Positions 1 through 64,000 of a stretch of DNA of 64,000 nucleotides are shown piece by piece. A program made the position numbers and the translations under genes. A model generated the notes under the pieces. That model saw nothing but the letters and a program-made list of their open reading frames with translations, ran no database searches and was not told where the DNA came from. Positions within the stretch are counted from its first letter, which is position 1. The number at the start of each line of letters is the position of its first letter. The stretch is from Vitis vinifera (lineage: Eukaryota; Streptophyta; Magnoliopsida; Vitales; Vitaceae). The DNA is taken from NCBI RefSeq assembly GCF_030704535.1, contig NC_081820.1, positions 22,705,001 through 22,769,000 on the forward strand, read 5' to 3'.

Positions 1-125
1 CTTGATCTGTGCTTCCTCTTATCGCTATCCTCCCATTCTTCATCATCCCGGGCTCTTTCACTTTTCACATCTGAATTATCCTCTGTGTCACGTTTCCCAT
101 AGCTCCTACGTTCAGGTGAATCCAT
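1..125 (-). CDS. N-terminus of a charged, RS-like protein (partial)
   Basis: Reading leftwards from an ATG at 125, an open frame of about 41 codons runs off the window edge. It begins MDSPERRSYGKRD and is very rich in Asp, Glu, Arg, Lys and Ser, with a repeated Glu-Asp-Ser-Asp-Lys-Arg style. Such a composition is common at the N-termini of plant nuclear RNA-processing proteins, but I do not recognise the family. Just upstream (127-165) a pyrimidine-rich stretch and AG acceptor suit a splice junction immediately before the start codon, so the start is supported by gene structure as well as by the frame. Confidence 0.6.
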   Translation of the reverse strand, partial: MDSPERRSYGKRDTEDNSDVKSERARDDEEWEDSDKRKHRS

Positions 126-1870
126 TCAAGCAAAGACCTCAATGAATTGTTTCCTCTTTAGTCCCAGGACAGACTAATATGCATGACAAAAGTACAAAAA
201 AATCATCCTGCAAATGGTGAAGGAAAAATGAGAAAATGAAACTAAGAGCAAAATTATTTATTGCTCCTGCCACGTTTGTTTTGCCAGAAAATTTCTCCAA
301 AACAAGTAGAGGAAATATTCATTTGTAAAGAGTTTTTCCTTCAAGGAAATAGAAGATACAAGTTAAATTTCACTCCAGCTTCATGATAAACTAACCATAG
401 AGACAAAAGGAATTTTAAGAGAAATAAAATTTTAGGCAGAATTATTTTTTCTGAAATCTTCTGTATGAAAGGAGCCCAGACAACCGAATAACTAGCTTAG
501 TAGTCACAAATAGAGTCTTATGGAGTTTAGTTGAGTTCTAGAACCAAGCCTTTGCTAATGGCATCTTTTGTAGTCCCTTCCTTGACTTCACATAGCTAAA
601 TGATACCCACTTTTCAAAATGAAAAAGAAAAAAAATTCGAATCTGACAAATTACAATTCGTGGATCTGAATCCAAATCCAAAGAAAGCTCAAAAAACCCA
701 CTGACCTTAGTAGAGCAGGGTTCAATATTGCATAATAATACACCAACTAATGAGAAGCCCACATTCAAAATTTTGATTTATTTCCTTTTTGTCTGTCCCT
801 TTTTCTCACCGACCAAAACACCATAACCATACCCCCTCAATTTCTTTTTCCTTCATTTTCTTCCCATGCATCAGCAAACAAAGGGTACCCACCTTTCCAC
901 ATGAAAAAAAAAACCTCAAACCTGAGAAAACTGTAATTTGCAAATCCAAATAAAGCTTCAAAAACCCACTAACCCTCTATCACAGCAAAGTTCAATATCA
1001 CATATATAGTACATAAAAAATAATAATAACAAAGTGCTTCCTATTGCCTTCATTAACAGCTCAAAAGAATCCCTGAGTCAAAAGATTGATTTATATTCTT
1101 TTCCACCCTTTTTCAACTAGCCAAACATACCATATCATAATAATTCAAATTTCTATTTTTCCTCCTTTTTCTTTCCTTCCGTTCTGTTTCTCAGCATCGA
1201 AAGGCATCCATTTTCCCATAGGGGGCAAAAATCAAAGGTAACGAACCATAATTTTCCAAATCCCAATTCAGTCCATAGAAGACCCAAAACCCACACTTTC
1301 CAAGTAATTACTTAACACATTGTTAAGTCAACCAACTCAATTCTCTCTTCGGTTGGAAAATCAAGAAAATACAAAGGCTCGGAATCTTCGGCTTCCTACT
1401 GCTAAATTCCCAAGAAAAATTGTTTATGTCTCTTCCTCCCATTTCACACCAATCAAAAACAACATAAATGCACTATTACAATTTTCCTTTCCTTTCCTTT
1501 CCTTCCCATGCCCTTCACTTTCTCAGCACCCAAACGCTACCCACATTTTCAGAGCAAAAAAGAAAAAGAAAAAGAAAATTTCAAACCTAACAACTATAAT
1601 TGAAATCGAGTTAAAGCTTTAAAAGAAACACCCATACCTAAAAGAACAAAGTTTAATATCAAAAAAAAAAACATGTATTGTAAACAAATGTTCTGTGAAA
1701 AGGGGATTTACGGTTAGGGTTGAAGGTTACCTGATGTTGGTGATCCAACGTCAATTCTCCCCGCCGGAAACCTAATGGGTTCGTAGAGAGGAAAAGTAGA
1801 GGGAGTCTTTGGGAGAAAGGGTGGAGAGCATTTCAGAGTGAGTTGTGCTTGGAAAAGGTGGGAACCCTAG
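126..1870 (-). promoter_or_regulatory. 5'UTR exon and long leader intron of the left-edge gene
   Basis: On the minus strand an exon ending CAG at 1731 is followed by GTAACC, a good donor. The region 1731-1870 is less AT-rich than its surroundings and contains a telo-box-like ACCCTAG. It is read as the 5'UTR exon, joined across an intron of about 1.6 kb to the coding exon that starts at 125. The intron (about 165-1730) has repeated C/T-rich blocks (780-880, 1130-1200, 1480-1510) resembling each other, consistent with old internal duplication. No transcript evidence was available, so the exact start of transcription is unknown. Confidence 0.5.
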
Positions 1871-1899
1871 AAGCCCTCTGACTAGGCTTGGGGAATTCC

Positions 1900-2750
1900 A
1901 GGTCAATAGATTTTAGCAAAGACGTAATTTTGGCTCATTTTTTGTCCTATTTACTATTTAATAATTAATAATATATATATATTTCTTTTTTCTTTTTTTT
2001 TTTAAATTGAAAAATGATAATAATTTTTATATAAGATATAAGAACGATTTAAAAATTACAACGGGAAAGTAATGATTTAAAAACTATCTAAAATTTTTAG
2101 GTATAAAAAAAAATATATATCTTGAATTTAAATTTTTTTTAAAAGTTATAAGACAAATTTATAATTTTTTAAAGATATAACACAAATCTATATTTTTTGT
2201 GCAAAATATTCTATTTATATAAAAAAACTTAATTTTAAAAATATGAAACAAAAAGTTTATTCAATTGAAGACTTAAGCTTTATTCGAAGACTATTTTTTA
2301 AAACCGTCTTTAAAATCCATTCTCTAATATTTTATAAAGCAAATAAGAACAAAAAAAAATGTTTTTTAAAAATACTATCGTAGAAAATAGAAAATAATTT
2401 TTTTATTACCAAAAGTATTTTTCTATTTTTTCTACAATGATTTTTTTATTATTATTATTACCATTGCTTCCACTACTTTTGATGCTTATATGCTCATTAT
2501 TGAACTTTCTTTTCTACAAAGCTTTTTTTGTCCTAATTTTTCCGTTTTACATAGCATTCCCTCGTATGTTTCCCCATTTGTATGTTGGGGAAAGTACTCT
2601 CGATGTAGGCTTTCCTAAATCAAATGAGGAATATAATTTTATCTTATGATGAAGGGTTCATTTTGCATTACTCCTGTTTCCATGCGGATTTGAGAATTTC
2701 TTTTGAGCTTGTTTCTTCCTAATTCCACCCAAAACTCTATTAGGGTTCCA
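1900..2750. other. AT-rich intergenic DNA
   Basis: Low-complexity A/T-rich sequence with no coding signal on either strand. The short open frame at 2437-2649 is a run of hydrophobic codons in T-rich DNA and has no recognisable domain. Confidence 0.6.
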
Positions 2751-2757
2751 ATTGAAG

Positions 2758-3001
2758 TTTAGGCTCTGTTTGGCGAATGTTTTCAATAATAGTTTTCTAT
2801 TTTATATAACAAAAAAAAAAATTCTGAAAAACATATTTAACAATTATAAATTATTTTCTATTTTTAAAAACAGAAAATATAGGTCTTTTTTGGAACTATT
2901 TTCAATAACAATTTTTTGTTTTTTAAAACAAAAAAACTGAAAAACACCTTCGATAGTTATAAACTATTTTCTATTTTCTGTTATTAGAAAACAGAAAACA
3001 T
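2758..3001. repeat. Two tandem MITE-like units of about 122 bp
   Basis: Two adjacent units (about 2758-2880 and 2881-3001) share the layout GG(C/T)CT-TTTTGG at the left and an AGAAAACA-type right end. Each folds on itself because its left half (TTTCAATAA, TTTTCTATTTT) is complementary to its right half. They resemble the terminal parts of the longer MITE-like element that begins at 3003, so they are probably solo ends or deletion derivatives of it. Confidence 0.5.
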
Positions 3002-3002
3002 T

Positions 3003-3270
3003 GGCCTTGTTTGATAACTGTTTTTTAAAACAATTTTGAAAAAATAGATTTTAAGAATAGTTTTCAAAAGTTGTTATATGATGTTTAGTAGAATAAAAGT
3101 TTATTTAAGAACCTAAAATTGTTTTTAACATGTTTTTAATATTTTTAAATATATTTTTAAAATAATTTTTATGTTTGTAACTTTATTTTTAATTATTATA
3201 TATGTTTGTATAATTATTATTTAAAACAACTCTAAAAAAATAATTGAAAACAACTAAAATAAGTTATGAG
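3003..3270 (+). repeat. MITE-like AT-rich element, left part (split by insertions)
   Basis: Begins GGCCTTGTTTGATAAC and runs through TTAAAACAA-type motifs. The same sequence occurs on the plus strand at about 15456-15800 and on the minus strand at 8996-9255 and 9256-9410. The copy near 15.5 kb is uninterrupted, and comparison with it shows that this one is cut at 3270 by the hAT-type element and resumes at 4363-4412. It is then cut again by the gypsy-containing block and appears to end at about 8952-8998 with an inverted terminal sequence. Non-autonomous; no coding capacity. Confidence 0.55.
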
Positions 3271-4362
3271 CTAAAGGTGTCCAATGGGTCGTGCCAGCTG
3301 GCACGACTGGATATTGACCGGGCCTTTACGAGCCAACGTGCTGGGCTAGCACGACCCACTTAAAAATCTTGTCGGATTGGGCCGGGCTAGCCCATGCAAG
3401 GTAAATAGGTGGCCCCGCACGACCCATAAGTCCACAAGCTAATCATGCCGGCGAGTCATGGCCTATGGGCCACCCACTTTGTTAAAAAATTTAATTTAAT
3501 TTTTTAAGTAATTTTTTCTTAAGTTTTTTTCAATATTAAATAAAATTTCTTTTTTGTCACTTTAAACACCTCTAATAATTATATTTTTTATTTTTTATTT
3601 TTTATACACCTCTAATAATTATATTTTTTATTTTTTACATTAATATTTATCGAGTTTGTAATCATAAAATTTATAAAAATGTTAGTTTTTTGTTTTTAAA
3701 TATAGTAAAAAAATTATATTTTAATTTGTTTATTTTTTATCAAAATAAAAATAAATTTAAAATAATGAAATATAAAAATAAAATCTTTTATTCAATATTT
3801 TAACAAATTACATGAAAAAATAAGGAGAAAAAAAAAAAAGAGAATTACATCACTATAGTTTGAGTACATCCCAACTAGGTTGGCACCCACCCAACTATCA
3901 ACCATATGTATTACTCAACCTTTAACAATTAGCTACATTTAATAGATTTAAAAGAAACGAACAACATATCAGTCTTTAATTATCATATTCACTTTTGTCT
4001 TCTTATTTAATCTTCATTCTTCTTTTTTCATCTTTAATCATCATCAATTGAACATCATTGTATGCATTGAGAAGCAATTTCTTAAAGGCTTCTTTAAGTT
4101 CATCCCCTAAAGTTTAAAGTCCCATACGTCCATCTTTCCAATCCTTCAAACATGTCAAAGCTAGCCATTATATAGTTGTTGAGAGGGGTATTATAGACAT
4201 TTGATATGTAATAAAAAGTAAAAAGTGAAATTTAAAAGGGTCAAGTGGGCCAACACGATGGGCCGCACGGGCTGTTTCTTTAGGCCTAGCATGACCCACT
4301 CTTTTTGGGTCATGTCGGGCCACGGGCCAAAATGCTAGCTCGGCCCAATGGACACGTCTTTA
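3271..4362. mobile_element. Non-autonomous hAT-type DNA transposon
   Basis: The ends are imperfect terminal inverted repeats: CTAAAGGTGTCCAATGGG on the left and, read inward from the right, TAAAGACGTGTCCATTGGGC. The subterminal 130 bp on both sides are dense in GGGCC/GGCCC and CACGAC motifs, the usual dress of plant hAT elements, while the middle is AT-rich and non-coding. Flanking 8-bp sequences GTTATGAG (3263-3270) and GTTCTGAA (4363-4370) match at six of eight positions, as expected for an old hAT target duplication. The element lies inside a MITE-like repeat whose two halves can be followed on either side. No transposase frame remains. Confidence 0.75.
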
Positions 4363-5801
4363 GTTCTGAAAACACCTTGTTTTTTGTTTTCAAATAATAG
4401 AAAACATAAAAAGAAACAAAAAACCATTTGCGGGTTAAGCCTTAGATCATTCGATCATGATTTCCTCTTCTATACGTGGGCACATTTGAGGGCCTTCAGA
4501 GCCTTTTTAGTTACAGTTCGGATCCAACACTCCATCTTTTGATGTCCAATAGATAGTGCTCAAATATCAGTGCGAGCTTGAGTTTCAGTTGGACCACTCT
4601 TCTGTTAACTTGTTCATTCTAGTTTAGTCTAGCATCTCTTCTATACTTTTCTTGCGCCGTGCATTACTCGTTTCCCCATGCTTTATAGGATTTGCTCTTC
4701 GTCTCAGTTTGAGTTTGCCATTTTAAGTCAGAATTGATGATAAGTCGTTTTGCATCATTGATCAGACAGATATGGATCCGTTGGCTGTCACGGTTGATCA
4801 GTTCACAGCCACTATGGCTTCTATTTAGGAGGTCATAGATAGTCTCAATCAAAAGCCCGACAGTCAGCAGGGTATACACCCATCCCCACCTCCCAGACTA
4901 TTAGTGCCACAAACCTCGTCTTTCATGCTACATGGTTAATTTGAGGTTGCTCCACCCATTATAGTACAGATCACAATCCTTGAGGATACTCACGTATGCA
5001 TGGATCGTATTGAGCAGTATATCAGGCAGTTGAGGGTATCTGATGATTCAACAGCTTAGGATAATCTTGAGGGTCATTAGGGGATTGATTAGAGATCCTA
5101 GAGGGAAGTTCAGACCTAATTGGAGCGGACCTTATTTCATTAGGGAGCTGATCCTAGAGGGTGTTGCATGGTTGATGGATCTAGATGGAAACCGATACTT
5201 GAAGCCAACTAACGTAGATCAGTCGAAGAAGTATTATGTTTGAGACCATGGTCGCAGGATGGGTAGCCATCATTTTGGTTAGTCATATACCTTGTTATCC
5301 CCCTTTTGACATGCAAACTATTGCTAGCCCATTGAGCCTCGCATGTGTATCAGATTCTTTCTTTCTTATTGCCTTGCTTATATTTCTACACTGGGCGGCC
5401 CTTTGGTGTATGCATGCTTCATTTAGGAGTTTCATGATCCTTGGGCCTACGGGTGCATCTTTCTCTCATTATTTTTCCTACCATACCATTACACTATTGC
5501 ATTCCATCGTATCTCATTGGTTGTGTACTTCATCTCTTCTTCTTTATTCTATCTACTACTTGTTTTGCTTTATATTCTCTTCACCCTGAGTGGTGATCCT
5601 CCTCAGTTCATTACATGGAAGATAGTCACATCATTTTCACTATCTATCTCACGAACACTGATTTAGAAACCCTTAGTTTAAGAAGGTCATCTCGTTAGAG
5701 AGAGTTTTTGTTACTTTAGCACTTGAGAGTGTGTCTATCCATTATTGATATCATCTTTGAGGTTCATTTGTTTATGTTCAGGGTATGTGCATTTGTATAT
5801 A

Positions 5802-5804
<3 letters not shown>

Positions 5805-5867
<63 letters not shown>

Positions 5868-5889
5868 AAAAAAAAAAGAAAAAAAAAAC
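5805..5889 (+). repeat. Poly(A) tract (58 uninterrupted A, then two more runs)
   Basis: Fifty-eight consecutive A residues from 5805 to 5862, then CCTG and further A runs to 5889. It sits inside the non-coding 3' part of the gypsy fossil rather than at the end of a retroposed sequence, so it looks like a slippage-expanded homopolymer. The exact length is prone to sequencing error. Confidence 0.85.
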
Positions 5890-6570
5890 ACATGTGTGGA
5901 TGTCCATAGTATTCTCCATCATTAATCATGTATATTGATATCTGAGGGTCATTTTATTGAGTATGTTTGTTGTTGAGAGTTCGCATGTGAGCTTTCTGAG
6001 ATCCTATTTTATTTGTATTCATTTTGTCATATTTCTTTGAGAGTGAGATGAGTGACCTTTTTCCTAGGGACTCTAAGTCATTGTCCTTTTCATCATCACA
6101 TTCATTATTGATGTGACTTCACTCCATGTTTGACTTGAGTTGATCATCATTTTTCTTCGTATATTCATTGTTTCACTATCATCCTTGTCATTGCTTGTGA
6201 TTCATCCCATTCGCTTCACCCCCTTGTTATTTTCATACACTGACCTATTCCAGGTTTGATATTCCCTTTCATCATTCTTGCGTATCTCATTATCAGTTTG
6301 ATTTGCTTCATCATCTCATTATTGATATTATATTCACATTGGGCACCCTCAGGTCCATGGTTCACAAGCTTTTCTATACATGTTGCATTTTATACATGAG
6401 GGCATGAGTTTTTTATCATTGGGTATTTGGGCCTAGTTTCCCTTCATTTCTATTACCTTATCACCCTGGCCTACGTTATGTCCCGTGTCTTAAGACCACT
6501 CTGAGGCTATGGGATCAGATGTCGTCTTAAACAGCCCCTACTTATATAGGTATTCAAGATTTGGTTGATA

Positions 6571-7839
6571 TTTAGATGTCATCATGTTTCTTCTTCTAAG
6601 AGACACCTCTTTGATGTTTGAACTTGATTCAGTTGTGGATATGGATGACTGGGATTGCACATTTGATGATAGATGATCCGATGTTGTCCAATTTTTTTAT
6701 CTATCATACATCTGATGCCATACTAGGGCATATTTCTGTTTTGGTTGAGATTTGTAGATTTCCATTGATTTGCATGATCATTCCCACTCACAAGATACAC
6801 GTTGAGACGATGACCTATTTGTCACCTTATCATGATCTCCCAGGAGAGCCTCTCTTGAGCCATTCAGTTAGACCCACACTTTTCGGCATTTGGATGTCAT
6901 GATGCTTCTCCTTCTAAGATACGCCTTCTTGATCTGTTGGGCTAGATTTAGTTGTGGATATAGATGACTGAGATTGCACATTTGATGATGGATGATCCGA
7001 TAGTCTGATTTTTCAATCTACCATACATTTGATGTCATATTGGGGCATATTTCCCTTTTGGTTGAGATTTATAGATCTTCATGGAGTTGCATGATCATCT
7101 CCACTTACAAGATACACACCAAGACGATGACTTGTTTGTTATATTATCATGATCCCTTAGTGGAGCCTCTCTTGGGCCATTCAGTCAGGCCCACACTTTT
7201 GATATTTAGATGTCCTCGTGCTTCTTCTTTTGAGAGACGCCTTTTGATATGTGGGTTCGATTCAACTGTGGATTTAGATGACTGGGATCACACTTTTGAT
7301 GATGGATGATTTGAGGTTGTCTAATTTTTCGATCTACCATACATCTGATGCCATACTGGGGCATATTTTCCTTTCGGTTGAGATTTGTATATCTTCATGG
7401 AGTCACATGATCCTCATCACTCACGAGATGCATGTCGAGTTGATAGCCTATTGTTATCTTATCATGATCCCCTAATGGAATCTTTCTTGGGCCATTTAGT
7501 TAGGCTCACACATTTCGACATTTAGATATCATCATGTTTCTTCTTCTGGGAGACGCTTCTTTGATCTATGGATCTGATTCAATTGTGGACATGGATGATT
7601 AAGATTACACACTTGGTGATGGATGATTTGGTGCCATCTAATTTTTTTACCTACCACACAGCTGATGTCATACTAGGGCATATTTCCGTTCTGGTTGAGA
7701 TTTGTAGATCTCCATTGATTTGCATGATCATCCTTAGTTATGAGATACACACCGAGTTGATGATTTGCTTTCATTTTGTCCTGATTCTTCAATGGAGCCT
7801 TTCTTGAGTCATTCAGTCAGGCTCGTGCTTTCTGATATT
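6571..7839 (+). repeat. Four tandem repeats of about 317 bp
   Basis: Units start at about 6571, 6889, 7205 and 7521, each opening with TTTAGATGTC or a close variant followed by TTCTTCTTCT. Each carries the same landmarks in order: GTTGTGGATATGGATGA, GATGATGGATGATC, GGGCATATTTC, TTGAGATTTGTAGATC and GCCATTCAGT. The units differ by many scattered substitutions, so the array is old. It lies downstream of the pol remnant of the gypsy fossil; tandem repeats in this position are known in several large plant gypsy lineages. Short open frames in each unit are by-products. Confidence 0.85.
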
Positions 7840-8475
7840 GTTGTGATTCTTGGACAGAGTTATCCCAGGTATCATCATTTCAGTGGAGCACATGTCAGAT
7901 CTCTTATACATCCCCATAGAGTTATCAAGATAGACTAGATGCACTAGTTTCTATACTTGGGAATATTTCCCTCTTTTAGTTGTGGAGATGATTGTTTTCT
8001 CATAGACTTGTTATAGTCTTCATTACCCGAGCGAGGGATATTTGTTTGCATTACTAGTCACTCTTTCAGTGATTTTTGTCGAGATGAGCCTTCAACAGAG
8101 CATGACATTCGGGTTTTGATTGTCCCATTATCTATGACCCCACAGTGGATTGTTGTGTTAAGGTCGAGGTATTTGCCCTAGCAGACTATTCTCTTGAGAG
8201 CCCCATTGGATCATTCATTTGAGATGACGATGGATTCCTCCAGCAGAGCATTTTGAGTTAGAAACGTTCGACCTATTCTAGCACTTTGTTAGACTCGCGA
8301 TTTAGTCCGATGGGCTATGAGGCCATATTTATAGTCAATTTGACCATTCCGACTTGCTAGCAGAGCATCTTTTGAGACTCATAAAGTCTCTTTCAGACTC
8401 TTTTAGTAGATTGAGAGTTATGGCGACATGCTACATTGGGGCATATTTTCAACCTCATCATTTTCTTGCAGCTCG

Positions 8476-8945
8476 ATGTTCAAAGCCGCCATCTATTCTC
8501 AGTTACGACGTTCAGAGTCGTCCTTTTCAATTTGGGCGTTTAAAGCCACCATTTCTTCTCAGTGTCGGCGTTCAAAGCCACCATCTCTTCTTAGTTTCGG
8601 CGTTCAAAGCCACTATCTCTTCTCAGTTTAGGCGTTCAAAGCCACCATCTCTATTCCACTTTAGGTGTTCAGAGCCACCATTATCTTCTTAGTTTAGGCG
8701 TTCAAAGCCACCATCCCTCTTCTCTTTGATGTTCAGAGCCTATGACTCTGAACGTCGTAACTAAGAAGATATGGCGGCTTTGAACACCATAACTAAGAAA
8801 TGATGGTGGTTCTGAACACCAAACTGTGAAAGACGACTCTAAATGTCGTAATTGAGAAGATATGGTGGCTCTAAACGTCGTAACCAAAAGATGGTGGCTA
8901 TGAACGTCAAGCTAAGAAGATATAGTAGCTTTGAACACCGAAACT
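8476..8945. repeat. Inverted minisatellite: 32-33 bp repeats in head-to-head arms
   Basis: About nine copies of a 32-33 bp unit built on CGTTCAAAGCCACCATCT run on the plus strand from 8476 to about 8740, then about seven copies of the same unit run in the opposite orientation to about 8945. The centre is an 8-bp inverted repeat, GTTCAGAG and CTCTGAAC around a 7-nt spacer (8731-8753). A transcript through the block would fold into an imperfect hairpin of roughly 200 bp. Open frames here simply cycle through the repeat. Confidence 0.85.
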
Positions 8946-8995
8946 GAGAAGAAACAAAAAAAACTATTCTTGAAAACAATTGTCAAACATGACCT

Positions 8996-9410
8996 AGTAT
9001 TTTTATAGAATATTTTTAAATTATTTTCACTTGTTTTTTGAAAGCTGTTTTAAAAAATAATTATACAAATATATATATAATGATTAAAAATGAAGTTGTA
9101 TACATAAAATTTATTTTTAAAACATATTTAAAAATATTAAAAACAAGTTAAAAACAATTTAAGTTTTCAAACAGACTTTTGTTCTACAAAACACCATAGA
9201 ACAATTTTAAAAAATTATTTTTCAAACTGTTTTAAAAAATAGTTACCAAATAAGGCCATAGTGTTTTCAGATAACATTTTTTTAATTATTTTCAATTATT
9301 TTCACTTGTTTTTTTTTAGAGTTGTTTTAAAAAAACAATTATACAAACATATATAATAATTACAAATAAAGCTATTGACATAAAAATTATTTTTAAAACA
9401 TACCTTTTCT
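8996..9410 (-). repeat. Two MITE-like copies in inverse orientation
   Basis: Read on the minus strand, 9255-8996 begins GGCCTTATTTGGTAAC and matches the element at 3003 for most of its length. The stretch 9410-9256 is the right half of a second copy, ending with the characteristic GAAAACACTATGG. The second copy lacks its left half. Confidence 0.5.
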
Positions 9411-9729
9411 TTAATTCTACATGTCATATTTCCTGTTTGAGCACTAGTAACTTGTTGATTTTGTTTCCATAGATGATAAGGTCGTTTACTTTTCATCATC
9501 CTCCTTTCCTGCCTCCCAGAAGACATAAAATGTTGGCAAGCGCACTACAAAATCGAGGTATGAGTAGAAGTAGATGTCCTTCATTGTTGATGGGGATGAT
9601 ATGTTGATTAATGTGTCGGTTTGAGTTTAAGAGCATGTTTGGTAGTATTTTTAGTGGAAGTGTTTTTTATTAAAAGTGTTTTTTTTATATTATTTTACAT
9701 TTGATAGTGATTTAATAAATGTTTTTAGT

Positions 9730-9760
<31 letters not shown>

Positions 9761-10155
9761 TTTAAGTAAAACCACTTTTTAAAAGCATTGCCCCGAAATT
9801 AGCTGTTGAGAGTCCTATAAATTTTCCTTTAACCACTCCAATAATACATTTATTAACGATTGAGCTTCATATTATATTTAATCAAATTTATTGAAAGCGG
9901 AAAATTAATTGAGGAAGACCCAACCAAAATAATCAATCATATTAGAAAGACACGACATGATAACCTTCTTTAACTTCTGGCTGAGATACGAAATCGGTAG
10001 CCATCGCTCAAGGACCTTTTATACATACTCCACATCCCATATAGGAAAATATTAAACTAAATCCCATATCTCTAAAACCTAGGAAAATCCGAACACCCAC
10101 AGACATTGACCCACATTAATTAAAATTTTTAAAAATAAAACACACAGTCAAACCC
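9411..10155. other. Intergenic DNA downstream of DCR
   Basis: AT-rich with a (TA)n run at about 9737-9760 and a fragment of a MITE-like repeat (about 9640-9790, GTTTGGTAGTATTTTTAG). No gene is visible. The last 150 bp before 10156 presumably hold the 3'UTR of the DCR gene; a match to the second DCR-type locus extends only about 50 bp past the stop codon. Confidence 0.5.
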
Positions 10156-13032
10156 CTAAACCTCCATTAGAAACTCCTTATCCTTCTCCAACTTCTCCAT
10201 TGCACCAGCCTCCAACGATATCTCCATGTCAATGCTTCCTACCCCGGTCTTCCCCTGATACAGATACACCATTCCGTCAAATCTGTTGTTCGATCCACTT
10301 CGCACCCTCTCCGGCTTCCCAAACCCAAAGTCCACGTCGTACACCTTGAACCTCGGCGAGCTTCCCACCGCAACGCAGTTCACTCCGGCGTCTTTGAACT
10401 GGAATATTATTGGGTTGCTCTCCCAATCATCGTTGCGTTTGTTGATGACTTTCGCGTCGTGCGTTACTATCGCTTTTTGAATCATCGCCGCGGCGAACTC
10501 CGGCGGGTTTGCGTAGAGGAGTCCGGCGGCGGTGACGGTGAAAATGGCTTGAATCAGGTTGCCGAAGTAGGACTCCGGCATGGGAGGGTCGACCCTCTTG
10601 CGGCAGTCGGCGAAGACGGTGTAGACAGTGACGTCCTCGGGTTTGAGTTGGCGAGCGCGTGTCACCGCCAGCCACACGTGCGTGGAGAGCGATTGGAAGG
10701 TGGAGAAGGGTTTGGAGCCGTCGGATGGGGTTTTGTTGAGCGTGGACTTGATCTGGTTGATTTGAGATTCCGAGAATCGGAAGATACGCTCACGGAGAAG
10801 CGGCGGTGGCCCCGCCGTGCCGTTCGGAGGGGCGGCTGCGGGGTTGAGAGGGAGGTCGAGCTTCACGCGCGTTTTGCGCGCTTTGGTGCGCTCGAGGAAC
10901 GGTGGGACGGAGACGGAGTCGGCTCCGTTGCAGATCTCGGCCCACGAGGTCATGAAGTGCCACGTGGAGGTACCGTCGAGGATCGCGTGGTTGAAAGCGC
11001 ATCCCAGTGCGAGTCCATCTCTTAGCTTGGTGAACTGCGGATCATGACAGAAAAATAATTAGTTGGCTCACGGTAACAGACTCAAAATTGGAGCCACGTG
11101 GAGGTTCAAGGGACGGTAACAGTGAGTAATTGTCATAAATGCATCTGTGGATGCTTGCATACTCGCGAAAGTAGTCTGTAGCTTCGGACTCGCTCTAGTA
11201 GACTGAAACCTGGATTCTCCGTTTTCCAATGCAAAATGAATGGCAGCTGGCACATCTAAGTGTTTGAAACTTTTATCTAGAGCAGTGCGTACGGGTATTA
11301 CCTAGAGCTGAACCTGCCTTTATGACACTACCGTGGGCGCGATACACCCAACCATGCCTCCACCTTCAAAGCCTCAAATTTTTACTTATTTATTTATTTG
11401 TTTTAAATTCATTTATTACCCATTCTATCATAATTAGAAAGATAAAAAGATAATAAAATAAAATTAAATTAAAATGGGCTTTTAGGCCCACAACAAAGGC
11501 CCAAAAAATTTCATAAATCAAAAATACCCATACCATCAATTTCTCAAAAAAGCATAAGAATAAAATTAGGCATGCCGTCCTTGTATTAATTGAAGTAGTT
11601 GAATAACCTAGGAGGCTAGGACACGAAATTTTCTTCTAGTCCATGCTTTTCAACTATTAGGAGATCATTCTTTTTGTACTAAAGAGGCATATATGACTAC
11701 TTTGAATACAACATTACGAGTATGAAGTTTGGTAAGTGACATGCCCCTACAAAGATCCCAAAAAGGGAGAGTTCATAATAAATATTAAGAATTTTAAAAT
11801 AAAAATAAAATATTATGTTCTTAAATATGCACAAAATTAAACAATTCCCAGCTTTATCTTAACTAATTTATACCATATTATATAAATATTATGCCAAAGG
11901 ATACGATCTCTCCATTCTCTGATCAAAAACGTTTTCTAAAATCATTATCAAACGTCATTTTAATCGATAATGTGATAGATAATTTCTCGACTATTAATGA
12001 TATATTTGATTTGGGAAAAAAAGAAAAAAAAATACAAGGAATAATGTAAGTTTATATTTAGGAGAAAGAAGAAGAAGAAATAAATGTCCCTCTCCACAAA
12101 TGGATCTACATTTTGATATGAGACCTTGGTTTTAAGGTGGTGAAGTACAATAAATTCATGGACAATCAGCTTGGTAGGTGGGTAAAATAATGGGGAGATG
12201 ATTACCTTCTTCTTATCATTTCTGTTTGGTTGGTGGGATTTAGGAAACATGACAAAAGAGAAAATAAGTTAGAGCTGATGCTAATTTTTTTCATTAAATT
12301 TTCTCATCATACAAAGAGAGCAGAAAATGAAATTAAATAAATGAATTTCATTTGTAATTTCCCAAAAATTTTGTATATTAATGTTTTAGTAAATAAAAAT
12401 TTAAATGACTTGAAGGCAATGAAACAGTTCTGACAATAATACATTGTCCTTCCCTAAATAAACCCAACAAATTTAAGGGCACCCCTATAATTTTAGGCCT
12501 GATTTGGACCAAAAAGAGAAGAAAAATAAAGAAAAATTCAATGCAATAGAATAGAAAATAAATAAATTGTTACCTGTAGGACCAGGAGGGGTTTATGAAG
12601 ACCCTCAAAGTTCAAGACTTGGGTGTATGGCACCATATCCTTCATCATGCTTGTGCACTCCACATCTGTTAGATCAGAGACACTGATCTGATCAGCACTT
12701 GCTTCCAACACTTCCACACCCTCCATTTCATCATCATACACAACCTTAAAGACCCCATCTTCGTCCTTCTCAAGCTTCCCAGCCAACTGATAAAACTCTT
12801 CCAAAACTACCCCTAACCCATCCTTCAATCTACCCACCATGTCCTCAAAGTCAGACCCCTTGTAGAATAGCAGCTTTTGGTTATAGTAAAAGGCCAAATA
12901 TGGGAGATCAAATGTGATCAACTGACACTCTCTTCTCCCAAGCTTCTTAGTGGGCATAATGTGGGACTTTCCATGGACAGACACCTTCACAACCTCATCT
13001 TCCTCCTTCTTCACAACTTGATCAGCTGCCAT
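10156..13032 (-). CDS. DCR: DCR-type BAHD acyltransferase
   Basis: Two exons, 13032-12574 and 11034-10156, separated by a phase-0 intron of 1,539 bp (CAG|GTAACA donor, CCGCAG|TTC acceptor); the product is 445 residues. The sequence closely follows Arabidopsis DCR (DEFECTIVE IN CUTICULAR RIDGES): [26 protein letters not shown] and [10 protein letters not shown] near the N-terminus. The BAHD catalytic motif HAILD is at residues 169-173 and the structural motif DFGFG at 388-392 (DFGFG instead of DFGWG is usual for DCR). DCR is a cytosolic acyl-CoA-dependent acyltransferase needed for cutin polyester assembly in the epidermis. The start at 13032 is preferred to an in-frame ATG at 13155 because a TATA box lies between them. 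It is the parent type of the C2-BAHD gene at 40.4-42.4 kb. Confidence 0.92.
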
Positions 13033-13110
13033 GGTTGATGAGATGAAGAACCCTAAAAGCAAAGGAGAGAGAGTAGAGGTTTGGGGAGTGAAGAGAGAGG
13101 GATTAAGGGA

Positions 13111-13120
13111 TATACTTATA
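13111..13120 (-). promoter_or_regulatory. TATA box of DCR
   Basis: TATAAGTATA on the minus strand, about 80 bp upstream of the ATG at 13032. It implies a leader of about 50 nt and excludes the upstream in-frame ATG at 13155 as the start. Confidence 0.6.
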
Positions 13121-13249
13121 GGGGAGTTTTCATTTGATATGGTTGGAAGGTGCATTTATGGAATGCATGAGAGCAGTTGTAGGCCATTTAATGGCTCTTT
13201 TTTCTCCTCTGTTAGTCTGGGTGGAAGTTGAGTAAAGACGCTATGGAAT

Positions 13250-16200
13250 GGCTGAGCACAGCTCCACTTTCTCTCTCTCAGAGCCTTTAATGTAATTTCA
13301 CTATCTTCTTTTTGAAAAGAAACAAAATCTCAATTAAGGCACCCTGGGCCAGTGGCTTTGACAATCGTTACAAAGAAACAAGTTTTTGGGGGCACTTTCT
13401 AGCTATAAAACTTTTTAGTAGACAATATTCTGCCCAAGAGAAAACCCAAATCATTCTTGAATTTCAAGGCTCAATTTGACCTAACCATAACTCCCTGCAT
13501 TTAAAAGATTGATACGTGGTGGGAAATACCCGTAATATCATTTATAATGATCTGTTTTCTAAAGCATAGGTATTATCGACTTAAGATATAAGTTCATACA
13601 TGTTGTTTTTATGTAAAATTTCTAATATGACTCGTAAGGAACTTTTTTTTTTGTTTTTATATTACCTTTTAAAAGTTATGATTTTGTCTTTAACTTCAAC
13701 TTCTAATAGTCAAAACTACGAAACTAACCAAACCAGAACTTAGAAAAATATCGAAAATTTCTTTTCTTAATAGACATGAAATCTTGTACCAAGGTTTCTA
13801 AATTACCTTTATGCCCCAAGTTTTTCCACAATAATTAGTCCTAGTCTCTTAGAAGAAGAAATTTGATTTTGATAGGACTATGTATGCTTTTTCAAAATTG
13901 GGGTTGAGTGAACCATTGACAGGAACCTCATGGACATAGAAAAAGTTCCCAAATGTGACCTTCATCAATCCATTGCCAAATGCAGACCTAAAATTGATGA
14001 ACCCATGAGGTTGTAAAATTAATAAGTTGTGAAAAGTGGTTGACAGTGTACACTTTCTTTGTTAAGAATTTTTCATTTTGGGAGTAGGGAAAACACATGG
14101 AGAGAAGTATTGAGTTGCATGGGTAAAAGGGCCATCCCCAACTTCATTTGCAGCTAATTTTCATGGGCTTGAACCAATTAAAATTACTCATCTTTATGGT
14201 CATGGGGGGCTGAGGGGTTGTTGAGGTTTAAATGTGTCCCTTCCGACTCCTTCTCTGAATGACTCAGTATGCAACTTAGTGTGAACTACTTTAGAATTCA
14301 TTTCTTGTCTTGGAAGAGGCTGTCATGTGTGATTCATTTATGCCACTTTGGATCCTGTTTTATTGGTTTTTAAAAGCTAGAATGCTTTCATTTCTTTTAA
14401 GAGATTTTATTTTGTGGGCATTTGGGATGGTTGTTAATTTTTTTGGTCTGCATTTGTAGTAGTATGATAATCAAAAGTTAGATAGTGTTTTTATATGTAT
14501 TATGCTTGAGCGATAATGTCAAGTTACATGATCGGTATAGTGAAATTTAGACTATTATATAAAGATACAAACAAATGAGATTAGAGAGAGTGCACATATG
14601 ACACTGTCTGATTGATGGTGTTTTCTCCATATTGTATTGAAAAAACAAAAATACGTTTTTTTTTTCGTATCCGGCTTTAAAAAAGCAAAAAACATGAACA
14701 TCTCTTATTTTTCAAAATAAAATAAACCACATAAAGAAGTAAGAAAAAAAAAAAAACCTATCATGAGAAGATTTTACCCGTCTTATTTATTTATTTTTTT
14801 AAGGTGTGTTACTTAAAACATAGTTTTAAAAGGATGATCGTAAAAATATGAGTAGCATTTTGATATTATTAATTTAAAATAAAAATTTTGGTTTAACTTC
14901 AAATTTGACATTAGGGTCATTAAAATAGAGGTAAAATGTAGATGTGAAATTAAAAATATTTATTTGATATTCCTAATTAATGAAAATAGCATTATTTTCA
15001 ATTAATGGTTCATATGAAAGGGTTCACTTCAAGGGACCTCCCACATCTACCCCATCAATGCTATTTAACATTAAGAAGATGGTGCCCTCTCTTTGGGTGG
15101 ATGGGTCATGCACTCTATAGGTAATGGAAAATGACTTGTTATTCATTGACAATTTGACATACAAGGCTACACCTACATCTTGGAATTTCAATTTCTTCTT
15201 CATTTCTTATAATGGAATTTGAATATCAAAATTTATGGTGCAAAAAACAATAAACAAAATTGAATTTGGGTCCTTAAAATAATAAATAACTAAATAAATA
15301 GCTTTCTTGATTGAGAATTGACATGTCATGTGGGATTTTTTTGGCCCTATTGCTTCTTGCCATTACTACATGACTTTAGACTATAGTTGCTTTTTGAAAA
15401 TAAATTTAAAAAGGGGATATTAATTATGTAATTTTTTTTCTCTTTGGTTAAAGATGAAGGGTCTATTTGGTAATTATTTTGAAAAAATAGTTTTTGAGAA
15501 CAATTTTTGAAAACTATTATTTAATTTTTGTAAAACAAAAGTTTGTTTAAAAACTTAAATTTTTTTTAACTTATTTAATATTTTAAAATATGTTTTAAAA
15601 AGAAATTTTATATCTAATTCTATATATTTGTAAAATTATTTCTTAAAACAACCCTCAAAAAACAAGTAAAAATAATATAAAACAATTAAGAGATGTTCTC
15701 TGAAAACATTTTGTTTTCTATTCTAAAGATTACCAAACGTGTTTTCTCTATTTTTTGTTTTGAAAAATAGAAAATTATTCTAATAAATATTTCTCAAACA
15801 AGTTCGAAAATTCTCAATTTTTTTTTATAAAAAAATCATAATGTCATAATAATCACATTGACATTTAGTGGTATGTTTTCAAGAAATGGTTTTTAAAAAT
15901 CAAATTTAGTAATATTTTGGGGTGTAAAGTATTTATTGCTTGTAGTTAATGAACCAATAAATCACAAAATATATGATATTGTTTGTTAAAATTCTCAAAT
16001 TTAATATAGCTTTTTAATTCAGTTTATTTATATACTCTATCAAACTGATGATCATTTGTATGCATTTTCACTTTCTATTTTTAAATAGAAAACATAATGA
16101 TAACATTTTTTTTTCTAACATTAATTTATGCTTCAAAAAAGGCATTATTATCAAGTTTTGTGTAGTGGGATAAGGGATATTGTTGAGTATTTAAACCAAA

Positions 16201-17860
16201 AATAAGCACCAAAAAAAAAAATCAAATCTTTTTTGTTAAAAAAATTAAATTTTATTTTTTAAAATAAAAATATAAGGCCCGTTTAGCCATGTTTTCTAAA
16301 ATTATTTTTAAGTTAATAACAAAAAACTGTTTTTAAAAATAAGTTTTAAAAAAAAGGTCAAATGGGCCAATATTTTCCTTTTGGTTTTTAAAAAGGGTGA
16401 AAAATTTTCCTACTTACTCTCTAAAAATTATTATCTATTTCATTTTATTTTTAAAATTTATTTCCAAAAAATAATAACCAATCAATGTTAGAAATTTTTA
16501 AAAACAACTTAATATTTTTTAAAACAAAAAATTGTTTTTAAGTCACACCATCAAATCAGGCTCATAGACTCATGAAAATTGTTGTTTGAAGTTTTGTAAA
16601 AATAAATAAATAAATAAAAGTTTGGAACTTGAAATGTTTTTGTCTTATTTTTTATATTTTTAAATATTTTTTTTTAAAAAAATTAACTTTTATAAACAAG
16701 TCAAAAACTACTAAAAATGTTATAATAAACACCCTGTCTCCGATTTTTTCTTTTCCTAATTACCAAATATGTTTTCTTTTATCTTTTTATTCTCAGCATC
16801 TAATAAACCAACATAGTGTTGATATTCTTTTGTCAATATTTTTTTTTTCCTATTTTTTGTTATGTTATTGGTAACCGACTATTTATTAAGCACATGGCTC
16901 CACTTGAAATGACCTTATTTGAAAATTACACATTAATTAATGGTATCCAAACCTACTAAGATTTTGACTTGCCAACAACTCATTAACCAAAAACTCAAAC
17001 TATTTTCTATGTACGTACTTTCTTTCATGGAATCCTTTTTCCTCGTTGCCCATGGATAGCAACCACTATATATTGAAAAGGGAACGTCAGCTCAATATTG
17101 ATAGCAATAGATCACCATGGAAATTGCCTACCACTCTTCTATTTCTCACAACCTTGTTTCTTCCAAAATAAAACAAAAAAAAAAAATGATAATTGCTTTC
17201 TAATCTATGAAAAAAATTTGGAATACTAAGGTAATTTTTAAGTCTTGAATCATTTTACGGTAATATTTTAATGATTCTTTTTCTTGTTTATATATATTTT
17301 ATCTCATAAATTACTCGAAGTTTGGTTTTCGAGATTGTTAATATGAACAAGGGAAAAATAGGTTTTGATTCACTAATTTGAAAAAATATAGAAAAATGAA
17401 TCTCGACTTTTATAAATTAGTTTTATCTTCATCCATTTAAAAATATTTTAAAATATATGCACTTTTCATAAGTCAGACAATTATTTCCTAAAATACCCTT
17501 TTACTTGATAATGTTAAATAAAATTATCAAAAAAATATCATTTTAATTTGATAAAAATATCTTATAAATAAAAGTATATGACAATAAGTTTTAGTTGAAA
17601 CATACGTATTTATTTCAAACATGTATTTTCCTACTAAAATCTTTACAATGCGAACAAATATAGGTCATAAGTCTAAATAGAGAGGATGCCCAAAACGTTC
17701 TCGTGTTATGCTTGTACATTTAAATGTTTATGAGATTATGAAATAATAAAATTAGTAATAAAAGTTTAGCTAACCTATGGTTATTTGAAGATTGTAACCA
17801 ATTTTTTTATATGAAGTAGGTAAGTGATGAGAGGTGGGTTTAAGCAATAAATGAAAAAAT
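13250..17860. other. AT-rich intergenic DNA with MITE-like repeats
   Basis: No gene seen on either strand. A reasonably complete copy of the MITE-like family lies at about 15456-15800 (GGTCTATTTGGTAATTATT to GATTACCAAACG). A related AT-rich unit at about 16277-16565 begins GGCCCGTTTAGCCATG and ends with the inverse, CATCAAATCAGGCTC. Elsewhere there are A- and T-runs and short frames without domains. Confidence 0.55.
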
Positions 17861-17869
17861 TCAATTACC

Positions 17870-19170
17870 TGATAAAAACAATACATGTGAGCCAACTACT
17901 CGACAAGTTGAAAAGAAACAATCTATTAGTATTAAATGAGTTTATAAGATGAAGTACAAACTCGATGGTAAAGATAATCAATTTTAGACTAGATTGATGG
18001 CAAAAGGCCACAAATAGTAGGTATCTATAATTTTTAAGTTCTTATACTAGTTGCCAAACTAAACATCATTAGCATAAAAAATTGAACTTGTAATTAAGAA
18101 AAAGTGAAAACTTCACTAAATGAATGTTAAATGAAGAAAAGTTTTTATTAAACAAAATAAGCAAGTTTACAAACTAGAAAATGTATTATTTTAGTTAAAG
18201 TAAATGTCACATACTTGGTATAGGCGGAATGAGATATTTATTTATTGTAGCAAAGTTTTCGAAAGTGTTCTTCTAATCATACACTCTGCACAAAAGTTAA
18301 ATTCTTATAGTGATATAATTGTTATATACCTATATAACATTATTTGATTTTTATAGGAAATCGTCAAGAGATGATTGAAGATTTCAAAGGGATGTTTGAA
18401 GATTTCAAGGAGATAACGATCCAATAATTTAAGATAATAAATTTGGTACTAATGTCCTATTTTCTTAAAAATCGAGGCCCAATAGGATAATGATATCTTT
18501 ATCTTACAGAACAAGTGTATCATACACATTTTAGAATGATTTATGATCATTAGTAATAACTTGCACTCCTACTACAAACTGATTAAAAATAAAAAATAAC
18601 AAAATAAAGGACAAAATAATTAATAAATTTCACATATTTCAAAATCGTAGTAGGAACTCTTTACTATTTTATTTCTACTGGATCGAATATGCTTTAAGAG
18701 TAGAAATTACTAGTAGATTAATGAAAAGAAATATATGTTACATTTGTGAGCAGTAAGTTTAGCAATGACACTTGTGATCATGAAATTTTATACTCCTATT
18801 TGAGCAACTTCATTTTGGTGTGCGACAAGGTTAATAATTAGAGCAACTTTGAAATATGTCGAGCAATTTAGCTTTATAGGATACTTAGTAAGTTGAAATA
18901 TCGACAAAAAGATCCTATAAAGATTTTGTATGATAATAAATTTATTATTGCATTGCCAAAAAATTTGTTGTTTTATGATAAAGGCTAACACATATGCATC
19001 AAGTTTGATTACATTAAAAAACTTGTGAAATCAAGCTCGAGTTTTGTGGAACAAATTACAGATATTTTTATAAAACTACCAATATAGAACATATTTGAAA
19101 AATTAAAGATGACATAAGATGTAATTAGCTTTAAAGTTCGGGTTAAGGAAAGTTATTGAAAAATTTTAAG
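17870..19170 (+). mobile_element. Ty1/copia retrotransposon fossil (heavily decayed pol)
   Basis: In scattered short stretches the plus strand resembles copia reverse transcriptase (a VYKMKYKLDG-like stretch and a MAKGHK stretch at about 17940-18015) and, further on, the RNase H region and the end of pol (a phrase like ADIFTKPL at about 19050, then FEKLK at about 19090). No LTRs were recognised. It is broken by many changes and much more AT-rich than an intact element, so it is old. Confidence 0.65.
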
Positions 19171-19311
19171 AATTATTATTTATTTAGGTTTTTAATAATT
19201 CATATATAATCAATTTATTATATATATATATATATATTGAAATAAATTGTGAAATCCAATATAAAAATTGGTGACATTATTTTTAATAATAAAAATGAAA
19301 AATAAAATAAA

Positions 19312-22300
19312 TTATTTTGATGAGCAAGTGGGTGGACCCTGGTCCATAATCTCCTTCACCACAAGGGTTCTCCCTCTATTAATGGTCATGAAACATAAGT
19401 ATAAATGCTCTTCTAGCTCATCTAGCTGCTGGCTAAAGTTAGAGTCATTCTCCTTCAGCTGGCGCGCCACTTCTCCACTGGCTTGCAGGTTATCCTCTTT
19501 ATGCTCCAACCAAAACCTAACCATTCCACTTATATGCTCCAGCTCATTGTTTAGCCTGGCCACAAGCCGGCTTATCATGTCCATATCCTTGTTCAGTATG
19601 TAAGTTCCTTTGGCAGCTGCGTCAAGCTGAGCCGACCGCCTGGCTAATTTCCTAGTCGAGGCTAACTCAAATGAAGCCGCTATGAGACCTGGTGCAGCCA
19701 CCAACATTGCTAAGGCGTGAGTTGTGGCGATTACAGCCACCGAAGCCGTTAGCGCGACAAGCAAAATAGCTGAGCCGCATTTTATGCTTTTGACGAGCTG
19801 GAGCTTGGCTCGAGCCTTGTCACGTCCTAACTCTAACCGCTTGAGTAAGCCAGAGCAGCCGGTTTGGATGACCCGAACCCGAGCCAATATTACTGGAAAG
19901 CGGTTTACGGGTAGTAACTCAGTGGCTCCATGAGATTCCAGGGTGGATTTCAAGGATCGGTACCAAACACGTATACGGTTAATATCCTTTAGCAGAAGGC
20001 TACACAGGAAAGAAGCGTTAGCCGTTTCAGAAAAGTATTCGGCTAGAATAGAGTGGTTTTTGGGTCTGCTTTGAGCCAAAGCCAATAGTTGAGTGACAGT
20101 GGGTTGGTCCGGATCTAAGAGATATTCAGCGAAGAGCCGGTAGGATGAGAGCCGAGCCGCAGTGGTGGACTCTATGGGAATTGACGTGGCGCTATCTCCA
20201 TGGGTTAGAGTAAGGACACGTGTCCAAAACTCAATGTATGATTCAGTGCGGAAGGCATTAGCATATTCTTCGCGATAATCCACATAATTAGGAAGATTAG
20301 GAGGGTTGGATCCGGAGACTGCATGATAAAAAACAAAATGGGATATCACAATCTTTTAATTTGTCACATCATACTATGTTAAATTACAACCCGACATCAA
20401 CAATTTAATCCAAAAACCAATTAATGTTTGTTAAAAATACGGTAAATCTTTTATGATATTCTGCATCGCACCTCATTGATTTATTTTAATAGACATTATT
20501 TAGGTGGTCCATTTCCCGATTTAAAAACGATTCTTATAACTCAAACTCATTACCCTTAACCTAATATCAATTATTGGATCGGGTTTTGATCGATTTTTTA
20601 CTCCAATACTAGTTTTTGGATCAAACTTTCACTATCTAATATAACTATCAATTTGCATTCAACAAAAATAAATCAAACCTTTTATAATATTCAACATAAC
20701 AATCAACAGTCGTATTCTAAGGGTACACCCAAAAGGACATTACTATATCAAAAAATTAGGATGTTTTCATATACTAAATTATCACATTTCCTCAAAACGA
20801 AATTACTTTCAACTATTGAATACCACTCTAATAGTGAAAAATATAATTAATGAATCACATGCATAGAAAATCATACCAAAGTACTTGCCCTATCCATGAT
20901 ATAAAGTCTTAACACAAATTAGGGCAATCAACTTCTGAAAAATGGGCACATGGTACATACCATGGGACACCCTGTTCTTCAGTACAGGGCTTCAATGGCA
21001 TTAGTGGTGATGTGAGACTACTCCTAGACCCCTGTTCTCTCTTTTCTTTCATTCCGACTATCTTTGGAAGACATGGGGCTGTGGGGGATTCTGGTTGTTG
21101 GGTTATGCTAACCCTAGCCATTCTCAATCAATGCTCTTAACTTCACTCATGTTGGACCAATTTCTATTTCTCACATTTTGTACCCACTAAATTTCTAGGG
21201 TAGATGTGGCCTGTTTGGGCTTATTTTGGGTTCTTTTTTAGCTCCCTAGGGCCTAGCCAATTTGCCACTTTTTCTATCATTTTAGAAATGACAATGATTT
21301 TTTTTTTTCCAAAAAAGAAAACATTTTTAGTATATTTTTCTTTATTGGAAGTAGATGGTAATTTAGAACTATACAATTTATTCTACAATAAGATAAAATA
21401 ATTTTAATAAAAACTAGTGTTGAACCTACATTTCACCAAACATGAATTTGTTGAGTTGAAATATTAAATCGATGTAATTTAGAAAAATAATTATAACTTA
21501 AGACTATGTTTCGTCTATGAAAAGTATTAAAAAAAGAAAAAAGTTATTAATTTTTTTTCTTAAAATAACTTTTAATAGAAGGGACTTCAAGATTTATTTT
21601 AAGGGAACAAGGGAATAAATTTTTTATTTCAAGTAGTTGAAAACAAAATTTTATTTAAAATTTTTTAATTTCATATTGTTAAATATTTATATTTTAAAAA
21701 TATAAATTAAATTATTGATATATTCTGAAAAGGATACATTTTTTGAAAAAATATTTTTGAAAGAGTTTTCTAAAGCCTCCTATTAGACATGTATAAAAAG
21801 AACCATTGGTTTTTTTTTTTTTTTTTTTCTATTTTTAAAAGTAAAATTAATATTATTTTCTGTGGTGAAATAAATCTAAATATCAAAAAGTTATGAAACT
21901 GCCTCTAAGAAAATAATTGAGATGATTTTTTCTTTTCTAACCATGAAAAGAATCAGACACTACTTTGGGCCATTTGTATGGATTAAAATGGGCTCCTATG
22001 GGCCTTTGTGGCCCATTTAAAACTTTTTCAATAGGAGTATCTTAGGCCTTGGCTCCATACGTGGTAGCCCAAATCCTTGAGCCCACCCAGGCCTGTGATG
22101 GTGGCATGAATGGGAGAAAAATAAAGGCTAGTGTAGATAAAATAAAATATAAATAAAAAATGAAAGTATATATTTTAAGGACAAATTCAGTCTGTCAGTT
22201 TATTAAGACCTTGTTTGGATTGACTTCTAACAAGTAAAAATATATTTTTTCATCTCTTGACGTACATAAATTTATCAAAAAATTTATTATTTAATAAAAA

Positions 22301-23016
22301 AACTTAAAATAAAGGGTTAATCGATTAAAAGGGTCATTAAAAACCTAATTTTTGAAATTCACCTTTTCATCATTTTTCTAGCTTTATCTGGACAAAAATA
22401 TTCTCGTATTTTTCTCGTAAAAATAACCACTTCTTTTAAAACCTACATATAAATACTTGAAATATTAAAGGTCATTTATGTCAAAAATTAATTACTTTTC
22501 AAGTAAAAATATGAAAAGTTAAATTTACAAATTTGAAAATTATTTTATCCCTTTTAATCAAGTAATTCTAAATAAAAATAAGCACATAATTAGTTCTTAT
22601 AAAAGCCCTGTTTTAAATGAAATATAAAAAAATTTTGATTTAAAATTAAATTAAATAAAAATGAAAAATAAAAGTAAAAAAACGAAGAAAAAAATAGGTG
22701 TAAAATCAATAATTTTTTCTACATGCTAACCTAAACTTTTTTTTACTCATTTTAGCTATTTTATATAAAAATTAAATAATTTAAAAATAAATAACTTTTT
22801 AACTAATTTTAATTATATATTTTTTATAACTAAACTATATACGAGAAAATCACTATCTTTAATATTTTTTTTTCCTTTTGTTTTTATTGATATTTTCATA
22901 AACCCAACATAATCAAAATATGAAAATGAATAAATAAATACATGAATAAAAAAAAAAAATTGCATACCAGAGCATGAAAGGAATTTTCGGATGCAAATGC
23001 TGATTCTTTTCCTCAT
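19312..23016 (-). CDS. UPF0496 family protein
   Basis: Exon 1 is 23016-22968 (MRKRISICIRKFLSCS plus one base) and exon 2 is 20318-19312. The intron of 2,649 bp is phase 1, with donor G|GTATGC and acceptor GCAG|TC. The product is 351 residues, a normal length for plant UPF0496 proteins (At3g19330-like), whose biochemical role is unknown. Visible parts: an N-terminal segment with YREEYANAFRTESY; a helical middle; a paired hydrophobic segment (SAILLVALTASVAVIATT and ALAMLVAAPGLIAASF) as in the family's membrane hairpin; and a C-terminal coiled-coil-like region rich in Glu and Leu. The last exon is G+C richer than its surroundings. A second, unseen internal exon cannot be excluded in so long an intron. 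Confidence 0.82.
20319..22967 (-). other. Long intron of the UPF0496 gene
   Basis: AT-rich apart from an island at about 20885-21140 with balanced composition and an open frame of 72 codons on the same strand, ending near a good donor (CCATG|GTATGT). Its phase does not match exon 2, so I do not join it. A second less AT-rich stretch lies at 21960-22100. No transposon ends were recognised. Confidence 0.5.
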
Positions 23017-23127
23017 TCTGCTTCTTCAAATGCAAAATTCAGGTCAGAGATGAAGAAAATTTGGCTTCAATGGTTGGATTCTACACAAGTCTGGAGAAGG
23101 AAGTGAAAGGAAAATGGAAAAGGGCTC

Positions 23128-23133
23128 TTTATA
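23128..23133 (-). promoter_or_regulatory. TATA box of the UPF0496 gene
   Basis: TATAAA on the minus strand within GGTTTATAAAGAGCCC, 112 bp upstream of the ATG. This predicts a leader of about 80 nt and supports the exon 1 call. Confidence 0.6.
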
Positions 23134-23609
23134 AACCAAGAAAATAGTTTCTTGCTTTTGCTTGTGGGAAAGGTGAGCTTGAAGTGCAAGCCAAGGACTT
23201 GCCTACATTTTGATACTTACAAGGAAAATGCAAATATTTGATTATTATTATTATGATCATATTTTCCGGGGAGTGAACTGTTTGGAAGGATGGAAAATTT
23301 TGTGGGAAAGCTTATACACGTGGGATAATTTGTATAGTTCTAGAAAACATTAATGTGCAATCGAAGTCTATGGAGATAGATTGCTTGTTTTAACCCACCA
23401 CCCATAATATTATTTTCTTAATTGAATGAAATATGCCATAAAAAGAAAAATAAAAAAAAATGATTAAAAAGAAAAACTTATCATAAAAAAAGATGAAGAA
23501 GCAATAAACATTCGAATAATGTATAAAATCTTGCTTACTAGATCAAATATGGGATATTAGGTTGAAAGCGTTAAATCATAAATCCAAATACTAAGTGAGT
23601 ATTTGGTAA

Positions 23610-24050
23610 ATCAACTTAATAGCTTAAAGTGATTTAATAATTAATTTAAGTTATTAAGTAAATTAAGTATGTTTGATAAAACAAATTAATGATATAACTT
23701 AAAATAAAAAATAACTTGAAGTAATAAGTAAAAATAATTAACTTATTATTAAGTCTACATCCCTATTTTTACTTTTTTACCCTTATTTGTTTTAATTACT
23801 TCCATAATTTTTTTTACTACTCCACGACACCTTTATTGTTACTTCATCTTTTTTATCCTAGTTATAATTTATGAGGATGAATATGTTAATTTAATGATTT
23901 AAAATAAATTTTAAGTTAATTTTATCAAATAACTTTAATACTTAAAGTAAAAATTAAATAGTAAGTTTTAAGTCAATAAGTTAAATAAAATTTAACTTAA
24001 AGTCAATTTAAGTCATTAAATAAGTATTAAGTCTTAACAAATACCCCTAA
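23610..24050. repeat. MITE with long terminal inverted repeats
   Basis: An element of about 440 bp. The left end reads GTATTTGGTAAATCAACTT and the right end, read inward, GTATTTGTTAAGACTTAAT. Both ends are followed by TTAAGTTATTAAGT-type motifs that mirror each other for about 90 bp; the middle holds a short C/T-rich tract. A second, more decayed member is at about 51200-51560. No target duplication was clear. Confidence 0.65.
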
Positions 24051-25145
24051 CATTCACTTAGTAAAAATATAAAATATTTAATTACTCAAGTATTGGTTTG
24101 ATTATAATTTCTGTTTTTTATTTTTAAAATAGAAAAAAATGATAACTTTTATAAAGATGTGAAAACTATCACAATCTACATATATTGAAAGAGTGATAAC
24201 ATTAAAATTTATTTACAAAAATTGAAGTATATAAAAAAATTACTATTTCAATTTTCAAAATTTTCAAAAGTGATTTTTAAACTATAAAATAATTTATTTT
24301 TAAAAAATATCTTACTTTTATATGGTATATATTTTAAAAATAAAAAGAATAAAAAGTATACTTGCATTTATATACTAATTTTATATCATTATTAATATTT
24401 ACTCATTTTATTTTAAAATATGTTATTTATATATAATTAAACTATACCTCAACAAGATAAAGAGGAAGAAAATAAAGTTAGTAATCTCACATCAATTATT
24501 GATGGTATTTGTTCTTTGACTGAATAGAAAAAGTCAAAATATTTAATTTTTTTTATTAAGTTAAAAGTAATTGGTTAATATCAATCAATACAAGTAAAGT
24601 AAATTTTTTATCAATAGATTTAATTTAGTCATATTGATCGATATCAAAAGATTACTTTTACTTAAATTAAAAAAGTTCAATATTTTATCTTTATTTTAGA
24701 ATCATTGCAAAAATATGAATGAAATATAAAAAGTTCAATAGCTTTGAAAACGATAGAGGCATCGATGACTATTAATTTTATACATCCGTCAAATTGATGG
24801 ACTAAAATAATATTTTAGTACTTAATTTTTAATTTTATCAAATACCATGTTAGTGGATTAATTTTTAATTTTATCAAATTCCTTGTTACTTTCAAATCAC
24901 AAATAGTTTACAAAATTAATTAATTTTAAATCTAAAAATGAATTGAAGTTTGTATCAACTATGTTTCCTAATTTCAAACCTTAGTGATTTAGGAAACCAA
25001 GTTTGTATCAACTATGTTTCCTATTCATGTCCACTTTCTATTTTCTCTCATGAGCCAATTGGATTACCATCCAAAAAAAGTAAGAAAATAAATAAATTAC
25101 ACAAAAATAGAAATTCTTAGTTTACACCAAATCTATGATTCTATC
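24051..25145. other. AT-rich intergenic DNA upstream of the B3 gene
   Basis: No gene. A 23-bp direct repeat (AGTTTGTATCAACTATGTTT and following) occurs at about 24949 and 25000. The rest is A/T-rich. Confidence 0.5.
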
Positions 25146-25153
25146 TATAAATA
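25146..25153 (+). promoter_or_regulatory. TATA box of the B3 gene
   Basis: TATAAATA about 125 bp upstream of the ATG at 25274, in the sense orientation. A weaker TATATA lies at about 25220. Confidence 0.5.
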
Positions 25154-25273
25154 ACTACTAGGACTCAAATTTAGCTCAAGAAATTTGATGTTACTTTCTA
25201 TTTCTACTCAGATTTCCGCTCTATATATTCTCTAAAATCCAAGGTTTTTCCAGTTTCTGGTTAGAAGAAGAAG

Positions 25274-26041
25274 ATGGTAAAGCTTGAAGATATGGAGGAT
25301 GTGATGATGAAGAAGGACCGCTGGGAGAAGTTTGATGCCCTGGTAGAAGTAGCGTTCGTTGCCGGACGGCAAGAGGAGGACGAAGAACGAGAGAAGAAAA
25401 TGAGAGAAGAGATGGAGAAAGCTGTTGCATTCCTCTCCCTCGCCGCGAAGAAGCGTTGTAAGACCGTGCCGAGACCATATCAGCAGCCGAACATGGAGCC
25501 ACCTCCGGAGATGCCGGAGAGATTCAGAAGGAAGATAATGGAGATGGGGGGAGACAATGTGGCGTTTGTGATCGAGAAGATGCTGTTCGAGACGGACGTG
25601 AGCGCGGGGCACAACCGATTATCGATGCCCATGTGCCAAATCAGGCAGGACTTTGTGACGAAGGAAGAGAGGAGGAGGTTGGACTCGACGGACGCGAACA
25701 TAAATGGAGTGGAGGTGATTCTGGTAGAACCGTCCTTGGAGGACGACGAAGTGATGCTGAAGAAGTGGAAGATGAAGAGGAACTCGATTCTGTATGTGCT
25801 GATAAAGAACTGGAACTCTGTTGTGAAGAGGAATGGACTGGGTGCAGGGGATGTGGTTAGGGTTTGGTCGTTTAGGGTTGGGTCGAAGCTGGGTTTTGCC
25901 CTGGTTAGGGTTGGAGATGAGGAACATGAAGGCAAGAAAGGCAAGTCGACGGGGAAGAAGAAGAAGGATGGTGGGAGTGGAAGTGGGAGTAAAGGGAAAG
26001 AAGTTGAAGACAATGGTGGCAATGAGACTTGGATCCACTAG
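25274..26041 (+). CDS. B3-domain protein (REM / DUF313 type)
   Basis: A single exon of 255 codons. The N-terminal third is acidic and helical. The phrase PPPEMPERFRRKI at about residues 76-88 and a C-terminal B3 fold follow the plant-specific group of At2g31720/At5g24050-like B3 proteins. The B3 signature includes RLSMP (about 115-119), the VEVILVEPSL strand, a KKWKMKRNSILYVL strand and VVRVWSFRV (about 206-214). B3 domains of this type are nuclear and thought to bind DNA, but no target is known. The C-terminal tail (from about residue 226) is a Lys/Gly/Ser run suited to nuclear import. No intron is needed; the frame ends TGGATCCACTAG. A minus-strand fragment of a paralogue lies at 38.7-38.9 kb. 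Confidence 0.85.
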   Translation: MVKLEDMEDVMMKKDRWEKFDALVEVAFVAGRQEEDEEREKKMREEMEKAVAFLSLAAKKRCKTVPRPYQQPNMEPPPEMPERFRRKIMEMGGDNVAFVIEKMLFETDVSAGHNRLSMPMCQIRQDFVTKEERRRLDSTDANINGVEVILVEPSLEDDEVMLKKWKMKRNSILYVLIKNWNSVVKRNGLGAGDVVRVWSFRVGSKLGFALVRVGDEEHEGKKGKSTGKKKKDGGSGSGSKGKEVEDNGGNETWIH

Positions 26042-28129
26042 CCATGCATACGTGATGTGTTCTTAGGGTCATATTTGTAATTTGAGGGGTTTGTTTTTTT
26101 TTTTTTTTGGAAAATTATCTTACATGGTTTTTGGGTCCTGTAAGAGTTAGGTCCTGCAAGGGTTTTTGAGTCCTGTTAAGTGTTAGGTCTTGTAAGGGTT
26201 TATGAGTCATGTTTGGGTTAAGTCACCAAATTTCATTGGGAAAATTTAACTATAAGATAGTTCAAATTTTCTCAAATTTTCTCATTTGTTTGCCTTTTTC
26301 TCCCATAGCTCATAGCCATTTATGATCATAATAATGTATTAATATTGAAACCAATGTGGCACGATGGGGGCACCTCTAACTCTATTATTTTTGTAGTGAA
26401 ACATAGGTATATATGACACATCTTATAATATAAATATATTAAAAATATGATGTATTATGATATGATCAATTTTATTTTTTTATTAATTATTAATGTTGAT
26501 TTTTTATTATTAAAATGTTTTCTTGATAACTTTATTACAAAGTAAAACAATTCAATATTTACGAAATCAATATAATAATAAATATAATGACTTTGTTACT
26601 CTGTGCAACCCCTCAATTCAAACCGATGCTTGTTGTTGCACCATGAAAGATGTTGTAAAGCACGTATGGATAATTGTCTAGACACTTATGAATATTCAAA
26701 TCAAAACTGTGAAAGCCTAGAAAAATACTTGTCTAGACACTTATGGATAATTGTGATACACTCATTGACATTCAGTTAATAGCAAACCAATCATATAAGA
26801 TACTTTTTTTTTGTTTAGTTGTTATATATGTATACTTATGAGTTTTATCATAAGAATCATTGACAGTGAAAATAGACTTAATATATGATGTTAATTCATT
26901 GATATAATGTATTAATATGGGAACCGATGTGGCGTGATGGGCACCTCTAACTTTATTATGTTTGTCACATATGCATTGACCAAATTATATAGAAAACTTA
27001 ATTATAACACATATGCATTAAACTTATAATACAAATATGTTAAAATTAATTAGGACATGACCAAATTTTATTTTTTAATAATTATCGCTATTGATTTTTT
27101 TTTATTAAAATATTTTTTTATAGTTGTTGTTATTAATTAGTAGTATTATTATTATGTTTGACTTTTAAATCCTTTTCGGGACTTGTAAAAATAGATTCCT
27201 TAAGGGGACTTCTAAGCTACATATGACTTAAATTAAAGAGTAAAAAAATGTGAGTACAATTTTATTTTATTTTTTGTATGAATTAAAGAATAAAAAAGTA
27301 GTGGACAAATTTTAATAAAAAATGTGAGTATGATTTTTGTGATATTCTTTAAATTAAAGAATATATAATCTTCTGATTCAACCTCTTGAGGATTCAAATT
27401 TGGCAATTATGTACTTTTGCTTAACTTAATCAAGGGTTGACTAGGCTTGATCTTGACTCTTCCACATCAATAGTTGATTTGTACCAAAATATATACTTAT
27501 AAAAACACTAATGATTGCGCTCTAGACTCGCAACGGGGACAAATCACTATTTATATCTTAGATTAGTGTTAATATCCATTTTGAGAACTAATGCACTATT
27601 TTTTAATAAACAGACAAAGAAAAGGAGAAATGTGAGAATTTGATGCTATTTTGACATATGAAATAAAATAAAGGTACGAATATAACGCATAAAGATGTCC
27701 TAGTATTTATTGAAGTGGAGAAAGTGGAGTAAAGCAAGAACAATCACAAAAGCATATCAAATTGGTTTAAGGAGTATTAAAATTGATTTGAGGTCAAACT
27801 AATAACAAAAGAAATGAAGTAACACAAACCAATGCCCAAAATTAATATTCCCATTTCAAAACCAATTCAGGAGGACAATGAAGATGCATTAGTAGTAATT
27901 CGCATTCAAATTCTGATTTGTAAAGCTTTAAATTAGTTTTGACGATTCCACTTTAAAGAGAAATTGGTTTCACTAGAGCTTCTTGCAAGTTTCCCATTGA
28001 AATTCATATTTGAGACTTTACTTTTGTAATTATGGTTTGTTAGATATTACTTTTGTTAAAGTGGCCAATGAGGTTAAGTGACATGTACTTTTAGGGTTAG
28101 ATTATACATACTTTTCATTAATGGGTTAA
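26042..28129. other. Duplicated AT-rich DNA downstream of the B3 gene
   Basis: It contains a diverged direct repeat of about 215 bp (26325-26540 and 26900-27125; landmarks GCACCTCTAAC and TTATTATGTTTG). Parts of 26220-27700 reappear in inverse orientation at 38050-38720, together with a piece of the B3 coding sequence. A G-rich tract with a repeated GGGTTT(A/T)(T/G)GAGTC phrase follows the B3 stop (26120-26220). No gene seen. Confidence 0.6.
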
Positions 28130-28740
28130 AAGGAGAGTGTAGTTTTATATTTGGATTTTCATGTTCATATGTTGAAGATCTTTTGCTTTATTTTCAATAA
28201 TACCATAGGTTCCTTATTATCTTATGAAATTTGTGTGAAAACTCAACCATGAGAGGCTATGAACCTTTCTTCTAGCAATGTAGCATAAAAGGTGGAGGAT
28301 TGGGACAAAGGGCAATGAGTATAGTAAGGCTACATTGGTAGATTAGGGTTTTGATGTTTATTTTGAGGTAATGAGATCCTTGGTATAGTTTGGATTGGGT
28401 GAAATATAGTAGATGCTTGTTTAAGGTACTACTAATACCTAGACACCGGGTAATTAAGTCTAATCCCAAATATATAAGATGAATAAATAATTTGGATATA
28501 TGGACAAATTTAGGTTTTGTCAGATTTAGAGTCATAGGAAAAGTCTTATCAATCTATAAAAGTCAATTATGTCGATATCAGAGGAGGGTATCCGAATATG
28601 ACACGATGTTCTTTTCTTCTCTAGTTTTTATTAGCCAAAATTTCTATGGAAATAAAGAAATTTATAGTAAAACAAAAAGTATGAATCAAGAAAATGGTGT
28701 CATCCCCAATGACCATGAAAATAAGTTTAAAGTGATTATA
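28130..28740 (+). repeat. Inverted-duplicate arm A
   Basis: This stretch is the reverse complement, with substitutions and small gaps, of 33040-33680. Shared landmarks include the ATGATGTTTATTTTGAGGTAAT-type phrase (28360; inverse at 33400) and AAAGTCAATTATG (28560; inverse at 33175). The two arms flank the SRC2-like gene. Short open frames here are not credible genes. Confidence 0.75.
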
Positions 28741-29692
28741 TTATTTTCATATATCTACCCAATTTCATTTATTTTATTTTTTATTTAAACAATGAAAATC
28801 TTTCAAATATATAAAATATGTAAGTTTTTAATTTTTTTTGGCAAGCCCAACCCACATTGCCACCACCTTAATCATTGTTTTCTAGGGGGAAAAGCCCGTC
28901 TAAACAAGCCCATATCACCACAGTTTGGGCTCTACCTTTTGACCCCATCTCGGATGAGTAATGCATTTAAAGGCCTCCCTATTCGTCGTCCGATGTGGGA
29001 TTGGTGATATTAGTTTAAAGAAAAACAATGAAAGAAAATCCCACCAAGTTTAAGAGATAATATGGGCACCACTCGCCCACACACTTTTTAATGCTAAGCT
29101 TAGCAAACACAAAAAAAATATCATTTTCTAAAAAATTTTATAATATTAAATAAAAACAATGTAATATTTTTAAAAATCAAGTAATTAAATTTTCTCTATT
29201 TTTAATATATTCAAATTTAAATATTATACATATTTTATTTAAATATAATATCACATATTCGATGACTAATTTAACTAGTTAGTTATGAATCAATAATTTT
29301 TTTGATTTAATATTCCGAATTTTATTTTATTTTTTTCTCCTACTATACTCATACAATAAACACACGATCAATTAAATAATTTTTTATACTTTGATATCAT
29401 TTATTTAAACTTTGATTTGAAAATCAATAAATAAATAATAATAAACCTAGAATCTAGAACCTTCCAAATGGAAGACAAAGTGGAGCATGTTGTGGCATTA
29501 TGCTCAATTTTGAGAAGAAATTCTGTAGAAGGCAGTTAGATGCCTAAATTCAACTTAAAGCATCTTTTTATTAATTATTATCATCCCCTCAACCCCCTCT
29601 CCACTCACTTTTACGATTCGCCACCTCCACTCATTTCGGTCTCCCGATTTTTTACTTTCTGTTCATTTTCTTACGTAATATTAAAATTATTC
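28741..29692. other. Intergenic DNA downstream of the SRC2-like gene
   Basis: AT-rich with one G+C-richer piece (28840-29000) ending near GTCCGATGTGGGATTGG, a phrase often seen in plant repeats. No gene or element boundary could be fixed. Confidence 0.45.
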
Positions 29693-29870
29693 TTACACAT
29701 AATATAAATTATTTTCTTTAAAAAAAAAATACAATTTCCAGCGTAAAAATAAAAGCCTTAAAGAAGTCTGTATTACAAACCCGGCCCAAAAAGGGCAGTT
29801 TTCCGGACAAATTATTTGTCCAACACCATTATTGTTCATAGTATTATTCGAGGAAGGAGATGATCCAAAA

Positions 29871-30731
29871 TCAAAAGTCATCACCATCGTAATCTTCCAA
29901 GTCATCACCATCGATCCTATCTTCCACGTCATCAGCAATGTGATCCTCCAAAGCATCCACGCCCTCCGATATTGCCAGCCCACCCAAGACCCCTGCGACT
30001 GCGCCCACTGCCAGTCCCGTCCCCATCCCCATCCCTGACTTCTTCTGCGGCTGCTCCACCACCGTCTGTCCGTATGGCCCCTGCGCGTATGGCCCTTGTC
30101 CGTACGCCGGATCTCCGTATCTTGGCTGAGGCTGCCCATATGCCGGCTGTCTGTAGGGGTCTTGGCCGTAGGGTGGTGCATTGGAGTAGTAAGGATCAGG
30201 TGGGGGTGCGCCGTATGGAGTGGCGTAAGCCGGGGAAGCCGCGTAGCCTGCGCCTCTGGTTCCCGCTGGCGGGGGCACGCCGTAAGGGGGTGAGTAGGCA
30301 GACCCAGGCGCACGGTAGCGCGGATCTCTCACAGAGACCTTGACTTCCACCTTGCCATGAGGGCGGCCAGAGGGGCGGCGGAGCTCGAGAGTGCGGATGG
30401 CCTGGGCGCCGAAGCCGACGTCATCGACGACGTCGCGGAGGAAGAGGCGAGCGGAGCCGACGACCGGCTTGGTGTCGTCTTCGTCATCGGCTTTGAGATG
30501 GACAACGTCGAGGTAGAGTGTGGAGTCTTCGATCCGGGAGGGCACTGGAATGAGTAGAGTCTCGTTCCAGCAAGGAAAGGTGTCGCCGTCGTTGTCGACT
30601 TTGGTGGAGAGCTTGGCCGCAGGATCCACCCAAACCACGACGTATGGCTTCAGAGAGCCGTGACGCCAGTTGACGTTCTTCAGATCTTTGGCGGAGGAGA
30701 TAATCAGCTCTATCTCGTAGCGACCAGCCAT
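29871..30731 (-). CDS. SRC2: SRC2-like C2-domain protein
   Basis: A single exon of 286 codons. The N-terminal C2 domain (about residues 1-135) starts [20 protein letters not shown] and contains [22 protein letters not shown] and LYLDVVH. A Pro/Tyr/Gly-rich linker follows (about 140-240, repeats such as PYGQ and PAYG), then a glycine-zipper hydrophobic segment ([20 protein letters not shown], about 245-264) and an acidic tail. This is the layout of plant SRC2 proteins, cold- and stress-linked membrane-associated C2 proteins that traffic from the ER and affect calcium-dependent ROS signalling. One difference from the related locus is CWNE where the C2-BAHD gene has GWNE. Its promoter and C2 half are repeated at 41.9-42.6 kb. 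Confidence 0.9.
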
Positions 30732-30803
30732 GGAAGGGGCAATAAGGGAAAAATAATGGAGAAAATGGTCGGACTGTCGAATGGTTGCTAGTCGTGGGTC
30801 AAG

Positions 30804-30811
30804 TATTTATA
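30804..30811 (-). promoter_or_regulatory. TATA box of the SRC2-like gene
   Basis: TATAAATA on the minus strand about 73 bp upstream of the ATG. It is conserved at the C2-BAHD locus (42423-42430), as is the flanking sequence for about 200 bp. Confidence 0.65.
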
Positions 30812-30959
30812 GGCTTTAATGTCCGCTTGTCCTTCGAAAATCTTGTCCCTTTTACCGTTATACCCTCCTACCCATGTTTGAAAAAAAAAAAAAAAACAAA
30901 TAAGAAACAACTTCTCTGTAAGTCAAAAGACAACATTTTTCTAATTTTAAAATTAAACT

Positions 30960-31430
30960 ATTTTTGAACGTTCGGTGAGAGGGTATTTTGGTAAAAAAAT
31001 ATGACAGAGGAGCTCAACTGGGGAAGGGCATAATAGGGAAAAGACTAACTAGGGAAAGGGTTTGGGCCCCACGGATTGCTTTCTCACTAAGCATCGAGAT
31101 TGTCCTGATGCTCTGTCTTTATGCGCACTCGATGGTTGCGGAATTCTATTGGTGTAACCGGATAATGCCGGTGTCAGATGTCAATTGAGAGGAGATCGGC
31201 GTTGTCCACACGAGGAATATTCTCGCATGACAGAGAAAGGTCTCGTAACGAGATTGGTCCTACGCGGAATAGACACGGCGTCACTTGGGCCGGACCTTGT
31301 CAATTTTGTATCTTTTAGGCCCAAAAAGTGGGCCACCAAGGCAGCCCATGGGCTTGTTGCAAGCCCACTATTGCCATCTTTCATCTACTTCACCAGGAAA
31401 AGTTCTTGATTTCTCTTCCAAGGTGGAACC
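30960..31430. promoter_or_regulatory. Upstream region of the SRC2-like gene, G+C richer
   Basis: A balanced-composition stretch with several GGGCC/GGCCC motifs (31283, 31316, 31328), some of them TGGGC-type as in site II promoter elements. It has short open frames on both strands with no recognisable domain. It may be distal promoter or the remnant of a lost gene. The first part (about 30960-31035) is also present upstream of the C2-BAHD gene. Confidence 0.4.
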
Positions 31431-31500
31431 GTTGAACGTCCATGATTATTTGTCATGATTATAAAGCAATAAAAATTTTAATTTATTTACTTATGATGTT

Positions 31501-33187
31501 TTTATTCAATTTATATGATCATAATGTTATTAAGTCACTTCTTTTGTTATATGTTTCTTAAAATCATTTGAAAATTCAATTTCTAAAGTCTTAAAAATAA
31601 AATCACTAGTCTATGGTCCATGACTACTAAGTTTTTGCATTTTGTATAAAAATTATTGTCAATTTTCTATTTTAAAAACAAAAAGGCATAATCAATTAGA
31701 TGATATCATGTATGTGCCTTCGAATTTTATTCATTTATACTTGAATTTGGTTCGTTCTATATTCTTGAATTTAGAAGTCCCAAAAGATTCTTCCAATATA
31801 TCATTTTCGGTCCAATGGAAGAATTTTATTTTTTATTTGTTCACTTTTAAAAAATCGCATTCCATTCTTACTTGCAATAGAAACCCAAAAGATTCTTCCA
31901 ATATATCATTTCTGGGTCTAATGGAAGAATTTTATTTTTTATTTGTTCACTTTTAAAAAATCGTATTTCATTCTTACTTGCCATAGAAAATATGGGAAAT
32001 TGGTTATGGCCTCAACACGCTATATCTCCCCTAAAAATTTAGTTATTGTTTGGATATATTTCTTGTATTTTATATGTAGAAATACATTTTATATAAAAAG
32101 TATGAACTTACCTTATATCCTTAAAAAATATTTTACAATTAAACTTTGAAAACTAAGAAAGATCAAAGGGAAACTATTTTCTCATGTTAAAATAAAAATA
32201 AAATAACTCCGTTAATTTGAAGATGGTTCATGATCCTTGACAATGACACCATTTTCTTGATTGATACTTTTGGTTTTAATAGAAATTTCTTTATTTTCAT
32301 AGAAATTTTGGTCAATAACAACTAAAAAGAAGATAAGAATAGTGTGTAATATTCAAATATCTTCCTTTGACATCGGCATAATTGACTTTTTATTCAATTT
32401 ATATGATTATAATGTTATTAAGTCACTTCTTTTGTTATATGTTTCTTAAAATTATTTGAAAATTCAATTTCTAAAGTCTTAAAAATAAAATCACTAGTCT
32501 ATGGTCTATGACTACTAAGTTTTTGCATTTCGTATAAAAATTATTATCAATTTTCTATTTTAAAAACAAAAAGACACCATCAATCAAATGATGTCATGTA
32601 TGCGCCTTCGAATTTTAATCATTTATACTTGAATTTGATTTGTTTTATATTCTTGAAGTTGGAAGACCCAAAAGATTCTTCCAATATATCATTTCCGGGT
32701 CTAATGGTAGAATTTTATTTTTTATTTGTTCATTTTTAAAAAATCATATTCCATTCTTACTTGCCATAGAAAATATGGGAAATTGGTTACCGCCTCAACA
32801 CGCTACATCTCCCCTAAAAATTTAGTTATTGTTTGGATATATTTCTTGTATTTTACACGTAGAAATAACTTTTATAATAACTTTGATATAAAAAGTATGA
32901 ATATACCGTATATCCTTAAAAAATATTTTGTAATTAAACTTTGAAAACTAAGAAAGATCAAAGGAAAACTAATTTCTCATGTTAAAATAAAAACAAAATA
33001 ACTCTGTTAATTTGAAGATATTTCATGATTCTTGACGATGACACCATTTTCTTGATTGATACTTTTGGTTTTAATAGAAATTTCTTTATTTTCATAGAAA
33101 TTTTGGTCAATAACAACTAAAGAGAATATAAGAATAGTGTGTAATATTCAAATATCTTCCTCTAACATCGGCATAATTGACTTTTTA
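31501..33187. repeat. Tandem direct duplication (two units of about 0.8-0.9 kb)
   Basis: Unit 1 is 31501-32398 and unit 2 is 32399-33187. Both open with TTTATTCAATTTATATGAT and close with CGGCATAATTGACTTTTTA. Unit 1 has an extra internal direct repeat of about 100 bp (31784-31885 and 31888-31990, landmark CCAAAAGATTCTTCCAATA). A third copy of part of the unit is at 35245-35762 and continues at 37641. The units retain the site hit by the solo LTR in the third copy (ATACT at 32264-32268 and 33059-33063). Confidence 0.85.
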
Positions 33188-33690
33188 TAGATTGACTAAA
33201 GTTAGCTTTAAATCCGATGAAACCTAAATGTGTCCATACATCCAAATTATTTATTCATCTTATAAATTTAGGTTTAGACTTAATTAGAATAGATCAAATC
33301 AAGTTAACTAATGATTAAGTGGTGTCTAGATATTGGTAGTATATTCACAAACATCTATTTTATTTCACCTAATCCAGACTACACCAAGGATCTCATTAAT
33401 TATCTCAAAATAAACATCAAAACCCTAATCTTCCAATCTAGTCTTATTGTACTCATTGCTTCTTCTTGTCCCAATCCTCCACCATCATGCTACACCACCA
33501 TAAGAAAGGTTCATAGCCTCTAATGGCTAAGTTTTAACACAATTTTCATAAGAGAGTAAGAAATCGACGATATTATTGAAAAGAAAGCAAAAAGTCTCCA
33601 ATATATGACCGTGAAAATCCAAATGTAAAACTACCTTCTCCTTTTAATTTAATGATGAAATATATATATAATCTAACCCTAAAAAGACAT
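33040..33690 (-). repeat. Inverted-duplicate arm B
   Basis: Reverse complement of 28130-28740. The first 150 bp overlap the end of the tandem unit above. The small open frame at 33311-33523 is a duplicate of the antisense of arm A and is not a gene. Confidence 0.7.
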
Positions 33691-33964
33691 GTGACCTCAA
33701 GGATGAAAATATTGGTTTTTATAGATATATCGACAACTCAATTTTATAGAGATATAAGAAAATATCGATGAATATTTTGACTCAAAATATCAATAGGACA
33801 AAAATCGATGAAAACTAGTAAACATGTTGAAAAAAACTCTAAAAATGATATAATAAACAATAATAAATATTTTAAAGTTTTTTTATCAAAGAAAATGATA
33901 TTATACAATATAATTTATCATATTTGATAATAATATCGTATATGTCGATAACAAATATGAATTT
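33691..33964. other. AT-rich spacer with ATATCGAT-type motifs
   Basis: Repeated ATATCG/TATCGATG phrases (33727, 33758, 33810, 33945) suggest a decayed MITE, but no ends could be set. Confidence 0.35.
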
Positions 33965-34113
33965 TATAAGTGTACATTTATCATTAAATTACATCAAATA
34001 TTATTCAATAATAATATTATAATATTTTATTATAATATGTTTAATTTTAAATATTTAATATTAAATTTATGATTCATTTAATTCAATTGTATTAAATAAT
34101 ATAAAATAAATGA

Positions 34114-34167
<54 letters not shown>

Positions 34168-34343
34168 TTAATATTTAATTAATATATTAATGATAATTTT
34201 TATATTTTTGGTAATTAATCAAATGAAAAATTTTCATTTAATTATAATTAATTTGTTCTTTAAAATATTCCTTTAATGTTTTGTTTATATGATAACTTTA
34301 TATATATATATATATATACTTGGTGCACTATGTTTAAAAAAGA
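33965..34343 (+). repeat. Direct duplicate Z1, with a long (TA)n microsatellite
   Basis: Direct copy of 37666-38024, from AAGTGTACATTTAT to CTTGGTGCACTATGTTTAAAAAAG. A (TA)n run of about 52 bp (34110-34162) is much longer here than in the other copy (about 16 bp). Confidence 0.85.
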
Positions 34344-34491
34344 CATATATATCATATGATTCAAAAAGGTTAATAGACGAAGCTATCTCTTTCTCTAAAT
34401 TTATAGAAATCCTTTCCAATCAATCTGAATTTGAGATTAGTTTTATTTTTTTCCCAATTTAATTTAATGATTTTCTTGGTGTTAATTCCAG

Positions 34492-34830
34492 GCAAATGCT
34501 GTGAGGGCATATCGTCCTCAGTGGACGTGCAGGAAAAAGGACATATACCCACAGTTCTATGAGGACGCCAAGGTGTACTGCAATGGTGAACTGGTGATGA
34601 CCACTGGTGGGACTCAGAAGGAGTATGTGGTCGATGTCTGGTCTGGAAACCACCCCTTCTACCTCGGGAACCGCTCCGCTCTTCTAGTGGACGCTGATCA
34701 AGTCGAGAAGTTCCGGAAGAAGTTTGGGGAAATATCACAGATTATGGAAATTCCTGTCCTCAAATATGGAGAAATCGTGCTACCACCTAAACGCAAATCT
34801 GGTTCTGGTAAAGGGGGAAAGAAGAAGTAG
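34492..34830 (+). pseudogene. RPL31: Orphan last exon of plastid ribosomal protein bL31c
   Basis: The frame reads ANAVRAYRPQWTCRKKDIYP, continues through YCNGELVMTTGG, EYVVDVWSGNHPFYLG and LLVDADQVEKFRKKFG, and ends in a Lys/Gly tail and TAG. This is the mature part of chloroplast 50S protein L31. A splice acceptor (TTAATTCCAG) lies directly before it at 34491, and a likely 3'UTR follows to about 35040. Plant RPL31 needs an upstream exon with the ATG and the plastid transit peptide. Between 33.0 and 34.49 kb there is only duplicated repeat DNA and no such exon, so this looks like a duplicated 3' fragment. The coding part is uninterrupted, so it is either young or spliced to a leader outside the expected place. 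Confidence 0.7.
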
Positions 34831-35244
34831 TTGCCCAATTTCACGGTAAAAAGAAATAGCCTCTGTTTGGTTGCAAGGAAAAAAATTGGAAGCAAGTTAT
34901 GAATCTTATCTGTTTATTTTCTTACTTTTCTCAGCTTCCAAATAGGGCAATTAGGGTTTTGGTTTTCTGTTTATTGGACAGTGTAATTTGATTACTTGTT
35001 ATAAATTTTTTAAAGTAATCCCTATTTCGTGTTCAGTGGTATGTCTTAATTTTTTTTCTTTTTGATTATTATTAATTTTAATTGTATATTTTATTAAATA
35101 CTTTAAAATGTCCTATAGTCCAAAAGAATAGTTTTGTCTAGAACCATGTTCACTGATTGTGATGCACTAAGTAAATATCAGTCAGCTTACTCTGGGAAAC
35201 CCCATTGAGATTCTGCAGTTCCCAGAACAACAATAATATAAGTA

Positions 35245-35762
35245 AATATCGTTCTATATTCTTGAACTTAGAAGACCCAAAAGATTCTTCCAATATATCA
35301 TTTCCGGGTCCAGTGGAAGAATTTTATTTTTTATTTGTTCACTTTAAAAAAATCGCATTCCATTCTTGCAATAGAAACCCAAAAGATTCTTCCAATATAT
35401 CATTTCCGGGTCCAATGGAAGAATTTTATTTTTTATTTGTTCACTTTTAAAAAATCGTATTCCATTCTTACTTGCCATAAAAAATATGGGAAATTGGTTA
35501 TGGCCTCAACACGCTATATCTCCTCTAAAAATTTAGTTATTGTTTGGATATATTTCTTGTATTTTATATGTAGAAATACATTTTATATAAAAAATATGAA
35601 CTTACCTTATATCCTTAAAAAATATTTTACAATTAAACTTTGAAAACTAAGAAAGATCAAAGGGAAACTATTTTCTCATGTTAAAATAAAAATAAAATAA
35701 CTCTGTTAATTTGAAGATGGTTCATGATCCTTGACAATGACACCATTTTCTTGATTGATACT
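35245..35762 (+). repeat. Third copy of the 0.9-kb unit, left part
   Basis: Direct copy of 31770-32268, including the internal 100-bp duplication. It ends at the solo LTR insertion and resumes at 37641. The frames here (35205-35643) are shadows of the repeat. Confidence 0.8.
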
Positions 35763-37640
35763 TGTAGACCCCCTTGTTGGCAGGGAGAGGGAGGGGGAAA
35801 ATATTATTTTTTTTAGGAGAGTGGGTGAGATTGGAAGTGATGGAGAGGACGGGAAGTAGCGGGAGATTTGAGGGGGAAGAAATCTGGAAAAAGAGAAAAG
35901 GAAAGGGGGGAAGATTTTTTTTGAGGGTTTTTGAGGCTGGCGATTAAGGATTGGAGGTTTTGGAAAAGAAGAGATTTTTTCAGAGGAAGAGAGTAGAGGT
36001 CCGGATTTTTAGAAAGAAAAAAACCAAAGCTGAAAGGGGAGAGGGTGATATCTGGAGAGGAGAAAAACAAAGAAAATGGAGATAGAGACAGTCTGAAGGA
36101 GACGGAAAAAAAGCTGTGCTTGGGAGGAGCCTTTCAGGTAAGATTTTTTTTGTAAACTTCACATCTCTTTTTCTCTCTTAGGTACAGTCTTCGATCTTCA
36201 TGCTCACTGTGGGGATGAGGAATTCGTTGTTTTTTTGTAGAGAGAGAAAAGAATTGGGCGGCTGGGGGATTATAAGACAGTGGGATGCTTTTTAAAAGTT
36301 TTTAATTCAAATTGTTTTTTTCTAGCAAGGCATTTGGGTTCGTGCCTATTTTTTTACTTTGAGTAAAGCTCTCAAAGCCATTTATATATATTTTTTTATT
36401 ATTCCTTTCTTGCATGGAAATCATAACATGGCAGAAGACTTTTTGGTGGGCTTGAATATTTATGTCCATTTTTCTTTCTTTTGCTTTTTGGCGAACACGT
36501 TTTCACAAATTGAATTCTCAAAACAACTTTCAAAATTTCAGTTTTTTTAATCACTTCAATCTTCAAATTAATTTTTCAAAAATTCTAATATCCAAATTTA
36601 ATTTCTAAAATGTCATCTTAAAATAAATCTTTCAAACAAATTCTGATTTCCAAATTCAATTCCCAATTTCTGAAATTCTAATTTTTCGACTTTCAAATTT
36701 AATTTTCAATTTCCAAAATTTTAATATTCACATTCATTTATTTAATCATTACTATTTTTTGTTATGATTATTATTATTCTATTTACTTATTTATCTTAAA
36801 ATTCCATTCTTAAACATTTTTTCTCAAAATTTCAATTTTTGAACTTAATTTTTAATTCCCAAAATTCCAATTCTTAAATTTAATTCCCAAAATTCCAATT
36901 TTCAAATTTAATTCCCAAAACTCCAATTTTCAAATAAATTCCAAAAATCCAATTTTCACGTGAACAATTTTAATTCTATTCCGGTTCTCAATTTTTCTTG
37001 GTTTTACATAAGCATGAATGTCATTTTCATAATTTCAGAACAATGGAATTTGTGAGATTAATTCGTGCAAGATCAATCGGGCTTTGGTGGGGGCCCCACA
37101 TACGTGATTTTATGATTGATTGATTTGTTTGTCACGCACAATTTATTTATCCTGCTCTCCGACATGCATGCTATTATTTCTTAATTATGCACTAACCTCT
37201 CTCTTGATAGCGCATGGTGGCTCGTCGCCCAGGTACGCACTTACTTTCACTCTGGTAATTGTCCAAGCATATTTTGATTCTCACGTGTGCATGATTTATT
37301 CTGGGTACTCATTGATCTACTCGTCCACTGCCCTGATTGTTTCATTTTATTAGTAGAGACCCGTTTTTAGGGACTTAAAAGGGTGCTACGGTTTTTACCG
37401 TACCTTCCTGATAAGTAACCTGACCCCCGAACCCGATCCGGTTTTTTGTAGATCACCTTTTCCAAATAAGGAGTCACACTTAGGGTTTTTCTTTCTTATT
37501 TTGTTTACCCTTTTAAAAATAAAACAAAAATAAGTGGCGACTCCAAGTCATTTTTCCTAATCAATAAAATCAATTTTTCAAATAAAAGTCGAGCTCGCCA
37601 TCGAATGGGAAACGCATTGAGCCGAAATGCGGGGTCCACA
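35763..37640 (+). mobile_element. Solo LTR of a Ty3/gypsy-type element
   Basis: The 1,878-bp sequence begins TGTAGACCCC and ends GGGGTCCACA, with TG and CA termini and a perfect 5-bp target duplication, ATACT (35758-35762 and 37641-37645). The right third carries GTGGCGACTCCAAGTC and AAATGCGGGGTCCACA, phrases typical of LTRs of plant gypsy elements. No internal retroelement sequence is present, so it is a solo LTR left by recombination between two LTRs. Perfect ends and target duplication suggest it is relatively young. The purine-rich left part (35790-36130) may hold the U3 promoter. Confidence 0.9.
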
Positions 37641-38024
37641 ATACTTTTGGTTTTAATAGAAATAAAATTATAACTCTGTTATAAGTGTACATTTATTATT
37701 AAATTACATCAAATATTATTCAACAATAATATTATGATATTTGATTATAATATGTTTAATTTTAAATATTTAATATTAAATTTATGATTCATTTAATTCA
37801 ATTGTATTAAATAATATAAAATAAATGATGATATATATATATATAATTTTTTAATATTTAATTAATATATTAATGATAATTTTTATATTTTTGGTAATCA
37901 ATCAAATGAAAAATTTTCATTTAATTATAATTAATTTGTTCTTTAAAATATTCCTTTAATGTTTTGTTTATATGATAACTTTATATATATATATATACTT
38001 GGTGCACTATGTTTAAAAAAGGGT
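37641..38024 (+). repeat. Direct duplicate Z2
   Basis: After the target duplication of the LTR, the 0.9-kb unit continues for about 25 bp (TTTTGGTTTTAATAGAAAT) and is then joined to a copy of 33965-34343. The sequence between the two in the first locus is absent here. Confidence 0.8.
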
Positions 38025-38049
38025 GAGCTTGGCCCAATGGCTGGATAAG

Positions 38050-38860
38050 GCATCTTTATGCGTAATATTCATACCTTTACTTAATCTCATATGTCATAAT
38101 TGAGTCAAATTCTCACATTTTCTACTTCTTTTTTTTTTTGGGTCTTTTTATTAAAAAATAGTGCATTAGTTCTCAAGTATTTATAGCACAATCATTAGTA
38201 TCTTTACAAATATATATTTAATACAACTCAATTATTAATGCAAAAGAGTTGAGATTAAACCTAGTGGACCTTGATTAAGTCAAATAAGAGTACATAATTG
38301 CCATATTTGAATCCTTAAGAGGTCGAATCAAAAGATTATACATTATTTAATTTAATAATAATAATAACTATAAAAAAATATTTTAAGAATAAAAAAACCA
38401 ATATTGATAATTATTAAAAAAGTAAATTTTGGTCAAGTTATAAGTTCAATGCATATGTGTCGTGCTAGAGTTTTATGACAAACATAACTCGAGGCACCGA
38501 CCATGCCATATTTATTTCTATATTAATACATTATTATCAATGAATTAAAATTTAGGTGTGTTCTTATTGTCAATGATTCTTACAATAAAGCCGACAAGTC
38601 TCATATACAAAAATAAGAGGCGTCTTCTATGGTTGGGTTGTATGGGGTATGGGAGAAAAAGGCAAACCAATGAGAAAATTTGAATATCTTATAGTTCTAG
38701 TTTCCCAATGAAAATTGGCGACCTAACCTTCCTCCCTTCCTCCGTCGAGTCCAGCGACCTCTTCTCTTCCTCCGCCACAAAGTCCTGCCTGATTTGGCAG
38801 ATGGGCATCGATAATCGGTTGTGCGCTGGAAATCAGCACCATGGATCAGCAAAGCTTGGC
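38050..38860 (-). pseudogene. Inverted partial copy of the B3 gene and its 3' flank
   Basis: On the minus strand, 38835-38745 matches the B3 coding region around ACAACCGATTATCGATGCCC and the following AATCAGGCAGGACTTTGTG (B3 gene 25612-25690). It then jumps to the 3' flank: 38720-38630 matches 26217-26311 and 38620-38050 matches parts of 26860-27700. Only about 45 codons of the B3 domain remain, with no start and no end. It is a dead fragment produced by an inverted duplication with internal deletions. Confidence 0.8.
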
Positions 38861-40410
38861 AGACTGTAAACTCAAAAATCCTTTACATATATAGCTGAGG
38901 CATGTTTGATCAACTGGCCCAAGGGTGTCTTATTTCTCAGGTTCCCTTTACCAATACAGGTCAAAATCAAGAAGGATTAGCCCACCTTGACATTATAATG
39001 TTGCATGGAAAAAGTTTCCCGAGAAACCCAAGAAACTTTGAAAGTTCTAGAATAACGGGTTGAAGAATCTTATAATTCACCATATTTTCTTTTTCTTTTT
39101 TGGTATTTTTAATTATATAAAAAAAGAATAATAAATATCATAAAAATAAATATTAATTATTAAATTAAGAAAATCAAATATTATTAATATTTTATTTTTA
39201 TTAAGGAAACAAATATTATTTTTTTATTTATGATTTATGAAAATATTGATTCTACCATCATCTACACTAAAGTGCTTAACCCACGACAATCTCCTCATTG
39301 GCGTGCTCAAAGTTCCTGCAAATGTTTCTTTACCGAAGAAATGTGAAGGAAAATAAAATAAAATAAAATAAAATCACATAAAAAATATCATGAAATCCAT
39401 AATATACTATATTTTATAAATATAAAAATAAAATATGGTTCTTATATATTTCCAAGTCTATTTCAATCAAAGTGTTATTTTAAACAAAAGTTCAAAGGAC
39501 TAGCATTGAAAGACAAAATATGAAAAACAACCATCGCTTCTATTATGCCTACTTTTAATAGAAAAAATGTAAATGTTTATGACTTATTAGGCTCCAAGCC
39601 AATAATTCATTAGTCAAGATCTCATTTCGATACATCATTTAAGTGTAATCTCTTACTAAATAATTTGTGAGGGTCATTTAATTCAACTTTTGTTGAAGCA
39701 AGATAGAAGCCGATATTGAATATGCTATGAGACATAAGGGATAAGAACAACGAATGCAAGGAGGACTTGTAAGAATAAGTGGGAGATGTTGTTGTGCCCT
39801 AATATTTATAAGATTTTGGAGAATGATAAGATTAAGGCAAATAGTTGAATACCTATTTGGGTTTGTGATTTAAAGTTTGAAATCAATTGCATATGTAGTG
39901 ATAGATATGTTATTGATATTGTCAATCAAACATGCAAATGCATAAATGAGACTTAACCGGTATCCCTTGTTCATATGCAATTTTAACTATATTTGTAGAA
40001 GAGAAATAATAAGTTTTAAGTTATCTTTAAAAATTACTAGACTCGTTAATGAATCAAACACATTAACTCTTACTTAATGTTTATTTGTTTACTTAAAAAA
40101 ATTGTAAAAGTATGATATATATATATATAAAATAAATTAACCTAGCCATTTAAAATAAATTTTGATTTAAGACTTTTTCGTGTTTTTGAGTTTTATGACT
40201 TTTTAGTTTAATTAAATCAATTTTTGAGTTTAAATATTTTTTAAAAAATAATAAATTTATTTGTTTAATAAAAAATATTAAAGAAGTTAAAGGAAATTCA
40301 GAAAAGCAAATCATATTTGAAAATTTTCAATACTTGTACAGTGCGGAGAGAAAGTGAGAGAACAGTATATTCTGTTCAATTTTATGAAAAATAAAACACC
40401 AGTCCAACAC
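38861..40410. other. Intergenic DNA downstream of the C2-BAHD gene
   Basis: AT-rich, no gene. A phrase AAGTGGGAGATGTTGTTGTG at about 39777 resembles the 3' ends of some retroelements, but no element could be delimited. The 3'UTR of the C2-BAHD gene should lie in the last 150 bp. Confidence 0.45.
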
Positions 40411-42350
40411 CTAAACCTCCATTAGAAACTCCTTATCCTTCTCCAACCTTTCCATTGTACCAGCCTCCAACGTTATCTCAACGTCAATGCTTCCTCCCCC
40501 GGTCTTCCCCTGATACAAATACACCATTCCGTCAAATTTGTTGTTCGATCCACTTCTCACCCTCTCCGGCTTCCCAAACCCAAAGTCCACGTCGTACACC
40601 TTGAACCTCGGCGAGCTTCCCACCGTAACGCAGTTCACTCCGGCGTCTTTGAACTGGAATATTATTGGGTTGCTCTCCCACTTATCGTTGCGTTCGTTGA
40701 TGGCTTTCGCGTCGTTCGTTACGATCGCTTTTTGAATCATTGCCGCCGCGAACTCCGGCGGGTTTGCGTAGAGGAGTCCGGCTGCGGTGACGGTGAAGAT
40801 GGCTTGAATCAGGTTGCCGAAGTAGGACTCCGGCATGGGAGGGTCGACCCTCTTGCGGCAGTTGGCGAAGACGGTGTAGACGGTGACGTCCTCGGGTTTG
40901 AGTTGGCGAGCGCGTGTCACCGCGAGCCACACGTGCGTGGAGAGCGATTGGAAGGAGGAGAAGGGTCTGGAGCCGTCAGATGGGGTTTTGTTGAGCGTTG
41001 ACTTGACCCGGTTGATTTGAGATTCCGAGAATCGGAAGATGCGCTCGCGGAGAAGCGGCGGCGGCTCCGACGTGCCGCTTGGATTGGCGGCTGTGGGGTC
41101 GAGGGGGAGGTCGAACTTCACGCGCGTTTTGCGCGCTTTGGTGCGGTCGAGGAACGGTGGGACGGAGATGGAGTCGGCTCCACTGCAGATTTCGGCCCAC
41201 GAGCTCATGAAGTGCCACGTGGAGGTACCGTCGAGGACAGCGTGGTTGAACGCGCATCCCATTGCGAGGCCATCTCTTAGCTTGGTGAACTGCGGATCAT
41301 GACAGAAAAACAGTTGAAGCAGTTGAATAACCTGGGACAACAAACTTTGTTCTAGTCCATCTTTTCAACTATTGGGAAATCATTCCTTTTGTACCAAAGT
41401 CATATGACCACTTTTAATAGAAAATAAATAAATAAATAAATTGTTACCTGTAGGACGAGGAGGGGTTTATGAAGACCCTCAAAGTTCAAGACTTGGGTGT
41501 GTGGCAGCATATCTTTCATCATGCTTGTGCTCTCCACATCCATTAGATCAGAGACACTGACATGATCAGCACTTGCTTCCAACACTTCTACACCCTCCAT
41601 TTCATCATCATACACGACCTTAAAGACCCCATCTTCATCCTTCTCTAGCTTCCCAGCCAACTGATAAAACTCTTCCAAAACTACCCCTAACCCATCCTTC
41701 AATTTACCCACCATGTCCTCAAAGTCACACCCCTTGTAGAATAACAGTTTTTGGTTATAGTAAAAGGCCAAATATGGGAGATCAAATGTGACCAATTGAC
41801 ACTCTCTTCTTCCTAGCTTCTTAGTGGGCATGATGTGGGATTTTCCATGGACAGCCACCTTCACAACCTCAGCTTCCTCCTTCTTCACAACTTGATCTAC
41901 GCATGGAGTGGCGTAGGCGGACTCAGGCGCACGGTAGCGCGGATCTCTCACGGAGACCTTAACTTCCACCTTTCCCTGAGGGTGGCCGGAGGGGCGGTGG
42001 AGCTCGAGAGTGCGGATGGCCTGGGCTCCGAAGCCGACTTCGTCGACCACGTGGGGGAGGAAGAGGCGAGCGGAGCCGACGACCGGCTTGGTGTCGTCTT
42101 CGTCATCGGCTTTGAAATGGACGACGTCGAGGTAGAGTGTGGAGTCTTCGATCCGGGAGGGGACCGGAATGAGTAGAGTCTCGTTCCAGCCAGGAGAGGT
42201 GTCGCCTTCGTTGTCGACTTTGGTGGAGAGCTTGGCCGCAGGATCCACCCAAACTACGACGTATGGCTTCAGAGAGCCGTGACGCCTGTTCACATTCTTC
42301 AGGTCTTTGGCGGAGGAGATAATCAGCTCTAGCTCGTAGCGACTAGCCAT
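40411..42350 (-). CDS. C2-BAHD fusion: SRC2-type C2 domain joined to a DCR-type acyltransferase
   Basis: Exon 1 is 42350-41448 and exon 2 is 41289-40411; the intron is 158 bp, phase 0, with the same splice sites as DCR. The product is 593 residues. Residues 1-151 are an SRC2-type C2 domain plus a short linker (starts [31 protein letters not shown] retained). From residue 152 (DQVVKKEE) it is a full DCR-type BAHD protein lacking only the first three DCR residues. HAVLD is at 317-321 and DFGFG at 536-540, so both BAHD motifs are present. The join lies at about 41893-41905, and a 69-bp in-frame stretch of the SRC2 linker is missing. The promoter is SRC2-like. I infer an acyltransferase whose location or timing is altered by the C2 domain; activity is unproven. 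No in-frame stops or broken splice sites are seen. Confidence 0.85.
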
Positions 42351-42422
42351 GGAAGGGACAACAAGGGAAAAATAGAGGAGAAAATGGTCGGACTGTCGAA
42401 TGGTTGCTTGTCGTGGGTCAAG

Positions 42423-42430
42423 TATTTATA
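42423..42430 (-). promoter_or_regulatory. TATA box of the C2-BAHD gene (SRC2-derived promoter)
   Basis: TATAAATA on the minus strand, 73 bp upstream of the ATG and at the same distance as in the SRC2-like gene. Sequence similarity to the SRC2 promoter continues to about 42610. Confidence 0.65.
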
Positions 42431-42614
42431 GCCTTTTTGTTCTTCGAAAAACTTGCCCCTTTTACCGTTATACCCTCCTACGCATGAAAAAAAAAAAACA
42501 AATTGGAAACAACTTCTTATGTAAGTCGAAAACAACATTTTTATTATTTTAACATTAAACTCTTTTTGAAAGTCTAGTGAGACGGTATTTTGGTAAAAAG
42601 ATATGGCGAGGAGC

Positions 42615-43640
42615 CCAACTGGGGAAAGGCACGCAATCGAGCGGAGTTCTATCGAATGGCCTTTGACCCAAACAAAAAGTCAACTTTAGGCCTGCGTTGA
42701 AACTATCGTGCAAACTAGCCTTCTGCCTTTTTCTGAAAAAAAAAAACACACACAAAATTATTAAAACTTCCTTCTCTTCCACCCGCACGTCTATGACCAT
42801 TGACCCATTGCCGGCGACACCCCTTTCTCCCTTCCCTTCTTTCCTTCTTCCCTATTTCTCTCTTTCTCTCTCCATCCTATCCACCATATCCATTTTTCCC
42901 TTCCTCCAACTCCTGCTGATACTCACTGCCGGCCAGCGACGTCATGCCGTCGGTGCCGCTCATGGCTCGACCTTGCTGTCGATGTCCAAGAAATGAAGCT
43001 TAGCGCATATTTGGGACATGGTTTTTTAGAACAATTTTCTATTATTCAAAATAAATAAAAAAACAGAGAAAATATGTTTCTAGATGTTTCTTAGTTGTGG
43101 AAAGTGACAAGTAGTTGAAAATATTTTATATCTCCATAGACAAGTAGATCATCCATTTGGGCTGTTGGAGGTTTTGATGGGCGGCTTTTGTCGAGCCATG
43201 GTGCAGTGACTGTGATATGGTGGCTGGTTGGTGGTGTCAAAATGAGTCATGCTGCTGCAGGGGTTCACAGGGGCTTCGGGTTGATGCGTAAGTGTCGTGG
43301 AGAAGGGTGGGTGGTGGGAGGAGGAGGTTGTATTGATAGCAAGGGTGTGTCGGGGACCTTAAGCATGTTTGCCAAGATAAAAATTATTGTCTTATTTCTC
43401 ATTGTCCTGGGCCCTGATTAGTGGGTTTGAAACTTTGAATGGAAAGCCATTGGCGGTAAATAATCACCACAATGCGACATTTATCCGAATACTGAAAAAA
43501 GAAAATATTAAAATATTTCAATTTTATACATAGAACAATTAACAAGCACGTCACATTAATTTCATAATAATTGTAAAATTAGTGTTCTAGTTATTTGAAA
43601 TTGTTTTACAAAACAAGAAATAAAGAATATTGATTTAGAG
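42615..43640. other. Intergenic DNA upstream of the C2-BAHD gene
   Basis: A C/T-rich stretch (42760-42990) and a G-rich stretch (43150-43420) contain short open frames without recognisable domains. I see no supported gene. Confidence 0.45.
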
Positions 43641-44203
43641 TGTTTTTTGCGGTAATTTTAAAAAACGTTTTTAATCTTTTTAATATTTAAATAATAATTT
43701 TTTTTAAGTATTAAAAAGTTTTAAAATACTTTATAGAATTACTATTTAACAAACTCTAAACTTGTTTGACAATGATTTTAGGAAGTGTTTTTAAAATTTT
43801 TTAATACTTAATTTTTTTATCATTCAAATGTTAAAAAAGTTAAAAACATTTTTTAAAATAACTATCAAACACATTTAAAGTGCGTTTGATAATGATTTTA
43901 GGAAGCGTTTCTAATATTTTTAACATTTAAAATTTGTTTATCTCATAAGTATGAGAAATGTTAGCAACACTTCTTAGTATGAGAAATGTTAGAAACGTAC
44001 TCTTAGAGCCCATTTAGTAGTAATTATAGGAAGCGTTTTTAATATTTCTAATACTTGAAAATTTGTATTATTCAAATATTAAAAATGCTAAATATACTTT
44101 TTAGAATCATTCATAAATTCACTTTTAGAGTTGGTTTGGTAATAACTTAAGGAAACGTTTTTAACATTTTTAATACTTGAAATTTTTTATTATTCAAGTA
44201 TTA

Positions 44204-44244
<41 letters not shown>

Positions 44245-45600
44245 TCACTACCAAATGTACTTTTAGAGTGTGTTTGATAGTGATTCTTATAAGCATTTTT
44301 AGTCTTTTCTAATACTTGAAAAATAAAAATCAACGTTTTAAAAACTGGATTGGACCGACTGGTTCGACCAGTTTGACTGTCGATCGGTTACCAGTTTGGT
44401 TTAGTTCACCCCTTTGAACCGGCCAGCCTTTGAACTATTATCGAATCGTCGGAACCGACAAATAGACCGATCCAACCAGTTTTTAATGAACCAAACGGTT
44501 CAAATTAACTTTTTTCTTTTTGTTTATTAGCTTCCAAAACGATGTCTTCCCTTTCTTATTTGTTCCTCCAAAACGTTCTCCCCACCCACTGTTGGACTCA
44601 GTTAGGTTATAGAAAAATTTTCAAACCTTCTCATTTTCTTCCCAATCACAATAACATATCAGAACATTTTCAAAATAAAAAATAAAAATTAGAGATTTCC
44701 CTTTCAAAAGCAAATACCTAAAATTCTGAAAATTGGAACTTTTAGCCCAGAAGATCAAAGAAAATGAAGAAGAAAAAACCCAATGCATGACCTGTTTGAA
44801 ATAAGAGGAGAAACCACCAAACGATGAGGACATAATTTAGGATTTACTTATCTGATTTTCCTAAAAATCAAGTATTACGGGAGGGAGAAGCTTTGGTGTT
44901 AACGGTGGTGACTCATCAAGTGGACTGAATCTTACAATGACGACGTCGGCAATGCAACCCCCTCACAGTCAGATTGCTCTCCCTCAAGTGTTGAGTCTTG
45001 TATAATTGCAATTTGCAATTGCAAGTGGTGTTGTCGTAGGTCTTCACAACAACGAGGGTGGGAGATTGGGAGTAGTAAAAAATGCATTTTACTAAAAATA
45101 TTAAATAAAATTTTTATTTATAAATAATTTTTTATTTTAAAATAAATGTTAAAATTTTAAAATTAAAATTAAAATTATGAATTTAATTTAAATTTATAAT
45201 ATGAAACTAATTTTCTAATTTTCAAATAAAATTTTAATTTTTAAATAATATATAAATTATTATTTTAATTTTTATAATTATTTAAATTTTAATAATTTAT
45301 AATTTATATATTTATAATGTCACTGGTTCGAGACCGCCGATCTAACCAATGAACTGTGAATCGATAACTTTTTTGATTCAATGATTGGTCAAGTTCTAAA
45401 AACATTGATAAAAATTTTAAAGTATTAAAAAATATTATAAGCACTTTCTAAAATCATTACTAAACAGATTCTTAAAGTGTGTTTAAAAGTAATTTTAAAA
45501 AACGTTTTTAGTATTTCTAATAATTGAATAATAAAAATTTTCAAGTATTAGAAATATTAAAAATGCTTTTTAAAATCATTACCAAATGAACTCTTGTTAT
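43641..45600. repeat. Tandem array of palindromic units of about 120 bp (interrupted)
   Basis: Seven units start at about 43641, 43761, 43881, 44009, 44131, 44269 and 45478. Each opens with TTTG(G/A)TA(A/G)T(G/A)ATTTTAGGAAGCG or a variant, continues TTTTTAATATTTCTAATACTTG, and then runs back through CAAGTATTAGAAATATTAAAAA to an AATCACTACCAAA-type end, so each unit is itself a near-palindrome. Unit six is split by the hAT-like element at 44331-45407. Unit five contains a (TA)n expansion (about 44211-44240). Related units are at 52550-52830. Confidence 0.8.
44331..45407. mobile_element. Non-autonomous hAT-like element with perfect target duplication
   Basis: Element of 1,077 bp flanked by ATAAAAAT at 44323-44330 and 45408-45415, a perfect 8-bp duplication. 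Left end CAACGTTTTAAAAACTGGAT; right end read inward CAATGTTTTTAGAACTTGAC. The subterminal regions carry many CGGTT/GAACCG-type motifs (GGTTCGACCAG, GAACCGGCC). The interior is AT-rich and non-coding with a short G+C-richer insert (44860-45070). A truncated relative in opposite orientation is at 60612-61400. The 8-bp duplication and CA end suggest the hAT superfamily. Confidence 0.75.
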
Positions 45601-45922
45601 CCTCTCAAAGCATCACATAAACACATGTAAGAACAACATATATTATCATAAATATAAATTTTCAATGCATAATATAAATATTTTAACAAATAAAAAAAGA
45701 TTTAAAAACAAATATAAGTATTAAATGGTGATTTTTGTTTATGTAAATAAAATTATTCCTTCATAATTATTTGTAAAAAAATTTAAATCATATGAACAAA
45801 TCTTGGGATTTATCTCTCCAACATTAATTTTATATAAAATTAATTATTTTTTAGTTATCCCTATATTCTCTAAATCTCAAAATTAAGTACCCAATTACAA
45901 GAAGACACGTATTGAAAAAATA

Positions 45923-46083
45923 TGGGCCGTGTTAAAAATTTGCACCAGTGCTGTAACTCTAGTGGCGCACTTAAAAGGAAAAAGAACATGCGTATAAAAC
46001 CATAAACCCTAAATCGTTCTATAAAAGCTTCTAAGACCCCCAAGCTCACCACGCCTCCATTTTGATAAAACCCTAAACCCTAA
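45923..46083 (+). promoter_or_regulatory. Fibrillarin promoter: site II, TATA and telo boxes
   Basis: A TGGGCC site II element at 45923-45928, a telo box AAACCCTAA at 46004-46012, a TATA box TATAAAAG at 46020-46027 and a double telo box AAACCCTAAACCCTAA at 46068-46083, just before the ATG at 46102. Site II plus telo box is the known promoter code of plant ribosome-biogenesis genes, which fits fibrillarin. Confidence 0.75.
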
Positions 46084-46101
46084 CTCCCCCACTTAGCAGA
46101 G

Positions 46102-49100
46102 ATGAGACCTCCAGCAGGAAGAGGTGAAATTTCTTCTTTTTCTTTCCCTTTGCTTGTATTCTCGAGTTTCATTTTGTTCGTTGTGGATGCTGTAGTTTTG
46201 GTATGCTCATTTGAGTTAGGGTTTGTCATTTAGAGTCCCAACTCTTGAAAGGGTTGCATTAGGGGTTTTTGTTTGTCTGTTGGGTTCGATGCAGTTGGGT
46301 TTTTGATTTTTGGCTCTTGGTTTTCATTTGCCTTATTTTGGCTTTCAAATGTGAGAAAATCTGAGGTTTGAGATGCTGATTAATTTTGTTTTCTATGTTT
46401 GAAGTTAATGTTTTGAACTTACTTTAATGTATTGATATGCAGGCCGTGGAGGTGGCGGTTTCGGAGGTGGCGGTTTCAGAGGCAGAGGCGATGGAGGAAG
46501 GGGCAGAGGCAGAGGAGGGTTTGGTGGAAGAGGTGGCAGTGACATGAACAGCCGGGGTGGTGGTCGTGGCGACCGTGGTGGTCGTGGTGGTCGTGGCGGC
46601 GGGAGAGGCCGTGGTGGACGCGGAGGTGGCGGAATGAAAGGTGGAAGCAGGGTTGTAGTTGAGCCCCATAGGCATGAGGGGGTGTTCATTGCTAAGGGCA
46701 AAGAAGATGCACTTGTTACTAAGAATATGGTCCCCGGAGAAGCCGTCTACAATGAGAAAAGAATCTCTGTTCAGGTATTTATTTTTAGTATTTTGAGTTT
46801 TTTTTTTCAGTTTGTGTGTACTGATGAAGACATGTTTCGTTTTTAGCCAAAAAGCTTACAAATTTCTATGTATATTTTTTTTGGGTCTAAAACCCTTTAA
46901 ATGGTATGCTTACCCTCTTGTTGTTTCAGTAGAAGCCAAGGGAAACATGGGATTCGGTTGTTTAAATCTTGTTGCTTCCTAATAATCAAGTTAACTGAAG
47001 AAATTAGAATAAAATTTTAGATTTATTGGGAAATTTCATTCTCAGTTCTCTCTGTATCCAAATGGGGGCTCCAAGATTTTCTTCCTGTTTTTTTCTGCTA
47101 TTAATAATGATGTACTAACATTCAGACGTAGGGATTTGCCAATTAGTCTATCCTTCACCTCCGAAGTAAGTAGTTGAATGTTAACTTCTTTGGTCCATCC
47201 CAATAATGGAGGATGTGATTTTGGCATGTTCTTCAACTCTTGTAAATGGGTAACTCATTATGTGTTTTAGGATTTTCTAATCATAAGGTTTAAGCACTCT
47301 GTGAAATGTGATGGTTATTGATCTACTTGTTATTTTAATTTTTCAGAATGAAGATGGAAGCAAAATTGAATACAGGGTTTGGAACCCCTTCCGTTCAAAG
47401 TTGGCTGCTGCCATTCTTGGTGGTGTTGATGAGATCTGGATTGTGAGCTTTCTTCTGGAAGCCTCCTGGTTTTTAGATGCAATTTTTTACTTCTGATTTT
47501 ACTTTAGGTTTCAGTACATGTTTTCTGATTTGTCTTTATTTATGTGTAATAAAGAAACCTGGTGCTCGAGTTCTCTACCTTGGTGCTGCCTCAGGGACCA
47601 CTGTTTCCCATGTCTCGGATGTTGTTGGCCCTGTAAGTACTCATGATGTATTAAGGAATATAGTTCCTGTTGCAATATTAAAAATGGAACTGTTGCTGAT
47701 AAATAGCCAACCTTTCTGCAGACTGGAGTGGTTTATGCAGTGGAATTTTCTCACAGAAGTGGTAGGGACTTGGTTAACATGGCAAAGAAGCGGACAAATG
47801 TTATTCCCATCATTGAAGATGCTAGACATCCAGCAAAGTACAGAATGCTGGTTGGCATGGTTGATGTGATATTTTCCGATGTTGCACAGCCTGATCAGGT
47901 TAACCTCTTTTATTTTTCTTTTGTTAATTGGTCCCTGGATAAGGGGTTTTTTCTTTGTGTGCATGCTTTGTTTCATATTCATCAAAATTTTCTTGTTGGC
48001 TTTGGTCTTTTCGTTTAAGCTACTGATGCTGCTACTCCCGCTCATTTAGCAATCATGTTCTTTTCTATCTTTGTGTTTCTTTTCCATTTCATTCTGAAGT
48101 TTCTAATCTACTGTGATTAGTTTAGTTGCACATTTTTATGATCGGATTGTATGTGAAAATGTGAGGTAGCTTTTATATATAGTTTGCGTTAGCACTATTT
48201 CATATTTCAGGCTGTGTTTTTATATATAGTTTTTGTTGTTCTGCTCAGATCTTGACAGCAATTCCTCAGATGAAGTCTATAAAGTTTTGACACATCCAAT
48301 CATAATGTTTTTTTATATGTTTTCCTTCTGCAACATTAAATGTTTTTCATATGTTTTTCACATTCATATTTTCTTGATTTGACTTCTATGATCATGCAAA
48401 TGACGAGTTACTCGGATTCCCCTTCAAGACATTATGGGTGATGCAAACTCGAGTTTCTGATGCATGCCAAGTTCTTTTTCCTTTTTACTTAACTTTGAAG
48501 TTTAATTTGACATTTTTTTGGCTCTTTTTTCTCCCTTAATTTCTTGTCTCCTTTTTTTGCTAGTTTCATGGATTGAATCACTTTTATTTCCTTCCATGTC
48601 AAACATGTTGGTAGGGTTTTATGTCTTATTATTTAATATAATTTGCAACTCTTTCTGAACATGTTTTTTACTTCCCTTTCACTTTTTATAGTAAGGTTGG
48701 GGCTCAATCTATTCAGTAACATTCTAGTTGCTTTTTTTTCCCCCTATTCTTTTCTCTTTCTTTTTTTTTTTTGTTTAGCAGTGTGTTTGTTGTTTTCCAG
48801 ATTCTTGATAATACTTCCTCCATGCTTGGAGTTAACTATTGAAGCTACAAGAGATCCAATATTTTGCTTTATTTTATTTCCTTTCTTGCATCTGTATTCT
48901 TAAAACTTGATTTCTGTTCTATGCATCAGCATCTGATGAATTACTCGGATTCCCCTTCAAGACATTATGAATGATGCAATTTCGAGTTTCTGATGCAAAT
49001 GTCAAGTCATTTTAAGTATTTTACTGGTTGCTTATTGTTTGTTGTGATTCACTCACTTTGTCCCGTGTTTCATATTTTAGAGGAAATTTTTATTGACTCT

Positions 49101-50704
49101 GAATGTGAGACTGGAGAATGCAAGCCTTGTGTTTCTTGGTAGGAGGTTGATTTTTTCATAAAAGAAGCCAAGAAAAGGAAGGTTTCAATTTGTTTTATCC
49201 CCGTTTGAAAAGGGTCGAATTGAAAAATTATGAAGAACGCAAGCGACCCATCAGTTGCTTATGGTTGTTTTGATTACAGTGGAATCTTAATCCCTTGTCC
49301 AAGTTTAGATTATACCTGAAAAGCTAAGTAATGAGTGAAAGAGTTGACTTATTTTGCTGATATTGAATGATTTTCACACAATTCAATCAACTTCAAGAAA
49401 TAGTTTTCTGTTTGAATGTTGTGTACTGAGCTTCCATTTTAATTCTATCTTGTTGAAGAATTACAGTGGAATCTTAATCCCTTGTCCAAGTTTAGATTAT
49501 ACCTGAAAAGCTAAGTAATGAGTGAAAGAGTTGACTTATTTTGCTGATATTGAATGATTTTCACACAATTCAATCAACTTCAAGAAATAGTTTTCTGTTT
49601 GAATGTTGTGTACTGAGCTTCCATTTTAATTCTATCTTGTTGAAGAAGTGCATGATTTATTACTTCATATTACAGTGGCCTTTAATGCATGTTTAGTAAG
49701 ATCAAGTTCAACACCTACACTGTACTGTTGGATAAATATGTTATATTTTGTTTTCTGGATGCTTGATGGTCTTTCTAATATCTCATCTAATCAGAGGAGC
49801 TAGAAATGTAAATGAAGTTTACCACTTGGGTAATAATAAAAACTTGGACTAGTCTGTACTTCATAGAATCCAGTGTTTCCATTTTTACATAACATGCACT
49901 TGCCAGTTTATAGGATTCATCTTGATAATTCTAAGAAGGATGATTTTCAGGTATCAACTACCCTTTCGCCCCCCTGAAAGTTGTGTCTGCATGGGTATAG
50001 GTAGATCTGTCTGTTAGTGTGTGTTTTAATTGGATTGATTGTTCTTGAGACTGCATGAAGTGAAAACATCTTCATTTTTCATTATATTCTGATTTCCTGA
50101 AACTTATCCCTTGTTTATCATAACCTCGATTGCCAAACAAGCAAAACAACCCCTTGGGTGTGTCTGGCTGCTTGATGGACCAACTTCAGCAGTGATGGTT
50201 GGATCAGCATCTCCTCTCTCCGGGGACATAGTGATCATATGCATCCTTCGTGGGGTTTAAAAGTATTCTGAGATTCTTCATTGTTTATTCTCTTGGCAGG
50301 CCAGGATTTTGGCACTAAATGCATCGTACTTCCTGAAAGCTGGAGGTCATTTTGTTATATCAATCAAGGTTTGTTTTCGAATGGCTTTCTCCAATTGAAA
50401 GAACTAGAAATTTAAATGAACTCTGGCCCAATCTGTATGTTGCACCGAAGAAATTTCTGTATATCCAAGAGTAGTGAACAATGAATGGAACTTCACTACA
50501 TTGATAAAATTCATTTAAACTTTTCAGGCAAACTGTATAGATTCGACAGTCCCAGCAGAAGCAGTATTTGCCCAGGAAGTGAAGAAGCTGCAAGCGGATA
50601 TGTTCAAGCCTTCTGAGCAGGTCACCCTTGAACCCTTTGAGCGAGACCATGCTTGTGTGGTTGGTGGGTACAGAATGCCAAAGAAACAAAAGCCCACAGC
50701 TTAG
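46102..50704 (+). CDS. FIB2: Fibrillarin, rRNA 2'-O-methyltransferase
   Basis: Seven exons: 46102-46123, 46443-46774, 47347-47442, 47555-47632, 47722-47898, 50300-50368 and 50528-50704, all with GT/AG borders; 316 residues. Residues 1-80 form the Gly/Arg-rich GAR domain ([20 protein letters not shown]). The methyltransferase domain follows, with the SAM-binding motif [14 protein letters not shown], the [13 protein letters not shown] acidic-end motif, [12 protein letters not shown] and GGHFVISIK. Fibrillarin is the catalytic subunit of box C/D snoRNPs in the nucleolus and Cajal bodies, and also methylates a histone H2A glutamine. Exon 1 is only 22 bp, as in other plant fibrillarin genes. Intron 5 (2.4 kb) hosts two snoRNA genes, as in Arabidopsis FIB1 and FIB2, which host U60. 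Confidence 0.96.
48394..48466 (+). ncRNA. Box C/D snoRNA, U60-like, copy 1 (intron 5 of fibrillarin)
   Basis: Terminal stem ATGCA/TGCAT encloses box C ATGACGA (one change from consensus), the guide ACTCGGATTCCCCTT, a C'-like TGATGCA and box D CTGA at 48457-48460. The guide is complementary over about 13 nt to AAGGGGAATCCGA, which I recall as a conserved plant 25S rRNA segment. The position in fibrillarin intron 5 matches the known U60 host arrangement in Arabidopsis. Confidence 0.75.
48928..48996 (+). ncRNA. Box C/D snoRNA, U60-like, copy 2 (intron 5 of fibrillarin)
   Basis: Box C TGATGAA (48934-48940, perfect), the same guide ACTCGGATTCCCCTTCAAGA (48943-48962), C'-like TGATGCA and box D CTGA (48990-48993) with a short terminal GCA/TGC stem. 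The guide and following nucleotides are identical to copy 1; the 3' part differs at several positions. The better box C makes this the stronger of the two copies. Confidence 0.8.
49274..49647 (+). repeat. Perfect tandem duplication of 187 bp in fibrillarin intron 5
   Basis: Units 49274-49460 and 49461-49647 appear identical, each starting TTACAGTGGAATCTTAATCC and ending TTGTTGAAGAA. A further ATTACAGTGG seed follows at 49669. Identity means it is recent, or an assembly artefact. Confidence 0.9.
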
Positions 50705-51801
50705 AAAATGTGGGGAAATCAACCCATTGCTGAGGAAAAATTGATGTTGGAGGGAGGGTTACCTTTTTCCATTTGATTAGGTAGTGAGACTGTGCTATTT
50801 GCTTTGTCAAACTTAATTTTATTTTAGCTGAGTTTTGGACCTTCATGGAACAATCAGAATACCTGAACCTTGTGTATTTGGTATGATGTTGAACATTTAC
50901 GGAAATGTTCACATGGATATGTAATTTTTCTTCGGGAAACTTGAGTGCTCTTATGAGTCAGATTTGGTTTTGCTATAAAAAAAATATGAAAGAAAATTAG
51001 ATATGATAAAGTAGAAATTTGTATATTTTAAAATTATTAAAAGGAAGTGAAATGAGTTTGATAGCATATAAATTTATTTGTTGATTTTAAAGGTTTTTTT
51101 TAATGTTTATTATTATTATAATTTTTTTTTCCTTTTCTTTCTTTTCTGGGAAATTTCTTTTAAATTTTAATTCATCCAAGCATAAACCTTAACTATTATT
51201 TTAATTCATCTCAAGTTTGATAAGCCTAATAATTTAAAAGTGATTTAATAATTTAATTTAAATTATTAAATAAATTAAATGTTTGATAAAATAAATTAAT
51301 GGTATGAATTAAAGTTAAAAATAATTAAAGTTTTTATTTTATTTTATTTATCTTCATTTGTTCTAACTATTTTCATGGTCCTTTTTACCGTATTTCATTT
51401 TTTTTACCTTATTTATAATTTATAAGGATAAATATTTTAATTTGATAATTTTAAATTAATTTTATTAAACAACCTTGATATTTAAAATTAGAATTAAATA
51501 ATAAGTTTTAAATTAATAATTTAAATATAATTTAATTTATTAAGTAATAAGTATTAAGTTTTCCTTATATCATTTTTAATTTTCTAAAAATATAAGAAAA
51601 ATAAAATAAAAGAAAAGAAAAAAGTTATTTATGTATATTATTTTAAATTTATTTTTAGTCTTATATATAGAATTTTAATAATTTGAAAATGTAAGGGTTT
51701 AATGATAAGCTACTAGCTTTCATCCCTAATGACCTTTTAAAATTTAATTTGTGAAATTTGAGGGTCACGCTTATATTCAAATATTTAAGACTATTAAAAA
51801 A
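50705..51801. other. Fibrillarin 3'UTR and intergenic DNA with a decayed MITE
   Basis: The first 230 bp are probably 3'UTR. At about 51200-51560 lies a decayed relative of the 23.6-kb MITE (TTTAAAAGTGATTTAATAATT to AATAAGTATTAAGTTTTCC). Confidence 0.55.
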
Positions 51802-51885
51802 TGTCAGAAGTGGGATTTGAACCCACGCCCTCTCTCGAGGACCAGAACTTGAGTCTGGCGCCTTAGACCACTCGGCCATCCTGAC
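51802..51885 (-). tRNA. tRNA-Leu (anticodon CAA)
   Basis: An 84-nt class II tRNA. The acceptor stem GTCAGGA pairs with TTCTGAC with discriminator A, the D arm contains GGCCGAGTGGTCTAAGG (A box), and the anticodon loop CTCAAGT (anticodon CAA at 51849-51851) sits on a CCAGA/TCTGG stem. A long variable arm and GGTTCAAATCC (B box) follow. There is no intron. A run of six T residues on the coding strand just downstream (51801-51796) is the Pol III terminator. The CCA tail is not encoded, as expected for a nuclear gene. Confidence 0.97.
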
Positions 51886-53233
51886 ATTCACAGTCAAAGA
51901 TTTAAAACACTAATTAATAGCATTTTTTAGTACTCTGCCTTCATTCAATTGAAAAATAGGGGATTGGGATCAGCGTCTGCAAAGCAGTTCCACATATGAC
52001 AACCACATGGCATTCACACGATGTTTGGTTCTAACATTATAGAGATTGTAACTATCCGCTCTTAATCACTTTCATAGTTAAATCAATATATCAATCTTCT
52101 AAAGAAGTCTTCGTAACTTTAAAATACATCTATACAATTACAAGAGATTATTATAAAATAATTACTAAGTTAATCTCGACCCATATGCATGTCGATACTG
52201 GATACATGGTGGATCTCTCTCCTGGATTTTACAACTCGCAAATTAGAGAAGGCCGCCTTCCAATTGTATAAGATAAAAGTTTTAGTCCCAAAAATTTGAT
52301 CCACGTACTGATTGGTGAGTCCATATATGGACATAAGCTAAAGACAAAGAGAAAAGGTTTGGGCTCAAAATAATGTCCCTAATATTAATATACGTTTTAT
52401 GCAAATTGTTTTTATATGCATTATCAAATGATATTACCTAATAATTTAATATGATACTAGCGTCTTGTTTTTTCAAAAAAAATTAAAGTTAAATGAGTGA
52501 GATCCATATTTCTTGAGAAAAAAGTTTTTAAGACTTACGAGACTTAAGAGTATATTTGGTAGTAATTCTTGAAAGCATTTATAATATTTTTAATACTTAA
52601 AAGATAAAATTTTTAAGTATTAGAAAAATTAAAAATATTTTCTAAAATTACTACAAAACAGACTCTTAAAATGCATTTGAGAGTGATTTTAGAAAGTATT
52701 TTTAGTATTTCTTAACACTTGAATGATAAAAAATTTTAAGTATTAGAAATATTAAAAGTGTTTCCTAAAATCACTATCAAATCAACTCAAAAATGTATTT
52801 GACAATAATTTTAAGAAATTTGTTTTTGGGCATCAATTTATAGCTACTATGAGTACCCTTCACTCAATTCTCTCACCACATTTTGGGGAGATTGGTAGTT
52901 GGGAAGGCTTTCTTATCTCATTCATTGCTTTGTTCGAAAGGGTTTGTTTTGGTTGAAAAAGTTCAGTTCTTCTAGGAGGCTCTTCATCCTTCGTAGTTTG
53001 TTAAAGATGACACATGTCATATCTTAGTGAACATGTTTATTAATAGAAAAGATTCCTTATTGTTACAAAATGATGCCCATGCTATTAGATCATAAGGATG
53101 TTCGAAACCTTGAAATAGAAAATAAGCCTCAAGTTGTAGACCTCGACAATGATCTTACTAGACCTCAAAATCACATGAGTAGACACGGGTTTTTTTCTTT
53201 CATCCATACAAGGAAACCAAAAGAGAGGTAACA
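51886..53233. other. Intergenic DNA with palindromic units and a MATE 3' flank
   Basis: About two and a half units of the 43.6-kb palindromic repeat family occupy 52550-52830. From about 52860 the sequence (CTCAATTCTCTCACCACATT) belongs to the duplicated 3' flank shared by the three MATE copies, recurring at about 58720 and, in part, 61553. Confidence 0.65.
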
Positions 53234-56159
53234 TCATACATCATCGGCTTCAATCCGTTGTCCTCCCCACTTCTGCATCCTCTCTGTTGTTTGTTCTACC
53301 TGCAATCAATTCAGTTTCAATATCCATCAGCAAGACTCTTACTTAATCTAGTTCTGAGCCCTTTTTTTCAATCTTTCTGTTTACAGAACTGGATTGTGAA
53401 CCATGGGATGCAAATTGCAAAAGCCATAATGCAGACTCAAAGGTCAAGCTGCTCACCTCCCTGTTCCAGTTGGTTCTGTATACTATGAACAATAGTACCA
53501 ATGTCTGCAAAGCAGTTCCGCATATCATGCCCCCCCAAAGTCCCTGCACTCACAAAACCCATTACAATGATTTAATTCCGAAACCAGATTTGTTAACGAT
53601 TCTTGGTAGGAGAAGTTCCATGGAGAGAAAAATTCACCTGCACCCCCAGTTTTGCTTTGTAACCTAGAAGGTAGCCTAGAGGGATTCCAAGAATGTAGTA
53701 GCAACCCAAGTTGATGTAAGCCACCATGGCTTGCCATCCGCCTCCGACAGCAACGCCTATAACAATGAAGGAATTATGAAGGTGAGGAGGCGAACAAGAC
53801 ACACCATGAGAGCTATGCTATGACACAAGTGGTATATATGGAGAAGCGAAAAGCCGATACCTGAAAAGACAGGCTGCAGACTGTTAAGAAGCATGGTGAC
53901 GCCCAGAAGATAAGCTAGGTGAGAAACAGCCTCTTGCATTTCCTTGTTGGTAGTGAAAATGATGGCAATGTAGTCTCTAGCTAACAACACCACCACCATG
54001 CAGAAAATCCCAATAAGGAGAGACTGAGAGACTGCGACAAAGACAGAGTACTTGGCTGCTCGTGGGTGTCCATATCCGAGCTCATTGGAGACCCGAATGC
54101 TGAAAATTAAGCAATAAAAGACATCCAAAATATCCTCAAGATGTACAGATGAACAAACAACATCCCTTAAAGCACAAAAATTATTGAAGAGAGCAGCGTA
54201 TTTGTTTTACCTCACAGCAGCATTCATCCCCATGAACATCACGACCTCCAACCCACCAAAAGTCATGCTAAAACATATCATATGAACAAATAAATCAAAA
54301 GCTGAAAATAAATTACAAGGACCAAAAAGCATATGCTCATTAGTCATTATTTCAGAAAAGGAATGGTGATCTCACCAAATAGAAAGGGACCCAACTGCGA
54401 TAACTGCATTTTGAAGGTGGCCGGTGAGAAGGATTATGATCATAAAATACCAGATCTCTAGGCAAAGCATCACAGCGGAGGCAAGTGAAAGCCGAACAAA
54501 AGCCCAAATCTCCCTGAAAGCTGACCATGTTAATCCTGTCCATCCTTCTTTGCACCAACTGATAGCATAGACTACTTGAGCCACGGCGGTCACCCAACTC
54601 GAGATGTCATAAGCTATGGCTGCACCAGTCGTGCCCCAACCGAACACAAAAATGAAGACCGCAAGCATTCCAATGTCCAGGATTAGAGCCACAAAACAGA
54701 TAGTTGCTTGCACATTCACCTTACTTTGGGCTTGAAGGAACTTCTGGGTGGGGAAGATGATGGCAAGCGAGAACAATTGAGGAATGGTTTCGAGAGTGAA
54801 TTGTCCAGCAAGATCAGCTATCTCGTCTTCTTGCCCAAGGGCCTTTAGGATTGGGGTGGCAAAGATGTATATTGGCAAGAGGATGATACAGCTTACTAAT
54901 AGAATTATCCATGATCTCTGCAAGTAAACCCCAAGCAACTGGACTTGTCCAGCACCATAAGCTTGTCCACATAAGGTCTCCAGCGCACTCCCCATACCAA
55001 GCTACAAATTTGAAAGTAGATTCAGAATCAAAATCTGTTTGTTTCATCAGAAAATGAAATCAAGGAAAATGACACTGTTGATTCAAAACAATGCAAGATT
55101 TTTCATTCCCAACTTGTTATTCCAAGTTCCCGTTTCTTCTTTAACTGCTCCAGAAGCTTTCCGGAATTTCTCATCAACAAAGCACAAATTTTTCTTATAA
55201 TGCAAACATGATATTAATGAGTTTCTAGAATCTTTCCCCCTTTAAGTTTAAAATAAAAAATTGAACTCAGGTATTCTTAAATGGCTCTGTTTGCTTGTTG
55301 GGAAAATGAAGGAAAAGAAAAATAAGAACATTTTGAAATTTAATTATTTAAGAGCCTAATCCCCTCTCCTCTCCAAAGAAAAACAGAACTCCAATATCAA
55401 CCTATAAACCCGTTAATATCAACCGTCCTGAATTCCAAAATTTTCAGGTTCAGCACTTAATTGTGATCGAAAAATTGGGTTTGATCTTTTCACGATCAAG
55501 AAACAGAAACAATATAATAATAATAATAATGATGATGACAAAAACATAAGAATCGAGTCATCAACCAAAATAATTTACTCTTATGCATGTTTCACTTTCT
55601 CCACATTCTTAGATGGTATACAAAGTAAAAAATTTTTAAAATCAAATGCATTTGAAGAAGTAACCCAAGAGCCTGGCTGGCTCAAATGTCAAAGCTAGAA
55701 AATCAAAGTCTTTTTTTTTTTTCTTTTCCATCGTTTCTCGGCAACCAAACAAAGGCACAGATACGAAAAGCTACCACAAACTTCATAAATAACGGTGACA
55801 ACCCAGAAAGGAAACACCCGTGACAGTATGGAAGTGTAAAGAGAGAAAAGGAATCCGACCATGAAGCCAAAAGAGAAGGTTCCAATGACAGAGACGGAAA
55901 TGGAGACAGCAGAGAGCTCAAGGTTTCCGATATGACCAACAAACACAGTGGTCACCAAGTTGGTTCCGAACTGACACAGTATTTGGAAAGCCAAAGGCCC
56001 AGCAACTCTCCACACCTTCACTGTCTCTCTCCACAACATTGACCTCACTTCCCTCCAGCTCGTCAAAGGCGGGTAGTCCCCGCCTTCGCCGCCGTATCCC
56101 CTTTCGGCGCCGCTCTTGAGCAGCGGCGTCTCCATTGGCGCCGAAGAAGACTGCCGCAT
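53234..56159 (-). CDS. DTX35: MATE transporter, DETOXIFICATION 35-like
   Basis: Seven exons on the minus strand: 56159-55860, 55001-54376, 54267-54211, 54099-53861, 53756-53638, 53543-53457 and 53299-53234; 497 residues. It follows Arabidopsis DTX35/FFT closely: VELSAVSIS-type and [64 protein letters not shown]-type, [33 protein letters not shown] and a final [10 protein letters not shown]. It should have twelve membrane segments and work as a proton-coupled antiporter; DTX35 acts at the tonoplast and affects flavonoid content. The donor of exon 1 (ATG|GTCGGA) is weak but has GT. A TATA-like box at 56174-56183 sits so near the first ATG that the second one (56135, METPLL, 489 residues) may be the true start. 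It is the complete member of a three-copy tandem array. Confidence 0.92.
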
Positions 56160-56760
56160 GCTCTTAGAGTCTCGCTATAAATAGAGGGCCACATGGATGT
56201 CGCGTGAGCCCCCATTCATGACCATCAAAATTAAAAAAAATATTTTAATATAATATAGTACGCCTTTTTTTCAAGTGGTGACTAAATATGGGCATCATAT
56301 AAATTTTATAAATTAATAAAAAAAAGAATTAATTAATATTGATTTATGATTAAATGGGAAATCATATTTTTAAAATCTATTAAAATTATAATTTAAAATA
56401 TGATTTTAAGTAATTTTTTAAAATTAAAATAAAATATGTGAGAAAAATATATTATTTTTTAGCATTGAAAAATGTTGAAATTTTTAAACGGGTTGGGGCC
56501 AAGCGACGGTCAAGTATGAAAAATTTCTACACCTGCCCCCGCTGCTGCCCCCACCCATTTAATTTAATTTATTTTTTTTACGAAGACTAGAATAAATATA
56601 AACAACAGGATGTAGGTGGAATGGGCAACCCACCTAATCGTCATCCTTAACCATAATTGATCGGACTAATCAAAAATCATTTTAATGTATATTTTATATA
56701 TTATATAAATATTTTTAAGTAAATAAACATAAAAATAAGAAGAGCCGTTTGGAATTATTT
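56160..56760. promoter_or_regulatory. Promoter region of the first MATE gene
   Basis: A CTATTTATAG box on the minus strand at 56174-56183, then AT-rich DNA with a G+C-richer insert at 56495-56560. No other motif stands out. Confidence 0.4.
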
Positions 56761-58380
56761 TTTAAAAATGTTTCTAACCCAAAAAAATATTTAAAAACTT
56801 TTTTTAAGTTGGAAAATAGGTGTTTAATAATATTTAGAAAAACACTTTTGATAATTTAGATTCTGTTTGAATGAAAATGTTTTTATTGAAAGTGTTTTTT
56901 TTACTGTACTTCTCTAAAAAATGTTTTTATGAAAATATGAAAAAATGGTTCTAATAGTATTTTTGATAATATATTGTATAAATAAAAAAAATATTTTTAA
57001 TGATAATAAATTACTAAAAAGGAACTTTACAAAAATAAAATATTTTAATAAATCAAATACTTTTATTACAAAATATATATAAACATTTATATTATTAAAA
57101 AAACTAAAAAAAAATATATTTTTATGAAAAGGAAGTGAAAGAGGAAGAGGAGAGTGAGAAGGAAACAGAAAGTGAAAGAGAAATTGGTGATAACGGGAAA
57201 GGGTATTTTAAGAATATATGAAAAAATTCGAAGTGTTTTTTTAAAGAAACACCTCCTAAGTGCTTATCTAAAAAAATACTTTCAAGTGTTTTCCTAAATT
57301 TTAAAAGTATTTTTAAGAATATTGTCAAACACCTATTTTATACCTTAAAAACGTTTGTAAGTGTTTTTAAGGTTAGAAAACACTTTCAAAAAACAACAGG
57401 CTTCTAGTGTTTCTTTAAAAAAACACTTCAAAAATTTTCATATATTCCTAAAATACTCTTTCATGCTACCTTCTATTTCTCTTTCACTCTTCATTACCTT
57501 GTTACTCTTCTCTCTTCCTCTTTCACTTTCCTTTAGTAAAAATAATTTTTTTAGTTTTTTAATAATATAAATGTTTATATATTTTTTGATAATAAACTTT
57601 TTTATTTATTATAATATTTTCTTTTTGTAATAAGTGTTGTTTTCAATCATAAAAAGCAATATTTATCAAAAACACTATTAGAATCATTTTTCTAGATTAT
57701 CATAAAAGCGTTTTCATAAAGATATTTTAGAAGAAAACACTTCAGTAAAAATACTTTCACTATAAGTAGTGGTAAACGAGCTCAAACTTTATTAAAATTT
57801 TGATGACACTGCTTTTAGTGGAAGTGTTGTTATTAAAAGTGTTTTTTTTTACAACACTTCTATGAAAAACGTTTTTATGAGAATATGGAAAAGTGATTCT
57901 AATAATGTTTTTTTATGATATATCATGTAAGTATAAAAATACTTTTAATAATAATAATAAATTACTAAAAGAGACATTTATTACAAAAAAAAATTATAAT
58001 AAACCAAAAACTTTTATTACAAAAAAAATATAAATATTTATTATATTGTTAAAAAAATAAATAAATAATATTTTTATAAAAGGGGAGTGAAAAATGAAGA
58101 GGAAAGTGAGAAGGAAGCCGAGAGTGAAAAAGAAACCAAAGATAACGAGGAAGAGTATTTTAAGAATACATAAAAAATTTTGAATTGTTTTTTCTTAAAG
58201 AAACACCTTCTAAGTGCTTTTCAAAAAAACACTTCAAGTATTTTTTAAAAAATTTAAAAATTTTTAAAAGTGTTTTTTAAAATATTGTCAAACACCTCCT
58301 TTTTACCTTAAAAACATTTTAAAGTATTTTTAGGGTTAGAAACACTTTTAAAAAGTACTGTCAAATAAGTTAATATGATA
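56760..58380. repeat. Three copies of a 0.5-kb repeat, two forming a large palindrome
   Basis: Copy 1 (about 56865-57355, plus) and copy 2 (about 57365-57775, minus) face each other around a centre near 57360. Copy 3 (about 57810-58370) repeats copy 1. Each contains AAGTGTTTTTTT, a TTATTACAAAA-type block, a purine-rich stretch (GGAAGTGAAAGAGGAAGAGG) and a GTCAAACACCT-type end. Short serine-rich frames come from the antisense of the purine-rich stretch and are not genes. Confidence 0.8.
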
Positions 58381-59035
58381 CTAATATTTTGCTTTTTCAA
58401 AAAATTTAAAGTTATACGAGTGAGAACCATATTTTTTGAGGGAAAAGTTTTTCGCACTCACAAGACATAGCGTAGTTACAATAATATTTCCACTTTAAAG
58501 TGTTTATAGTGAAAATGTTTTCTTTGAAAGTGTTTACAGGATAATCATGTATAGTTGTTGAAAACCTTCTAAATGACTTTTCGCGTCAATTCTTTGAAAA
58601 ATATAGAGTTATAAAATCCGCATCGAATCGAGAAATCAACATAAAAGACAGCCCCACCGACCGCAGAGAAAGAAGACAAGGACAACCCTCATGCTTCTAT
58701 GGCTAAATATCAGGACCCTTTCCTCAATTCTCTCACCACATTTTGGGGTAGATTGGTAGCTAGGAAGGCCAACAAGAATTCAATATATACGTTGGTAGCT
58801 GGGAAGGCTTATTTATCTCATTCATTGAATGGCTGAGGAGGGATTACGATTTTATTTATTTTTTAATCATTCTCATAAAAAAAAAATATATTTCATTACT
58901 GTTAGAAATTGATGCCCATGCTATCAGATCATAAGGATGTTTGAAACCTTGGAATAAAAAATAAGACTCAAATAGTAGCGTGTAGACACGGTCCTTTTCT
59001 TTCATCCATACAAGGAAACCAAAAGAGAAGTAACA
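58381..59035. other. 3' flank of the second MATE copy
   Basis: From about 58700 it matches 52840-53230 (CCTCAATTCTCTCACCACATTTTGGGG), with a small internal duplication of the GATTGGTAGCT phrase. No gene. Confidence 0.55.
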
Positions 59036-60441
59036 TCATACATCATCGTCTTCAATCCGCTGTCCTCCCCACTTCTGCATCCTCTCTGTTGTTTGCTCTA
59101 CCTGCAATCAATTCAGTTTCAATATCCATCAGCAACACTCTTACTTAATCTAGTTCTGAGCCCTTTTTTTTCAGTCTTTCTGTTTACAGAACTGGATTGT
59201 GAACCATGGGATGCAAATTGCAAAAGCCATAATGCAGGCTCAAAGGTCAAGCTGTTCACCTCCCTGTTCCAGTTGGTTCGGTATACTATGAACAATAGTA
59301 TCAATGTCTGCGAAGCAGTTCCACATATCATGCCCCCCCAAAGTCCCTGCACTCACAAAACCCGCTACAATGATTTAATTCCGAAACCGATTTGTCAACA
59401 ATTCTTGGGAGGAGAAGTTCCATGGAGAGAAAAATTCACCTGCACCCCAAAGCATCACAGCCGATGCAAGTGAAAGCCGAACAAAAGCCCAAATCTCCCT
59501 GAAATCCGACCACGTTAATCCTGTCCATCCTTCTTTGCACCAACCGATTGCATAGACCACTTGAGCCACGGCGATCACCCAATTGGAGATGTCATAAGCT
59601 ATGGCTGCACCAGTCGTGCCCCAACCGAACACAAAAATGAAGACCGCAAGCAAGCCAATGTCCAGGATTAGAGCCACAAAACAGATAGTTGCTTGCACAT
59701 TCACCTTACTTTGGGCTTGAAGGAACTTCTGGGTGGGGAAGATGATGGCAAGCGAGAACAATTGAGGAATGGTTTCGATAGTGAATTGTCCAGCAAGATC
59801 AGCTATCTCGTCTTCTTGCCCAAGGACCTTTAGGGTTGGGGTGGCAAAGATGTATATTGGCAAGAGGATGATACAGGTTACTAATAGAATTATCCATGAT
59901 CTCTGCAAGTAAACCCCAAGCAACTGGACTTGTCCAGCACCATAAGCTTGTCCACATAAGGTCTCCAGCGCACTCCCCATACCAAGCTACAAATTTGAAA
60001 GTAGATTCAGAATCAAAATCTGTTTGTTTCATCAGAAAATGAAATCAAGGAAAATGACAGTATTGATTCAAAACAATGCAAGATTTTTCATTCCCAACTC
60101 GTTATTCCAAGTTCCCGTTTCTTCTTTAACTGCTCCAGAAGCTTTCTGGAATTTCTCATCAACAAAGCACAAATTTTTCTTATAATGCAAACATGATATT
60201 AATGAGTTTCTAGAATCTTTCCCCTTTTAAGTTTAAAATAAAAAATTGAACTCAGGTATTCTTAATGGCTCTGTTTGCTTGTTCGGAAAATGAAGGAAAA
60301 GAAAAATAAGAACATTTTGAAATTTAATTAACTAAGAAACCCATTAATATCAACCGTCCTGAATTCCAAAATTTTCAGGTTCAGCACTTAATTGTGATCG
60401 AAAAATTGGGTTTGATCTTTTCACGATCAAGAAACAGAAAC

Positions 60442-60495
<54 letters not shown>

Positions 60496-60600
60496 AAGAA
60501 TCAAGTCATTAACCAAAATAATTTATTTTTATGCATGTTTTACTTTCTCCGCATTCTTAGATGAGGTAACCAAGAGTCTGACTAACTCACAAGTCTAAAG
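59036..60600 (-). pseudogene. MATE (DTX35-like) pseudogene
   Basis: Exon 7 (59101-59036) and exon 6 (59346-59260) are intact copies of those of the first MATE gene. Exon 2 (from 59986) runs normally to LASAVML and is then joined directly at about 59447 to the last bases of exon 5 (GGGTGCAG and its donor). The end of exon 2, exons 3 and 4 and nearly all of exon 5 are therefore missing, a deletion of about 820 bp relative to the first gene. The fused exon is 547 bp, which puts exons 6 and 7 out of frame. Intron 1 is recognisable to about 60600, but exon 1 is absent and a hAT-like fragment stands in its place. It is a dead copy, though coding similarity to the first gene remains very high. Confidence 0.9.
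60442..60495. repeat. (GAT)18 microsatellite
   Basis: Eighteen uninterrupted GAT triplets in the intron 1 relic of the MATE pseudogene. The same place in the first MATE gene (55510-55540) has only mixed AAT/GAT triplets. Confidence 0.95.
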
Positions 60601-60611
60601 AACGAAAAAAG

Positions 60612-61400
60612 TTATGTTTTTAGAACTCGATCGATTATTAAATTAAAAAATTATCGATTCACAGTTTATTAATTAAACCACGATGATGACGCTATATATA
60701 TATAATTTTAATATTATTAAAATTTAAAACATTTATAAAAAATTTAAATATATATAATTTAAAATTTTAATAAAATAAAATATTTATAAGTAATTAAATA
60801 TATATAAAAATAAAATTAAAAATTTAACAGTATGTCATTTTTATATTTAATATATCAAATTAAATGACAGAAAAAAATATAAATATATTTTTAAAAATCC
60901 CCAAAAAATTTTAGATAATCCAATTTTAGGCGCATTTACGCTCATTTTTCAGAAAAGCCATCTGCACCCTCCATTTTCATACTTGACCTCCACCCATAGT
61001 TTATAAAACAAAACCCAAAAAACCGTCAATTTCTTCACCACCCGCCGCCTCTTTCCCCTATTTCTCTTCTTCTTTTCCAGTTCTTCTTCTAGTTGCTCCC
61101 TTTCTCTTCTTCTTCTCCGTTTCCTCTTCCAGCCGCTTGCTCCCCTTTTTGGCTTTTTCCCCCTTTCTATTCTTCTTCTCCATTTCTTCTCTTTTCTTTT
61201 CTTTCTTTCCCTCTCTCTCTCTCTCTCTCTCATCATACCCACGCCTACCCTGACCAGCGGCCACCTCACCGTCGGCAGCAACTCAAGCGTGACTACCGAT
61301 GCCCGACCAGCAATGTCCCATTCCCACCATATCGCTATCTCTCATAAAAAAATAAAAAATAAAAAGGACATGCAGTGAACCGTTCGGTTCACAACAAATC
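60612..61400 (-). mobile_element. Truncated relative of the 44.3-kb hAT-like element
   Basis: The left end ATGTTTTTAGAACTCGATCG with TTATCGATTCACAGTTTATT-type sequence equals the right end of the 44.3-kb element in reverse. The other end fades near GAACCGTTCGGTTCAC (about 61380) without a terminal repeat. It contains a C/T-rich stretch (61040-61240, including (CT)n) whose open frames on both strands are not genes. Confidence 0.6.
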
Positions 61401-61750
61401 GTGTATTTTCATCCAAATCAGAAAAACCCGTTTAGTAATGATTGCATCATTTAAGTGTTAAAAATGGTAAAATAACTTTCAAATGCATTTTATTTTACCT
61501 CAAAACCCTCATTTTATATAAAAAATATTTTCTAAAATTAATTTTCTGCCCGCATTTTTGGGGGTAGAATGGTAGCTAGGAAGGCTTTCTTATCTCATTC
61601 ATTGTTTTGTTGCGAGGGATTGAAACCTTGGAATAGAAAATAAGCCTCAAATGGTAGACCTCAACAATGATCTTACAAGACCTCAAAATCACATAAGCAG
61701 ACACGGGTTTTTTCTTTCATCCATACAGGGAAACCAAAAGAGAAGTGACA

Positions 61751-63460
61751 TCATACATCATCGGCTTCAATCCGTTGTCCTCCCCACTTCTGCATCCTCT
61801 CTGTTGTTTGCTCTACCTGCAATCAATTCAGTTTCAATATCCATCAGCAAGTCTCTTAATCAATTCAGTTTACAAAACTGGATTGTGAAGTATGGGATGC
61901 AGACTCAGAGGTCAAGCTGCTCACCTCCTTGTTCCAGTTGGTTCTGTATACTATGAACAATAGTATCAGTGTCTGCAAAGCAGCACCACATATCATGCCC
62001 CCCCAAAGTCCCTGCACTCACAAAACCCATTATAATGATTTAATTCCGAAACCCGAATTATTAACAATTCTTAGTGGGTGAAGTTCCATGGAGAGAAAAA
62101 TTCACCTGCACCCCCAAATTTGCTTTGTAACCTAGAAGGTAGCCTAGAGGGATTCCAAGAATGTAGTAGCAGCCCAAGTTGATGTAAGCCACCAAGGCTT
62201 GCCATCCGCCTCCGACGGCAACGCCTATAACAAAAAAGGAATTATGAAGGTGAGGCGGCCAAGAAGACACCCCATGAGGGCTATGCTATGACACAAGTAG
62301 TACATATGGAGAAGTGAAAAGCCGATACCTGAAATCACTGGCTGCATACTGTTAAGAAGCATGGTGATACCAAGAAGATATGCTAGGTGAGAAACAGCCT
62401 CTTGCATTTCCTTGTTGCTAGTGAAAATGAAGGCAATGTAGTCTCTAGCTAACAAGACCACCACCATGCACAAAATCCCAATAAGGAGAGACTGAGAGAC
62501 TGCGACATAGACAGAGTACTTGGCTGCTCTTGGATGTCCATATCCGAGCTCATTGGAGACCCGAATGCTGAAAATTAAGCAAAAAAAGAAATCCAACATA
62601 TCCACAAGATGCACTGATGTACAACATGCCTCATAGCACAAAAATTATTGAAGGAGAACAGCTTAGGTGTTGTACCTTAGAGCAGCATTCATCCCAATGA
62701 ACAACATGGCCTCCCACCCATTAAAATTCATGCTAAAACATATCAGATAAATGGTTAAATCAAAAGCAGAAAACCAAAAGCATATGTTCATTAGTCATTA
62801 TTTCAGAGAAGGAATGGAGGAATGGTGATCTCACCAAATAGAAAGGGACCCAACCGCAATGACTGCATTTTGAAGGTGTCCAGTGAGAAGGATTATGATC
62901 ATAAAATACCATATCTCTAGGCAGAGCATCACAGCTGAGGCAAGTGAAAGCCGAACAAAAGCCCAAATCTCCCTGAAAGCCGACCATGTTAATCCTGTCC
63001 ATCCTTCTTTGCACCAACCGATAGCATAGACAACTTGAGACACGGCAATCATCCAATTCGATATGTCATAAGCTATGGCTGCACCAGTCGTGCCCCAACC
63101 GAACACAAAAATGAAGACCACAAGCATTCCAATGTGCAGGATTAGAGCCACAAAAGCAATAGTTGCTTGCACATTCACCTTGCTTTGGGCTTGAAGGAAC
63201 TTCTGGGTGGGGAAACTGATGGCGAGCGAGAACAATTGAGGAATGGTTTCGATAGTGAATTGTCCTGCAAGATCAGCTATCTCGTCTTCTTGCCCGAGGG
63301 CCTTCAAGATTGGGCTGGCAAAGATGTATATTGGCAAGAGGATGATACAGGTTACCAATAGAATTATCCATGATCTCTGCAAGTATACCCCAAGCAACTG
63401 GACTTGTCCAGCTCCAAAAGCTTGACCACATAATGTCTCCAGTGCACTCCCCATACCAAG
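61751..63460 (-). CDS. DTX35: MATE transporter, DETOXIFICATION 35-like (partial; exon 1 outside window)
   Basis: Exons 2-7 are present and open: 63460-62835, 62732-62676, 62567-62329, 62224-62106, 62011-61925 and 61816-61751. They have the same sizes and phases as the first MATE gene (626, 57, 239, 119, 87 and 66 bp) and encode the C-terminal 397 residues. Differences include [13 protein letters not shown] in exon 3 and [11 protein letters not shown] at the end, so it is a distinct paralogue. With an intron 1 like that of the first copy (858 bp), exon 1 would begin near 64320, beyond the edge. No defect is visible. Confidence 0.92.
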
Positions 63461-64000
63461 CTACAAATGTGTAAGTTGATTAAAAATCTGTTTGTTTCAT
63501 CAGAAAATGAAATCAAGGAAAATGACAGTTTTGATTCAGAACAATGCAAAATTTCCATTCCCAACTTTTCTTCTTTAACTTCTCCTCAGCAATCAAAGGA
63601 AGCCTTGGAGAATTTTTCTTCAACAGAGTACAAATTTTCTTGTCATGAAAATTTCTAGATTATTTCCCCTGATATACTTCAAAATGATTATTGCTAAGTA
63701 TAAGCCAAGTTTTGTTTTGGACCCAAGTAAATTCATTTGAAACCAGAAAAAATAAAATTTTTGAAAGCAAAAGTTGAACTCAGTTACTCTTAAATGGCTC
63801 GAGAAAATGAAGGAAAAGAAAACAAGGAAAATTTTGAAATTTTCATTATTTAAGAGCCTGAACCCTTCTTCTCTCCAAAGGAAAACAGAATCTGAAAATT
63901 TTGGAAATTTTCAGGTTCAGCAATTAATTGTGACATACACTTGGGGGTTGATTTTTCATGATTAAGAGCAGTGTTTTAAAAAACACTTTTAATATTTTTA
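63461..64000 (-). other. Intron 1 of the third MATE gene
   Basis: Resembles intron 1 of the other copies up to about 63960 (TGAAAATTTTCAGGTTCAGCA). The last 40 bp begin a MITE-like tail (GTGTTTTAAAAAACACTTTT). Confidence 0.7.

Follow-up and report, generated by a model that had tools for sequence, protein, structure and literature searches.

Does the open reading frame in which an SRC2-type C2 domain runs in frame into a nearly complete DCR-type BAHD acyltransferase represent a new gene, and, if so, how was it made and what would its product do? The frame lies in a 64,000-nucleotide stretch of Vitis vinifera DNA, the whole of which was analysed and is referred to here as the window. From its sequence the fusion is predicted to be a real, intact and apparently constrained gene. 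The explanation that we consider best, and for which belief and doubt weigh about equally, is a selected fusion derived from DNA duplication, with an SRC2-type promoter and a membrane-held, DCR-like acyltransferase as its product, probably working free of calcium.

The fusion gene occupies the minus strand from the ATG at 42350 to the end of the stop codon at 40411, and encodes 593 residues in two exons without an internal stop. Pfam places a C2 domain (PF00168) at residues 7-97 (47.0 bits; profile positions 3-88 of 104) and an approximately full-length Transferase domain of the BAHD family (PF02458) at residues 164-589 (248.8 bits; profile positions 2-433 of 434); both lie above the curated cut-offs of 22 and 22.7, respectively. 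The corresponding scores of the parents are 42.1 bits for C2 and 244.9 bits for Transferase. The HXXXD catalytic motif is present as HAVLD (residues 317-321). The DFGWG-type motif has the form DFGFG (residues 536-540), a variant on record (PMC10585174) that the DCR-like parent also carries. NCBIfam assigned no family to the second exon of the fusion or to the SRC2-like gene. Gene model and Pfam thus agree with the original prediction of an in-frame C2–BAHD fusion of two neighbours that keeps both motifs and has no stop. Its description as one open exon holds for the junction, located within exon 1; the complete gene is made of two.

Table 1. Positions of the fusion gene, its two source genes and associated features in the window.
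Feature	Position	Strand	Description
Fusion exon 1	41448..42350	-	Residues 1-301: C2 half, join, start of BAHD half
Fusion intron	41290..41447	-	158 bp, GT-AG (GTAACA...CCGCAG)
Fusion exon 2	40411..41289	-	Remaining BAHD half, HAVLD, DFGFG, stop codon
Junction	41898..41915	-	41915-41903, exact SRC2 13-mer; 41902-41898, five filler or altered bases; DCR codon 4 from 41897
Upstream region common with SRC2-like gene	42351..42631	-	Counterpart 31030-30732
Broken inverted copy of 25609-27697	38051..38824	-	Downstream of fusion gene; original lies between the two source genes, part of B3-like gene
SRC2-like source gene	29871..30731	-	286 aa, one exon; C2, P/Y/G-rich linker, hydrophobic tail
DCR-like BAHD source gene	10156..13032	-	445 aa; exons 13032-12574 and 11034-10156; intron 1539 bp

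Genes of both parental types had been predicted in the window, and both are found there (Table 1). In a comparison of the window with itself, the DCR-like gene matches the fusion in two coding segments, 10124-11055 against 40378-41310 (93.7% DNA identity) and 12545-13023 against 41416-41897 (94.0%), and the SRC2-like gene matches in one, 30294-31030 against 41913-42631 (89.8%). On the DCR side the homology extends 33 bp beyond the fusion stop. A tblastn scan of the window at an E-value of 1e-3 with five proteins (the fusion, the DCR-like, SRC2-like and B3-like proteins, and one neighbour) turned up no additional copies of the two source genes. Among genome_contigs, the DCR-like protein gave 60 pattern-matched stretches and no relatives by tblastn; among viral_contigs, the fusion protein gave one stretch and no relatives.

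Several other repeats are present in the window. Between the upstream side of the SRC2-like gene and the fusion, the segment 31499-35763 holds several local direct duplications, 90-97% identical. A transporter gene region, which from its translations and without a Pfam result we take to be MATE-type, forms a tandem triplet at 53053-63890 in which one copy is partial (pieces 87-97% identical). A 188-bp direct tandem repeat at 49273-49647 is 100% identical, and is either very recent or an effect of the assembly. At 6565-7839, units of about 317 bp that are roughly 78-79% identical form a tandem array.

The join itself can be read base by base. Across it the fusion has the codons TAC GCC ACT CCA TGC GTA GAT CAA. 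The 13-mer TACGCCACTCCAT (41915-41903) is an exact match to positions 30227-30215 of the SRC2-like gene, where it sits 69 nt past the TAC at which the main alignment ends; since the last SRC2-derived bases therefore come from a repeat 69 nt downstream, the SRC2 part has undergone an in-frame deletion of 23 codons just before the join, between two similar P/Y-rich repeats. From GAT CAA onward the fusion matches the DCR-like gene from codon 4 (13023 downwards), so that the DCR-like part is joined just beyond the DCR start codon. The filler or altered bases, at 41902-41898, lie within the interval 41893-41905 in which the join had been predicted. CCAT is present in both sources at the join, but a join through CCAT only would break the frame; minor alterations there, whether filler or the net loss of two bases, would have restored it, and the sequence of these steps is our reading of the bases.

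The fusion intron lies at the same position as that of the DCR-like parent and shares both of its ends and its core (parent 11590-11708 against 41314-41419 of the fusion, 79.8% identical). The retention of the intron indicates that the fusion was copied at the level of DNA, and an origin as a retrocopy was rejected on these grounds. The parental intron (11035-12573) is 1539 bp long compared with 158 bp in the fusion, gains or losses of sequence having occurred in both flanks of the core. In the broken inverted copy downstream of the fusion gene, an 84-bp piece is 91.7% identical to its original and the other pieces about 66-88%; the B3-like label of this piece and of its source is our own reading of the translation. 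This copy suggests duplication of a larger block, followed by rearrangement. The fusion would have arisen when two genes, one for a DCR-type BAHD enzyme and one for an SRC2-type C2 protein, were duplicated at the level of DNA and deletions followed, SRC2 residues 1-146 plus the residues ATP of the downstream repeat thereby coming into frame with DCR from its residue 4; we infer this order of events.

Both halves remain close to their parents. The C2 half differs from the SRC2-like gene by 29 nucleotides and 14 amino acids over 146 codons, and the BAHD half from the DCR-like gene by 79 nucleotides and 40 amino acids over 442 codons; neither contains an indel, a count that covers the 588 aligned codons, with the 23-codon deletion just outside. 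By the NG86 method the C2 half has dN 0.044, dS 0.152 and dN/dS 0.29 (95% interval 0.13-0.59, 500 bootstraps), and the BAHD half dN 0.043, dS 0.134 and dN/dS 0.32 (0.21-0.52, 500 bootstraps), each of these pairwise ratios including the branch of the parent as well as that of the fusion. The comparison of both halves with their parents, which had been proposed as a check on the fusion, thus gives intervals below 1 for each. Other estimates for the C2 and BAHD halves are 0.23 and 0.34 (YN00) and 0.22 and 0.36 (maximum likelihood). Third positions are in excess of equal thirds in both (18 of 29 differences in the C2 half, p 0.004; 37 of 79 in the BAHD half, p 0.010). The similar dS of the halves fits a single event. 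A plain old pseudogene was rejected, since the frame is free of stops and indels and the pairwise comparison shows constraint. Judged by this constraint, the fusion appears to be under purifying selection; the constraint may predate the join if the join is recent.

That last point leads to the strongest of the alternatives, in which the duplicates were long functional and separate until a late deletion joined them, leaving an inherited open frame whose product has no selected role. We regard such a relic as possible, though on the unlikely side. The age of the join is inseparable from that of the duplication, and neutral simulations (4000 runs per setting, indel-to-substitution ratios of 0.05-0.2) set the outcome by branch length: the frame stays free of stops in 4.0-4.5% of runs at a branch of 0.065, 18% at 0.035, 37% at 0.02 and 60-62% at 0.01. 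Runs with neither a stop nor an indel make up 0-0.025%, 0-1%, 0.03-7% and 3-26%, respectively, figures that overstate loss, as in-frame indels are also scored as breaks. With a post-join divergence of only 0.01, therefore, most neutral runs would remain stop-free, and 3-26% also indel-free, depending on the indel rate. An in-frame join, on the other hand, calls for the in-frame 69-nt deletion together with the small junction changes, and a join made through CCAT only would have run into a stop seven codons past CCA. Neither the SRC2 tail nor the DCR start region has left a remnant that tblastn (E 1e-3) finds elsewhere in the window, which argues weakly in the same direction.

The amino-acid changes of the BAHD half were also polarised with outgroups. 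Against a presumed sequence of Arabidopsis DCR, the closest outgroup, 12 of the 40 differences are fusion-like, 13 are like the stand-alone gene and 15 like neither, which assigns 13 changes to the fusion side and 12 to the stand-alone side and leaves 15 unassigned. Against relatives in the PDB the counts (fusion-like : DCR-like : neither) are 7:1:32 for BOS, 6:2:32 for AmAT7-3 and 5:2:33 for EPS1; pooled by site by hand, with one split site excluded, they come to 10 against 3 (p = 0.09). Among these 40 differences, which concern the BAHD half only, there is no sign of faster evolution of the fusion copy.

Upstream of the fusion ATG, the homology to the SRC2-like gene extends for 281 bp. Within 150 columns of the ATG the two differ at 10 of 136 aligned bases, with 14 gap columns, and over all 281 aligned bases there are 36 substitutions and three indel events, a divergence similar to the synonymous one; TATAAATA is found at −80 in both genes. 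The fusion gene would accordingly be driven by an SRC2-type promoter. The start codon of DCR is not retained as an in-frame start, so that the enzyme is made together with the C2 half, unless translation starts internally. These observations also suit a second alternative, in which only the BAHD half matters and the C2 half amounts to a new promoter and start codon for a soluble DCR regulated in the SRC2 manner: both the 5' leader and the region upstream do match the SRC2-like gene, and with the DCR start lost it is the C2 half that provides the start codon. We think this unlikely. The C2 half is constrained as well, the upper bound of its pairwise dN/dS of 0.29 being 0.59, and its Pfam score is no lower than that of the parent. 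That the assembly has artificially joined two loci is very improbable: the join is known from one assembly, but the halves differ by 6-10% in DNA from their parents, so that the same reads have not simply been placed twice, and filler or altered bases are present at the join.

What the fusion retains of the SRC2-like parent is the C2 part; the hydrophobic tail is gone, as is almost the whole of the P/Y/G-rich linker, and the SRC2-like architecture of C2 domain, linker and hydrophobic tail is therefore not found in the fusion. Membrane localisation has been tied to the C2 domain in grape and pepper SRC2 proteins (PMC12684713, PMC12989361). Grape VvSrc2 without its C2 domain is described as mostly confined to the nucleus and to small clumps, whereas deletion of the transmembrane segment leaves the localisation unchanged; as reported there, the C2 domain is necessary for membrane localisation, with no indication that it is sufficient alone, and VvSrc2 is also nuclear through a separate signal (PMC12684713). 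Most maize SRC2-like proteins are reported at the plasma membrane, and Arabidopsis SRC2 in both cytosol and plasma membrane (PMC12989361). VvSrc2 has 291 residues and the SRC2-like gene of the window 286, and the two may be paralogues.

It had been proposed that the C2 part tethers the enzyme to a membrane or makes it calcium-responsive. By analogy with VvSrc2, the C2 half may indeed act as a tether. Calcium responsiveness is not supported by the sequence: at the presumed canonical calcium-binding aspartate positions, the fusion has N21, K28, H78 and K80, D86 alone being kept, and the SRC2-like parent carries the same residues. With four of the five aspartates absent, calcium control through the canonical ligands was set aside, though not finally, the alignments to solved C2 domains being weak (E 0.037 for 9bkw, 0.064 for Syt7 2d8k). 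C2 domains in general are described as typically calcium-dependent in the paper on the maize proteins (PMC12989361).

Returning to the preferred reading, the product would be a DCR-like, acyl-CoA-dependent acyltransferase, held by its N-terminal C2 domain at the plasma membrane or ER, near lipid acceptors and probably without calcium. We infer transcription of the fusion, enzymatic activity, membrane targeting and a cutin-type or other lipid substrate. In its fullest form, that of a selected new membrane-anchored BAHD enzyme that is driven by a stress-type SRC2 promoter, carries out DCR-type lipid or cutin acylation at the membrane, has become fixed in the grape lineage and does not occur in other plants, we put it forward only tentatively. 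If expressed and active, the gene would be a natural experiment in what tethering a soluble acyltransferase to a membrane does to cuticle or lipid chemistry, and the presence of both source genes in the same window makes a direct comparison possible. As an example of gene birth in a plant it would also be well resolved, with parents, promoter and junction in one stretch of DNA.

DCR-type enzymes help to build the waxy surface of the plant, and DCR is reportedly a soluble diacylglycerol acyltransferase, going by the title of Rani et al. 2010. Over its 442 residues the BAHD half has 287 identities to Arabidopsis DCR (again by the presumed sequence), 136 to BOS, 126 to AmAT7-3 and 130 to EPS1. 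DCR and EPS1 have been placed in one orthogroup (PMC11449225). Among the matches listed from the open-access literature, by titles and openings of abstracts, no described C2–BAHD protein was found; the BAHD family is known, and the process of formation is of a known kind. A survey of BAHD genes from 2011 lists in its supplement Vitis gene models of unusual length, long or short (PMC3123328), and the fusion gene may already be in that list.

Compared with DCR-type BAHD enzymes (Arabidopsis AT5G23940), the fusion shares the HXXXD motif, DFGFG and a near full-length Transferase domain, and differs in having a C2 domain in place of the first three residues of the parent and an SRC2-type upstream region. 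With SRC2-like C2 proteins such as grape VvSrc2, pepper CaSRC2-1 and maize ZmSRC2L it has the N-terminal C2 domain in common, but an enzyme replaces most of the linker and the hydrophobic C-terminal tail. Its manner of origin has its closest counterpart in rice: Zhou et al. (2022) report 310 fusion genes in four Oryza species, with duplication followed by fusion as the main pattern and purifying selection common among them (PMC9199173). Like their Type I fusion genes, the grape fusion has both parents present and would have arisen by duplication and then fusion; its parents lie in the same region, however, a minority pattern in Oryza, reported for 2 of 35 Type I genes (PMC9199173).
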